Assembly: GCA_907163375.1 (NCBI GenBank)
Contig: CAJQUW010000926.1
Coordinates: 372,001-436,000, forward strand
DNA length: 64,000 bases
Origin: Prostheceraeus crozeri
Lineage: Eukaryota; Platyhelminthes; Polycladida; Euryleptidae
Direction: 5' to 3'
Position 1 is the first letter of the stretch, and the number at the start of each line of letters is the position of its first letter. Below, in pieces: positions 1 through 64,000 of this stretch. The position numbers and the translations under genes are program-made. A model generated the notes under the pieces. That model was not told the origin of the DNA. It was given only the letters and a program-made list of their open reading frames with translations, and made no database searches.

Positions 1-96
1 CTATAATTTTAGCCTATATTCTCACTAAAATTCGTTGGGAGGCCTGACGTACATGCTACATGATAGCACAAACAAAAATCGGTAACCTTTCCTGCT

Positions 97-180
97 AAGC
101 TGAGCCCTCTGGGCGCCTGTTCTACATAGAACACTTGAAGCTGAGCCCTCTGGGCGCCTGTTCTACATAGAACACTTGAA
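97..180. repeat. Tandem duplication, 41-bp unit, two copies
   Basis: Two consecutive near-identical 41-bp units begin at 97 and 138, each starting AAGCTGAGCCCTCTGGG and ending ACACTTG. Nothing else is recognisable in the first 1.5 kb, which is AT-rich flanking DNA with only short chance ORFs. Confidence 0.85.
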
Positions 181-1539
181 GCGATCTTTAGAACTTTCTA
201 TATACATCATAGCATTCACTTTCTTGTCTGACGAACTATTTCAACCATATAAATTTCCAGGCAGGAAGTTCGACATTCCTGTCTGGAAATTACACTAGTG
301 GAGTAGATATTTTCGCAGGCAACAACGTCTTATCAAGTCAATCATGCTAAAGTGCGACATTCATTATTTGGTTTAATGTATGTATTTCTTCTACTCTGCT
401 TAGGCATTAAGCGATGTGTAATGCATAGATTCTCAATGCTAACCTTCTGTATTTCTACAAATCGTATTGTAAACCGGACAAGGCAATTTTTGAGATCTTA
501 TAAAAGTCGTGTAGTTTGTCAATTTCTATTGATAAGCATGAAGTGTAGACCGTCAGCATTAGTTTTTGTCACAGATATCTTAGGAAAATTTGATATTCCT
601 CACGCATAGACTTCTGCTCTATGTGCCTGGTTTACACTACAGTTGTAGATCTCTATAAAATCTACACTTTCATTTTAATGGATTTCTAGATATAGTAAGT
701 ACGAGTAATTTTAAATCCTTATTCATATTTGGGATTTGTTTTGAGAAGTCGATTTAACCTACTTTTTGAGTATCGGTACAAATGACTGCATAATGGTAAT
801 ACGTTATAACAAAATTGACTGCATTTCAGTATCGTTATTATAAACAAGGTTATGAAAAACGGGGAGTCAATATAAATGATCATGAAAAATTGATATTCGG
901 GTGTAACTAAAATCAAGAAAGATGAACAATATAAAATGTAAATGTAAGTAGACTGCTAATCTTACCGGGTGAAAAATGACAAAATTTGGTAAGATTTTAT
1001 CGATAGTACTTCTTTTCAGATATTTTGCACAACTAGTGTACAGCATATTGATTATTCCAAGTCTTCTATTTTCATAGCTTAATGTATAAAACTACAAGTG
1101 AAAGTAAACAAAGAATCATTGTCTTATTCTAATCATTATTCTTAATTGCCTAGTCCTTGGAGCACGAAAAATACATATTTCTGTGAAACTTAGGGCATAA
1201 AATGAGACATGGACAAAATGTCCCGACCGTTACGATTTGGAAATGCCCGTCAATTTCTGAAACAAAATTCAATAGTCTGAAGGTGTGGCATCAATGACGG
1301 ACATAGTCTGAAGTGAACGTGAAGCTATTTTCAGGTTTGAATTCCAAGTAAAAGCTGTGAAATCCACTTACATATTCAAAAATTTCTGATTTCAAATTTG
1401 TCAGCGCCCCAACCATAAGAAAACATTTTCTATTTATGCTAGGCAACGACTACAGATAGACACTATATTTTACCAACAACAAGCTTATTATCATACATTA
1501 TCATAAGCTTATTAACACGTTGCAACCGCTAACAACATA

Positions 1540-1960
1540 ACATGCTAACAAGTTGCAACCGCTTTCCGTCAGACGGGACGTGGCTTCACTTAGTCTCTTC
1601 TATCACTATTATTTCGTTAGAAGCAGCTCTACAGTAAATGAGTGCGTACCGAAGCCGAAGGTCTTCTCCCGAAGCACACGCAGAGCTACTACACCCACCT
1701 GCTATCAAGTGAGCTTAGAACACAGTCGCACAGTTACTCGGTCGACTAGTTTCTTCGTTCGCACTGCGTTGGTTCGTTTCTTCGTTCGGCTTTGGAATCA
1801 GCTCCCTCAATCCACTTTTCTTGATCAATACAACCTTGACAATTTCAAGAGACGTGTGAACCGGTTTCTGATGAGGGTTTTAAATAACTAACGCTAGATG
1901 ATCTGGTCTCCTTATCCCCGTCCCTAATCGTCTTTACTTTATTTACAGGATTTGTTTTTT
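1540..1960 (+). pseudogene. 3' end of a non-LTR retrotransposon reverse transcriptase ORF
   Basis: The reading frame at 1553-1891 ends in a block typical of the extreme C-terminus of Jockey/RTE-type non-LTR reverse transcriptases: an N-terminal LSVRRDVASLSLFYHYYF stretch, a TR-rich middle, then LWNQLPQ and a final FKRRVNRFL. This block follows the polymerase domain in many animal elements. Only this tail is present, so it looks like a 5'-truncated insertion, which is common for target-primed retrotransposons. No polymerase motifs lie upstream. Assignment to a specific clade is not possible from the fragment. Confidence 0.6.
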
Positions 1961-2525
1961 AAAAAAGACCTCGAGCAGCTTTTGAGTAACCCCTAGCTGT
2001 AGCTATGGCATTTTGCTGTGCTAGGGGTCAAATTATTCAGCAAGTTACAAGACGATTTGTTTCAAAGGTCCCGACCGTTACTCTTGTGGAGTTAATTTTC
2101 TAACATGATGCATCTCATGTCTTGTTAGTTACTAACCTAATAAAGAGTTGAGTGATATTAAGAAGTGTGTTGTGCGTCAAGTGTGAGGTGATTGAAGTGT
2201 GAAGACAGACTGTACTGCGGTAGTTCATGTTTTCTATTGATTTTCGGCTGAAGCTGTGTGATTGCTTTTGATTCGGTAAATGTTGTGTCGCGAGTGTTAT
2301 CGAGTTTAACAATGAAACCGACACATGCAATTACATCGACCGAGAGAAGGCGCTGGACGCCGAAGGCCCTGTCAAAGCCATTTTAACTTAACTTTATATC
2401 TCGGACCATAAAAAGTATCTCGAGAGAACTGCTATTTTTGCTACCATTTTGGACAAACGATAATGACTAATCTCTCTCGCCGCATGGTCAACTACGTACT
2501 AACCTAATTTTTGTTTTCAGTTGTC

Positions 2526-3002
2526 GTCACGGAATGAAATGCTAACTATGGAGAAGATGAAAGAAGCATTCGCCGTCGTAATGCACTTGCAAATGCGTTG
2601 CGTTATAACATTCCTGATTCGAAAAGAAGCCTAACAAGCAACATTCGGACTTGTCTCTATTCCCTGGCTCCGGCGTCAATATGGCAATTCTACTGTGGCC
2701 AGGGACAGTCCGGTAGTAAGAAAATCAGTTTCGCCGACAACTTGTCAATTATCTACAAATCATTAATTGTTGCTGTGATTCAAGGCACGCGCGTAGACCA
2801 AAAGTCCGTCACATCCGGTATCTCTGATGTCCTGAAAACGATGTCCAATCGTAAAGACGCGGTGCAATATCGTTCCAGCTACCGATTTATCGAGTCTCAG
2901 GCTGTATCTAGTGATGATTCTCAATATACACAAAGATCGGTCAGTGTTTCGGATTCGGAGGGTTCTGAAGGCAGTACCGTCATTATCAACAACACTCCGT
3001 GA
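2526..3002 (+). other. Protein-like ORF fragment, unrecognised
   Basis: An open frame reaches its stop just after a Ser-rich acidic tail. A possible splice acceptor (polypyrimidine then TTTTCAG) sits at about 2512-2520, so the frame could be a terminal exon. The peptide contains RSIRRRNALANALRYNIP, then IWQFYCGQGQ and FADNLSIIYKSLI, and looks like a folded domain with mixed helices rather than random sequence. I do not recognise the family. It may be host gene or transposon debris. Confidence 0.3.
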
Positions 3003-3089
3003 TGTAGTCAAGCTTTCATCAACATTCATGATATTCTCATGTCACCTCGAATGTTTTGATGATTAAAAGTGAAGCTTCTTATTGTACGT

Positions 3090-3500
3090 AATTCTTAATA
3101 TTGATGATTGAACAGTACATTCAATCAAATATCTTTTTATATCAATCCGTTTTCAGTGAACTCAATTGTTAATTTTCTTTGTTCCTCATTCTTAATAGTG
3201 ATGATTGAACAGTTACGTATAAAGTTGGTATGTAACTTTCAATCAAATATGTATAAGTTTTTATATCAATCGATGTCAAGTGAGCTCAATTGCTAATTTT
3301 CTTTGTTCCTCATTCTTAATATTGATGATTGAACAGTGACGTATAAAGTTGGTATGTAAGATTCAATCAAATATGTACAAGTTTTTATATCGATCGGTGT
3401 CAAGAGAACTCAATTGTGAAGTTTGTGTGCCTTGCATATTGATGATTGAAATATTGCGGTATGTAACATTCAATGAAATATATGTTTTTATATCAATTGG
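3090..3500. repeat. Diverged tandem repeat, about 98-125 bp unit, three to four copies
   Basis: The phrase TTGATGATTGAACAG recurs near 3098, 3198, 3322 and (degenerate) 3439. Each copy is followed by a CAATCAAATAT segment and a TTTTTATATCAATC segment. The units are clearly related but have indels. Confidence 0.7.
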
Positions 3501-3719
3501 TCTGTTTTCAATTCGACAGCTATTCTTATGTGTAGGTACGTATTCAGTGCGGCTAGTTCTTTTAATGTTTGAAAAACGTACTCAACTCGGACGTCCGGAA
3601 CTGTTTTTTTCCGGACGAATATAGTAGCCATCCGAACGTTTCATTAAAGTTTATTTCAAGTACTCGAACTTTAAATCCGTACTTTCTTCGTACGACCGGG
3701 CAACGTTCATGTTCTGGGC

Positions 3720-3932
3720 GGGTAGTTGAAATTACTAGAAATTGGTACGGCTGAATAAATCACATCATTAAGTGACATATACATCAGATAATAATTCAAA
3801 AGTAAGGGAATGCCAAATTTCTGCTAATTTGGCATTCCCATACTTTTGAATTATTATCTGATGTAATTTATGCATGTGTAACTTAATGATGTGATTTATT
3901 CATCCGTACCAATTTCGAGTAATTTCAACTAC
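3720..3932. repeat. Foldback (palindromic) repeat, MITE-like
   Basis: Two arms of about 100 bp are near-perfect reverse complements around a short loop at about 3825. The left arm starts GTAGTTGAAATTACT and carries ATCAGATAATAATTCAAAAG; the right arm is its inverse. No ORF is inside. It could be a foldback MITE or a long-hairpin transcript source. Confidence 0.8.
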
Positions 3933-3944
3933 AGAACGCAGTCA

Positions 3945-4097
3945 TCTTCAGGGTATAAAATGATAATTGAACAGAGCATGCCTTGATGGAATTTTAGGCA
4001 ATTATATGCATGCGAATGAAGAATATGCGTAAAGGTATATTTATGAATGCTTAAAATTTCATCAATGCATTTTCATTTTTTATACCCTGAAAATGGC
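3945..4097. repeat. Second foldback repeat beside the element end
   Basis: CTTCAGGGTATAAAATGAT on the left pairs with the inverse ATTTTTTATACCCTGAAAA on the right, and the inner arms (GCATGCCTTGATGGAATTTTA and its diverged inverse) also pair. It sits between the first foldback repeat and the start of the Polinton-type TIR. Confidence 0.7.
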
Positions 4098-4207
4098 TAC
4101 GCTCAGTATAGTTGAAATTAATTGGTTCATGATCTAATAAATTAGCATCTTATTAGCAATCCTACTTTCACTTTCATTTAGAATGTCCAACCAAAGAGGC
4201 ATCATAG

Positions 4208-5150
4208 TAGTAAGTAAAACTCCACTTCTGGACCGCGCAAGATGGCCGCCATCGCTGACGTCCCCCCCCTCTGGCACGGCAGAGTGTCGTGGTCGGCCGC
4301 CGTGGTGCTTCGGGTCTGAGTCCCCCCCCTCTGGAACGACAGAGTGTCGTGGTGGACTTGGGCGACCGCCAGGATTAGTCTTGAGGCTATAGTGTGTGAT
4401 GTTTTTCGTGCAATCTGCTGAATGTTGGGTTGTAAAATGGGTTGTTTCGAGTGGAAGGAGTGGTCGGATGAGAAAACGGAGGTCGGATTCGTATTCAGCG
4501 TGAAATTCTGCATCGGTAGGGTGAGTTTCAAGGCAATCGGTGAGAAAAAATTTTCAACATTTTTCGAAAAACGACAGAGTTAAAATTTGGGACGTTTTGG
4601 TGTGTAGCGTCAAAACGAAGCATCGGATGAGAAAACGGAGGTCAGATTCGGATTCAGCGTGAAATTCTGCATCGGTAGGGTGAGTTTCAAGTCAATCGGA
4701 GAGAAAAAATTTTCGGCTGACGTCCCCCCCCCTGGACAGCTTGCTTCGATTTTGGCTTCCAGTGGACGGATTTTGTCGTGCGATAGCTCGTTTGAAAGCT
4801 AAGAGTGAGACAAATTCAGTGAAAGAATCGCTTGTTCCTATCTGTCTTCGTTCAAAAGTTAGAGCGGTTACAAGATTTTAGGTCGGAGCTCGCTCACCTG
4901 AAAAAATCCTAAGTGTCAGAGTGGCTTTGTATGGGTAAAATTTTGAAAATTTTCCAAAGTGTGGAATTTCGACCTGGGACCGTCACCAAAACATTTTTCA
5001 ACAAATTTCACTGACCTCCCCCCCCCCCCCCGACAGCAAGCTTCTAACTTTGGTTCCAGTGGACGGATTTTGTCGTGCGATAGCTCGTTTGAAAGCTAAG
5101 AGTAAGACAAATTCAGTGAAAGAATCGGCTTGTTCCTATCTGTCTTCGTT
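4208..5150. mobile_element. Left terminal inverted repeat of the Maverick/Polinton element
   Basis: From 4307 to 5150 the sequence is almost base-for-base the reverse complement of 63155-64000. The match runs off the window end, so the outer terminus is not proven. An AG-starting terminus near 4208 is plausible because Polintons begin with AG. The repeat contains a 61-bp direct duplication (4259 and 4320), runs of 8-14 C residues each followed by CTGG or CGACAG, and two copies of a block beginning CCAGTGGACGGATTTTGTCG (about 4759 and 5058). Similarity to the right arm stops abruptly after TGTCTTCGTT at 5150. Confidence 0.85.
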
Positions 5151-5294
5151 TAGATGTGAGACGCCATTTAAGATTTTGGGACATTGGCGAAAAACGACAG
5201 AGTTAGAATTTGGGACGTTTTGGGCTGTAGCTTCAAAACGAAGCATCGGATTGGAAAACGGATTTCAGATTTGGAATCAGCTTGATGTTATTGT

Positions 5295-5342
5295 CCAATG
5301 AGGATCATCATCCAATGAGAATCAAGCATTTCTTTATAAATA
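5295..5342 (+). promoter_or_regulatory. Promoter: two CCAAT boxes and a TATA box
   Basis: CCAAT at 5295-5299 and 5312-5316 are separated by 12 nt. After a further 18 nt comes TATAAATAG at 5335. The first start codon of the left gene block is about 105 nt downstream. The spacing is identical to that of the PolB promoter at 57928-57975. Confidence 0.65.
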
Positions 5343-5442
5343 GCGAGCCTTCCACAGTGAGAATCATTCCATCGTTGAATCACACGAGTGACGGACGCAC
5401 ATTTTCTCTCTCCCTAGTTCCCTGTTCTATTATCCAACTAAA

Positions 5443-6137
5443 ATGGTAAGTCGCTACTTCCCTCCCTCTCCTCCCTTGAACGTAAACTTAATACAATCTT
5501 TTTTCATTTTCAGGCATCTACTCCATCTGCTGCACTAGTAGGACAAAATGGCGGTCAAACGTTACAAGGTTCGCTACGGTCAGATCATCTACAACTGAGG
5601 CCAGTGGAAGAAACAACCAAGGTACATAATCCTACACCGCTACAGCGTAAATTTAAACAAGCCTTGCGTTATGATGATCATAGCGTAGTACTCCAAACGG
5701 GAATGCTCCCTTCCACGGATGTCAAGATAATGCACAATCAGTATGGGGACTACATACCGATACCCGTGAGTCCGTACATTCGCCACCAACTTGATATTAT
5801 TGAGGAGTACGTGACATTAAATATGGACATTCCTACTCCTCTTGCTCAAGAGTGGAAGGCGAGAGATGACAAGGATACTCCCTATAGAAAGATTTGGGAT
5901 GGTAATCACATTTGCCTACCGGTATCACATTGGTGTACTTACTATAAGAAGGATGGAGATCATTCAATACCCATCAGATGTGATGAGCTCGGAGAAGGTA
6001 CTTGGGATATCCTTTTCAAAGTGAATGGGCTATATTATGGTCGACACAAGGATAATAAAATAGCCTCTCTCTCTCTCCATGCATATGGAATCCATTCTAT
6101 ATATTCCGAAACCACCCAACGTGGACGACATAATTGA
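5443..6137 (+). CDS. Unknown left-arm protein with an intron directly after the ATG
   Basis: The start codon at 5443-5445 is followed at once by GTAAGT; a 68-nt intron ends in a polypyrimidine tract and CAG at 5513. The second exon (from 5514) is open in the same phase, giving 208 residues with no start other than this ATG. The N-terminus is Ser/Thr/Gln-rich; the body holds PISPY-like and WDGNHICLPVSHW segments with several conserved-looking Trp, Cys and Tyr residues. I do not recognise the family. Another frame from about 6105 stays open to 6222 and encodes a Lys/Arg/Ser-rich tail resembling a nuclear localisation signal, so an indel may have truncated the original end. It is the first gene after the TATA promoter and probably heads the left transcription unit. 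Confidence 0.7.
5446..5513 (+). other. 68-nt GT-AG intron adjoining the start codon
   Basis: Donor ATG|GTAAGT and acceptor TTTTCATTTTCAG|GC. Removing it keeps the ATG in phase with the long downstream frame. The PolB gene on the opposite arm has the same arrangement. Confidence 0.75.
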
Positions 6138-6256
6138 TCAAATCCTTAACAGCAGTGGTACGAAGCGCAAGTCGGAGAAGAATGCTACATCAAAACGCAA
6201 ATCAAAGAAGGAGAATTGCTAGTCCTTTCCTAACTCTACCCTATGATAATTCGCTT

Positions 6257-6382
6257 ATGTGCTTTGAGTGTCGTAGACGTGGTCTTATTAGATACATTTT
6301 ACTTCTTCGTTGCCATCATATCATTTGTGTATTTTGTCGTGAAAAGCATCGATGTAATTCTTCATTTTGTAATATGTTATAG
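6257..6382 (+). CDS. Short RING-like zinc-finger protein
   Basis: A 41-residue peptide starts at the internal ATG 6257; the frame is open further upstream but without an ATG until 6182. It contains CFEC, then CHHIICVFC, then two more cysteines (CNSSFC), an arrangement like a compact C3HC4 RING or related treble-clef finger. RING proteins are common accessory genes in large DNA viruses, where they act as ubiquitin ligases. This one lacks the usual linker length, so zinc binding is likely but ligase activity is unproven. A second RING-like gene lies at 7466. Confidence 0.5.
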   Translation: MCFECRRRGLIRYILLLRCHHIICVFCREKHRCNSSFCNML

Positions 6383-6434
6383 AACGTTTCCTTAGATGTG
6401 TAAATTTCCGTTTTAGGCTTCTATCATCATTTTT

Positions 6435-6965
6435 ATGGATTGTGAGGGTGAACCTGTACAGGAGCTCAGTGCTATTGCTATGAACAATTGGACATATCAG
6501 ATTGTTAGTGTCTATCATCAACATGCCAACTGCGATCCCAATGTTGATCAATGGGCGAGAAAACACATTCATGGACTTAATCTGAAATATTTGCAAGACT
6601 ATGGCTTTTCTTGTGAAAGTGCTCTTCTTATTGACTTTAAACGATGGTTAGCTGCTTTCAATGTTATACGCATCTTTTGTAATAATCCTGGTAAGGAGAG
6701 GAAAGTATTTCCCAATCTAATCATTGATGATATTTTGCTCCCGCCTTGGGATAGTAGAGTGAATCAACATTATCATGAAGTCACGAAACGTTTTAAGGAT
6801 TTGTGTGTTCCTATTTTGTCTGTTCGTTGTAGTAGCTACGTTCATAACCAATGCTTCTTTCCTCCTTACCTCAACACTGCCAAAGTTCTGTATGGTTATC
6901 ATTGCTCGCTGTATGATAGTTATCAGCTGTATCTATTTTATCTCTTTCAAACCATTGATTTATAA
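6435..6965 (+). CDS. Putative DEDD-type 3'-5' exonuclease-like protein
   Basis: 176 residues starting at a clear ATG. The N-terminus reads MDCEGEPVQELSAI, with a D-x-E arrangement directly followed by a hydrophobic strand, as in Exo I of RNase H-fold DEDD nucleases. IHGLN lies about 45 residues in, and HCSLYDSYQLY near the C-terminus offers an H-x4-D pair that could be the last motif of a DEDDh enzyme. The middle acidic residue is not certain (IIDDILLP is one candidate). A nuclease role in element replication or RNA decay is inference. It follows the first RING ORF by about 50 nt in the same orientation. Confidence 0.45.
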   Translation: MDCEGEPVQELSAIAMNNWTYQIVSVYHQHANCDPNVDQWARKHIHGLNLKYLQDYGFSCESALLIDFKRWLAAFNVIRIFCNNPGKERKVFPNLIIDDILLPPWDSRVNQHYHEVTKRFKDLCVPILSVRCSSYVHNQCFFPPYLNTAKVLYGYHCSLYDSYQLYLFYLFQTIDL

Positions 6966-7052
6966 TGCATGCTTGTTACCGTTATTCAATAAATGTTACT
7001 ATGAAAAGAGTTGTTGTTTTCATGCAATGGATGGGTTAGATAAAGGGCGATC

Positions 7053-7463
7053 ATGTCTTTCTCAAACGACTGCGGAACATTACGTTTTCATAGGCAAAGT
7101 TTAAAAGGAGCTGTTCAAGATTATGTGATAAAATTTCATAAAGATGAGACCGACATCGAAGCAGTGGTCGATGATGCTAGCACTCTTTTTCTAGAATTAA
7201 TGAATACATTCTCTGATAGCATTATCATGGCGCGATTAGTTGCGAAAATTAAGTTTAGTCATTTTGGAAAGCAAGAGGTGGAAAGTCGCTCTTTCCATTT
7301 TGCTTCTTACTCAATGGAAGTGGTAGATCACCCCCAAGAATTTTTTAAAAGGCATATGATAAAAATTGCTGAACGTCTTAACGCATTTAACCATCATGGT
7401 AGCAGTCTAGTGATTGAAGCGATTTCAGATATTCACATTCAACTTTCCATAAAGAAAAATTGA
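7053..7463 (+). CDS. Stand-alone copy of a PolB N-terminal domain
   Basis: 136 residues. The pattern of a long helix (LFLELMNTF), a strand KIKFSHFGKQEVESRSFHF, a VVDHPQEFF segment and a closing strand DIHIQLSI matches, in order and spacing, a block near the N-terminus of the PolB product of this same element (about residues 125-230: LKYIKIDFQTG, ERIQFHVPS, VVDCESWL, IFKISLLES). It therefore appears to be a free-standing paralogue of that domain. Similar stretches precede PolB in related elements; a role at the replication complex is inference. Its stop (TGA 7461-7463) almost touches the next ATG at 7466. Confidence 0.55.
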   Translation: MSFSNDCGTLRFHRQSLKGAVQDYVIKFHKDETDIEAVVDDASTLFLELMNTFSDSIIMARLVAKIKFSHFGKQEVESRSFHFASYSMEVVDHPQEFFKRHMIKIAERLNAFNHHGSSLVIEAISDIHIQLSIKKN

Positions 7464-7465
7464 AA

Positions 7466-7789
7466 ATGCAGTGGTACTTGATTGTAGCACAACTGGGTTT
7501 CGAGCTATGTCTGCTCACTCTCGAAGTATATTCCTTCTGTACATGCGTCTATTATTTAGAAAAGGCTAGCAAATTCATATCTTCAAAAAGACTTGCTATA
7601 GACATCAGTAACGGTGAAACTATGTGTTGCGATGTATGTAAGCGAAAGGATGGAAATGAAAAGCGCATCTTCAAGAGATGTAAGCATGCTTTTTGTCAAC
7701 GCTGTTTCATACGTAATTGCATTCAACTTTGCCAATGTAACCACTGTGATATTGCTCATTTCGAGTGTCACTTATGTCGCAATAGTTAG
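7466..7789 (+). CDS. RING-finger protein with an N-terminal hydrophobic segment
   Basis: 107 residues from ATG 7466, three bases after the previous stop. Residues about 3-30 are strongly hydrophobic (WYLIVAQLGFELCLLTLEVY) and could be a membrane anchor. The C-terminal half is a good C3HC4 RING pattern: CDVC, a 13-residue loop, CKHAFCQRC, then CQCNHC and CHLC. The likely role is an E3 ubiquitin ligase, possibly membrane-bound, by analogy with virus-encoded membrane RING proteins. It is one of two RING-like genes in the left arm. Confidence 0.6.
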   Translation: MQWYLIVAQLGFELCLLTLEVYSFCTCVYYLEKASKFISSKRLAIDISNGETMCCDVCKRKDGNEKRIFKRCKHAFCQRCFIRNCIQLCQCNHCDIAHFECHLCRNS

Positions 7790-7840
7790 TACCTATGCAA
7801 ATGTGGTAAAGATAGGTTTTAGCAAAGACTAACACGGAAA

Positions 7841-8203
7841 ATGGCGAAACGTAAAATGGCGAAACGTAAAAGTCAAAAGTTTTCTTCAGCCATTCAAGCT
7901 CTCCGACGAATGAAAGCAAATCAGCGATACAATGCTATACGACATGCTAACGATAAATTCATTTGTGAAATTATTTCTCATGTGAGGAAGTTGAGGACGA
8001 AGAAATTAGCGCCAAAACAACGAAAGTTAAGTTACTTAAGCGATATGCTACGAAGTTGCGTTTCATCTCCAATCCTAAAGTCACCCTTCAAAGAAAGAGG
8101 AAAACTCTAACACAAAAGGGCGGTTTCCTTTCAGCAATACTTCCAATGATAGCTCCTGCCGTGGGCAACCTATTGGGTAATATCTTTGGCTCTAAGCGTT
8201 AAT
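7841..8203 (+). pseudogene. Basic/hydrophobic small virion-type protein, frameshifted
   Basis: It starts at ATG 7841 with a Lys/Arg-rich N-terminus (MAKRKMAKRKSQKF). The first frame carries helices with NAIRHANDKFI and stops at 8110. From about 8025 a different frame continues without interruption to TAA at about 8201 and ends in GGFLSAILPMIAPAVGNLL, a hydrophobic or amphipathic tail. One indel near 8025-8030 best explains this. Proteins of this build (basic head, GG-x-L hydrophobic tail) precede the ATPase in many Polintons and recall adenovirus minor core proteins; the exact role is not known to me. The product of 46678-47133 has a related GG-x-L block. Confidence 0.6.
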
Positions 8204-8233
8204 TATGCAAATGTTGAATCTCAAAGTAATAAA

Positions 8234-8850
8234 ATGGATTTCAGACTTCAATGTGATAAAGTTCTGACTGTATCAGGTCCATCTCATGCAGATAAAACTG
8301 TATTCACGCTGAATTTATTGGATAAAAGAAGGGAGTTGTATAAGGAACCTATCAATCGAGTGATTTGGTGTTATGGTATTTATCAACCGTCGCTGTTTCA
8401 GGAATTGCAAAGTCGCAATTTTATTCGACATGAAGGAATTATTCCAGTGGATAAACTTCAGTCTAATGATGTTGTTGTATTGGATGATTTATTAAAAGAA
8501 AGTAAGAATTCAAAAGATGTTACAGATATGTTCACTCGCGCAGCACACCATAAAAGGTGCTTTATCATCTATATCACACAAAATTTGTTTCCTGATGGAA
8601 AAGAAGCTCGTACACGAAACCTGAATACACACTATTATGCTATTTTCAAGAATCCGCGAGATAAAAGTCAATTTGAAATTTTAGCGCGACAAGTTGCACC
8701 CAGAGGATCAAAGCCTTAATTGAAATTTTTCAAGCAGCTACTGAAAAACCATACGGTTACTTATTCATTGACTTTACGCAAGAGTGTCCGGAAGAATTTA
8801 GATTTCGAAGTGATATTTTGAAAACTCCCATGATTATCTACAAACTATGA
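8234..8850 (+). pseudogene. Genome-packaging ATPase (FtsK/A32-like), frameshifted and P-loop altered
   Basis: The best start is ATG 8234 (MDFRLQC), giving about 205 residues in two frames. Walker A is GPSHADKT at 8276-8299: the sixth position, normally Gly, is Asp (codon 8291-8293). Walker B is VVVLDDLL near 8477. ITQNLFPDG fits the sensor region. The first frame stops at 8719; from about 8702 another frame continues as YGYLFIDFTQ and LKTPMIIYK to TGA 8848-8850, which matches the usual end of Polinton ATPases. The terminal TGA overlaps the next ATG (ATGA at 8847). The family pumps DNA into capsids. This copy probably cannot bind nucleotide normally. Confidence 0.8.
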
Positions 8851-9533
8851 GTTCTTATTCTCGCATGATTGTTATTCCTCAGGATGAATATGTACAATTG
8901 ACTGCCATGCAGCAAGTAAAGCAACCTCTTGCAAATCAAATGTATAGGAAAGAAATAGATTATCAGCAAAATGTTCACATCAAAGATCCACATCGTGCTG
9001 TATTATTACAATCGGAAACTGTTGAGCAATTGAAAAACTTGAAGAATAAGATGCGTGACTCTGTATCGACTGCTACACCTTTAGCATCTCGCGCACATGC
9101 CATATCTCTTTTCAACAGTATTGAACCCCATCTCAATGTAAATGATAGAGGAGAAATCATTACAGATGAAAATAAAGTGATTGATGCTTCACGTTATGAA
9201 GACTTGATTCAGTATGCGACACGTAGAAAGCGCCGTCAGGGCTATGTTCCACCTGGTTGGTCATACTTTCTTAAACTATTGAAAAAGCATAATGCAAAGA
9301 CAATGGATAATATAAAGACTGTAAACTCCGCGAAAATTTGGAAACTACTCCTCAAAATGTGTACTACTCGTTGAGGACAAGACAGCAGTAGTATGCAATA
9401 AGTCTATAACTTGCTGCAGTATAGAAGTCGAAGGTACCTCAACCGGAAGCGAATTTATGATGAAACATGGAAACTGGTGGAAGAAGGCATTATAGAGCAA
9501 TTGAAGGAAACAATCATTTCAAATTGTCCATAA
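8847..9533 (+). pseudogene. Conserved Polinton protein downstream of the ATPase, C-terminus decayed
   Basis: The open frame 8847-9374 gives 175 residues starting MSSYSRMIVIPQDEYVQL, with a coiled segment (VEQLKNLKNKM) and a YVPPGWSYFLKLL motif preceded by the basic TRRKRRQG. This follow-on gene accompanies the ATPase in several Polinton-type elements; its function is not known to me. The frame is cut by TGA at 9372-9374 and TAA at 9399-9401. Beyond them the same frame is open to 9533 with a protein-like NLLQYRSRRYL and YDETWKLVEEGI segment. This probably belonged to the gene or to a following one. Confidence 0.55.
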
Positions 9534-12500
9534 AGTCGCCACATTATCATGACTCATCCCTCAAATTTTTTATTCGCAAAAATTTTATTTATTCACAAAA
9601 TACAGATTCAATACTAATTTGTTGAAAGACGTAATTTCCTTGCTTGCTTGTCTCTATGATTATGATATCACTGATGCAGCAACAGAAATCTAGTGCGCGA
9701 AATTGAAGCATGATTTTTGTGGAGCTATGGTAATAATGCTTGAATCTAGACTTACAGTTCTGCTTCGAATAGTAGATGCCTTCGTGCTATCTGCTCCCTT
9801 TTCTTTAACAATTAGTGATCGATTAACAACTATTGGTAATGTTGGTGGGATTTGCTTAAAAACTGACAGATTACAAGCGAAGCTGCAAATCAATGCTAGC
9901 TTTGGCATCTGCCGATACATAACCTAGCATAGCAGATCCACTTTGTGCAAGAAAACAAGCATCAATTATGAGGAAACATAGCTTTTATTTCGTAATAGCA
10001 TCTTGATTGGAGTCACAAACGATATCTTCCTAGCAGCATGCTGCTGTCATGACTTCTTTTTCATTATCACATCAGTACATACTCTCTCTCTGCTTGGTTT
10101 TTCGGCAGACTAAAATTGAGAGCAACATTTGCTTTTGTGTGCAGCAAAACATAATTTACAAAAGCATCTAATTCCATCCACGCAGTCAAGAAATTGACGA
10201 ATGTGTTTATCTTTCATTTATAATAATTGAACTTACTTTGAACTTTTGGAAGAAATCAATTCACCAGGACAGTATTATCAAAAACCGTCCATTATCTTTG
10301 GGTGTTGTTGTCTTTGTTGAAGCCAGTTGATCAATGTCAAGAGCCAATACTGAAAATGGAAATCTGATGCTAATAATCTATCAGAATTCCATCCACTCAG
10401 TTGAGGCAGTGACGAATGTGGGGTTGGTCGGTCATGTTACAACACCATTTGTTAGATGGCAAATCTGAAAGATATTCGACATCAATATAATGAAGGTCGC
10501 AACAATGAGAATATATTCATAGCCGTTGATCATGAAGTGTATAATTATAGTATCAATAGTGCTTTGGCTCTACTAAGACACACTAGATTCATTTTTTCAC
10601 GCACATCTGTAAGTCGATAATTAGGGACGCTGACACTGAGAAGCAAATAGTGGAAGCTGGCTGTTCCTACTACATGCCGAATTTAAAGAGAATCAATATT
10701 CTAACTGCTAAAAATCTAACTGTATCGTGCAATCAGGACAATTGAGTTAAATTCTATGACGTCACAATCAGTCTACGAGAATATATTTTGCCAAACTAAT
10801 TGCTCGAGCAGCAATTTCTGTTTCTCAGATGAATATTCAGAAATTCCCTCTGGTTATGACTTCACTAATGAAAGGTTATTCCAATATCCAGAATAGAAAT
10901 TGCTTTGCCACTTTTCCACTAACAACTCCCGGCGGTTCAATATAAAGATATATTTAGCCTCTTGAGGACAGGTTAGCTCATCTCGTCCTATTTTTAAATG
11001 CCAAATCTGCCCAGGTGGCGCACCTCGTCCTCGGCACTTATAGACTGATTTTCTCATGTGCTCAACTCGGCAGTTGAATAGCAAGGACGAGCTCGTCCTC
11101 CATCCTTAACAGGTTAAATATTATCAGTAATTATGAATTCAGTATCAATATAAACACAGCATAATTCAATATGAAATCAGCAAAATCCAACAGATAAATC
11201 TTACAAAATCAATAAAAATTTATTTCTAAATTACATTTATTAATTAACAGGATCAATTATAATTTGATTTGTTTCTGCTCTTATCGACGAAATCATTAAA
11301 GCACTTCTGTAATAAGCACTGCAATTAAGTAATTGTGCTATAAATTGTACGTACAGTCTAATATTCATTGAGGTAATTTTCTAAGCTTCATCTACTGTGT
11401 GATTACAAAGGCTATTATAGAAAATATCCGAAGAAAATGTTTGATATCAGGCGTTGAAGAAATGTTCACAACCAGTGTAAGAATCACGTTAATCAGATAG
11501 ACTCCTAGAGCATGAATGAAAAATGAAATTTGTAGCGCTAAATTTGAAACCCGTTTATGACTGTTGAGACTACCTATGCAATACCATAGAAAACTACTGA
11601 ATATTCTCTTATTTTCTAAGTGGAAGTATTCCACTACATGCTATCTAGTCACCATCATTAAGTATTTCAATCTGATTATGACATTAAATATAGTTTTATG
11701 GATAATAGAACGGTTGTTTGTTCAAGGCAACGATATTATAAAACCAACCGATGTCTAATGAAATTCAGTGCAATTAGCTTCTTTGTTGAACAAAGTTTGA
11801 GGGAAGAGCACGGGCATAGACACATCAGTTGTCCCTCAAAAAACTTAATAGACAAAAGAAGTGAAAATGAAAAAATTAGATTAGTGATTAAACTGATCTA
11901 GGGAAAGATAAATAACTATACAAAAAGACGACTAAAAGCAGTAATAAACAAAAGACAGAATGGAAAAATATATGGAAAAGTGAAGAAATAGTGAAGGTAT
12001 AGGGAGATAAAAATAGAAGCAATGCTGTAACTACATCCTCCTGCATAATAAAAATCGAGTGAAAATTAAGTGAGTACGTCGTGCTTTTAACTGAAGTTAT
12101 AATTAGTTACAAAGCAACATATTAAACGATTACCTCCTGATAACATGTTACATGCACTGACTGAGGGCAACACAAATACGACTTGTAAAAACTATGAAAT
12201 CTGCGACGTAGTAATTTTAAAAGTGAATTGACTGTGCACTTTAAAAATATTACCATGTGTAGCAGTCAATATAACGGTTGATACCCTCATCCGCAAGTCA
12301 TTTCCATGTAGCAATAATGAAGTTGTGTACTACTTATACACATTGAAATGATCTATAGAAAACGGCAACACCCCATTTTCAAGTGGCAGGTGCTAGGTAC
12401 GATAATAAAGGAATAAATTCAATATTGCTTCATTTGGGTTTACGACTTTTGGGTTGCCTTACTAATGATAAACTGGTATGAAATAAAAATGATTTTTTTA

Positions 12501-12599
12501 ATAAAATTTAAAATATATATATGTATTCAAACATATTTAAATAATGAAATTTTGAAACATATTTAAATAAAAAAATGTTTTGCAGTCTTCAAAAACAAA

Positions 12600-13570
12600 C
12601 TTGAAGCTGTGGAATTTTTCGACTATTTGATTTCTTTGCATAAAAGTATTCAATTTACCATGGAAAATGAACAAGAAAAGCAAATCAAATTTCTCGCCGT
12701 TATTGTACACAAAAATGCAGATAAATTTGAGACTGAATGGACTTTGAAAGACACCAACACCGGTATTTATGTTCCTCCTGTTTATGTTCCTTTCCTTTAT
12801 GTCAAGAGCCAATACTGAAAATGGAAATCTGATTTACGAATCATTTTGATGAATCAATTTGATGGAAATCTGATTATTTACGAATCGTTTGCAAACGTTT
12901 GCGAATCAGGAGCACAAAACTGCTGATATTTACTCCTTCATTTATCGTGCTAAGCGTCTCTCTAGCAAAGATATTTATTTTGAGAGTGCTTGTAATAAAA
13001 TCGCATCTATTGTTTATTAACAATGGTTTTCATACTAAAGTCATCTAGAAAATTAGAGACAAAATTTTGAATTCCGACCTAGTAATGGTCAAAATGATGA
13101 TGATTTGGACCGTGATCGCATATATTGGCGATTACCGTACATCAAAGAAAAAGAAAAGCAAACTCTCAAAACTGTTCACTCGATCAATCGCATCTTGCCC
13201 GACACTTGCAAATTATCTGTCGCCTTCGATACTTTCAAAACGAGAAAATTGTTTCCGAACAAAGATGCCTATGAGTTTCGCCTCTAGTATTGTATACAAA
13301 TTCAAATGTTGGCAAAATGTGACAATTGCTATATTGGCGAGACTCGTAGACACTTTACCACCAGAATTCATGAAAACTTGGAAAGTAGACTAATATACTA
13401 GACTACTATACTTAGTAGACCTAAAGATACTGAGATAACCAAACACGTTCATAGAAATAGCTATGACAATTTCCAGATAGTTTTTCGCACAAAGTACACG
13501 CGCACTGCTGAAAGTCTGATCATGAAACAAATCAATAGTTCAACCTTGATGAACGAACACGAGTCTTCAG
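12600..13570 (+). pseudogene. Penelope-like retroelement remnant (RT tail plus GIY-YIG)
   Basis: The first part (12609-12818) contains FFDYLISLHKSIQFTMENE, QIKFLAVIV and TNTGIYV, matching the late fingers/palm region before the thumb of Penelope reverse transcriptases. After several stops, a RAKRLSSKDIYFE-like segment appears in another frame near 12950. Then 13105-13570 shows a linker (LPYIKEKEKQTLKTV, KLFPNKD) and a GIY-YIG endonuclease core: VYKFKC, a cysteine pair and CYIGETRRHFTTRIHE, split over two frames near 13290-13320. Stops and frameshifts make it a dead copy. Confidence 0.65.
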
Positions 13571-14202
13571 TTCCAATTTTATTGTTTTAACATTTGATTG
13601 AATTCCGCAGTTTCAGACGGAATTGTAAATGCAAATCAGTTTCTATTGTATTGTTTTTAGCATGTACTCAATTTCTGTGGTTTTAGACGCAATTGCCAAG
13701 AGTTCTTTTAGCTTTGACAAGTTCTCAATTGATGTATTTAATGGTTTTATCTGCATTGTAACTTTGTCCTGAAGATATGTCCAATAATGACATGAAATCG
13801 ATCGACCAACACTTTTCGTTTTTATTTTAAAATATTTAAATAAATATGAAATTTTTATAAAAAAATTGACAGTTTTCTTTTCGCATGCAGACATAGAATG
13901 TATCAATAAGCAGATCTGATTATCGTTCACAATATACATTGTCGCATTAAAACCTGGTTTGTGATTTTCAAATCGAAATGCAAATCCCATGACTTTTGTA
14001 ACGTCTGATAGCAGACCGATATTGCATAATAATCACTTCAAAAATTCATTACAGTAAATATTAGTGCGCTTGCATGCATAACGCTCTCTTTCTTTCTCTC
14101 GACTGCCTGAACAAAGTTTTATTTGTTGATGTCAGTGAAAGTAAACAATTTTTGGCATGCTGCACAAAGATGCGCAAAAATTCATTCTTGTTTATTACAA
14201 AA

Positions 14203-16167
14203 ATGAGATAAATTCAATCATAGTAACGTGACATTAGACAGGTAAAATCAATACGGTATGTGAAAGCCAAGAAAAAATATTAAGTTACCAAAGGACTTTA
14301 TCTGTTTCATTGGTTTTCACATACCGTAGTGATTGATTTTGCTTGTCTAATGCAATGTGACCAGATTATTTTTATCCAAAAACCGGGACAAAACCGATAG
14401 GCCTTTACAGATAATGATAGTTGCTGACACAAACAGCGAATTTTAATATATGTTGTTGGGTAATATCGTCAAACCCATACTGTGACAATCATTGAATCTT
14501 CATCCTTACGCGTTATGTAAACTGACTATTGGTAGCCTGCTTTTCAAATACCTGTTATCTGTTTGATTTAACGTTTCATCTAGTTTTCGTTATCCTAACT
14601 AATTCATAGCAGAGGACTGAGAAAGTGGCGAAACATAGTGCACAACCTTCACTTCGATGATGTGACTCAATAATGAACTCCGTATGTGATTTTGGTGTTT
14701 GTTTTTCGTATCTACAGTATGTGGCAATTTAATGAATGCTTTTTCCATTTCCACTAGTTTTTAGTATATTTATTCAATCGGTGTTCAGTCATTGATTGTT
14801 TAACTCGTTATGTTCAGGACTCATTACCTCCTCATTATGAACAATGACGGATTCTTAATATATTTTCATCCATACAGGATGTATAAATAAATGTGTATAT
14901 CTGCAATTGTTTTTCCATAACTTATTATGTAATAATCAATTTCATGATATTTGGTTAATGTTGATCTCTGAAATGTATAATAAAACTTTTTTGGTTTATG
15001 TAGTATTTTGTTTTATTTGTATCTTTTGCTTTCTATGACTGAGAGAATTCGATTCTATTTCGTCGTTGCATGAAGATGTCAACTATATAAATATTTGAAA
15101 CAATTCAGTAATTTTGTCACCAAATGTGAATTGTTTATGTATTTAAAATACTATGACTATATGAACTAAAATACTATTTGTTCATGGAATCGTGAATTTT
15201 CCTCTTTATATCAGAGGTGTTGTCGTGCCTTGTCATTGGTTAAACGCTTTTCAGTCAATGGCAATGACAGCTGCATCATATGGCAAGCTTACATTTCATT
15301 TGTATACTCCAGAATTTCATTTCGTTGGCCTGTTATTTGTGACATCCCTACGAAATTGCTTACGAAACTCGATTGTTTGGAGCGCATCGTCAAGCGTTGG
15401 GGATTCATCACCATTAAGCTTCCACTGAAAGTCAGACTTGATCGAGGCTGTGTCAAATAGATTCGAGAAGTTGCTAATCACGCACACTGTCATCCTCTCA
15501 CATCTTTTTTTATTGTTCGTGCGCCAAATAGGCATGCAAGACACTCTCGCAAATTGTTGATGCCGTTTTGTAAACCTGCGTTCTACAAGTCATTTGTCAG
15601 ATTTTCTTCCGAAACGTGATTTCTTCTGTACACATCTCACCAAAAAAGCTATTTTGTATTTCGATTTATCAACAAAGCATTATATATAAATAAGAAAATA
15701 CACTTTATTTAATGTTTAATCACTTCTGTGTTCACATTTCTGCCTCCCTCAGTAGCATTGTTTCCATATAGTTTTCTTGTACACAATAAGAAACTAATGT
15801 TGTATCGAAACTCTTTATTTATAGTTGAAATGGCAATAAAATCAGAAATGCTGTTTATTTGCGTATTTTCGTATTTTCTGTTTGAATGTATGTCATGCAA
15901 CATTTGCCTTTTTTTAAAAAGTTGAAAAACTGCTGGTATGGCATGTCAAAATTAAGCTTCACATTAGGCATTGCCTTGATCGTATCTGCAAGTGAATTTT
16001 AGCACTGAAACACGGCAAAACCGTAACATGCATCTGTCCCGAAAGATACTTTTGAGACGCCGGGACAAAATCGCCAAAACCGGGAAAGTTCCGGTAAAAC
16101 CAGGACTTATGCTCACGCTGGTCTACTAATGTCACGTTATTGTGATTGAATTTATCTCATTGCAGCG
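14203..16167. mobile_element. Possible non-autonomous element bounded by about 40-bp inverted repeats
   Basis: ATGAGATAAATTCAATCA followed by AGTAACGTGACATTAG at 14203-14243 recurs inverted at 16124-16167. The interior holds no recognisable transposase; a fragment at 15192-15460 is open in two frames but unrecognised. Related CCGGGACAAAA phrases occur inside both ends (about 14385 and 16060). Confidence 0.4.
14227..14362. repeat. Short-looped inverted repeat
   Basis: The left arm GTGACATTAGACAGGTAAAATCAATACGGTATGTGAAA is matched by an inverted right arm ending at 14362 with small indels. The outer part (about 14203-14243) is matched again, inverted, at 16124-16167, so this may be one end of an approximately 1.95-kb element. 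Confidence 0.7.
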
Positions 16168-19100
16168 AACTATCAGTTAGCGCCAACGCTCAGCAAAAAA
16201 GTAAAAATGTATGAATAAGTAACACACACTTGCATGACTATCGTGTCTGATGTATTCTTGATAGCTTAGGTCTAACATTGATAATGAAGAAGGAAATTTC
16301 AAATATAACAATAAATTCCAATTTGTAACAATGAAATATGTTTATCTTCAATGTTACTTCCTTGTTACTCCATTTTCATACAGCCTGTCTAAAAACAGAT
16401 GTTAACGAATCCCGTAAAAATAATGTGATCCTGTGATCTCGGAATTGAAACCTTAGCTGCGTGTACATAACAACTGTGGTCAAAGTAGAATATTTCTCTA
16501 TGAGCAAATTAATTCCGATATTTGATCGATCCCGGGATTGAGCTAACCTGAGGCAATGTAAGCAAAAACTGTGGTCTACTCATCAATTTGCCTCCGAAAA
16601 TCTCAATCCCGGGGGTTGGCTAATTGCTAATCCCAGTTTTGAGTGATTCGCTAATGTTCATTTTGCTAATTTCTCAATCCCAGGATTGGAATTGCCGGTC
16701 TGTAGCAACTAGCAAGGCGCAGCCGTTGCCAGAGTTAACAAGCAGCGAACATATGCTTTGCAATCCTTCTGCTAGAGACAAAGCTGACTCATTCATTCTC
16801 TTCACTTCATAGCATCTGCGTTTCAGTTGATCGGCAGAAGTGCAAGATACTAACCATCAATCGAGCACTGAAAACATATCGGTCTCTCATTGGCTCATTC
16901 CTGACAACTTATCGGTGGACGTGCGCGTATTCATCCTGTGCAGTCCTGCATTATTGTCTATACGATGAAGCAGATGAATCTTCCAACGCTTTATATTCAA
17001 GGTCATCAACACGAGCTGAGTGAAATTGAATGAGTGTTCGAAAGAGACTTGATGCCCGCTGGATTAGGAAACCCATGAGGAATAAGGGAACCAATCTATT
17101 GAGTTCCAGTCGGGATTTCGATTTCGTTAACTGATAATTAATAGAACACAATTTCATTTCATTGCAGTCATTGTTCGATTTCGACGTACTACTTCATATC
17201 ATGAGAATGCTCATGATCCAAAATTTCTTTTGATACGCATGTGGTCACTGGTCACTAATGATGAATATGAACCTGGATATCAGTATACACTAAATATCAT
17301 CCACAAACAAGTTATCCAGTAAAAAAATCAGAAGAAAAAATACAAGTTATATGAGTCATACTTAACATTTTTGCTGTAGAATAACAGCTTCAGTAGTCAG
17401 AAGTACATTTCTGAAAAAATCAAGGGAGGAAACACACTATGGTGTCGGTTTCGATTAGATGATCTATTAAATTGGGCTGCGACATGTTGACCATTAATTT
17501 GATAAAGAAAATCAATATTGTCTTGCAAACATCGCTATGTAGTTGTACAGGATGGAAGCGCCTTGAATATCCTAGGATGGTTTTTGGCAAGTTTCTTAAT
17601 AGCAAAAGTACTATTACCAAAACGTTTTCATAGCTTGTATTTAAAACAAAGAGACTATGTAGGGCATTGTACACCTCGTTTCCTTTATCTTCCAGTTTAC
17701 AACTTTTGTATATACATACACGATGGTGGAAAAGAGTAATTTTTTACCAAGAAATTGCAATTCAATATCAAATGCAATATTATACATGCCTGCAAAAGTC
17801 GCAATATACATATTCATCTTGTACTGATTAGCCACTGAATGGAGCTGCGTTGATGCCCATGAGAAAGTTAAACATAATCCACTGGTCTGCGGGCTGACTT
17901 AGGTTGACAACCTTTGATCTCCATGAATGTGCATTATTTCTCATACGATGATGAAAATCATCACAGCAGCCATTTATAATAGAATATAATGCTTAGTAAT
18001 TCAAATTATTAATTGAAGTTGTCCTAATGAGGACTGATGTCGTTCTCCAATCCGCAAGTGTACAGATACAATGCTACTGCAACCATTGGATTAATCTGTT
18101 TGTGGATTGATTATGTTTGCAATACATAGCTCATTCATCATCAAATAGCTCTTAATCAATATTCGCTAAATAATCATATGATCTGGAACAAGTCATTTCC
18201 AAAATTCTGTTATCGAGGTAACTAATTGTGACACATCGTGAAGAGATAGACCTACACAGAAAGTTGTTGGTCAGCATTCATCACAATTCATCGGAATTTA
18301 TAAAAAGCGAATGACTGATTTCGAATGCATGAATGGATGACTATGAAATAACTTACCCTTTTCAAAAGAGCGGGAAATTGCTTCATTCAAAATTGCTTTC
18401 AATATCAGAGGTGGATGTTGAATTCCTCAGTGCTAGATATCCAATAGGCTGCTTCCATGGGGATGTTGCTCCTCTCAAGTACATAACGAACAGATGGTCT
18501 GCTTGTTTCCTGAAAGATAGTTGGCTGTGTGCGGAGATTGACTCAGAGAATCCTTCTATCTAGTCAATCCAGCGAAAGGACGGGAGGGTAGACATAGCAT
18601 CAAATGCCAGAATTGCAGGCCTAGAACAAAACGCAACACATTAAGTTACCAATTTGATCGCCTACAAATCAGTTTACAATTCGCTGGTTCATTTAGTCTA
18701 GGCTGAAAGTTCACAAGACTTTTAATAGCGGATGCATTAAAAATGTTTAACTTTATTGGCCTTTTTTCATTTGGTCCATCACATATGGTGTATTCGCATA
18801 AATGATAAATTAGTTTAAACCTATTCAGATAGCAGTTGATCGTAAATGGGCAGTATTATTCAATCAGTTCTCTATTTCTCATTTGTTACTTGCGTTTCTA
18901 CGTCATGCGACACATTCACAAATAAGATAAGCTTTCAGAAACTGAATGATTATGACTGATTGATTATGACAATACCGCCATAATTATCATATGCGACTGA
19001 GGGACAAAAATCATCTCAACTTTAGAGCACACAAATATCTTGAAATTGGAGGTGAGCTGCGGCAGAACTACTGACTCACCACAATCTACATATTACACTC

Positions 19101-22100
19101 TGGACCAAATAGGCAAGGGAAAAGGATAAATTTTCGGCATCGAGTATGGTGCCGATTATTTTTGATAAGCGGAAAGACCTCCAGGTCTTTGTCGTGAATA
19201 TGGTGGTGAGCAGAAGCCGAAAACATACGAATTCATGTAGGGCATATATTTCAAACAGCAAAACAGCTTCTAAACAAGGCAAATGCAACACCACCCTCTT
19301 CGTCTCCTCTCGCAACAACTACCACCTTCCAAACACCAAACCCCAAAGTTTTCAGCACAGGGAAGCGCACCTCACCCCCCATCACACAGCTATCCAACAC
19401 AACAACAAAGTAGCTACTTGATACAAACACACACCCATCACGTCGGCACGTACCTAATGCAGACAAGACAACAAATAATTCACGCCATTCATCACAGTTC
19501 ACAAATCAGAACAAACACTCGACTGACGTACACGCAGAACACCAGCACAACTCCGCACCAACAAATCACCCTTCTTAAAAGAATACCTACAATACACAGA
19601 CTCCTCTCTCCACTCTTCACCTCTATGTCCCCTCTGAAAATCACAACCGCACGAAACAAAACACCTCTCCGCTTACACACACATATATACAATGCTCACA
19701 CTATGGGACCTGTGGGTTGCCCCGTCAGCTGGGCATATAGCTCATATGCCGCTGGGAGCAGGCGATTGGCCCGTCCTGATGGCTCATTCTCATTAGCAAG
19801 CAGGTAGTGAGTTGACACCAGCGCCTATATTTAATCATTCTGCAATAAAGGGGATCCCTTGCACCAAGGTCTTTCCGTTTTTTAAAATAAATTGAAAATG
19901 ATTTCCATTAGATTTCCATGACAATCAATGTAAAGGTTGCATTTCGAAAGAGACGGAAAATAGTGAGCTCATCCAAGAACACGCGGATATCACGATGCCA
20001 TTTTAGAATTACAAATTTACAAATCATATAAAATTCCGGAGTCAGATTTCGAAAAGCAAAATTTTCAAATACGATTTTAAGACGAGACATAACTACAGAA
20101 TATGATAGTCTAGCAATACCGATTTCCCTGACGTGAAATTTATAGCTATAGTTTATAGTTCGAAGACAGAAGCTGCTCTTCCGGTAAGCCTACATTTTGC
20201 AGTCTCTACTCTTACGAATATATAATATCCGTCCACATTACTTCCAAGTACAATAGGATGGACCCTCTTTTCGTTGTGGTTGAACAAACGTATTTTAAAG
20301 TTAACCATTCAAATTCGAATGATTGACTGATGGCGGACGATGCTGAATCATGAAAGAAAGATTCCTCGAAGCACGAAAAATTACTTTCTAATTTAAATTA
20401 TACCATTATATGCAGTCGATTGCTAAGTATCAATCACAATATACCTTGTACACATACAATATATGTCACAATACCTTATAATGCTCCTTCATTTATAGAA
20501 CTTACCTCTCTTGTGGCTTTCCTATAGATAGCTTTATTCCGAGCTGCTGGATTAATACAGGGCAGATGAGAGATGTCCGCAAGATGAATTTAAGGGGGCT
20601 TCATAGGTGTAATTCGGGATGGCAAGAAGTGGGATCTGAGATCACGATGCGCAGCTGCGCTCTTAAATGATTGTGACAAACAAAAGTTCTTCAACAATGG
20701 AGACCACCTCCCATTGGCACCAAAGTCACCGTCGCTCCATTGATGAGAAATGAAGTCCTTCTTCAGTTGTGAACTACTCGCACTTGTTATTTTATCTTCC
20801 TTCGTGGTTTTTCTCAACTTCGCGTTTTGAGAGCATATTTTCTGAAAAATCAATTAAATCATGAGTAACAAAATTGAAGATGTTTCATAAATCACGCATA
20901 AGATGTTACTTAATTAGTCATTTGACTGAACTTCATTTTTGTATTGCAAAGTTCTATGATAAATTCTGCGGAAATAGATGAAAGCCAGTCCTAAAACATA
21001 ATGCATAGCAGTAACACAACAGGATAATAGCGATATAATCTTATCAAAATAATAGCATTATTGATAAACCATAACGTAATGATATGCCGGTATATCGCGA
21101 AATCCGTCAATGTAGTGCTCCATGTATGAAAACGAATTCTGATATACATATATAAACGAAAGGTGATTATATGAGCTCTCACAAATTTTCACAGTATAAC
21201 AACAGATACGAGTATTCCTATAGTCTCATAGCAGCGTTTCCCAACCGAGGAGAGATCGCCAGGGGGTTCACGTAGGTCAAGGGATGATTTTATTTTGGGG
21301 GGGGGCGAAACTTTAGGAAATATGCCAGGAGTTCACAAGAGCACCAGAAGCTACTCTTTTTAATACATCCCTACCATACTTCTGCAAATCACTTAGTATA
21401 CTGTGATCGGACGTCATGAACAATCATGATTTTCATCATGATCATTTCACTTTGTTGACTCTAAACCTGTCACCTTGCTGAGCTGTGAGCTACAAGGTTC
21501 GAAAAGGCACGTATTAATTCAAAGACTAAGTTATTCAGCATTGTCAATAAGTTAGAATTCAGGCATAGGAAACTCATGAGACACGACTTCGCGATCACTT
21601 GCCAATTTTGCCATGCTTCCGATCATATGCCATGCGTCCGTGGTTTGATCATCACAGAGCATGTCCTTCCACTCATGAATGACTTCCGGCATCGATTCCA
21701 GGATTTGTAAGAAATGGAAGAAATGCAAAGCTGCCTACCTCAGCCATCTGTTTACAAAGCGTAGCATTGAGAACTGCTACCAAATGGAGCTGGTTGAGAA
21801 TTCGAACGGAGTTGAATGGGCAAGAAGGTCAGGATACACTGAAGTATGCCATCGAAAACCAAGAATATTGTACAACCCAGGTTTGAAAAGTGTACATTTG
21901 GTAACAGTGTCTTCCTTGGAGGTCACACCAGTCTTGAATATGTGGAACCTTAGGAAACTACTTCAGTAATCACAGTACATAATTTAGTCAACCATTGAAG
22001 ATTTGTGGAAATCTGAGAGGACAGCCCACTTAACATCTTCTAGATTCTTCATTATGGAATGACACTGCACCAAAATAAGCAGAAGATTTTATTTGCTTTG

Positions 22101-22826
22101 AATTTTTGAACGAGTTTCATTTGAAACGTGCTATACTTAAAGAAATACATCTCGGTTCTTTTTTATCTACGTGTATATGGTTATCTAGATAATCCAACCA
22201 AGGCTTATAAATCGCTAACTTCCTGAAGCTCATTGGAGCGGCAGCTCTAACTGCATTTCGAAAATTGGATAAAATCCTATTGGAATTCAACTCTGTGACA
22301 TTGATCTTGTATTTTTCTTTAATCGTATATTGAGTACGAGCTATAAACTCTCAGAGCCAATTAATTACATTGCAATTCAATAACTAGGTAAATCAAGGAA
22401 ACCACAAATACCGGTACATGGAAACTATGTACTAAGTCGTCATATTTTAACTCCACAAATTTAGTAGATCTTTCAGACGAATTCAAAGTCCGGATATCTC
22501 GATCTTCAATCCCAGGATTTCAGAAACAAAAAATTAACCAGAATTATTGGACACAAACTTCAATCGGAAACAGACGTATTATTTCGTTCTCCGCATGGTA
22601 AAGCCAGTGAGTACATAGTGCTGAAACCTCACTAGAAATAAGAAATAAAACATCAGGTACATTGAAAATACGATGTCTTGGTATCAATAAGTAGGAGTAC
22701 AAGCACCTCTAATTACAGCTTGAGATTCACATATTAATGTTGGGTAGCTCAACTTCTTCCTCGTCAGTCTTGAAGTAAAATAGTCAGCCATTGTTAGATA
22801 TTTGCAGCAGGAATTGCATGCAGTAT

Positions 22827-23135
22827 ACGAACAGCATATCGCCGTCTAGCAGAAGCGGGCCTGAGGTCATACCGACCTGCTGTAAGAATTCCTCTAAGTA
22901 AGTAATGCGAGAATTTCACACAATGACATTGTTTCACTGCCAATTTTTTTCTCCGCAGGTCTCGAACACAAGCGAAAGCGTGTGGAATGGTGTGAGTAGC
23001 ATCTGTCGTGGAGCACAGAGGAATGGCGTCAAGTGATGTGGACGGATGAATCCCGTTTCACTTTGGATTTTCACGATGGTCGCATTAGAGTGCATCGAAT
23101 GGTTGGTGAGAGGTATTCACCCTGCTGCATATCTG
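22827..23135 (+). pseudogene. Tc1-like transposase fragment
   Basis: The first piece encodes RTAYRRLAEAGLRSYRP, the HTH-end motif of Tc1 transposases. After an insertion or intron-like segment of about 75 nt, the second piece encodes EEWRQVMWTDESRFTL and DGRIRVHRMVGERY, containing the first catalytic Asp context (TDESRF). The rest of the catalytic core is missing and stops are present. Confidence 0.7.
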
Positions 23136-24920
23136 ATGCTATCTTATAATTCATGAGTGTGAGTGGAATAAAGTTCATATATTAGAGTGGAGCATTTTTT
23201 ATGTCAGGCAGTATATATACATATATATACATACATAATCCAAGCAGTATGGGCGACAATTTGTGTTTTGTGAAATTGATCAATATTTGGCTTCCTGTAA
23301 AAATGCCTATCATGGAAGCACATTTCGATCACCCCTATGCATAGAAGGATTTACGCACTAGTGCCTAATCGGAGAGTACTCATTCCAATTAAGTTACCAG
23401 TTACCTTGTACGACTACTGAAATAAGTATATTCGTTACTAAGAATTCAATAGTCTGCAATTCATTAAATTGTTTTCGATACCACAGGAAATCATAACAAT
23501 GTGCATGCAGCTTTAAGTAGAATACAAAATGCATTTCGATTTTTTTGTTTTATCATTCCATAAAGCCATACGAATTAAGAGATGAACAATTCCATAAATA
23601 ACGCACGGGCGTTCTGACACTTAGTCGTCATTTCTCATCATGACTTTATCCATGGAAATTGCACCATACCATGCTAAATTAGTCTGAAATATTAATCACT
23701 TCGAATATTCAAAAGTGCTCCCTCTTTCGACGCTAGAGGTCAAAAGGTCACTGTAAAGCACGGACCACGCAATATGGAAATTTACGGAAAATCTGGTATT
23801 CCACAGATGTCATGATGAAGAAGGAAAGCCTACTTACATGCACCTGCTCTGTCCATGTCCGATGTCCAACCTGCTCGTATATGAACGGATTCAGGCATGG
23901 AGCTTATTTGGCCGTATTTATATTGAACAATTAACAAATACTGCATGACTATACAATTACTGCTGCCTTTCACTCTTTTTGTCATGGATTACTAGTATAA
24001 GAGGTGTTCAAATTTTAGGAAATCCGAAAATTCCTTGACCCTCTGAACAAATTCCCTTGAATCTTGCATTTTTCTGCTCAACGACCCATGCTTTTTTGTG
24101 TTCTCACTAACACAACTTCTTGTTCTAAGTCGACTTATTTTCATTTGCATTGAAAATTAACGACAAGATATCGTGCTATTTCACAGCGTGTGAGAATATG
24201 CAGAGAAAAACGCATGTTTATGAGCTTAAATCTACCGTCATCTAGTAAAACTCAAACTGGAAACTGAAACTTCCAACGTAGATATCATTGATCCTTGGAC
24301 AAAAAAGCACTATAAAATTCATCTGAATTCGAAGTATGATTCCATTATAAAAGGATCGATATGATCGTTCGAAGTTCGAATATCTGAATTCTAAAGAAAA
24401 CATCTATCCTGATTAAAATACTCTTACCAGAAGACAATCTGATTTTATGAAACGCGTATTTACGTAATATAGCATGATAAATCGAATCTATGAATTTCCA
24501 AAAAAATATGAAAGCATGACGGCAGCGACTCTTGCAGCAATTAATACATTTGTTAGTTATTTCATAGCCTGCCTTAAACTAGGGCATTGATACATGACGT
24601 CTTCAGACTGGTCCAAACACACGGAGTAGTTCTTCAATTCATTCAGCTCCTTCTCCAACAGATCTTCGAGTGTGAATATTTCTTGTCCACATTTGAGTCA
24701 TAGAAAAATATTTTAATTAGAGATGACAAAGAATCAAAACTGTCAAAGCGAGTGGTCTTCATTCAAACTAGCTTATTCAATTTGTTTTCATTAGAAAAAC
24801 TCCCGAAAAAAACTCTACGATAAAAGACTGATAGGTGATTCATTTATTAACAGCTGTGTTGACCACTAAAGCTCCGTTGCCGCGTTGCCTACTTTGAACT
24901 CATGTCATGCAAGACGACAT

Positions 24921-24961
24921 CAGGGAGTTCTAAAGAACTCTTTGTACTTTAGAACTCCCTG
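24921..24961. repeat. Perfect 15-bp stem hairpin
   Basis: CAGGGAGTTCTAAAG is followed after an 11-nt loop by its exact reverse complement. No gene is nearby. Confidence 0.8.
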
Positions 24962-27243
24962 TACCACATGTTTGGGCATTAAAGCTGCAATACCCACATC
25001 TTTCTAGTCATTTGGCAATTTTCAAAGCAGTTTTACAATCTCTGATTTTCCTTTGATAAGAAAATGCTTCCTTAAATATTTATTTTCAAACTACTCGAGT
25101 TCTTCCTCTTCTTTGCCTGAAAACATGTATCAACTATTCATGTCATTACATTGATTAGGTTCAAATAAATTTCATTCAAATGATTTCCCCTAATCATGAT
25201 GAGAGCTTACCTTGCTATTAGACCTACCGAAGAATTGCTTCATGATGTTCTACTGAAAGTTCTCCATAGTTGGTATGTCCGTAGACTTTTACGGACTTTT
25301 AAAGTTCGTAAGTTGAGTCCGAAAAGAACTCAGTAGACCTAAATTGTCTGCAGGTCTCTCAGTCTCCTTGTCTTAGTGTGCGAGTCATCCGTGACACCAT
25401 TCTTCACACATTTCACTTGGAATTCTGAAGATGTTCTCGGAATCAATTTCGATAAACGGAATTTGACCATCTCGCTCTGATCATTTCCGTAATCATCCGC
25501 AGTTGCAGCGGTGGTAATAAAACTAGCCTGTCTCTCATCGAGTCTCATTATGATACGACTGACAAGCGTGGCTCATTTCAAGTAGAACAGCAACTTCACT
25601 GTGACATATTATTTTAGCATTTTCTAACGGGTGGCGACGTGTACTCAGCGCATCCAATTGCACATGCCTATCAAACGCACCAAGGAGTCAAGTTTATGAT
25701 TAAAACAGACGAATGTGAAGCTAATTCTCAAAAATTGATGATACTAGCGATATGTAGGCCGGACCATATGCCACGATCAATTTTAACGATCGATTCCGTA
25801 TTGAAACCTCAATGACACTGTAAAGCGGACGATGTGACGTTGCACTGAAATATCAGCAGGATGCTGAACCGTGTCAAACGTCTAATTTGATGTCAAAGTC
25901 ATGATAACACCACGCCAATAAAGAGATCATGACACAGAATACCAGTAATCATGAATGAAGCATACATTTCAATAATTAATTCTTGAAAAAACAATATCAA
26001 AGAAATTCAATTGCAGTTCGAAGCTCATTTTTGCGGGTTTCTTTTTACAGTTTCACGACCATTTGCGTTACTGCTGTCACGGTATCACGCATCCGTCAGA
26101 GATACTTTTCCAACCAAAAATCAAGAGGAAACCTTCAGACATGCTTAATAGCAGTTAGAACACACACAAACAACATGCAACAGACGAATTCCAAGCTGAA
26201 CACTGACATTGAAAAGGCTACCAGACCTAGCCTGACAGCCCTCACATTGATACCGGTACACCAACTCGACTCTCTACATAGAGCATTTTCTATTTTCAGA
26301 TTCTTCGCATCTCTTTTTATAATTCCTGAAAACGAGCGCCGAAGTCAGGACAAGGCGTGATAGATTCGAGGTTGACAACGCGCCTGCAGTACATACGTAG
26401 ATCTACTATAAGAATTTCTAAACAAGATTGCCAGTTCGTTGAGGATGGCCATCTGACGCCTGTCTCTCACTTCTCAATAGCATCCCATGTACAAAATTCC
26501 AGCTCGAATTACAATTTGAATTTACTAACCTCAACCTCTGACTTACGTGGTATATAGAATTAAAACGTGATTTGACAATCGTTTCCCAAGCAATGGATGG
26601 TTGAAAAGCACCCTTCATATTACAATCATTTGAAAATACACAACATATAAAAAAATGCAACATGAATAGAATTTCAAAGGCAACAATGCCTACAGTGCTG
26701 AAGTGGTGTCAAAATGCAAGCCTAAACCATGTTCTTCGTCAGTGAATCATTCAAATCGACAAAAAATGCATGAACACCTGGTACCTATAAGTATTTAGTT
26801 TCACTGAATCCAACAGCAAAATTCGCTATGTCAGGGAATTTATCGAAACTCAACTTTCCCCTTGACGCGGCTTGCTCCGATGTGTATTCGTGCAATTTAC
26901 TGCGCTGCGGCACAGTAGGGCATGCTTTTGAACGATTATGGGTAAACTAGGCCTACAATAACGAAACTAAGTTTTAAATAAGCGCTGAAATAAGTACAAA
27001 TAAATGAAACTGTGCATATAAACAAAATCGTGAAATTGCAACCAAAAAATTTGTGAGCAGAGTATATCACAATTTTTTTTCGATGAATACTTTAAAATAT
27101 GCGTCTTTTTCACGGGTTACAGATTTAAATGAGGTAATATCTTGATGTTATGAACTGTCTATTACATTAAACTTAACTTCACACTTTCATGTGCAGTAAT
27201 TGTGATAGCTATTACAATTGTGATTTCATAACAAAAATCAGAA

Positions 27244-27386
27244 ATGCCCTCCAAGTTTTGCGTCGGCTGCAACAAATCGTTGCGGAAGGCTCAACATGTC
27301 CTTCGGTGCAGCAGGTGCATGGAACGCCGGCATCGCCAGTGCGATTCAGGTTTTTCATGTGCCGAGTATTACCGATGGAAGAGAGG
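27244..27386 (+). other. Possible exon encoding half of a PHD-like zinc finger
   Basis: The peptide carries CVGCNKSL, then CSRCMERRHRQC, which is a C-x2-C, C-x2-C, H-x2-C arrangement like the first half of a PHD finger. A splice-donor-like GAGAG|GTGAGA lies at the end and an acceptor-like TTCATGTGCAG at about 27196. The second half of the finger was not found. It may be a host gene exon or transposon debris. Confidence 0.3.
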
Positions 27387-28613
27387 TGAGAATATTCTGA
27401 ATGGAAATATCCCATCACGGCAGTAGTTTGTTATTTTCTGCTCATGGCTACCTACTTATGTTACATAAATGACAATTGTTAGCACCGTTGAATGAAATTT
27501 TAAGGTAGGTAACGGAGATAAACACATGTGTTTCTTAAAAGAACTCCATGACGAATCAATGCTTAAGTAAAGCATTTCAACAGTGCAGGATTCGCTGATA
27601 GCCTATCAAAATATTTGATGAGAATTAAACTAATAGGCTTACTTTTATAAAGCAATCACAGCCACAAAAATGTTTGATGAAGCTTAATGAGGCCGCACAT
27701 TTTTAGTCGCTTAGCCACCTCTGAAAGAAGCACATTTGATCAGGCCTTTATTAAGGTAATGAGAAGCTTGCCAATTATTATTGAGTATGGTCGGATGGCC
27801 GAGAAAGAATTGAAGCGTCCATGTGAAGATTGTTCAAATGCATGTGCCAATTGTAAGACGCCATATAGACTATCTACGACGCGCCAATATTTTCGTGTTC
27901 GATCATGCCCTGAAATCACACCGCCGCACACTTTTCCACATTCATGGAGATCTGAATATGATGCCCTGAACGTGTCATCCACTTTTAGAAATTCTTCAGA
28001 CTTTCATAGTAAGAATTTTTTTAGTGGTTTGCAAACGTCTGACCAAGGTTCACAAATCTTCCACCATGGAAATGTCTGGATACAAGGGTATTTTTCGTTG
28101 TTGAATTTTCTGTATGTGCTCACCATGTGTCATCTGTCTACATGGAGTATGTACCGATCAGTGATTTTGATAATCGACCGAGTACCGATTAATCGATGGA
28201 AGGTAGTCCATTGTTTCTGACACATTTCTCTAACATCGAAGTTTTCCACGTAATAAAAGTGCGGAGTTTGTTAAATAAAACTTAATACTGGTAAAGTGCA
28301 CCAAATAGTAGGTAGCACAGGTTCTGAATGTTTAATGCAGAAAACGACACGGTCCCCCATGGGTTCGACAACTTAATCAAATTAGATGATCTGTTATTCG
28401 GCTTTTGCGTACTTAAGAATAATCTGTTCTATTTTTCTTTCATTAAGTAGGGCATGGTGGGGTGGAATGGGTGTAAGTAGCTTAAAGCTGTATGGAAACC
28501 AAGTGGATTGATATTTCTGTATATCGTTTTGATCATGATGATATTGTGATAATAGCATAAAGTTCCATATATGGATTTTCATTGTATCGATATGGATTCA
28601 TTTCATTCATATA

Positions 28614-29918
28614 CAGTATAATTCCGCTATCTCTTGGGAATGAAAGAAATGTCCGTTATATCCGATGTACGTTATATCAAGGGTAAGGCATTTTCCATTT
28701 AAAACCAATCTAGTACTACTTTCGCATCATCACTTTCCATATTTTCTGAATGAAACAAGTTATTTGGCATTATAACTTGATAATTATGATTAGACAACTC
28801 ACTTGCATTCAAAATTACAAATATAAGTTGCTGGCGGTATAAAGTACCTACTTGCTTTGCATGTATCCTGTACTGAATTCAGATTGGTTTGACGAAGGTT
28901 TGCTTTTTAAGCGGTAAATCATGTAGGCCTACATCATTGTCTACGGCTGAATTTCTCATTGTGAAAATAGAAAATAGTTTTCTCAGATCCATCCATGTTT
29001 GTGCCAACCATGACAGTCAAAATTTGCTTGCCATTTTTCCCTTCATGACATAGATCACCCTTTTAAGTGAAGGTTTTACTTGGATGTAATTGATAATGTA
29101 GGGCAGTCTCATCTGCGTTGAGTAGATGATCACAATCAGGCCATTTTTTCTGCCAGTCATCTCGGACAGCTTGTGCAGCATCGCTAGCTTCTCCACGATG
29201 GTAAAGGAATCACATGTCAGGCCCTAAATCTGTCCAACCAGCCATACATTCAGTTTCACGAAGTTGCTCGCGGAATTGGTTGGCATTCTCTTTGAGCAGC
29301 GGTCCTGTTACAGGTGCTCTGCATTGATCTTTTCTTGAGGAAGCCATATAATCAACGTCTCCTCAATATCTTCGTAGTTCCCTTTTCGCATTCTCTTCGT
29401 CTTGTCATGCACAAAAGCAGTTTGGTTTTGTATTTTTCACGTGGTCATATCGCATATATTGTTGTTCGTGATAAACCATAATCTCGGGTCCATTCCGTTA
29501 GACTTTCTTTCTATTTGGTCGGAGATTGATCTTTTTGATTTCGAAAGTGAGGGATTGACGCTTGCGTGAGATGCTTGAACCCTGGGATAAAAGTTTGCTC
29601 TGAATTATCAATATGACGACTCTCTTGATCATTTCAGAATTTTCATTACGCGAATTTCATAGATTGCAAACACTCACAACACTTACACATCAAAATATTT
29701 CTGAGAATATCTCCAACTGTCTGGAATTGAGATCAGTTGAAACAAATTTGTGCGTTATTTTTTCATGGGAGTGAAATTTCTGTCCGTTATATCCAGTTGT
29801 ATGTTTTAGTCGTGTTCGCTATAACCAGGGTATCATATTATTAGTCGGATATGATATTTTGCCGGCAATATTTTATGTATACGTTATATCCCGTGTACGT
29901 CATAGCGGGATTTTACTG
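28614..29918 (-). mobile_element. Tigger/pogo-type DNA transposon, degenerate
   Basis: The ends are imperfect inverted repeats starting CAGTA(T/A)AAT(T/C)CCGCTAT; the left copy is preceded by TA. On the minus strand, frames between about 29560 and 28960 read TRDYGLSRTTIYAI, then GNYEDIEETLIIWL, LLKENANQFREQL and GEASDAAQAV, then LLNADETALHYQL, the catalytic context of pogo/CENP-B-like transposases. Several stops and frameshifts interrupt it. Confidence 0.7.
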
Positions 29919-30899
29919 TGTACAATTTTCATTGTTTCCATAGAAACCAAATTTATATTTCTTTTTCAGTGCTGAAAAAAGTGAACGATTACGAACGTTT
30001 GTATTGCAGCAAGAGAGAGCACCACGACTTAACTTCAGCATTCCTATATAAGTATCATTCCTATATGTCAGGGTGGCGGCCGAGCCAGGGAATCGCCCAG
30101 GAATCTTCTTGGGGCCTAGGAATCGCTCTTAAATATTAGCGATTTAACCAATTACCCCTGAAATAGCCGGGGAATGCCATTTGATGATTTTTATCTCTTA
30201 GTTCAATGAACATAATTTCTTGATTTTAACCATCAGTAATGTGACTTATTAAGCCCACTATTTCTATTAAATGTTTTCGAATCCTGATTGATATAATCAA
30301 GTAAATATGCACAACATCTGGATGGAATATTCATGATGAAGTATATTTGCTTCATTTCCACATGATCGTCAATGATAGCTGTACGGCGATGGTTATGTCG
30401 TTGCCGCGTCACTTATAGTGAAATCGCTAAAAGTTATTCAAATCAGCAATCGTTGCATTCTATGGCAGCAATTTGTGGCTATTCACACTGCATTAAGGTC
30501 GTGTACGCAATTGGGTTGCTATAATTCGCACATACACGTATAAAGTCGCAATTAATTGACATCGGTAGTTAAAAATATTTTTTTATTTCTGTGTTTCATA
30601 ATGTGCCTGCATGCAATTTCATGAAAGACTCGTAATATGGCGAATTATGCAGTCTCGAAATACATACTAAAAAGGTCATAAATTATTGTCTGTCTTGCGT
30701 TATCAGTTTCATTGGTTAAAAGAATTTTTACAAAAGCACAACTTTTTGAACAAGAAGCAATTTAAGGGATAATCGCGCAATTTAGCACTAGGCTATTTAT
30801 GCGCCCCCATGAACACTAAGTTCAGGATGATATCAGTCAAAAATCAGGTTAACAAAATTCTTCCAACACTTCCACTGACAGAAAAGTACATCAGAATTT

Positions 30900-31080
30900 T
30901 GGTTGATATTTCGAATAAAAGTCAATGACTAAGCTAAGTGATGAGCTCGGAAAACTCACAGTTCATTATCTAGCACAGGAAATTTCTCAAATGAAATGAC
31001 AAAAATAGTTTAAAGAAGTGTCCGGATAACTTTTGATCGTTGTTATTGGAATAACATCTCGTGAACATAAAAAATAGGTT
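30900..31080. repeat. Repeat with an inverted copy at 39780-39990
   Basis: A block containing AAAGAAGTGTCCGGATAA near 31012 is found in inverted, diverged form near 39846-39870. The similarity extends to flanking CACGAGATGTTATTCC and GATAATGAACTG phrases. The two copies bracket the satellite array and probably belong to one transposon family. Confidence 0.55.
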
Positions 31081-31379
31081 CAGCCATATTAAAGGAGGCC
31101 CCACAAATGGATCACATCGTTCATTCTAAGAGTTTACCTCTGAAATTAACATACAGTATGGCTCAGCAAGTTTGCATCAAGCCTGAAATTTGCAAATTTT
31201 GAGTGTATAACCATCTCAAATCAATATAAAAGCAAACATACCTCGTGATTATTTAGAATACATTGTATAGGATAAGAAAACATGAAAGTAGAAACTCTCT
31301 AAGTTACCAATATTAAGTGTGTCCACCACGGTTAGCGATCATTGAAGCTATTCGTCTTGGTACATTTTCAACCAATGGC

Positions 31380-31845
31380 GTGCACATTTCTTGAGTTTCT
31401 CCATTTCGATTCCATATTTTTACAAATGAAGATGCTATTTCGCTGCGAGAATGAGATTTGCAATCTCTGAGTCTCTGTTCCACAATGCCCCTTACATTCC
31501 CAATTGGGTTGGTGAATCGGGGGATTGGGCAGGACGTTGAGGCTATGCATATCGAAACAAGCTATGGTTCTTCGTAAGTTATGAGAGGGAGCATTGTCCA
31601 GCTGAAGAACACTTGAGGCACCTGGAAACCATTCAAGTATTTCTTGAGTCACTTCCGGATTTTTCTCAGACAATTTACGAATATGGCGAATGTCTCTTTC
31701 GTCGAATTTCTTGTTCTGTCCTCCGCAATTCTCATAATTTGCGGTGAAGTCAACATTTGCATTCTACGGTTTCAGGACTCGTTCAGCGGTTGACCGGTTT
31801 ATTCCTACAGCTTCGGCAATTTGTCTTTGTATTTAAGAAGTATGG
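31380..31845 (-). pseudogene. Tc1/mariner transposase, internally deleted
   Basis: On the minus strand an HTH (QRQIAEAVGINRSTAERVL) is followed by a second DNA-binding motif (KFDERDIRHIRKLSEKNP). It then passes directly to the middle of the catalytic domain: LQLDNAPSHNLRRTI and LNVLPNPPIHQPNWE. The segment with the first catalytic Asp is missing, so an internal deletion joined the two halves. Confidence 0.7.
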
Positions 31846-33419
31846 TCAGCCAGGATAGCTCGTATTTATTTAAGGTCCGTCATCACGTCGCTATACTGTC
31901 GGAATAGGCCTATTCGTTTCAAATGAGTAGAATTCCAATTTCTATTTATTCTAGATATCTTCGGAAAGTAATGCCTATTTCAAGTAACAGGATATTCAAA
32001 TTTTGTTGACTATAGTATCTATGTACATGTAACATAATGAAAGTAATCCGCCTATTGATGGTAAACATCCAGAGCAGCAGTGGAGAGATTTATGGAGTCA
32101 GCTATATTTTGATGCTTGATGCTAACTCGCTGAGCCATGCCGTTCACATGCATGTATGTACATGAGAGTATTTAATTCAGGTGCGTGGGGTGAAAATCAA
32201 TGAAAAATGCATTATTGACGTCCGCAAAAATGAAGCACGAATTTTTCAAAATTTAAGAATCCGACCACTGCTTCATACATGCAGATTATCTTTCAGCAAT
32301 TGAAACCAGAGTCGGCAATTAGCAGATTCCTTGGTGGTACAGTCCTACATTCAGTTCCTCGAACATCTGTGGTGAAAAATGGAAGCCTCAGACTGAAAAT
32401 TTTAGGGCAAAGGGAGTTGTCAACATCCAGAAGGCTTTGACATTAGCTCTCATTGATCAGTATGTCTATTTGTATCAAGAAAGCCAATATAGTCACAACA
32501 AAATTTGTGAGGTGTTGACATCGTCATCAGCTTTGAAATGTAGTGAAGACGAAGAAAGTACAACACTACGATATTATCAATTATTGGATTATCAACAGGA
32601 ATTGATTTTGTGACTCGATTATAATACTTTTGATATCATGAAAGGAATTTTGCAAATTTTCATTATAAGGAAAAGTCATCATTTGCGTACATGTACGTGT
32701 AAATGTTACATTCACGTTTCTAAAACTTGATTATGTTGGAGGTAAATATCCGTTGGCAACTTCATACTGAATCTTATAATACCTATTGTAGGTACTTGTA
32801 TTTAAAATGCAAAATTCATAAATTGATAGTGGAAAGTACATATGACAGTCCTGCTCTGTAATCCAGGAAGCAGTAGTATGTCGGTCTGAAGTTTTCTTCC
32901 AGTGGTATTTTGTATGCGAAATGAAACCAAGAAACAAATTTTTCACAGCAATGACCAAGCACTGTTCATTATGCGACACATGATCTGAGTCAATTAAGGC
33001 GACACTTCATTGCGCACGGGATCAAGACATCTCGAAAGCCATCTCTGCTCTATCGATCGGTGACGCCGTCCACGGTTAAACTGCATGAACCGAATGAAAC
33101 ATACCTGCAGAAACTTTTCTGTCATTGCCGTCACACTGCAGATGATAATCATCATGAAACAGTTATTACTACATTGTCCTCAGGTGCTTATTCACCATCG
33201 CTTACTCGGTTTTAGCCGTAGTCATAAAAGTAAAAGAGATTCTCCCGCATTAAATTCTTCCGTTGCAAGTTTCTTCATTAATAGATGCTCACCTCTTCTT
33301 CATCACATCTCAAACATGCGAAGTCGTAATCATCTGTTTTTTCATACTTTCAGATCGTCTTCCCTGGATGTGTGCATCCTGCCAGCCATCTGCAGTCCTA
33401 CAAGAGTCGCCTACTACTT

Positions 33420-36400
33420 CCCTGGTGGCTGGATATAGGTGTGTAGGGACCAAAGTGATGTCAATTCCATGTTCCGGTGTGTTTTCAATGTATTTGCGAT
33501 TGTAGTGATTGTGGTAGGTGGTCTGATCACCACCGCATGACAGTTGGACCAGGTAGGCCCTGGTGGCTGGATATAGGTGTGTAGGGACCAAAGTGATGTC
33601 AATTCCATGTTCCGGTGTGTTTTCAATGTATTTGCGATTGTAGTGATTGTGGTAGGTGGTCTGATCACCACCGCATGACAGTTGGACCAGGTAGGCCCTG
33701 GTGGCTGGATATAGGTGTGTAGGGACCAAAGTGATGTCAATTCCATGTTCCGGTGTGTTTTCAATGTATTTGCGATTGTAGTGATTGTGGTAGGTGGTCT
33801 GATCACCACCGCATGACAGTTGGACCAGGTAGGCCCTGGTGGCTGGATATAGGTGTGTAGGGACCAAAGTGATGTCAATTCCATGTTCCGGTGTGTTTTC
33901 AATGTATTTGCGATTGTAGTGATTGTGGTAGGTGGTCTGATCACCACCGCATGACAGTTGGACCAGGTAGGCCCTGGTGGCTGGATATAGGTGTGTAGGG
34001 ACCAAAGTGATGTCAATTCCATGTTCCGGTGTGTTTTCAATGTATTTGCGATTGTAGTGATTGTGGTAGGTGGTCTGATCACCACCGCATGACAGTTGGA
34101 CCAGGTAGGCCCTGGTGGCTGGATATAGGTGTGTAGGGACCAAAGTGATGTCAATTCCATGTTCCGGTGTGTTTTCAATGTATTTGCAATTGTAGTGATT
34201 GTGGTAGGTGGTCTGATCACCACCGCATGACAGTTGGACCAGGTAGGCCCTGGTGGCTGGATATAGGTGTGTAGGGACCAAAGTGATGTCAATTCCATGT
34301 TCCGGTGTGTTTTCAATGTATTTGCGATTGTAGTGATTGTGGTAGGTGGTCTGATCACCACCGCATGACAGTTGGACCAGGTAGGCCCTGGTGGCTGGAT
34401 ATAGGTGTGTAGGGACCAAAGTGATGTCAATTCCATGTTCCGGTGTGTTTTCAATGTATTTGCGATTGTAGTGATTGTGGTAGGTGGTCTGATCACCACC
34501 GCATGACAGTTGGACCAGGTAGGCCCTGGTGGCTGGATATAGGTGTGTAGGGACCAAAGTGATGTCAATTCCATGTTCCGGTGTGTTTTCAATGTATTTG
34601 CGATTGTAGTGATTGTGGTAGGTGGTCTGATCACCACCGCATGACAGTTGGACCAGGTAGGCCCTGGTGGCTGGATATAGGTGTGTAGGGACCAAAGTGA
34701 TGTCAATTCCATGTTCCGGTGTGTTTTCAATGTATTTGCGATTGTAGTGATTGTGGTAGGTGGTCTGATCACCACCGCATGGCTGTTGGACCAGGTAGGC
34801 CCTGGTGGCTGGATATAGGTGTGTAGGGACCAAAGTGATGTCAATTCCATGTTCCGGTGTGTTTTCAATGTATTTGCGATTGTAGTGATTGTGGTAGGTG
34901 GTCTGATCACCACCGCATGACAGTTGGACCAGGTAGGCCCTGGTGGCTGGATATAGGTGTGTAGGGACCAAAGTGATGTCAATTCCATGTTCCGGTGTGT
35001 TTTCAATGTATTTGCGATTGTAGTGATTGTGGTAGGTGGTCTGATCACCACCGCATGACAGTTGGACCAGGTAGGCCCTGGTGGCTGGATATAGGTGTGT
35101 AGGGACCAAAGTGATGTCAATTCCATGTTCCGGTGTGTTTTCAATGTATTTGCGATTGTAGTGATTGTGGTAGGTGGTCTGATCACCACCGCATGACAGT
35201 TGGACCAGGTAGGCCCTGGTGGCTGGATATAGGTGTGTAGGGACCAAAGTGATGTCAATTCCATGTTCCGGTGTGTTTTCAATGTATTTGCGATTGTAGT
35301 GATTGTGGTAGGTGGTCTGATCACCACCGCATGACAGTTGGACCAGGTAGGCCCTGGTGGCTGGATATAGGTGTGTAGGGACCAAAGTGATGTCAATTCC
35401 ATGTTCCGGTGTGTTTTCAATGTATTTGCGATTGTAGTGATTGTGGTAGGTGGTCTGATCACCACCGCATGACAGTTGGACCAGGTAGGCCCTGGTGGCT
35501 GGATATAGGTGTGTAGGGACCAAAGTGATGTCAATTCCATGTTCCGGTGTGTTTTCAATGTATTTGCGATTGTAGTGATTGTGGTAGGTGGTCTGATCAC
35601 CACCGCATGACAGTTGGACCAGGTAGGCCCTGGTGGCTGGATATAGGTGTGTAGGGACCAAAGTGATGTCAATTCCATGTTCCGGTGTGTTTTCAATGTA
35701 TTTGCGATTGTAGTGATTGTGGTAGGTGGTCTGATCACCACCGCATGACAGTTGGACCAGGTAGGCCCTGGTGGCTGGATATAGGTGTGTAGGACCAAAG
35801 TGATGTCAATTCCATGTTCCGGTGTGTTTTCAATGTATTTGCGATTGTAGTGATTGTGGTAGGTGGTCTGATCACCACCGCATGACAGTTGGACCAGGTA
35901 GGCCCTGGTGGCTGGATATAGGTGTGTAGGGACCAAAGTGATGTCAATTCCATGTTCCGGTGTGTTTTCAGTGTATTTGCAATTGTAGTGATTGTGGTAG
36001 GTGGTCTGATCACCACCGCATGACAGTTGGACCAGGTAGGCCCTGGTGGCTGGATATAGGTGTGTAGGGACCAAAGTGATGTCAATTCCATGTTCCGGTG
36101 TGTTTTCAATGTATTTGCGATTGTAGTGATTGTGGTAGGTGGTCTGATCACCACCGCATGACAGTTGGACCAGGTAGGCCCTGGTGGCTGGATATAGGTG
36201 TGTAGGGACCAAAGTGATGTCAATTCCATGTTCCGGTGTGTTTTCAATGTATTTGCGATTGTAGTGATTGTGGTAGGTGGTCTGATCACCACCGCATGAC
36301 AGTTGGACCAGGTAGGCCCTGGTGGCTGGATATAGGTGTGTAGGGACCAAAGTGATGTCAATTCCATGTTCCGGTGTGTTTTCAATGTATTTGCGATTGT

Positions 36401-39351
36401 AGTGATTGTGGTAGGTGGTCTGATCACCACCGCATGACAGTTGGACCAGGTAGGCCCTGGTGGCTGGATATAGGTGTGTAGGGACCAAAGTGATGTCAAT
36501 TCCATGTTCCGGTGTGTTTTCAATGTATTTGCGATTGTAGTGATTGTGGTAGGTGGTCTGATCACCACCGCATGGCTGTTGGACCAGGTAGGCCCTGGTG
36601 GCTGGATATAGGTGTGTAGGGACCAAAGTGATGTCAATTCCATGTTCCGGTGTGTTTTCAATGTATTTGCGATTGTAGTGATTGTGGTAGGTGGTCTGAT
36701 CACCACCGCATGACAGTTGGACCAGGTAGGCCCTGGTGGCTGGATATAGGTGTGTAGGGACCAAAGTGATGTCAATTCCATGTTCCGGTGTGTTTTCAAT
36801 GTATTTGCGATTGTAGTGATTGTGGTAGGTGGTCTGATCACCACCGCATGACAGTTGGACCAGGTAGGCCCTGGTGGCTGGATATAGGTGTGTAGGGACC
36901 AAAGTGATGTCAATTCCATGTTCCGGTGTGTTTTCAATGTATTTGCGATTGTAGTGATTGTGGTAGGTGGTCTGATCACCACCGCATGACAGTTGGACCA
37001 GGTAGGCCCTGGTGGCTGGATATAGGTGTGTAGGGACCAAAGTGATGTCAATTCCATGTTCCGGTGTGTTTTCAATGTATTTGCGATTGTAGTGATTGTG
37101 GTAGGTGGTCTGATCACCACCGCATGACAGTTGGACCAGGTAGGCCCTGGTGGCTGGATATAGGTGTGTAGGGACCAAAGTGATGTCAATTCCATGTTCC
37201 GGTGTGTTTTCAATGTATTTGCGATTGTAGTGATTGTGGTAGGTGGTCTGATCACCACCGCATGACAGTTGGACCAGGTAGGCCCTGGTGGCTGGATATA
37301 GGTGTGTAGGGACCAAAGTGATGTCAATTCCATGTTCCGGTGTGTTTTCAATGTATTTGCGATTGTAGTGATTGTGGTAGGTGGTCTGATCACCACCGCA
37401 TGACAGTTGGACCAGGTAGGCCCTGGTGGCTGGATATAGGTGTGTAGGGACCAAAGTGATGTCAATTCCATGTTCCGGTGTGTTTTCAATGTATTTGCGA
37501 TTGTAGTGATTGTGGTAGGTGGTCTGATCACCACCGCATGACAGTTGGACCAGGTAGGCCCTGGTGGCTGGATATAGGTGTGTAGGGACCAAAGTGATGT
37601 CAATTCCATGTTCCGGTGTGTTTTCAATGTATTTGCGATTGTAGTGATTGTGGTAGGTGGTCTGATCACCACCGCATGACAGTTGGACCAGGTAGGCCCT
37701 GGTGGCTGGATATAGGTGTGTAGGGACCAAAGTGATGTCAATTCCATGTTCCGGTGTGTTTTCAATGTATTTGCGATTGTGATTGTGGTAGGTGGTCTGA
37801 TCACCACCGCATGACAGTTGGACCAGGTAGGCCCTGGTGGCTGGATATAGGTGTGTAGGGACCAAAGTGATGTCAATTCCATGTTCCGGTGTGTTTTCAA
37901 TGTATTTGCGATTGTAGTGATTGTGGTAGGTGGTCTGATCACCACCGCATGACAGTTGGACCAGGTAGGCCCTGGTGGCTGGATATAGGTGTGTAGGGAC
38001 CAAAGTGATGTCAATTCCATGTTCCGGTGTGTTTTCAATGTATTTGCGATTGTAGTGATTGTGGTAGGTGGTCTGATCACCACCGCATGACAGTTGGACC
38101 AGGTAGGCCCTGGTGGCTGGATATAGGTGTGTAGGGACCAAAGTGATGTCAATTCCATGTTCCGGTGTGTTTTCAATGTATTTGCGATTGTAGTGATTGT
38201 GGTAGGTGGTCTGATCACCACCGCATGACAGTTGGACCAGGTAGGCCCTGGTGCCTGGATATAGGTGTGTAGGGACCAAAGTGATGTCAATTCCATGTTC
38301 CGGTGTGTTTTCAATGTATTTGCGATTGTAGTGATTGTGGTAGGTGGTCTGATCACCACCGCATGACAGTTGGACCAGGTAGGCCCTGGTGGCTGGATAT
38401 AGGTGTGTAGGGACCAAAGTGATGTCAATTCCATGTTCCGGTGTGTTTTCAATGTATTTGCGATTGTAGTGATTGTGGTAGGTGGTCTGATCACCACCGC
38501 ATGACAGTTGGACCAGGTAGGCCCTGGTGGCTGGATATAGGTGTGTAGGGACCAAAGTGATGTCAATTCCATGTTCCGGTGTGTTTTCAATGTATTTGCG
38601 ATTGTAGTGATTGTGGTAGGTGGTCTGATCACCACCGCATGACAGTTGGACCAGGTAGGCCCTGGTGGCTGGATATAGGTGTGTAGGGACCAAAGTGATG
38701 TCAATTCCATGTTCCGGTGTGTTTTCAATGTATTTGCGATTGTAGTGATTGTGGTAGGTGGTCTGATCACCACCGCATGACAGTTGGACCAGGTAGGCCC
38801 TGGTGGCTGGATATAGGTGTGTAGGGACCAAAGTGATGTCAATTCCATGTTCCGGTGTGTTTTCAATGTATTTGCGATTGTAGTGATTGTGGTAGGTGGT
38901 CTGATCACCACCGCATGACAGTTGGACCAGGTAGGCCCTGGTGGCTGGATATAGGTGTGTAGGGACCAAAGTGATGTCAATTCCATGTTCCGGTGTGTTT
39001 TCAATGTATTTGCGATTGTAGTGATTGTGGTAGGTGGTCTGATCACCACCGCATGACAGTTGGACCAGGTAGGCCCTGGTGGCTGGATATAGGTGTGTAG
39101 GGACCAAAGTGATGTCAATTCCATGTTCCGGTGTGTTTTCAATGTATTTGCGATTGTAGTGATTGTGGTAGGTGGTCTGATCACCACCGCATGACAGTTG
39201 GACCAGGTAGGCCCTGGTGGCTGGATATAGGTGTGTAGGGACCAAAGTGATGTCAATTCCATGTTCCGGTGTGTTTTCAATGTATTTGCGATTGTAGTGA
39301 TTGTGGTAGGTGGTCTGATCACCACCGCATGACAGTTGGACCAGGTAGGCC
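33420..39351. repeat. 138-bp satellite array, about 43 copies
   Basis: Near-identical head-to-tail units of 138 bp. Copies differ by rare substitutions, one 1-bp deletion (about 35792) and one 3-bp deletion (about 37780). Because 138 is 46 codons, two minus-strand frames stay open across the array and give spurious ORFs up to 2002 codons. Two variant units (an A for G at 34188 and GGCTG at 34781) recur exactly 1793 bp later (35981 and 36574), showing duplication of a 13-unit block. Flanks are unrelated unique sequence. Confidence 0.95.
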
Positions 39352-39779
39352 ATGTTGGTGGTAGACGAGGTTCGGTTATTACATTTACTGTACACACTGA
39401 GTGTTTGCAGGTTATGCAGCAAGCAGTAAATACGGAAGATGGAACAGGTTGTCTATGTGCTTCTCGTAAGTGCACGCATGTGACCTCATTGGCTACATAT
39501 GGATAACGATGTAAGCGTTGACCATTAATACGAATGGTTTCATATACAAATGATTTCAAGAAGTAGTGCCTCCTGCCGGTCGAGTAGCTATCTAAAGGTC
39601 ACCGCCGATCCTGGTACTACCAACCTCACCATTCTCGACATTATTTGTAATATTTATATGCCGTCTTAAAAGTTATAAAATGAACAATTTCTTCTCTGAA
39701 TGATTACACGCTATCTCACTAATTATATACAGGGTGGCGCCAAATTTCAAGCCTCGAATTCCCGGGCGATCCCCGGTCT

Positions 39780-39990
39780 ATTTTTCCGAACTTCCACGCT
39801 GTTTTTCATTTTTACGAGATATGCCATTCCAATTACACCGCTGAAAATTATCCGGACATTTCTTTAAAATATCCTTATCATAAAAATTGAGACATTTCCA
39901 GTTTGAATTTTGAAACTAAATTTTGACGCAATAGATAATGAACGATGTTTGACTTTATCGCACTCAGTTATCAAAATTTTTGAATTCTGT
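39780..39990. repeat. Inverted copy of the repeat at 30900-31080
   Basis: It carries ATCCGGACATTTCTTTAAAATAT and AATAGATAATGAACGATG, the diverged inverse of the block near 31 kb. It is preceded by ATACAGGGTGGCGCC at about 39730, a phrase also seen in part near 30070. Confidence 0.55.
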
Positions 39991-42900
39991 GAGCGATGGT
40001 TCTTAAGTTTATAAGCTTGACCTTTTCCTCAATGACGTGCACTTAATGAACAGCTTGGGATCTGAATGATTTCATATCGACAGAAAAGCTAATTTCCTGA
40101 ACTTTCCAAAGATCAAAAATTCTTCATTTTCATCATCTGATTCATAAAATTCTAGAAAGTTGTATTCAGCCGATTTATCACACTGAAATAATCATATAAG
40201 TTAAGTTGAAGCAACAAATGACAAGGAACAACCATGAAATCAAAATGTGCATGTTGATGCAATGGCGCGTTGATACCAAGCTGTCAATAAATATCACCAC
40301 AGGATGTCATCACTCAGACGTTTTACTGCTCAAAAAGTTTTGAGGTTGTGAAATATCTTAAAACTCACCAACTTAATAATGTGAAGACATATGACTTTGT
40401 AGCACGACTCACAACTTTAATTACATACGTGTATCACTAGAGGATGCATAATTTGCCATAGTGCGATTCTGTTACGATGGAGCCGCAAAACAGGTATACG
40501 ATGAACAGTTAGGCCCAGTCGTGGAGTTCCGATTATTATCAAAGAAAAGCGCTTACAAAAACTGGAATCATCCTTTGTACGATAAGGTCCCGGTCTTGTA
40601 GCAAAATTTGTTGATAACAAGGATGTTTATGTTTTTTCAACTGTTGACAACGCAGGAGATGTTGAGAAAGAATGAGCTCTTCCAGGTACTCAGCGAATTC
40701 GGTACAAAAAGCCAATCACAGTTGTAATGTATAAGCAAACAATGGGCGGCGTAGATTAGATACCAATTGCTTGCATCATCTACCTGCGTCCGACAGTCAT
40801 TTGTATGGTCAAAAAAGTTTGGCATCAGTATGATCGAGAGCTGAGTGTTTGACGCCTTCGTCATGAAAAAAATAGAAGCATGAGTCTATTGGAATTCAGA
40901 AACAGGTCAGAACACACCTTATCGGTATTGAATCGTGCCCAACGAGGTAGACAAGAGAGGTTGCGAAATGAAGAACTATTAGACAGCATTGCAAACAAAA
41001 TACATGTACCTTCTTAAATATCTCAATACAAGAAAACACGAAGGAAATGCATTCAATGCTCAAAACAAAACGTTCGGAGAATACTTTCCACGAGTGCAAG
41101 GATTGTGATGGAACATCTCTGTGTTTGACCAAGTTGGGGTGAGTGGCATGAGTAAACCTGAATTTACATCTTGTGGACATCTTTTAAAAATGTTTGTATG
41201 TGCATGAAACATATTCACATGGGTGATTTTGTGATTTCCGAGTTATTCAATATAATAAAGTAAATAATAATTCGACATTTTTTTGTTCCTGGCATTTCAG
41301 GTGGAAATATATTGTATCGCAGCTAGGAGGTCAAATTTGCATCAGTATTACTATTGTGGTAATTTTTCGAAGCAATAATCCGCTTTTATTATTCATTATT
41401 TTATCTCTTTTACTAAAACATAGACTGTGCAACCATCACGATATCCAAAATGAATACCAATAATAACTGAAATGGCATCATGCGTATAAAGCATCGAAAT
41501 GAGGCACAATCTTCATTTACGTTTTCATGAAATCAAATAAGTAGGCCTACTGCATTTCAGAAACAGAACTTCAAAGGCTTGAAACCAAATCTCAAGCTTA
41601 GAATTAAGTTTCAGTCTTTTTCTTGCGTCGATCCGGGATATCCAAAGTTAATTCCCTCTCATGAATGATGCATGGCATTAGGGACACAGCGCTAAATCGT
41701 TGGACAACTTTAATTCCGTTAACGGAGTTTACTAATGATGCATGATTATGAATTGAGGATTCAGTAAATTCTGAAGCACATACAGAACTTAGACTTCTGT
41801 ACTTTCGATCTATATGCATTTCATTCTAATTCTGTAGTGAAGCTCAATTATTTTTTACTTTTCCCTTTTCTAGCGGTAGCTCGCAACCGGTCGCGTGAAT
41901 CCACAGGTTATCTCGCTTCTACCGTGTATGTAGATAGTTTAATAAGATTGGAATTCTTCAGGTCAGGTGCATTATCAGCCCTGGTACTAAAATTTCAGGT
42001 ATATCAGCGGATTTTTTATGTACAATACACATAATAAAAACCGAAAAATCCAGCTGTATTATAAAAGACATTACAACAGACATTGTTACTGGAACCTTCT
42101 TTCGTTCTGTAGCATATCTCGAGAATTATAATTTCTCCAATGCAAAACAGATAGATTCGCAAGAGTAAAGTTTGAGTAAAATACGATGCATGATCGACTA
42201 ATATCTTGATGAACCACGTGGATTCAAAAAATTGATGTTTTAAACACTACAATATTATTTCCTGATATCAACATTGATTGTATTCAATGCATACAATACC
42301 GCAGAGAGAAACGTAGACCAATTTGATATTCTGCCCACGAAGTATTAATACGAGTTCAAGAGCGATGACACGCTTCCGAAACGAGCAGAATCAGTCGGTT
42401 TCGGTGATTAATGTTCCGCCTCCATCACTTTTGGATATCATTTCACTCAAAGTTTATGCCAATGCAGCCATGTCATCCAAATGGCACCTCTTATGTCGCA
42501 GTCGCATTAAACATTGCAGAAATCAGTTTTCGTATATTCCCACATGAGAAATCATAGTGGAGGGTGTTGTTGCCAACCTTCCAATCGCACCGCGACAATT
42601 GTGAAGATTGCTGCATGTCCCATTATCTGTCATTCATGAATCGATGTGTTTTCAGAAAAGGTCTTGGCTAAATTTCACAAATACCGCCTTCCTTCCTATT
42701 CACAGCGATTACATAGGTCCATCGAATTGGTGTTTGAAATGTGAAATTAAAAAAATGAAGGATTGTTGCTTCTCAGTGAATTGTAATAATTAAGCAGCAC
42801 ATATATATGATATTATGTAACCCAAGTGCTGACTGCAATATCGTCGTCAAATAACAGGGGAATGTTTTTTGGCTAAATATGAAGCAGACCATGTCAGATG

Positions 42901-43224
42901 TGTAGGTATGCTTCCAAATCTCAGTTCAGCTTCTCCTGTCAATTCTTGCGATTGTAGCTTTCAAGTGAGGCTATGCTTAGAAATCTACATTCTATGCCAC
43001 TCATCAGCATATCAATCATCATTCGATACACGGTTTTTTCATCTCCATAAATCTACAGCAGAGAAATTAAGCCATACAAACCATGGAGTAACATTTGTCA
43101 CATGCGGTTTTATGACAATTATTAAAATAAGTTTATTTCTTTAAATAAAATATCCTGCTCACAAAATTTTCTGCTTCATTCTTTGCCACTCAGAATCTCT
43201 ACTTTAGGCTTCTCTCTATCATTA

Positions 43225-44052
43225 GATTCGACCTGAATGTGATAACCCTGTCCACAAACATACTAAATTGGACCTGCTGATTCGATTTCTGTTGTTGTCT
43301 TCGAACGAAATGCTGCGGTTGCAAGTCTTCGTACAACATTTTTCAATTTCACATATATTTTACACACTTTCTCCAGTTTGAACTCCTCTCAATCAATTGA
43401 TTCGACCTGAATGTGATAACCCTGTCCACAAACATACTAAATTGGACCTGCTTATTCGATTTCTGTTGTTGTCTTCGAACGAAATGCTGCGGTTGCAAGT
43501 CTTCCTACAAACATTTTTCAATTTCACTTATATTTTACACACTTTCTCCAGTTTGAACTCCTCTCAATCAATTGATTCGACCTGAATGTGATAACCCTGT
43601 CCACAAACATACTAAATTGGACCTGCTGATTCGATTTCTGTTGTTGTCTTCGAACGAAATGCTGCGGTTGCAAGTCTTCCTACAACATTTTTCAATTTCA
43701 CATATATTTTACACACTTTCTCCAGTTTGAACTCCTCTCAATCAATTGATTCGACCTGAATGTGATAACCCTGTCCACAAACATACTAAATTGGACCTGC
43801 TGATTCGATTTCTGTTGTTGTCTTCGAACGAAATGCTGCGGTTGCAAGTCTTCCTACAACATTTTTCAATTTCACGTATATTTTACACACTTTCTCCAGT
43901 TTGAACTCCTCTCAATCAATTGATTCGACCTGAATGTGATAACCCTGTCCACAAACATACTAAATTGGACCTGCTGATTCGATTTCTGTTGTTGTCTTCG
44001 AACGAAATGCTGCGGTTGCAAGTCTTCCTACAACATTTTTCAATTTCACATA
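43225..44052. repeat. 174-bp tandem repeat, five copies
   Basis: Units begin GATTCGACCTGAATGTGATAACC at 43225, 43399, 43574, 43748 and 43922. Copies are almost identical with a few single-base changes. The last copy is truncated after the TTTCAATTTCACATAT phrase. No coding sense is apparent. Confidence 0.9.
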
Positions 44053-45038
44053 TTCAAATTCATTCAATCACTGTCCAGGCTTCACATTTGGTGTTTCTTT
44101 AACAAACGAAGTCCGAAACACATCAAACAGCACTCAATAATTCCATTCATAACCTCCAATTCTCGATGATGTGCGCTATCAGATGACTTGGTCAAGACAA
44201 TCAAATTAATAGGAATTGAGTAATTTTTGTTTAAACCAGTCAGATTCCATTTGTGTGAATATATTCTGAGAATTCAACAAATAACTGCTGATTATTTAGC
44301 AAATCAGTTACTTTGCAAAATAACCGAAAATAATAAAAAAAGGCAAAATTGCTGCAAATATTCGCACGAAATTAAGGTTTCCCAGAAAAATATCTAAGTT
44401 TATGACGTATTATAGCAATAATGTGGATATTTCACTTCAATTAAGCTAACGAACAAAACATGAAATCTTCGCTAGATTCCGAAGGTGAAATACTTAAATA
44501 AAAGATTAATAACGCTCACACCAAAGCCAACGGAAGGACATTATTAATTCAAAATGTTGATTAATATATAATGAAGTATGTTGATGCAAGAAAAATTAAA
44601 AATTTTACACGTCTAGGTACTGTGGGCCTAGTTTACCCGTTACCCTTTTGATTGATGACAGTCAACTGGTTTGAAGAGACTATCTAAGACCAAGCGTTTC
44701 TTAGCAAAACCTAAAATACAAACAACTTGCAAGTAATTGATATTCATCAAGTGATACTCGTAATTGCCTTAAGAATAAAAAAATTCAATAGTCATTTCGG
44801 AAAACTTCGCTAATATGGCTTTGAAAACAGTATTTATTAATATATTTTATAATTTTATACTTTGTATCATTAAATATCTGTCCTATTATATTGTCAAATG
44901 ACTCTAAGCTTTTGAGGTGTGACTAACTAAAAATAATCGTTAATTGGCTGCCAAAGACTGCAACACTGCGACCGAAGGGATAACACACGTGATTCTAATT
45001 ATTCCGCAAATTTAAAAAGAAGGTTACTACTCATCGAA

Positions 45039-45352
45039 GATGGCTGACCGTATTTTTTTGATACACTCTAACAAAAATGATTTCCATTTTTTTAACATGC
45101 GTTCAATGGGGAGTTTTCCATAATGTACCAAAATTTGCTTTAAATAATGAGACATTGAAAGAACTTGATTCAACAGTGGCTACTACTCCAATGCCTCAGG
45201 CGATGAAAATGCCAACAAATTGGTTTAAGACGTCACCTGCTACATCCCCTCCCACACTCACTAAGCAAACAAGAGGAAGAACTCGACGTAGATCTACATC
45301 GCCACTAAAACTGGTAAAAGGAAAACGTAAAACAGCTCCTCCTAGGAAATAA
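45039..45352 (+). pseudogene. Small basic C-terminal protein at the start of the right block
   Basis: An ATG at 45039 opens a 27-residue frame (MADRIFLIHSNKNDF) that stops at about 45122. A second frame then carries the coding-like NVPKFALNNETLKELDS and a strongly basic tail (TRGRTRRRST, KGKRKTAPPRK) to the stop at 45352. The two pieces probably formed one protein separated by a single indel. The tail suggests nucleic-acid binding or a virion core role. The family is not recognised. Confidence 0.45.
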
Positions 45353-45371
45353 ATGTTCTCAGACTATTAAT

Positions 45372-45587
45372 ATGAAGCAGATGTGTTGCTTGCCATGTAA
45401 TGAGCCGCCAGAGGTGAATGTCGTTGTCACTTGCACTTGCTGCGCCAGCTCTCATAATGAAACCCCTAAGCAATGTGAACACGATCGCAAAACCGCTAAA
45501 GCTAAATGCTGCAGTTGTTGTAAATGTAGAAAGGCAAGAAAACAAAAAGATGAGAAGGAGGAAAAAGAGTCAGCCGTCATCGACTGA
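45372..45587 (+). CDS. Cys-rich small protein overlapping the integrase start
   Basis: 71 residues with 14 cysteines in clusters (CCLPC, CTCC, CCSCCKCRKARK) followed by a Lys/Glu-rich charged tail. It overlaps the integrase N-terminus in another frame, ending at TGA 45585-45587. The clustered cysteines suggest metal binding. It could be a real small gene or an accident of frame, though the high Cys density is not expected by chance. Confidence 0.4.
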   Translation: MKQMCCLPCNEPPEVNVVVTCTCCASSHNETPKQCEHDRKTAKAKCCSCCKCRKARKQKDEKEEKESAVID

Positions 45588-46636
45588 ACGTTTGAAGTCA
45601 ATCTATTATGATGTAAAACATCCGGCAGGATTTGCATCTATCAAGAAATTATCAAAAGCGAGTGGTCTTCCACAATCACAAGTGAAACGATGGTTAAAGG
45701 GTCGCTACCTATACACTCCACAAACAAGCGAAAAAGAAGTACCGCACCCGCCATTATATTGTTCATGACATCGATGAACAGTGGCAAGCAGATTTGTGCG
45801 ATGTTGCCTCCATTTCAAAACATAACTCGGGCAATAATTTTATTTTAACCGTCATTGATATTTTCTCGCGTTATGCGTGGGCTCAACCTTTAAAAACTAA
45901 AGAAGGGAAAGGAGTAGCAAAAGCATTCCAAACAATTTTTCGAGAAGGTCGCATTCCAAAAAGAATTCAGAGTGGTCAAGGAAAAGAGTTTGAAAATCAG
46001 CATGTGACAAGATTATTTGAGAGGCATGACATTGAGTTCTTTAGTGTAAAGAGCGCTTATAAAGCTGCACTCGTTGAACGTTTTAATCGCACATTAAAAA
46101 ATCGCTTGTGGCGACATTTTACTGCCAACTTGACACAAAATTGGACAAAGGTTCTACAAGATACACTCCATGCCTACAATCACTCTATCCATCGTTCTAT
46201 TGGTCTCAGACCAGTAGATGTAAATGCTGACAATGTAGATAAAGTGCGCGAATCATTCCAACGTAAACGCACTCATGTGAAAAGTGATGTGAAAATTGGC
46301 GATAAAGTTCGTATCTCAAAAGTGAAAAGTGTTTTTGCTAAAGGGTACCTTCCGAATTTGACAGAGGAGGTATTTACAGTATCAAGGATTAATCAAAAAG
46401 ACTCTCCGACCACCTACAAGTTGAAAGATTACGATAATGAAGAAATTGAGGGTAGCTTTTACCGCGATGAGATTGAGGTAGTCACTGAAAGTGAAACATA
46501 TTTGGTAGAGAAAATCATTCGATGTAAAAAACGGCAAGGTGAAGAATGGTGTCTTGTTAAATGGACTGGTTATCCTTCAAGTATGAACTCTTGGATGCGT
46601 CGTGCCGACATCTTTCATCTAAGTGATCGACAGTGA
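45550..46636 (+). pseudogene. Retroviral-type integrase with chromodomain, frameshifted and catalytic Asp lost
   Basis: The N-terminal zinc-binding/helical part (LKSIYYDVKHPAGF, VKRWLKGR) is in one frame and the rest in another; the break lies at about 45698-45712. The core shows WQADLCDV (first Asp), VIDIFSRYAW, IQSGQGKEFEN and LVERFNRTLKN (Glu). In this family the residue before QGKEF is the second catalytic Asp; here it is Gly (codon 45974-45976). The C-terminus is a chromodomain (LVEKIIRC, CLVKWTGYP, SWMRRADIFHL). Integrase inserts the element into host DNA with short target duplications, and chromodomains guide target choice. This copy should be inactive. Confidence 0.9.
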
Positions 46637-46677
46637 TTCATGCAAAGTTGTAACTAACAATGTTTAGGGTTTGAGCT

Positions 46678-47133
46678 ATGAATCCAACTGCCTCATTTTA
46701 TTCACGACCCTCCTATGTAAGTGGTGGAGAACAAATTTACATCGGTGCTCGCCGCCAACGTGGAGGTAGCATACTTGGTGCACTGAAATCTGTTGTAGCA
46801 CCTCTCATATCCAATGTCGGTAGATCTTTAAAACGAAATGTTTTAAGTAATGCCGTTGGCTTTGCTGGTGATGTTGCTAGTGATCTTTCCAGAGGTAGAA
46901 GTTTTAAGAGCAGTTTGTTGAATCGTGGGAAGGAACGCGGTTTAAAAACATTGAAGCAGACCATTGCTGGTGTTACTCAAGGAAAGAAATCACCTAAACG
47001 AATGAATAAAGGAAGGAGGAAACATCGCGGAGCTGGTAAGGTGCGATCTTCAGTCAAAAGGCATTCACGCAAACGTCGTAGAGGCTCTAATCATTCATCA
47101 GGCGCTAAACGACGACGCTGCTATAACTTCTAA
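46678..47133 (+). CDS. Basic virion core/minor-capsid-like protein
   Basis: 151 residues. After a short N-terminus it has RRQRGGSILGALKSVVAPL, an amphipathic segment, then a second helix with GDVASDLSRGRSF, and a very basic C-terminus (KKSPKRMNKGRRKHRG, KRHSRKRRRG) ending KRRRCYNF. It lies directly before the capsid gene (2-nt gap). The composition recalls adenovirus core and pVI/pX-like proteins that bind DNA or membranes inside the particle; the role here is inference from composition and position. It shares a GG-x-L-x-A hydrophobic block with the product at 7841-8203. Confidence 0.6.
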   Translation: MNPTASFYSRPSYVSGGEQIYIGARRQRGGSILGALKSVVAPLISNVGRSLKRNVLSNAVGFAGDVASDLSRGRSFKSSLLNRGKERGLKTLKQTIAGVTQGKKSPKRMNKGRRKHRGAGKVRSSVKRHSRKRRRGSNHSSGAKRRRCYNF

Positions 47134-47135
47134 TC

Positions 47136-48881
47136 ATGGAGTGTAAAACTTCCGGTTTTTGTTTGTTCGATCAACAAGCCATACAGACAGATATTCTTAG
47201 TTCAAGTATTGTAGATTATCATCCTCGAACAGCTGAGAATGCTGGCCCCATTGAATTTGTTATTCCTGGTGGTACACTAGACGAAATGACTTGCTAGGTC
47301 TTACTAAGTCTGATCAGATTCTTGCAAAGTCTGATAAGAACTTATTTTATTTAAGATCTTACATTTCCTGACCAGAAAGTACCAGACTTACTAAGTCTTA
47401 TATTTTGCAAAATAAGATCTTTTCAGATCTTACCAGCTGATAATTGAAATTAAGAAAAGTGAACTGAAATTTAAAACTTGAAGTCCGATTACTGTGAGAA
47501 GATCAGACGATATCAATGGTTTTAGTTCTTAAATGATCTTGCTGGAACATCAGGGCACTATATGTATGTAGAGAAACGCAAAATATAAGACTTTTTTCTA
47601 CTCAAAAGTATTCTAAAATTCACAAATAAGATCTTATCAGATCTGATCAGATTTGCTAATAAGACTTAGCACGACTGGTACTTTCTGGTCAGAACTTGTA
47701 AGACTTCCTTAGTAAGATTAAGTAAGTCATTTCGTCTAGTGAGTGATGACTACATAGATTTGAGTTATGCGATGCTTGATTTGAGGTTTAGAATTCAGCA
47801 AGCAGATGGAACTGCTATTGACGATGCACATAAAGTTGGACTGAACAATTTACCATTGACTACATTACTTCGCGATGTTTCTCTAACGATTGGAGAGCAG
47901 CAGGTGGAAGGTGGTCAAAGCGATTATCCCTATAAATCATATTTCAATCATGTATCACAGTTTCATCCAGCAGCACAAAAACGTCATATGGAAGCCATGG
48001 GATGGTACAGAGATGAAGCAGGAAAATTTGATGTTGAAACAAACAGTGGCTTTGTAAAGCGATCTGCTATGATTAAAGATAGTAGAGTATGTCAGCTATA
48101 TGGTCCGCTGAATTTAGACTTCTTTAGACAGTCAAAGTTTTTACTCTGTAATACCAGCATGCGACTCAAGCTGACATTGAATAAGCCTGAATTTGCGCTG
48201 AATGCATTTGCTAAAGTTGACAATTTTAGAATTCATGTGGAAGATATTGCACTTTACATTCGTCGAGTAGTACCGAATCCAAGTGTCATTAGAGGGCATG
48301 CTGAAGGTCTTAACCGCCAAAATGCCATTTACCCCGTTCAGCATACAAAGCTTCTCACCTTTACAATTCCGAAAGATCAAAAGAGTTTCATGAAAGATGG
48401 CCTCTTTCCATCGGAAGCACCGAAGCTCCTCATGGTGGCAATGGTTGAAAATGATGCATTTAATGGTAATATAAAGAAGAATCCTTTCAATTTTAAACAC
48501 AATCAGTTAAGTGAAATTGCTTTACGTGTAAATGGTGTGAGTCATCCTGGTCCACCCTACAAACCAGATTTTGCTTCGGATCAATTTATGCGCAGTTATG
48601 TTGATTTTATGGATGTCTTTGGCTTTTACAATACGGATGACACCAACGGACTGACTATGAAAGAGTTTAAGAGTGGATATACTATTTATGCATTTGATTT
48701 GACTGCTGACAGCGATATTAGTGCACCCTATCGTCAAGCGAACGTGCCTCATAATATTCGTTTGGATTTGACGTTCAAAAGAACACTAGCTGAGACGATC
48801 AATGTATTAATTTATGCAGTCTTCGATTCAAATATTGAAATTACAAAGTATCGTGACGTGATTCTTCAGTATAATCGTTAA
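47136..48881 (+). pseudogene. Major capsid protein (double jelly-roll type), split by an insertion
   Basis: ATG 47136 starts a frame containing DQQAIQTDI and PIEFVIPGG, which runs into the inserted element and stops at 47295-47297. The rest of the gene resumes at about 47742 with DDYIDLSYAMLDLRF and continues 380 codons to 48881. Features typical of Polinton major capsid proteins are the DYIDL strand, LTIGEQQVEGG, YPYKSYFNH and the LLTFTIPK region. The stop TAA at 48879-48881 overlaps the protease ATG. The gap is one MITE-like insertion of about 467 bp; no other break was seen. It would form the icosahedral shell if intact. Confidence 0.85.
47275..47741. mobile_element. MITE-like insertion inside the capsid gene
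   Basis: The ends are inverted repeats, CACTAGACGAAATGACTT on the left and its inverse at 47724-47741. Subterminal copies of AAGATCTTA, CTGATCAGAT and TACTTTCTGGTCAG recur in both orientations, giving the whole a loose palindromic structure. No ORF is inside. A target-site duplication could not be resolved: flanking bases give only about 1 bp in common. Confidence 0.85.
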
Positions 48882-49342
48882 TGAGTTGGTTGACTGCTGA
48901 CGATATTAAGACTAAAGTGCAGCGTAATGCAGACGAAGCGACGTTGAAAGCTTTCGATAATGTCTATTCACTCGATACCTTACCACCTGCAGTAAATCAC
49001 TATCCCATCTTTATTGTGCTAAACACTCATTCACAGAATTTAGGCGGTGAGCATTGGAAAGCGATCTTTATTGGAGAAGACCGACGTGGTGAACTATTTG
49101 ACTCTCTTGCTCAACCTCCAAATATACCAACACAGCAGTGGTTGAGAAAACATACGCGTCAATATCAGCGAAATGAACGCATACTACAACATCCACTTTC
49201 ATCAACGTGTGGTGCTTTTGTACTGTACTTCATCTTAAGACGTTTACATGTATCTCGATTTGCATCTGTTATTCAAAACTTTTCATGTAATCCATCCTCT
49301 AATGAAAAAATGATTTGTAAGTTCTATCATGATTTGAAATAA
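48881..49342 (+). CDS. Adenain-like cysteine maturation protease
   Basis: 153 residues, intact. The catalytic set of the adenovirus/Ulp1-like fold is visible: His in GEHWKAIFI, an acidic residue in ELFDSLAQPP, Gln in ILQHPLSSTCGAFVLYF and Cys in STCGAF. These proteases cleave capsid and core precursors during virion maturation. Length is close to the Polinton norm. The gene overlaps the end of the capsid gene, and its stop codon is embedded in AATAAA (49338-49343), so the + strand transcript probably ends here. Confidence 0.9.
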   Translation: MSWLTADDIKTKVQRNADEATLKAFDNVYSLDTLPPAVNHYPIFIVLNTHSQNLGGEHWKAIFIGEDRRGELFDSLAQPPNIPTQQWLRKHTRQYQRNERILQHPLSSTCGAFVLYFILRRLHVSRFASVIQNFSCNPSSNEKMICKFYHDLK

Positions 49343-49368
49343 AAACATCATGTTGGAAAAATTGTTTT

Positions 49369-49914
49369 TTATTTTACAATCCGCTGGGTACGTACATACT
49401 CAATGAGATAGTCTAGGATCATATTTGCTTGTACATGAGATTTTAGTCCAGTAATGATCACTTTACTATTATGAAAGATTGCCACATGCACAGGTAACCA
49501 ACAACTAATGAGAGCTGCAGGAAAAAGTTCGGGTTCATAACACAAACTGTAACTGCTGGTACGAATCTTCAAAAATGATAGACTGTCACTCAATTGAGTA
49601 GAGATCACCATATTGTCCACAGTCAGATTCGACATCACACACCTCTCCCTCTTCCATATCCGATGTAGTAGTCTTTGTAGCTCTAAGCGCATTGACTGCG
49701 CCGATGAATGAGAAAGGGCGCCGAGAATCTGTACAGTCCCATTTGGGAAGAGTTGAAGATTCCGTGAATTGTTCATCTTCACCACTAACATTTGAGGACG
49801 GCCCGGGTAATACTTGCTGTTTGGAAGCTGTTGGTGTAATGTTGTGAGATCGATTTTGGTGTAGAGTCTGAAGCGACGGAGAATGTTGACGATGGTGTAG
49901 CGATGGCGCTTCAT
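49369..49914 (-). CDS. TATA-binding-protein-like protein (two-repeat TBP core)
   Basis: 181 residues from ATG 49914, the size of a TBP core domain. Two halves repeat the same pattern: residues about 6-85 (IVNILRRFRL, KIDLTTL, YYPGRP, LQLFPNGTVQILGA) and 96-175 (VDNMVISTQL, YEPELFPAALI, VAIFHNSKVIITG). In TBP each half supplies a Phe pair that kinks DNA; here F56, F131 and F147 occupy three of these places and P40 stands at the fourth. YEPELFP is identical to the classical TBP second-repeat motif. Upstream in-frame codons to 50058 overlap the neighbouring gene and are probably not coding. The stop TAA lies within AATAAA (minus). The protein could recruit transcription to the TATA promoters of this element. 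Confidence 0.8.
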   Translation of the reverse strand: MKRHRYTIVNILRRFRLYTKIDLTTLHQQLPNSKYYPGRPQMLVVKMNNSRNLQLFPNGTVQILGALSHSSAQSMRLELQRLLHRIWKRERCVMSNLTVDNMVISTQLSDSLSFLKIRTSSYSLCYEPELFPAALISCWLPVHVAIFHNSKVIITGLKSHVQANMILDYLIEYVRTQRIVK

Positions 49915-50236
49915 GATGAAAGAATGAGTAAATTGAGCGATGTACCTTCCTTTTATACTTTTCCCAACTACCTTGATGAAATGTGAAGTTAGTATGAAGT
50001 TGGGAATGATAGAGTTGAATTCGCCGATTGTTGACGCGCAGCCAGATGCGATTTCCAATACGTGAATGTCTTTTCATATAGAAGTATTTCAAGTCCTTCA
50101 TGATATGATGTAGAGATTGAAAATGACGATAAGATAAAGCAAACTCTCTTCTCACATTTCCAGTTGAATTTTTGAAATAGACGTTTCGATCATGATCCGT
50201 TTCAATACGTTGTAGGGAATCTAATTTCCAACTCAT
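49586..50236 (-). CDS. PC4-like paralogue 1, C-terminus overlapping the TBP-like gene
   Basis: ATG 50236. Residues 1 to about 108 (LDSLQRIETD, VYFKNSTGN, RHFQSLHHIMKDL, IQLYHS, WEKYKRKVHRSI) are clearly homologous to the product of the gene next door at 50259-50615. The following 100 codons run antiparallel-frame through the TBP-like gene and have low-complexity Ser/His content, so the original stop may have been lost. The build (dipeptide-rich strand, then a helix with Leu/Trp) suggests the single-strand-DNA-binding PC4 coactivator fold, but this is a hypothesis. It is directly upstream of the TBP-like gene on the same strand. Confidence 0.5.
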   Translation of the reverse strand: MSWKLDSLQRIETDHDRNVYFKNSTGNVRREFALSYRHFQSLHHIMKDLKYFYMKRHSRIGNRIWLRVNNRRIQLYHSQLHTNFTFHQGSWEKYKRKVHRSIYSFFHHEAPSLHHRQHSPSLQTLHQNRSHNITPTASKQQVLPGPSSNVSGEDEQFTESSTLPKWDCTDSRRPFSFIGAVNALRATKTTTSDMEEGEVCDVESDCGQYGDLYSIE

Positions 50237-50258
50237 GATGTGTGGTAGTCATGTCTGA

Positions 50259-50615
50259 TTAAGATTTGCATAGTAGGGCGATGAACTCACGACGAATAAA
50301 TGTCATGATGGAGCGATGTATATGTCTTCTATACTTCTCCCAATTGTATTTGCGAAATGAGAAACAGTTTGCGGAATGAGAATGGTAGATTTGAATTTCA
50401 TTTCTGTAATGTTGAAGCCAAACTTGATCACCCAAGGAGATGAATCTTAATGTTTCAAAATATTCCAAATCCCTCATGATATCATTGAGGTTGACAAATT
50501 GTCGCCATGTTAATGTAATTCCTCTTGATGTATGACCATGAGAATTTTTGAAATGTACGTTTCCATCACGATCAACTCTGATATATTGTAGAGAGTCCAA
50601 AATCCAAGTCTTCAT
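50259..50615 (-). CDS. PC4-like paralogue 2
   Basis: 118 residues from ATG 50615 (the frame is open to a TTG at 50627). LDSLQYIRVDRDGNVHFKNS, then ITLTWRQFVNLNDIMRDLEYF, then GDQVWLQHYRNEIQIYHS and WEKYRRHIHRSIM. It shares many identities with paralogue 1 along the entire length. Two strand-then-helix units per protein resemble a doubled PC4 motif, where a basic strand and a Leu/Trp helix hold single-stranded DNA. It is followed 22 nt later by the ATG of paralogue 1 and is divergent from the capsid-type gene at 50651, sharing a very short intergenic region. Confidence 0.5.
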   Translation of the reverse strand: MKTWILDSLQYIRVDRDGNVHFKNSHGHTSRGITLTWRQFVNLNDIMRDLEYFETLRFISLGDQVWLQHYRNEIQIYHSHSANCFSFRKYNWEKYRRHIHRSIMTFIRREFIALLCKS

Positions 50616-50650
50616 GATTTTATGCAAAGTTGCAGATCAGCAATATAAAA

Positions 50651-52048
50651 ATGTCGTTTTATCATATTTTGCTTAGCAATGCGGCTACAAAGAGATTTAC
50701 TAGTAATCGAGCCGCACTCTTTTCTACTCCCATTGATCATGCACAACAGCTAAATGGAAATTGGGAAGTGGGTGTCACTCAACTTGTTTATAGCAACTGT
50801 GTCTATACTTTTGATCATGAGGTGATGACTATTAATATGAGACGTACAGCTGCTTATCAATGTGAAAAGGGGTGCCGAGTATACATTACACAGTGGCCAA
50901 AGAAAGATCTCTTATCATGTAAAAAGTTTATATATGATTTATTGAATAAAGCGTGTAAACATATTGTCCAATTTACTCCGCACAATGATGATTATAATTA
51001 TGTACATCATGTAGTTGAGAAAGATTGGATTGTTGGTTTAAGTCCAAGTTTAAGAAATGATTTAGGCTACCTCGCTAGCGCCTTAACAAGCTATGATAAT
51101 TTTAACGTTAATTACCACATAAGTGGTCATAAACAGTTAATATATCGAGAGGAAGCTTATTATGTAGATCTTATTCCAAGAAATGAGAAGACGTTGGTGA
51201 AGAAGATTGTGATTAAGCCAAGAAAGACAAACATGACTCCTGAAACATTATTGAAGAAATTTAATTATCTCCTTCGAGTTGATGGTAAACAAGTGGCAGC
51301 ATTGACTTATATTAAATCATCTAATCATATTGCAATAAGTAAATTAAATGATGATGATCTAGTATTAGTTTGTTCAAAAGATTTTCATCAGTTCTTACGA
51401 CATCGTTCTGCAGCTGTTCATGGAAAATCTGATATGCAACATTTACCATGTGAAAGGTCAAATCAATTTGATACAGAATGGACCGTATCTTTATACAGAA
51501 AGTGTGTAGAGCCTTTAGGTGGTATCTTACATGAAACAAGAGTGTTGATGCCTCGCATTATTACTTCGGTTAAATTGGTTGTAGATTATTTAAATGAAGT
51601 GATTAATGAGCAACATATTTCATTTTCTGAAAAAGAAGGTACTTTGTCTCTCACTATAAGTGGAAAAGGTATTGAACTAATTATGGATAAAACTCTAATG
51701 GACATTTTGGGTTTTGACAAAAATATCTTTAAAAGTGGTACTGTAACCAAAGCTAGCGCAGACATGTCGCTATCGCGTCGTATTAACTATTTTCAGATAT
51801 ATTCCAATATTGGTGAAGATGTACGTGTGGGAGATGTTGAAGCTCCATTGCTAGCAATGATACCATACCAGCCAAAAAGCTGCAGTATTTTATCTGAGCA
51901 TACTTTCAAGAAAGTGCATTATACAAAGCTGAAATCAAACTACATCCCACAAATTGATATTGCCATTTATGACGATGCTGGTGCGTTGATTCCTTTTCAT
52001 AAAGATGCTGTGACAAGTATCACACTCCATTTCCGAATGAAGAGTTAA
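50651..52048 (+). CDS. Penton/minor-capsid-like protein 1
   Basis: 465 residues from ATG 50651 (an alternative ATG at 50630 adds seven residues). The order of motifs matches the Polinton minor capsid family: FYHILLSNAATKRF at the start, LNGNWEVGVTQLVY, a middle region, then IYSNIGEDVRVGDVEAPLL and a terminal LIPFHKDAVTSITLHF. In the family the C-terminal block is the best conserved and the WEVGL strand is diagnostic. The jelly-roll protein occupies the capsid vertices. The adjacent gene at 52058 is a paralogue. Confidence 0.7.
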   Translation: MSFYHILLSNAATKRFTSNRAALFSTPIDHAQQLNGNWEVGVTQLVYSNCVYTFDHEVMTINMRRTAAYQCEKGCRVYITQWPKKDLLSCKKFIYDLLNKACKHIVQFTPHNDDYNYVHHVVEKDWIVGLSPSLRNDLGYLASALTSYDNFNVNYHISGHKQLIYREEAYYVDLIPRNEKTLVKKIVIKPRKTNMTPETLLKKFNYLLRVDGKQVAALTYIKSSNHIAISKLNDDDLVLVCSKDFHQFLRHRSAAVHGKSDMQHLPCERSNQFDTEWTVSLYRKCVEPLGGILHETRVLMPRIITSVKLVVDYLNEVINEQHISFSEKEGTLSLTISGKGIELIMDKTLMDILGFDKNIFKSGTVTKASADMSLSRRINYFQIYSNIGEDVRVGDVEAPLLAMIPYQPKSCSILSEHTFKKVHYTKLKSNYIPQIDIAIYDDAGALIPFHKDAVTSITLHFRMKS

Positions 52049-52057
52049 TGCAAACGT

Positions 52058-53608
52058 ATGCTAATATATTTTTTCAATGTGAATAATATGGAAAGTGAAA
52101 ATAAGGACTCGTTTCTAATCTACTTGCCCAGTAATGTTTCTATGAATAAATTTCCCAAAAATAAACCATCAGACTATCGAGTAGAATTAAATCGCCCACT
52201 GCATTTAGAAGGTGAATGGGAGGTTGGCGTTTCTAGTATTTGCTATGATAGCAATATTCAGAATGTGAATGATTTGGAAGAAATGATATTGACTCCTCGC
52301 ACCCATGATGGAATAACGATGAATAATGCATTTCAGTTCCCATACAATTTAACATCAGATGGAAAGTGGAACTATGAATGGATTCAGATAAAATCAGATT
52401 CTTATGAGCCATTTGGGAATGAGAAAATTATTAAGGCATTCAACAGTGGTAATACTTCCATCATGAAGAATAAAAATCAGAAAGCTTATGAGTTTACTAT
52501 CTATCATTGGAGTGGGAGACAGTTCCTTCGCTTTCATTCTTTTACTAAAGGTCTTACACTGAGGTTGGATAATGAATTCTATCCGCATCTCGGTTTTGGT
52601 CATGGACTACATCTAACGTCAATTGCTACTGCAAATGTTAGAAAAGTTTATTCAAATCGAATCAACAAATTTCATTATAGATTTAAAATATTTGATGAAG
52701 ATGTTGTAGAATGTGAAGAACGCATCATTTTGAAAAAGCGTGGTGTTCAACCTTTATCACTTATTGAGTTAGTAAAACGATGGAATGAGACTGTGGGTAA
52801 GAAGTATGGGGAGAAAATTATGGCGGACAAAAATAAGTTGGTTATTCAGAAATATAATGACAAACTTACAGTTTATTTCTCTCCAACCTTGCGTCATTTT
52901 GTAAGACATTATACACCTATTATTGGAAGCGGTGTGGTGTATGCTTCTCATGAATATCACACTAAAGCTGATTCAGTTAATGATGAATGGTGGGTGGACA
53001 TCTATGCCGATCGCATCAAGAAAATTTACCAGTCTTATGAAGAATCTAAAGTTGCTATCAATATAATGCCGCGTCTATATCATACAGTTGAAAGCTTCAT
53101 TCATGTAGTAAATCCTTATATACAACAGAAGTTGAAGCATGTGATGAAAAGTAAATATGATGCAAAGACACACCACATTTCGTTTTCAATTGAAAATCAA
53201 CGCGTTGTTCTGAGACTGGGTGATGACATTCAATGTCAATTGAGTAAAAATTTGAAAAAACTCTTTGGCTTTTCAATGCTACAAACTGTGTTTGCTGCTG
53301 CGCATACGATTGGTATAGAAACACCAATGACACTTGATAAACATGAACAGCACCTTTACATTCAAAGTGATTTGATTTTACCTATTTCTGTTGGCGAGAA
53401 AAAAGAATACATTTTACGTGATTTCATTCATGATAAAGACGCTTCATATGGAATAGTCGAGAAGATGTTTGAATCTATTTTCTATCATCCCGTCGTCAAA
53501 CAAACTATACCCTCTATTGCTATCAAAATTACCAATGGTTTACAAGAGTGTATCCATGTGAAAGATACTAAATCTCTCATAACGTTAGTGTTTCGGAAAA
53601 CAAAGTGA
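52058..53608 (+). CDS. Penton/minor-capsid-like protein 2 (paralogue)
   Basis: 516 residues from 52058; a second ATG at 52088 (MESENKDSF) is equally likely. FLIYLPSNVSMNKFP, then DYRVELNRPLHLEGEWEVGV give the classic N-terminus of this family; late motifs are LYIQSDLILPISVGEKKEYIL and SLITLVFRKTK. It shares with gene 1 the WEVGV block, a FRHF-type segment (HFVRHY), a W-x-V-x-[IL]-Y strand, a MPR segment and the VG-x-LL region. It is followed by a poly(A) signal at 53632, so both genes probably form one transcript unit. Confidence 0.75.
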   Translation: MLIYFFNVNNMESENKDSFLIYLPSNVSMNKFPKNKPSDYRVELNRPLHLEGEWEVGVSSICYDSNIQNVNDLEEMILTPRTHDGITMNNAFQFPYNLTSDGKWNYEWIQIKSDSYEPFGNEKIIKAFNSGNTSIMKNKNQKAYEFTIYHWSGRQFLRFHSFTKGLTLRLDNEFYPHLGFGHGLHLTSIATANVRKVYSNRINKFHYRFKIFDEDVVECEERIILKKRGVQPLSLIELVKRWNETVGKKYGEKIMADKNKLVIQKYNDKLTVYFSPTLRHFVRHYTPIIGSGVVYASHEYHTKADSVNDEWWVDIYADRIKKIYQSYEESKVAINIMPRLYHTVESFIHVVNPYIQQKLKHVMKSKYDAKTHHISFSIENQRVVLRLGDDIQCQLSKNLKKLFGFSMLQTVFAAAHTIGIETPMTLDKHEQHLYIQSDLILPISVGEKKEYILRDFIHDKDASYGIVEKMFESIFYHPVVKQTIPSIAIKITNGLQECIHVKDTKSLITLVFRKTK

Positions 53609-53623
53609 AGTCATTGTGATATG

Positions 53624-53637
53624 TTTATTGAAATAAA
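53624..53637. terminator. Overlapping poly(A) signals for converging genes
   Basis: TTTATT at 53624-53629 is AATAAA on the minus strand, about 160 nt after the PolB stop. AATAAA at 53632-53637 serves the + strand, 24 nt after the minor capsid gene 2 stop. Confidence 0.65.
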
Positions 53638-53787
53638 AATATGTATATGAAAAAGTCTTTTCACAGATATAGGGGGAATGGGCTGACTGTAGGCATATAT
53701 TCACAAGGAAGAAACGATCTCATGCGATACATAAAACAATCATGTATATCTACAAAAAGCAACATCAAAATACTGAGTTAAAGTTGA

Positions 53788-56700
53788 TTATGTCAATACA
53801 TCTCCTGAATGTGGTAGCGTGAGTTTTATTCTTTTGGGTGGAGGTATGTTTGTGTCAGGATGTCCATGTGGAAGAGATGTGTTATGTCCTATCCAACACC
53901 TCTTATCCTCCCATGCTGAAAGTGCTCGTTTCTTGAACGTGTACGTTTTCACAGTATGAACTTGAGATTTTAAGATTGTCATATTGACAAACGTTATAGT
54001 TTTATTTTTATAGGCCTTCTTATAGGACCGATGTTTCATTTTATGAACAATGGATTTTGATATACCTTTAGCACGCTTAATACTATCTGCACATTCTTTT
54101 AGTTTCATGGAATACATTTTAGGACGGAGGAGAATCATTTCATCTATTTCCTTTCCTGCTGTTTCATCCTTAAAACAACCAAGTTTGGCTTTATTCTGTA
54201 TGGAATAGAGTGGATGAGTGGGATTGTAGTTAGATGTGTCGAAATATTTTTCTAATGACTTGCCTACTTCATTAAAATTTAAATCTTTTTGAGTGGTAAT
54301 TCCTAAAAAGAAACTATCTGTATCACCACCCAGCAAGCGAACCTCTTTTACGAGAGGGCATGGTTTTTATATTTTGTAGAAGAGTTGATACATTTCAAGC
54401 TTGGAATAATCTAAAACGGCTTGCCCAATATAGATGGGTTTGCACAACTCAACTTCTGATTTAATCATTTTAACACCTACAAGATCCTCATCGATGATGT
54501 CTCTATCAATGAAAAGAGGTGATGAGGTCAATTTGTGATATTTTTGTTCATCAACGACTAGTTTGTAATTCATACGTTTTCTAACATCCTCCATGGTCTT
54601 ACCGAATAGACTGTTATTCTTATATTTATAAAAAATCCTTTTCAAAATTATTTTGGGCGAGTGCACGTTTTTGACTGTTACTATCTATGTAGGGTTTGAG
54701 GAAGGCTTTCTGTCTAAATTTGATAATGCGGTGAACTGACTTTAGAAGCATGCCCATTTCTAAATAGAATTTTAATATGCAGAAGTGTACGAGATAATTT
54801 TTCTTATCATATTGGGTGAGTAAAAGTTTGCGGCATGGTTTGTACCTTGGCTGTCCACACTCTGTTAAGTTATTATGAAATTGTGACATGAATGGTGAAA
54901 ACATATCTTCAGTCACTTCACCAGATTCAGGTGCGAGTGGGAAATCAGCAGTTTTATTTTTAATGCTATTTGGATAAATCAAATCCACTTCAAAATAATA
55001 TCCCCAATCACCTTCATCTGGAATCTTCAGTATGTTTGAAGGGTTGGAGTAATACTCAAGCTCATCTTGATTTAACCAACTAAACTCGGAATGAGTTAGT
55101 GGTTTAGACAGTGAACTGCCATATAAATTATTTTGGTCATAGTACTTTAGGTGGATATGATCATCACCTACTGTTTCAGATTTTATATGATGTTTATTTA
55201 CAAATGTGAGACCACCGCGTATTCCGCGCTCAAATATATTATACATCTCCGGGTCTTGTAAGAGATGAATGGTCTCACCAGTCATTTTAAAGGCTGATTT
55301 AAAGGACATGGCTGGTAGACTGACAAAGTGGACAGGATCTAATTTGTCTTCTTCTAATGCCACTCGTCGAAATTCCTGAAAGACGTCAGCCAGCAAAATG
55401 ACATATAATTCTAAGTAAGCGATCATATAATCGCCAAACGTTTTACAATCAAATTTTAACCATGCCTCTTGAGCATGTTCATAGTCCTCTACTGGACAAT
55501 CTTCACCCGTCAAATCGTTTTTGAATTTGTCAATGGAAGGAAGGGTTGTTTCATTTAGTTTAGACATTGAGCTAAAATACGCATGGGGAAAGACTCCTTT
55601 GCGAGTGATTATTTCATCCGTTAAGTTTGGATAGTGTTTCTTCAAAGTTTGACTATGGGGAAGAAACTTGAGATTTCGAACGAGAGAAGCTAGTGACGCT
55701 GACATGAATTGAAATGAATCTAAAAATTTTATTTCGAAGAAGACTGTCTTATTTTCTTTAGTTTTATCTATTGGTACTTTTGCTGTCATTGCCATGAATT
55801 TTTCTCTCGTTTGTGCTATTACATTAAACTGCCACGATTTCATCTGGCTCAACCCTCCTTTTATGAGCATATGACTGTCATAGCCCTTAAAGTTATGAAA
55901 AATGACGGGTAGTACACGACGTCTCAACCTAAGTGAAAAGTTACATTTGGAGCAGAGTGCGTTTCTAAATTTACCAGTGATGTGATCATGATCACGCACT
56001 TTCTTAATTTTATCGTCATCAAACGTTTTATGACATTTAGGACAGGATGTGCAACTTTCAAATTTTTGTTTGTCTTCATCTGACATATGTAGTGACTTAC
56101 GCTGCAATTGGGAATCATATGATTGTTGAAATTTAGCAGCTTTATCGAGAAATTCTAGAAATTTTGAAATGCAATCTTCACCTTGCCAAGTATGCATTTT
56201 GTTTTGTCTATTCCTAAAGTGGTCATGCCATACTTCATAGCAGGATATGGCTGCTGGCTTGTGGATGATATCATCAATGTAGCATTCTATGTCTGCGTAA
56301 ATGACACGCAGGGGACTTAATTCGTCACCATTATCCCTATGTGAAAATATTTTATCTTTGGGCATGCGTTCCATTTGTAATTTACCTCGCTTGCACCATT
56401 CATAGTGAGTTTCAAATTTATCTTTACTCCAAAAGGAGCGGATGCAGCGGTCGCATACAAAATGTTCACCTCTTTTAGAGTGCCCCAAGTGAGTGTACAA
56501 GCGAGAGATTTTGGGAATACCACAGTAGTGCCATTCCTCGCTATCATCTTGTTTTACTAATAAGAGGTTGACTACACGTTCATAACAAGTTGAACGTGAA
56601 TTATAGCGAGCACCCTTCAACCCCTTCTCCCACACGTGAACGACAATTTTAATCTTATTATGTTTTTCGAACGTTTCTACATCTTTGATTTTCATGTTGT

Positions 56701-57744
56701 TACTATCACAACCTTCAAAGTCTAGTTCATCCTCCCACTGTCTATAGCTATAGGTGCGATCTCGATGTGCGTTGATATCATTATAGTGAAGGATGGATAG
56801 GACTGCATATTTGAAACACTGTGATTTACAATCGACATTGATGACAGCTTTCTTATTATACAACGTTTTTGGTAGTCTAAATGTACCTCGAGCTGCATGA
56901 CTTTCTAATAGTGAAATTTTGAATATGGCTGAGTCCACACCATCAAAAATGAGAGCGCTGTCGCGTTGATTGAATTTATCTACATTTGATTTTAAACATT
57001 GAATGTGAAAATTTAGCCAAGACTCGCAGTCTACAACTTCGGTTGCGGAAGAGGAAGGAACATGAAACTGTATTCTCTCCGTCACTTGACCCGTTTGAAA
57101 ATCTATCTTAATATATTTTAGTTTAAGGTAGATGAGCGCCTTCATTCTAAAATTGTCTAAATTGTTGAAGAGCGCTTCGATAATGTTAGAATTTTGAAGG
57201 AGCCACTCAGGAAAATCTACTATTTGAGTATTGGACTCCATGCAGTAGTCGCGTACTAAATTATTATGTGAAACATTAATGAGGGAGATGGTAGAGGTAC
57301 CGTTGGTGTAGTGATCATTTGCATGCGTGTGTTGAAGTCTGTGCGAAGATCGCTGAAAGTGACTATCAAAAGAAAGAGGGCACAAATCGCAAGGAAAGGA
57401 GATGTCATCGTCAGAATCAACTTCACCTCCGGAGATTGACGCCGCTTTGCGTTGACACACACGTTGTTTGATCTGTCGAAGGAGACTGTGCTTCCTTGTA
57501 AACATATGTCCGCAGTCGGCACATTCCCACTCGTTGCCTTGTCGCGAGAGTCCTGAGCTGGAACTCACATCACCTGACAGAGAAATCAGTCTCAGTGTAT
57601 TGTTACAACCTACCTTGACTCAACGACTCTAAACTTTCCTCGAGAAGGGAGGGCGTTGGTGATGAAGTTGATGGCTGAAATTGAGGAAGATGCTATTAAC
57701 CACACGTTTGACGGAGATGAGTGAAGAAATTTTCAACTTACCAT
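53788..57744 (-). pseudogene. Protein-primed family B DNA polymerase, three exons, with frame breaks
   Basis: Exon 1 is only the ATG (57744-57742). A 67-nt GT-AG intron (57741-57675) is followed by a 61-nt exon, a 40-nt intron (57613-57574) and a long exon in phase. The N-terminus has two C2H2 fingers, a third finger (CDRC), the acidic domain also found at 7053, then an endonuclease VII-like CPKCHKTF / RDHDHITG / ALCSKCN motif. Exonuclease motifs are ADIEC (near 56290), FHNFKGYD and YVILLADVF. Polymerase motif A is YYDQNNLYG (near 55130), motif B NNSLFGKT (near 54610) and motif C DTDS (near 54318). A one-base indel in a T6 run near 54632 and an in-frame TAA at 54367-54369 separate these. Polintons use this enzyme for protein-primed replication. 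Confidence 0.9.
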
Positions 57745-57927
57745 TTCAACGAAATCAAGTTTAAGGTTGATACTTCAACAAGATATAGACTTCACTCAAA
57801 TAATACGTCTCAAATTTGGAATTCACGAGAGAGCAGTTCACTTGTACGCCTCAAATATAGAATTTGCTAGAGAACACTTCACTTATACGTCTCAAAGACA
57901 GAGTGAAATGACACGAATGTCACTTTG

Positions 57928-57975
57928 CTTATATACTTTCATTCTCTTCATTCATTGGATGTTCATTCTGATTGG
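57928..57975 (-). promoter_or_regulatory. PolB promoter: CCAAT, CCAAT, TATA
   Basis: On the minus strand CCAAT occurs at 57975-57971 and 57958-57954 (12-nt spacer), then 18 nt later TATATAAG at 57935-57928. The spacing equals that of the left-arm promoter at 5295. The same region faces the + strand gene at 58049, where GTATACTTAAG at about 57986 may act as its TATA element; the promoter may be bidirectional. Confidence 0.65.
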
Positions 57976-58048
57976 CTGCTTGTGTATACTTAAGAATTAG
58001 AAAAATGTTAAAGTTATCATTATTCAAAGTCAGCATTTCAAAGACAAC

Positions 58049-58486
58049 ATGACAAGTCCTCCAACAACACCAAATACCGCATTGGAGTTCTCCTCTCCAT
58101 GTACATCAGCAAAGGTGCTCGTTACACCAAATGCACCAAGAAAGGTGAAGGTGGAGAAGACATACAATCTCGACAATATACGAAAGTTATCATTATCGGA
58201 GGAGGATGAAGAGGAGTTGCCCGACCTAACAGGCATACGGTGGAAATATTTACAATATGATGCCGAAGGGGTGATGGAGATGACCAGCAAGTCGCACTTG
58301 CATCAAATATGGGAGTGGTACACCCCTAACTCCCAACCGCGAACCGTGGCGGAGTGGGCGTACATTGAGAAAGTGAGGGACGCTGCAGAAGAACGTTTAA
58401 AGCAGCTCAACTGTTTTTGTGATCTATGTGAAGCCAGACTCTGGGACGATATTGACGATGAAGACATTTTGAAATACATGCCATAA
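58049..58486 (+). CDS. Acidic protein of unknown function, divergent from PolB
   Basis: 145 residues with a Ser/Thr/Pro-rich N-terminus, a basic KVKVEK patch, an acidic block (LSEEDEEELPDL), then a Trp-rich region (RWKYLQYD, HQIWEWYTP) and a C-terminal CFCDLCEARLWDD that could bind metal. The stop TAA (58484-58486) overlaps an AATAAA (58485-58490). The family is not recognised. Divergent arrangement from PolB suggests co-expression with replication genes. Confidence 0.65.
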   Translation: MTSPPTTPNTALEFSSPCTSAKVLVTPNAPRKVKVEKTYNLDNIRKLSLSEEDEEELPDLTGIRWKYLQYDAEGVMEMTSKSHLHQIWEWYTPNSQPRTVAEWAYIEKVRDAAEERLKQLNCFCDLCEARLWDDIDDEDILKYMP

Positions 58487-58531
58487 TAAATTTTTATTTC
58501 GTATTATCTTTGCTTTCATACTGACTTACTT

Positions 58532-58944
58532 GAATGGGGCTTTAGTGAATAATTTAACCATGTATACTTTTTCATTTGGAAATAGTAGCACGCTTAGTCT
58601 AACTTGTAAATCTTAAAACATTTCATATGGACGATGATGGTAGATGAAATAGTGTCAAATAAATTAAGATAGCTTACACTTCTGATACAGGGATAGCAAT
58701 CGACTGCGATCCATGTGTAAAGAGCTTGTTAGACTACGGATGGGCTTAAGTGGATGATTTAACCATGTATACTTTTTCATTTGGAAATAGTAGCACGCTT
58801 AGTCTAACTTGTAAATCTTAAAACATTTCATATGGACGATGATGGTAGATGAAATAGTGTCAAATAAATTAAGATAGCTTACACTTCTGATACAGGGATA
58901 GCAATCGACTGCGATCCATGTGTAAAGAGCTTGTTAGACTACGG
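58532..58944. repeat. Tandem duplication, about 206-bp unit, two copies
   Basis: Both units contain TTTAACCATGTATACTTTTTC and end GTTAGACTACGGA; the second begins near 58738. Within them is CAGGGATAGCAATCGACTGC, which also occurs once more at about 59784 just before the second 3' element copy. Confidence 0.85.
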
Positions 58945-59184
58945 AAGAGAGAAGTGTGTTATGTTGCGTGTGGCGCGTGAGTGTCCTCCCATTTCATTCC
59001 ATTCATCAATTCGTCTCATTGATAGAGACAGGTAGAACTCATGGTTCTCATAACGTATGCAATGGAAAGTTTTAGGCAACCTTCGACAGTTGGATAAAAA
59101 AGCCCTGGCGCGAATGCATACTACGTTGAGACAGAGGCAATCACTTGCAAACATGACGCAGAGAGGTTTAACAAGATTGACCAT
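58939..59184 (-). CDS. Possible small protein, right arm
   Basis: 81 residues. The second half (HCIRYENHEFYLSLSMRRIDEWNEMGG) looks like real protein. CLNVVCIRARAFL recalls CLHATLRMRGHL near the end of the neighbouring coiled-coil gene, so it could be a distant partial copy. No TATATAAACC motif was seen upstream, unlike the other minus-strand genes here. Confidence 0.3.
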   Translation of the reverse strand: MVNLVKPLCVMFASDCLCLNVVCIRARAFLSNCRRLPKTFHCIRYENHEFYLSLSMRRIDEWNEMGGHSRATRNITHFSLP

Positions 59185-59280
59185 TGCCGAATGTCCCTTG
59201 CGGTATACATAGCTACGGGTTTCACCGCCGCCCTTTACAGGAACGCCCGTCGAAAGGAAGTATTACACCGAACTTCATTT

Positions 59281-59430
59281 GCAACGTTCAAGTTGACTGA
59301 TAGCAGATTCAACTTAATGATAGTATTCGCCAGTCCGAAGACTGCCCAGGGCAAACCGCGAGGAGGTTCTATCATGTCTTGCCCCATGGTGGCCCTTAAG
59401 AGAGCCGATGGTTCGTTCTCGGGAGTAACA
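59281..59430 (-). repeat. 3'-UTR element, copy 1
   Basis: About 148 bp starting just after the stop of the 59437-59691 gene when read on the minus strand. It contains a CAGTC-TTCG-GACTG hairpin (59344-59331) and a second stem AGTTGA/TCAACT. It is about 95% identical to copies at 59807 and 60280. Confidence 0.85.
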
Positions 59431-59436
59431 AGATGA

Positions 59437-59691
59437 CTATTGGCTTGAATAGTCAATGGGTATGACGGTTAGGTTGTCATAAACCCTATACCGCCAAGGT
59501 CGTACTGGTGCATCTGGCACCTTTCGGATGCGAGTGGTATTTGGAGTCCACACCCCATCCGTCCAAACGATCCTCTTGATCTTCCCCTTCTTCTCATCCT
59601 CCTCATCCCACTCGTCGAGGATGACGAACTCGGGAATGCCGTTGTCTTCATCGGTGAAGACGGGAATGTTGTCGGTAGATGTCGCTTCCAT
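59437..59691 (-). CDS. Small acidic protein, right arm
   Basis: 84 residues starting MEATSTDNIPVF, with an acidic stretch (DEWDEEDEKKG) and a Trp/Arg/Pro-rich C-terminal half (VWTDGVWTPNT, VRPWRYRVYDN). TATATAAACC lies 40 nt upstream of the ATG (59739-59730). A repeated 3' element begins seven bases after its stop. The family is not recognised; context suggests an early accessory gene of the element. Confidence 0.6.
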   Translation of the reverse strand: MEATSTDNIPVFTDEDNGIPEFVILDEWDEEDEKKGKIKRIVWTDGVWTPNTTRIRKVPDAPVRPWRYRVYDNLTVIPIDYSSQ

Positions 59692-59729
59692 CGTGACTTC
59701 AAATTGAATGAGAAGCGCTACAATCTTCT

Positions 59730-59739
59730 GGTTTATATA
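59730..59739 (-). promoter_or_regulatory. TATA motif TATATAAACC
   Basis: Minus-strand TATA box about 40 nt before the ATG of the 59437-59691 gene. The identical decamer occurs before two neighbouring minus-strand genes (60263-60254 and 62686-62677). Confidence 0.6.
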
Positions 59740-59806
59740 GGGTTTTCAACAATGAATTGCTCAACAGCGAATCAGAATGCTTCAGGGATAGCAATCGACT
59801 GCATAA

Positions 59807-59951
59807 TGTTCAAGTTGACTGATAGCAGATTCAACTTAATGATAGTATTCGCCAGTCCGAAGACTGCCCAGGGCAAATCGCGTGGAGGTTCTATCATGTC
59901 TTGCCCCATGGTGGCCCTTAAGAGAGCCGATGGTTCATTCTCGGGAGTAAC
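59807..59951 (-). repeat. 3'-UTR element, copy 2
   Basis: It follows the stop of the 59958-60224 gene by six bases on the minus strand. The UUCG-type hairpin is at 59866-59853. Confidence 0.85.
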
Positions 59952-59957
59952 GTCATC

Positions 59958-60224
59958 TTACACCCTACCAATTCTGCTGAGAGAGTCTTTGACTCTCTCT
60001 TTGGTAGCACTGTCGACTTCCACACTGACTGGTACATGGCTAAAAAGTGGAATGTAGCGCCATTCCGTTGGATTGACAGCAGTTGCTGTCATCGGATTGC
60101 CAATCCGAGCAAGATTATTAAAAACTCTGTCTTGCTCCTCTAGCCTGACAAACTCCTCAAATAAATTTCGCGGCCTTAACTGCGGTCCGCGAGGAGAGCT
60201 GACTTGACTGTTCGGCCTCTGCAT
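59958..60224 (-). CDS. Small charged protein, right arm
   Basis: 88 residues, MQRPNSQVSSPRGPQLRPRN at the start, then a helix (LFEEFVRLEEQDRVF) and a C-terminal charged helix (ATKERVKDSLSRIG). TATATAAACC lies about 30 nt upstream (60263-60254). The repeated 3' element is immediately downstream. The family is not recognised. Confidence 0.6.
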   Translation of the reverse strand: MQRPNSQVSSPRGPQLRPRNLFEEFVRLEEQDRVFNNLARIGNPMTATAVNPTEWRYIPLFSHVPVSVEVDSATKERVKDSLSRIGRV

Positions 60225-60253
60225 GATTGAAATGAAATGAAATGAGAGGCAGT

Positions 60254-60263
60254 GGTTTATATA
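60254..60263 (-). promoter_or_regulatory. TATA motif TATATAAACC
   Basis: Minus-strand TATA box about 30 nt before the ATG of the 59958-60224 gene; the same decamer as at 59730 and 62677. Confidence 0.6.
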
Positions 60264-60279
60264 CCCCTCTAACGCGACG

Positions 60280-60426
60280 CAACGTTCAAGTTGACTGATA
60301 GCAGATTCAACTTAATGATAGTATTCGCCAGTCCGAAGACTGCCCAGGGCAAACCGCGAGGAGGTTCTATCATGTCTTGCCCCTAGGTGGCCCTTAAGAG
60401 AGCCGATGGTTCGTTCTCGGGAGTGA
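60280..60426 (-). repeat. 3'-UTR element, copy 3
   Basis: It lies downstream of the coiled-coil gene, after a 60-nt GT-AG intron (60516-60457) that follows its stop codon. The hairpin CAGTC-TTCG-GACTG is at 60342-60329. Confidence 0.85.
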
Positions 60427-60520
60427 ATTGATGGGGTGGTGAAGGCAGGCAAAGATCTGCAATGAAAATGATATGTATTAGAATAGGATATACTATCTTA
60501 TTTACTTTTCACTTACCAAG

Positions 60521-61732
60521 TTAGTCATCCTTAGGCAGTCTCGCGGGCTTCCTGATTGAAAATTTGTGCAGATGGCCGCGCATTCTTAGTGTGGCATGCA
60601 AGCACTTCTTACTCGAATGACCATTATAGCATACTATACTTTCGTCTAGGCTTTGATTTACCAATACTTCGCCGGCCAAATGATTATCCCGAATCGGGAT
60701 GTGAAATTCAAACAAACGATCCTCATTCACACGTTCCCACTCATCCCTCATGCGCTCCAACTTCTCATACGCCTCCCTCTCATCACCCCGCCGAGCCACA
60801 GTCCTCTCCAACTCAACATTCCTCGCTCTCAACACACTCATCTCCTTCATCATCTCCTCAAACTTCGCTTCTGCCTCTCCCATTCTCCTCTCCGCAGCAC
60901 TCGCCCTCTTCTCACACTCATCATTCTTGTCTTCCAACACTCGCACATTCTCCTTCAACTCTTTCACAACACGCCTCATACGGATATTCTCATCTGCCAC
61001 CTCCTTACATTTCACCTCACTCAACTCACTCAACGTTCTCTCATTCACTTTCTTCAAACTTTCGTAGCGATCTACCAACAAAGCATGTGCCGCTTGCTGC
61101 GACACATGCTTCTTTTCCATGTCCTCATCCCACCGCGCCGACTGCTTCCGTACCCCACCACCCTTCACTATTGGGGAAGATGAGCTCTTCGGGGGGTCGC
61201 TAATAACAATATTGGATACCTCCGACGATGAAGAGCTCAACTTCCTCACACGCTTCCTCACTCGCTCCCTATCCAAATCCACATCATCCTCATCATCACT
61301 CTCAAACACTCTCTTCCGCCACTTGTCAGCCTTCAAACCGGCCACAGCATTCTCTACCTCATTCTCCACAGCATTCCCACTAGCATTCTCCACAGCATTC
61401 CCACTAGCATTCTCAACAACATTCCCACTAGCATTCTCAACAACATTCTTGGCCTCTTTCCCCAACATTCGCTCCTTCTCAGCATTCATCAACTCCACAA
61501 ATCTCAAATCGGTCACCAACCCTCCTGTGCACTCACCATGCCTCAAATAAAACTCGGCCTCCTGCCCAACAACCAACAGCACCCTGCACTTCACACAGGC
61601 AACCCTACTCAGGATAACCATGTGGTCGGCCCCTGCCTTCTTGATGTGGTCCTTGAGACCGTCTCGGCGGTTAATTCGGCCGCATACACACATTTTAATG
61701 TGGAACTTTTTATTTTTGTCATTGTTGACCAT
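60521..61732 (-). CDS. Coiled-coil protein with an N-terminal zinc-finger-like domain
   Basis: 403 residues from ATG 61732. This start is preferred over one 19 codons upstream because a splice acceptor (TTATCTTACAG, ending 61753) lies between them. The N-terminus has CVCGRINRRDGLKDHIKKAGADH and CVKCR, a possible zinc finger. Then come imperfect repeats of NASGNAVE, a nuclear-signal-like VRKRVRKL, a Ser-rich stretch, and a coiled coil of about 130 residues (EVKCKEVADENIRMRR to EAYEKLERMRDEWERV). The C-terminus ends RKPARLPKDD. It may be a DNA-binding structural or regulatory protein. A donor four bases after the stop opens a 3' intron. Confidence 0.7.
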   Translation of the reverse strand: MVNNDKNKKFHIKMCVCGRINRRDGLKDHIKKAGADHMVILSRVACVKCRVLLVVGQEAEFYLRHGECTGGLVTDLRFVELMNAEKERMLGKEAKNVVENASGNVVENASGNAVENASGNAVENEVENAVAGLKADKWRKRVFESDDEDDVDLDRERVRKRVRKLSSSSSEVSNIVISDPPKSSSSPIVKGGGVRKQSARWDEDMEKKHVSQQAAHALLVDRYESLKKVNERTLSELSEVKCKEVADENIRMRRVVKELKENVRVLEDKNDECEKRASAAERRMGEAEAKFEEMMKEMSVLRARNVELERTVARRGDEREAYEKLERMRDEWERVNEDRLFEFHIPIRDNHLAGEVLVNQSLDESIVCYNGHSSKKCLHATLRMRGHLHKFSIRKPARLPKDD

Positions 61733-61810
61733 GGCTGCGATTTTATCGTTAACTGTAAGATAATGAAAATTGTATAAGTTTGGAATCATGTAGTATACAG
61801 ACTAAAGCAT

Positions 61811-62068
61811 AACACTTAGTGAGGAATGATAGATTTGAGTGTAGTGAGTGGCACTCGATCCCGTCGACAGCCCGAAGGCCTTGTACTGATCACTAGGGAA
61901 GTGAGAGATCTTCCCCGATACCCGCTCTTTACAGCTGAAGACATCATTGTCACTGCCCCGAAGTGGTAACAGGAACGCCGAGTCAAAGGTAGTGATCAGT
62001 AACTGGGATCTAACCCCTCAAAGCTGCCTTAGACTGAGTTAAATTTCAAATCTGATAGCAGATTTGAA
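61811..62068. repeat. 258-bp direct repeat, copy A
   Basis: It begins AACACTTAGTGAGG and ends in the perfect palindrome CAAATCTGATAGCAGATTTG. Copy B at 62138-62395 differs at a few positions (for example CAGTAACTGG against CAGTAGCTGG). It shares CTGATAGCAGATT with the 3'-UTR element. Confidence 0.9.
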
Positions 62069-62137
62069 TGTAGCATACGGCCTAGAACATAATATCATCA
62101 TTCAACATTCAACTTAGTTTACATTCAACATAATATC

Positions 62138-62395
62138 AACACTTAGTGAGGAATGATAGATTTGAGTGTAGTGAGTGGCACTCGATCCCGTCGACAGCCC
62201 GAAGGCCTTGTACTGATCACTAGGGAAGTGAGAGATCTTCCCCGATACCCGCTCTTTACAGCTGAAGACATCATTGTCACTGCCCCGAAGTGGTAACAGG
62301 AACGCCGAGTCAAAGGTAGTGATCAGTAGCTGGGATCTAACCCCTCAAAGCTGCCTTAGACTTAGTTAAATTTCAAATCTGATAGCAGATTTGAA
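62138..62395. repeat. 258-bp direct repeat, copy B
   Basis: Near-identical to copy A with a period of 327 bp. Between the copies is a 70-bp segment rich in ATTCAACAT phrases. Confidence 0.9.
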
Positions 62396-62676
62396 CTCAG
62401 GATACTTGAAAACCTTAGTCTATATGTTAAAACTTTGAAAAAACTGAAAATTAAGAATTTTTAAAAAATTCCGCATTTTACTACTCATACTACTTTTAAA
62501 AAAATTTATCAGTAGTAAAGACACTATCAAACTCTATCATACAAACTTTGAAGTAAGAAGATAGCTTGCCTACTTCAAAAGATAGAGTCCTTTGAAACAC
62601 CCGATATCGGGAGCTCAGAGCGACGACCGTCGCTTACCTCGTCTTTCGATGAAGTGATCAGACTTACATTGTCGGG

Positions 62677-62686
62677 GGTTTATATA
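62677..62686 (-). promoter_or_regulatory. TATA motif TATATAAACC
   Basis: Same decamer as at 59730 and 60254. It would start a leader exon that is spliced to the coiled-coil gene. Confidence 0.5.
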
Positions 62687-62922
62687 TGCTCGGAAGAAAA
62701 CTTAAAATGGCTCTATCTCCGAAAGTATTCATCGTAGCGACATGCGGTTTGTTGCAAACGATTCGTCTCATCATTCTTTACAAAATGACACCTGAACCAT
62801 TCTCATATGACCACGGGAAGTTGGTCCGTCAGCACATGTGCATGTAACATGCCACAAGTGAAAAAATTCCTAAGTGTGAGAGCTCCAGTGTGGTGAAAAT
62901 TTTGAAAAATTTAAAACTTCCG

Positions 62923-63050
62923 AATTTCGACCTGGGACCTTTACCAAAACATTTTTCATCAAATTTCACTGACTCCCCCCCTCCCCCCCCTCGTTCAGAG
63001 AAATTTGATGAAAAATGTTTTGGTGACGGTCCCAGGTCGAAATTCCACAC
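62923..63050. repeat. Inverted repeat around C-tracts inside the right TIR region
   Basis: GAATTTCGACCTGGGACC and CCAAAACATTTTTCATCAAATTTC are followed, after two C-tracts, by their inverse (GAAATTTGATGAAAAATGTT and GGTCCCAGGTCGAAATTCC). A third, direct copy of the second arm starts near 63297. Confidence 0.8.
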
Positions 63051-63154
63051 TTTGGAAAATTTTCAAAATTTTACCCATACAAAGCCACTGACACTTAGGA
63101 TTTTTTCAGGTAAGCGAGCTCCGACCTAAAATCTTGTAACCGCTCTAACTTTTG

Positions 63155-64000
63155 AACGAAGACAGATAGGAACAAGCCGATTCTTTCACTGAATTTGTCT
63201 CACTCTTAGCTTTCAAACGAGCTATCGCACGACAAAATCCGTCCACTGGAACCAAAGTTAGAAGATTGCTGTCGGGGGGGGGGGGGAGGTCAGTGAAATT
63301 TGATGAAAAATGTTTTGGTGACGGTCCCAGGTCGAAATTCCACACTTTGGAAAATTTTCAAAATTTTACCCATACAAAGTCACTCTGACACTTAGGATTT
63401 TTTCAGGTGACCGAGCTCCGACCTAAAATCTTGTAACCGCTCTAACTTTTGAACGAAGACAGATAGGAACAAGCCGATTCTTTCACTGAATTTGTCTCAC
63501 TCTTAGCTTTCAAACGAGCTATCGCACGACAAAATCCGTCCACTGGAAGCCAAAATCGAAGCAAGCTGTCCAGGGGGGGGGGACGTCAGCCGAAAATTTT
63601 TTCTCTCCGATTGACTTGAAACTCACCCTACCGATGCAGAATTTCACGCTGAATCCGAATCTGACCTCCGTTTTCTCATCCGATGCTTCGTTTTGACGCT
63701 ACACACCAAAACGTCCCAAATTTTAACTCTGTCGTTTTTCGAAAAATGTTGAAAATTTTTTCTCACCGATTGCCTTGAAACTCACCCTACCGATGCAGAA
63801 TTTCACGCTGAATACGAATCCGACCTCCGTTTTCTCATCCGACCACTCCTTCCACTCGAAACAACCCATTTTACAACCCAACATTCAGCAGATTGCACGA
63901 AAAACATCACACACTATAGCCTCAAGACTAATCCTGGCGGTCGCCCAAGTCCACCACGACACTCTGTCGTTCCAGAGGGGGGGGGACTCAGACCCGAAGC
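63155..64000. mobile_element. Right terminal inverted repeat (truncated by window end)
   Basis: Reverse complement of 4307-5150 over its full visible length with only a few mismatches and small length changes in the C-tracts. The outer terminus and target-site duplication lie outside the window. Confidence 0.9.

What the first reader, a model, noticed from the sequence alone, without database searches (positions are those of the whole stretch)
49369..49914. A TATA-binding-protein-like gene inside a Polinton-type element
A 181-residue ORF shows the two-fold internal repeat of the TBP core, including the near-universal YEPELFP motif and three of four expected DNA-kinking Phe positions. TBP homologues are known in some large DNA viruses; I do not recall one in Maverick/Polinton elements. 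Together with the TATA boxes seen at several promoters of this element, it suggests self-provided transcription initiation.
Basis: partly seen in the sequence, partly recalled or inferred. Interest (0 to 1): 0.88.

Follow-up and report, generated by a model that had tools for sequence, protein, structure and literature searches.

The report
Half-rewritten TATA-binding protein in Polintons
A virus-like mobile element, whose TATA-binding-protein gene was found at 150 places (the scoring limit) in one apparently animal genome, carries that gene intact and under purifying selection, with half of its predicted DNA-gripping surface changed, and the protein likely steers the host's RNA polymerase II to the element's own genes.

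Summary
Confirmed and extended. The ORF is on the minus strand (49369-49914, 181 aa). It is a TBP-family protein: Pfam TBP 7e-20 and a saddle model (pLDDT 94) whose first 44 PDB matches are TBP chains. Its element is a canonical Polinton, window 4206 to 102 nt past the window end: AG-terminal inverted repeats, 6-bp CATCAT duplication, integrase, protease, ATPase, a polymerase frame. This copy carries a 35.8-kb and a 0.47-kb insert that four compared copies lack. The order protease-TBP-ORF216-ORF118 stands in 15 of 15 element loci read in this 2-Gb genome (one is the window's own); a very distant Polinton also has a TBP, one ORF from its protease. dN/dS between subfamilies is 0.22-0.25. Across 140 relatives the C-terminal half of the DNA face and the TFIIB-contacting EPEL stay near-canonical, while the N-terminal half is rewritten (Phe99 to Pro, Val122 to Gln, Leu114 to Gln, Thr124 to Leu/Phe/Met, yeast numbering). 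I infer a virus-encoded TBP that redirects host Pol II, working like herpesvirus late-gene vTBP but of separate make. 'TATA boxes at several promoters' is not supported: one well-placed TATAAAAGG, before the TBP gene itself. The papers searched showed no TBP in a Polinton.

The parts
49369..49914 (-). TBP-family gene, 181 aa
   Evidence: Pfam 7.1e-20; saddle model pLDDT 94.1; PDB matches; 61 relatives; dN/dS 0.22-0.25
49950..49957 (-). TATAAAAG box, first T 43 nt before the TBP start codon
   Evidence: TATAAAAGG in 12 of 14 genome loci printed; an Ile-Lys pair 20-23 residues before the core Asn in 13 of 27 relatives with leaders of 24 or more residues, as in-frame TATAAAA would give (no control run)
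49586..50236 (-). ORF216, paralogue of ORF118; its frame overlaps the 5' 329 nt of the TBP gene
   Evidence: 44.6% identical to ORF118; present in 15 of 15 element loci
50259..50615 (-). ORF118, predicted PUR-alpha-like fold (single-strand nucleic-acid-binding type)
48881..49342 (+). adenain/Ulp1-type protease next to the TBP gene, convergent with it
   Evidence: Peptidase_C48 E 0.001, 19.4 bits, just under the cut-off 20.7; 32% to the L001 protease, which passes the C5 and C48 cut-offs
47136..48881 (+). presumed major capsid gene, interrupted in this copy by the insert 47275-47741
   Evidence: 27% to the L001 431-aa protein; frames; the capsid name is recalled, no Pfam or convincing PDB hit
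47275..47741 (.). 467-bp inverted-repeat (MITE-like) insert, absent from four compared copies
46678..47133 (+). small basic (Lys/Arg-rich) protein
   Evidence: a basic ORF stands beside the capsid gene in L001 too
45698..46636 (+). retroviral-type integrase with chromodomain (C-terminal part of the gene)
   Evidence: rve 3.8e-9, Chromo 4.8e-7; 38% to the L001 integrase
50651..52048 (+). structural-type protein, paralogue of the next
   Evidence: related to L001 CP276, E 7.5e-8
52058..53608 (+). structural-type protein
   Evidence: 48% over 46 aa to L001 CP276, E 2.9e-7
53788..57619 (-). family-B polymerase region with C2H2 and endonuclease VII-like parts; frame broken in this copy
   Evidence: frames; Endonuclease_7 2.9e-6; 26% to L001 PolB over 135 aa, E 1.3e-5
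8234..8719 (+). packaging ATPase
   Evidence: 36% to the L001 A32-like ATPase, E 7e-28 (L001 Pox_A32)
4206..5285 (+). left terminal inverted repeat; 5' end AGTAGTAAG, preceded by target duplication CATCAT 4200-4205
62859..64000 (-). right terminal inverted repeat, ending 102 nt beyond the window, followed by CATCAT
9295..45118 (.). 35,824-bp insert in this copy, flanked by the 7-bp repeat CATAATG; absent from four compared copies

Best explanation
This Polinton carries an intact, selectively maintained gene for a TATA-binding-protein family member whose predicted saddle is near-canonical in its C-terminal half but changed in its N-terminal half, and it likely directs the host's RNA polymerase II to the element's own promoters. 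Shown: the ORF, the TBP match, the position inside a canonical Polinton, the same neighbourhood in other copies, dN/dS near 0.24 between subfamilies, and the residue pattern. Predicted by model: the saddle. Inferred: that it binds DNA; that the kept C-terminal half and EPEL stirrup let it grip one half of a TATA-like site and hold host TFIIB; that the rewritten N-terminal half reads a different second half-site, which would favour element promoters over host ones; and that host Pol II does the transcription, since no scanned element ORF matched an RNA polymerase. The TBP gene itself has a TATAAAAGG box 43 nt before its start codon, so host TBP would likely switch it on first (early), and its product would then serve further element genes (late). 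The neighbouring ORF118/216 pair, with a predicted PUR-alpha-like fold, would be a plausible melting or co-activator partner; this is the weakest step.
For: TBP identity. Polinton: ends 5'-AG, 6-bp duplications CATCAT (window), GATCTT and GGAGAA (two other copies), inverted repeats of about 1.3 kb in those two, integrase, protease, ATPase and Pol. Neighbourhood: protease-TBP-ORF216-ORF118 in 15 of 15 element loci, one of them the window's own; the distant Polinton L001 also has a TBP (Pfam 1.3e-36), on the strand opposite its protease and one ORF away from it. Selection: dN/dS 0.223-0.247 for the window against four other-subfamily copies; codons 110-181, outside the overlap with ORF216, 0.315-0.344. 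Copies: 150 of 150 scored matches at 99% or more identity, none with an internal stop. Residues in 140 proteins including L001: kept F116 139, N159 139, V161 139, E186 138, E188 139, F190 139, F207 140, T215 139; changed F99 to Pro 135, L114 to Gln 134, V122 to Gln 139, T124 to Leu/Phe/Met 139. L001 keeps all four Phe. The genome has an ordinary TBP exon of its own (Pfam 2e-42), only 23% identical over 100 residues, so this is not a fresh capture.
Against: No binding, expression or interaction data. The four-Phe rule is broken; TBP-fold proteins with lost Phe can fail to bind TATA (recalled: TRF2/TLF). TATAAAAG is not enriched in the window and only marginally in L001 (5 against 1.99; 11 of 200 shuffles reach 5), and no promoter motif is tied to this protein. 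In the window the TATA box overlaps ORF216 coding sequence (Tyr-Lys-Arg), so its conservation may partly be that protein's; 14 of 27 relatives with long leaders lack the Ile-Lys sign. The genomic surroundings of the metagenomic relatives were not seen. dN/dS among close copies is higher (L012-L014 0.67, L012-L013 0.38, L013-L014 0.37). The PUR fold match is weak.
Confidence: 0.6

Rival explanations
1. The protein competes with host TBP: it occupies host TATA sites or TFIIB without productive initiation and so dampens host or antiviral transcription.
For: The TFIIB-facing EPEL is kept while half of the DNA face is altered; no element promoter motif was found that it would need.
Against: The rewritten N-terminal residues are themselves near-invariant across the family, which suggests a specific new contact rather than loss; the gene sits among structural genes.
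Confidence: 0.17
2. It is a DNA-bending architectural protein for replication or packaging (at the inverted repeats or on capsid-bound DNA), not a transcription factor.
For: Kinking Phe are kept in three of four places; it lies beside the protease and presumed capsid genes.
Against: The TFIIB-contacting acidic pair is near-invariant in 140 proteins, which a pure bender would not need.
Confidence: 0.12
3. It is an autorepressor or copy-number governor that binds the TATAAAAGG box of its own gene and displaces host TBP there.
For: That box is the only TATAAAAG in the element proper and similar leaders are implied in 13 of 27 relatives with long leaders.
Against: The N-terminal half of the saddle, changed here, is needed for the canonical site (recalled); the box overlaps ORF216 coding sequence.
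Confidence: 0.07
4. It is a captured host gene riding as a passenger without function.
For: Polintons can pick up host genes (recalled).
Against: dN/dS 0.22-0.25, 61 and 182 relatives in two searches with a shared residue signature, presence of a TBP in a very distant Polinton, and only 23% identity to the host exon.
Confidence: 0.02

Closest known systems
vTBP of beta- and gammaherpesviruses (HCMV UL87, EBV BcRF1, KSHV/MHV68 ORF24)
   Same: A DNA virus that relies on host RNA polymerase II encodes a TBP-like protein to direct it to late promoters (PMC4893493 and PMC12529657, passages read; the name UL87 is recalled).
   Different: KSHV ORF24 has an extra C-terminal domain that contacts DNA, needs all four Phe, lacks the acidic residues for TFIIB and works with five other viral proteins. 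The Polinton protein is a bare 181-aa core, has three of four Phe, keeps the acidic pair, and matches Pfam TBP directly.
TBP and TFIIB of the algal virus CpV-BQ1
   Same: The authors propose that a virus-encoded TBP and TFIIB redirect the host's RNA polymerase II (PMC12085832, passages read).
   Different: A large algal virus with its own TFIIB, late factors and capping enzymes; the Polinton is 23-24 kb and no scanned ORF matched TFIIB. Sequences were not compared here.
Cellular TBP (TFIID subunit) and archaeal TBP
   Same: Two-repeat saddle over the whole length; C-terminal half of the DNA face and EPELFP kept.
   Different: 18-27% identity to solved TBPs; N-terminal half of the DNA face changed; no N-terminal extension; the genome has its own ordinary TBP exon.
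TBPs of mirusviruses and of mimivirus relatives
   Same: TBP genes in viruses: 59% of mirusvirus genomes, against 0% of Nucleocytoviricota in that survey (PMC10132985); a TBP is nonetheless named in Megavirus chilensis (PMC11464507). Passages read.
   Different: Far larger genomes (431.5 kb for one mirusvirus); Megavirus has eight RNA polymerase subunits of its own.
Maverick/Polinton elements and adintoviruses
   Same: AG ends, 6-bp duplications, inverted repeats, integrase, protease, ATPase, PolB-like frame.
   Different: No TBP reported in the papers that the searches brought up and whose passages I read; the others were judged by title and abstract.

Membership tests
TBP family (PF00352) | Profile match above the curated cut-off | tested here: met
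   71.1 against 22.9 bits
TBP family (PF00352) | Two-repeat saddle fold over the whole length | tested here: met
canonical (cellular-type) TBP | Four intercalating phenylalanines | tested here: not met
   F99 position is Pro40; Pro in 135 of 140 relatives. Filed as TBP-family, not as canonical TBP
canonical (cellular-type) TBP | Hydrophobic/Thr minor-groove residues in both halves (V122, T124 / V213, T215) | tested here: not met
   C-terminal half Ile153 and Thr155, N-terminal half Gln62 and Leu64
canonical (cellular-type) TBP | Acidic TFIIB-contacting pair in EPEL | tested here: met
   138 and 139 of 140 proteins
canonical (cellular-type) TBP | Binds TATA DNA and recruits TFIIB | not testable with these tools
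   needs purified protein
Maverick/Polinton | Terminal inverted repeats with 5'-AG ends and 6-bp target duplication | tested here: met
   window CATCAT, two copies GATCTT and GGAGAA; in a third copy the best repeat found (757 bp) did not reach the ends and showed no duplication
Maverick/Polinton | Retroviral-type integrase | tested here: met
   rve and Chromo above cut-off
Maverick/Polinton | Protein-primed family-B polymerase | tested here: inconclusive
   L001 passes DNA_pol_B_2 (9e-47) and the window Pol matches it over 135 aa, but neither the window part nor a 1273-aa open frame in another copy reaches a Pfam Pol model
Maverick/Polinton | Adenain-type protease and packaging ATPase | tested here: met
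   E 3e-19 and 1.5e-28 to the L001 proteins, which pass C5/C48 and Pox_A32 cut-offs; the window protease itself is just under the C48 cut-off and the window ATPase has no Pfam match of its own
Maverick/Polinton | Double-jelly-roll major capsid protein | tested here: inconclusive
   27% to the L001 counterpart, no Pfam or convincing PDB match
herpesvirus vTBP (UL87/ORF24) | TFIIB acidic residues lost | tested here: not met
   kept here; lost in ORF24 (PMC12529657)
herpesvirus vTBP (UL87/ORF24) | Extra C-terminal DNA-binding domain | tested here: not met
   the ORF ends with the saddle
PUR-alpha-like fold (ORF118) | Two-repeat PUR fold | tested here: inconclusive

The most novel reading that the evidence does not exclude
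Animal Polintons independently evolved a virus-specific TBP that captures host RNA polymerase II: an asymmetric saddle with one half canonical and one half re-specified reads a hybrid core promoter, holds host TFIIB through the preserved EPEL stirrup, and together with a neighbouring PUR-like protein forms a compact early-to-late transcription switch. It would be, as far as I know, the smallest viral replacement of a general transcription factor in an element with no RNA polymerase of its own.
Probability: 0.4. Interest if true: 0.88.

Novelty: new variant of a known kind. Interest (0 to 1): 0.78.

Why it matters
How Polintons time and direct their transcription is, as far as I know, open. A dedicated TBP would give them a transcription switch like that of herpesviruses, in a 23-kb element. 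The family-wide, one-sided rewriting of the saddle is a natural experiment on how a nearly universal protein changes its DNA code one half at a time, and it makes a clear in vitro prediction. The 150 near-identical intact genes show that the gene has travelled with a recent, very successful amplification.

Tried and rejected
Relatives in viral contigs: six scans (TBP single and profile, L001 TBP, capsid pair and single, integrase pair) gave no confirmed relative; phage records gave none. In the prokaryote genome collection 1 of 56 pattern matches was a relative (L001). A PC4-like fold was my first guess for ORF118; the search put PUR-alpha first, and PC4 was absent from the rows shown, which excludes nothing.

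Element promoter motifs: TATAAAAG not enriched. ATGCAAA lies upstream of 5 of 15 genes, and no 7-mer reached 5 in 300 shuffled sets; but the best 6-mer (6 genes) was reached in 11 of 300 sets and the best 8-mer (3 genes) in 73 of 300, one site is inside coding sequence and is changed in 3 of 9 copies compared, so I do not tie it to the TBP.

Tree: the family is a clade (100/99) apart from four cellular TBPs; L001 falls on a long branch beside the cellular ones, and the tool warns of long branches, so one or two captures cannot be told apart (20 representatives kept of 140, plus 4 references).

dN/dS used the 12 fetched loci with a full-length frame plus the window; three other element loci (L011, L016, L017) were dropped for broken or shortened frames.

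The idea that the 60-kb span joins two unrelated half-elements was rejected by the matching CATCAT at both ends and by four copies that lack 9295-45118. Copy number beyond the 150 scored could not be had: the DNA search did not complete. The surroundings of the metagenomic relatives stay unknown; a TBP and an ORF118 relative (P0002, P0067) both list a longest contig of 1771 nt, which is only suggestive.

Full report

THE ELEMENT. The window is C748:372001-436000 of a 2.05-Gb genome with an ordinary TBP exon of its own (Pfam 2e-42); I take the host to be an animal from that exon's sequence (inference). The element's left end is at 4206 (AGTAGTAAG, no mismatch to a pattern drawn from the ends of two other copies). 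Its right end is 102 nt beyond the window (L033 position 1102 = window 64102), and both ends abut CATCAT. Two other copies show GATCTT and GGAGAA duplications, inverted repeats of 1311 and 1374 columns and lengths of 23.1 and 23.7 kb; in a third the best repeat (757) did not reach the ends. So it is one Polinton, here swollen to about 60 kb by a 35,824-bp insert (9295-45118, between 7-bp CATAATG repeats) and a 467-bp inverted-repeat insert (47275-47741), both absent from the four copies compared. Genes: ATPase, integrase with chromodomain, basic protein, presumed capsid, protease, TBP, ORF216, ORF118, two paralogous structural-type proteins, polymerase. In this copy the presumed capsid gene is interrupted and the polymerase frame is broken. 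In three of the four sampled copies the corresponding frames are open (428 aa and 1272-1273 aa); the fourth has a shorter capsid frame (204 aa) and its contig ends before the polymerase.

IS THE TBP PART OF THE ELEMENT? In 15 of 15 element loci read (8 of the window's subfamily including its own copy, 7 of others; the sixteenth locus is the host TBP exon) the order protease-TBP-ORF216-ORF118 holds, although some genes in the older copies are broken. The protein search scored 150 of 11,885 first-look candidates; all 150 match at 99% or more without internal stops. Outside this genome, one contig mis-binned in a freshwater Limnohabitans MAG (L001) is a separate Polinton with PolB (9e-47), integrase, ATPase, protease and a TBP (Pfam 1.3e-36) on the strand opposite its protease, one ORF away from it and between two small ORFs. 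Its proteins match the window's integrase (38%), ATPase (36%), protease (32%), capsid (27%) and TBP (26%); its small ORFs gave no match to ORF118 or ORF216.

SELECTION. Window against four full-length copies of other subfamilies: dN/dS 0.24, 0.247, 0.245, 0.223. Outside the overlap with ORF216 (codons 110-181) the values are 0.344, 0.315, 0.317, 0.331; within codons 1-109, 0.163, 0.188, 0.189, 0.139. L015 against the other three gives 0.112-0.166. Those three among themselves give 0.37-0.67 on 24-26 differences, as expected if insertions drift. This is Nei-Gojobori counting in my own script, without a significance test.

THE HALF-REWRITTEN SADDLE. I aligned 140 proteins: the 61 hits, 77 more of the 120 listed out of 182, P0001 and L001. 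Yeast numbers are recalled and mapped by alignment (one search shows R39-P40 against Arg-Phe). C-terminal half: N159 139, V161 139, F190 139, F207 140, T215 139 of 140; V213 is Ile in 106, Met 19, Val 11. TFIIB stirrup: E186 138, E188 139. N-terminal half: N69 in all 117 that reach it and F116 in 139, but F99 is Pro in 135 (Phe only in L001), L114 is Gln in 134, V122 is Gln in 139, T124 is Leu, Phe or Met in 139, and V71 is Met in 97 and His in 18. L001 is canonical at F99, L114, V122 and T124 but has Ser at V71 and His at V213. The hit set was gathered by likeness to the window protein, so it describes this family and not all viral TBPs. Genomic surroundings of the metagenomic hits were not seen.

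PROMOTER. TATAAAAGG stands with its first T 43 nt before the TBP start codon, in 12 of 14 loci printed. Of 117 relatives with a readable start region, 27 have leaders of 24 or more residues before the core Asn; 13 of these carry Ile-Lys 20-23 residues before it, as in-frame TATAAAA would give (counted by hand, no control). In L001 a TATAAAAG lies 43 nt before the small ORF that diverges from the TBP gene. A TCATTC about 32 nt downstream of the box could be an initiator (inference). Since the box overlaps ORF216 coding sequence, protein constraint may explain part of this. Over the whole window TATAAAAG is not enriched.

LITERATURE. Searches for TBP or TATA with Polinton, Maverick, adintovirus, polinton-like and virophage brought up no report of a TBP in a Polinton that I could see. 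I read passages of PMC10675990 (TBPs in other elements of an alga, without double-jelly-roll capsid, polymerase or ATPase genes), PMC11071308, PMC10120064 and PMC12220804 (no TBP), PMC10132985 (mirusvirus TBP), PMC11464507 and PMC12085832 (TBP of giant and algal viruses), PMC13037468, PMC4722103, PMC7786948 and PMC11640650 (passages show no viral TBP). The remaining listed papers were judged by title and abstract alone. The adintovirus paper was not held, and subscription papers are mostly missing, so novelty is only as far as this shows.

Noticed in passing
window 9295-45118: A 35,824-bp insert between 7-bp CATAATG repeats inside the Polinton, absent from four compared copies; what kind of unit inserted is unknown.
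   Followed up: partly
window 33420-39358: A 138-bp satellite in 43.1 copies, 99% alike, strongly strand-skewed (GC skew about 0.31), leaving frames of 1979 and 1175 codons open on the minus strand.
   Followed up: no
window 47275-47741: A 467-bp inverted-repeat insert interrupts the presumed capsid gene in this copy; four compared copies lack it.
   Followed up: yes
window 49586-49914: The ORF216 frame overlaps the TBP gene by 329 nt in another frame; the overlap is also open in another subfamily copy (L014, 217 aa), while two others printed stop early (58 and 65 aa), so its coding status is unclear.
   Followed up: partly
window upstream of 46678, 50236, 50651, 52058, 8234: ATGCAAA (octamer-like) upstream of 5 of 15 genes; no 7-mer reached 5 in 300 shuffled sets; conservation mixed.
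   Followed up: partly
L001 1-11130: Most of a Polinton, with a TBP that keeps all four Phe, sits mis-binned in a Limnohabitans genome assembly (JASGCW010000101.1).
   Followed up: partly
window 54626-57619: The polymerase N-terminus carries a weak C2H2 finger and an endonuclease VII domain; its polymerase part does not reach a Pfam Pol model even in a copy with an open 1273-aa frame.
   Followed up: no
own genome: At least two TBP-bearing Polinton subfamilies, 82-86% alike in TBP; two full copies match the window's at 98-99.8% DNA identity over the long genic stretches, two others are lower in parts (82% in the polymerase region of one, 92-93% in parts of the other).
   Followed up: partly
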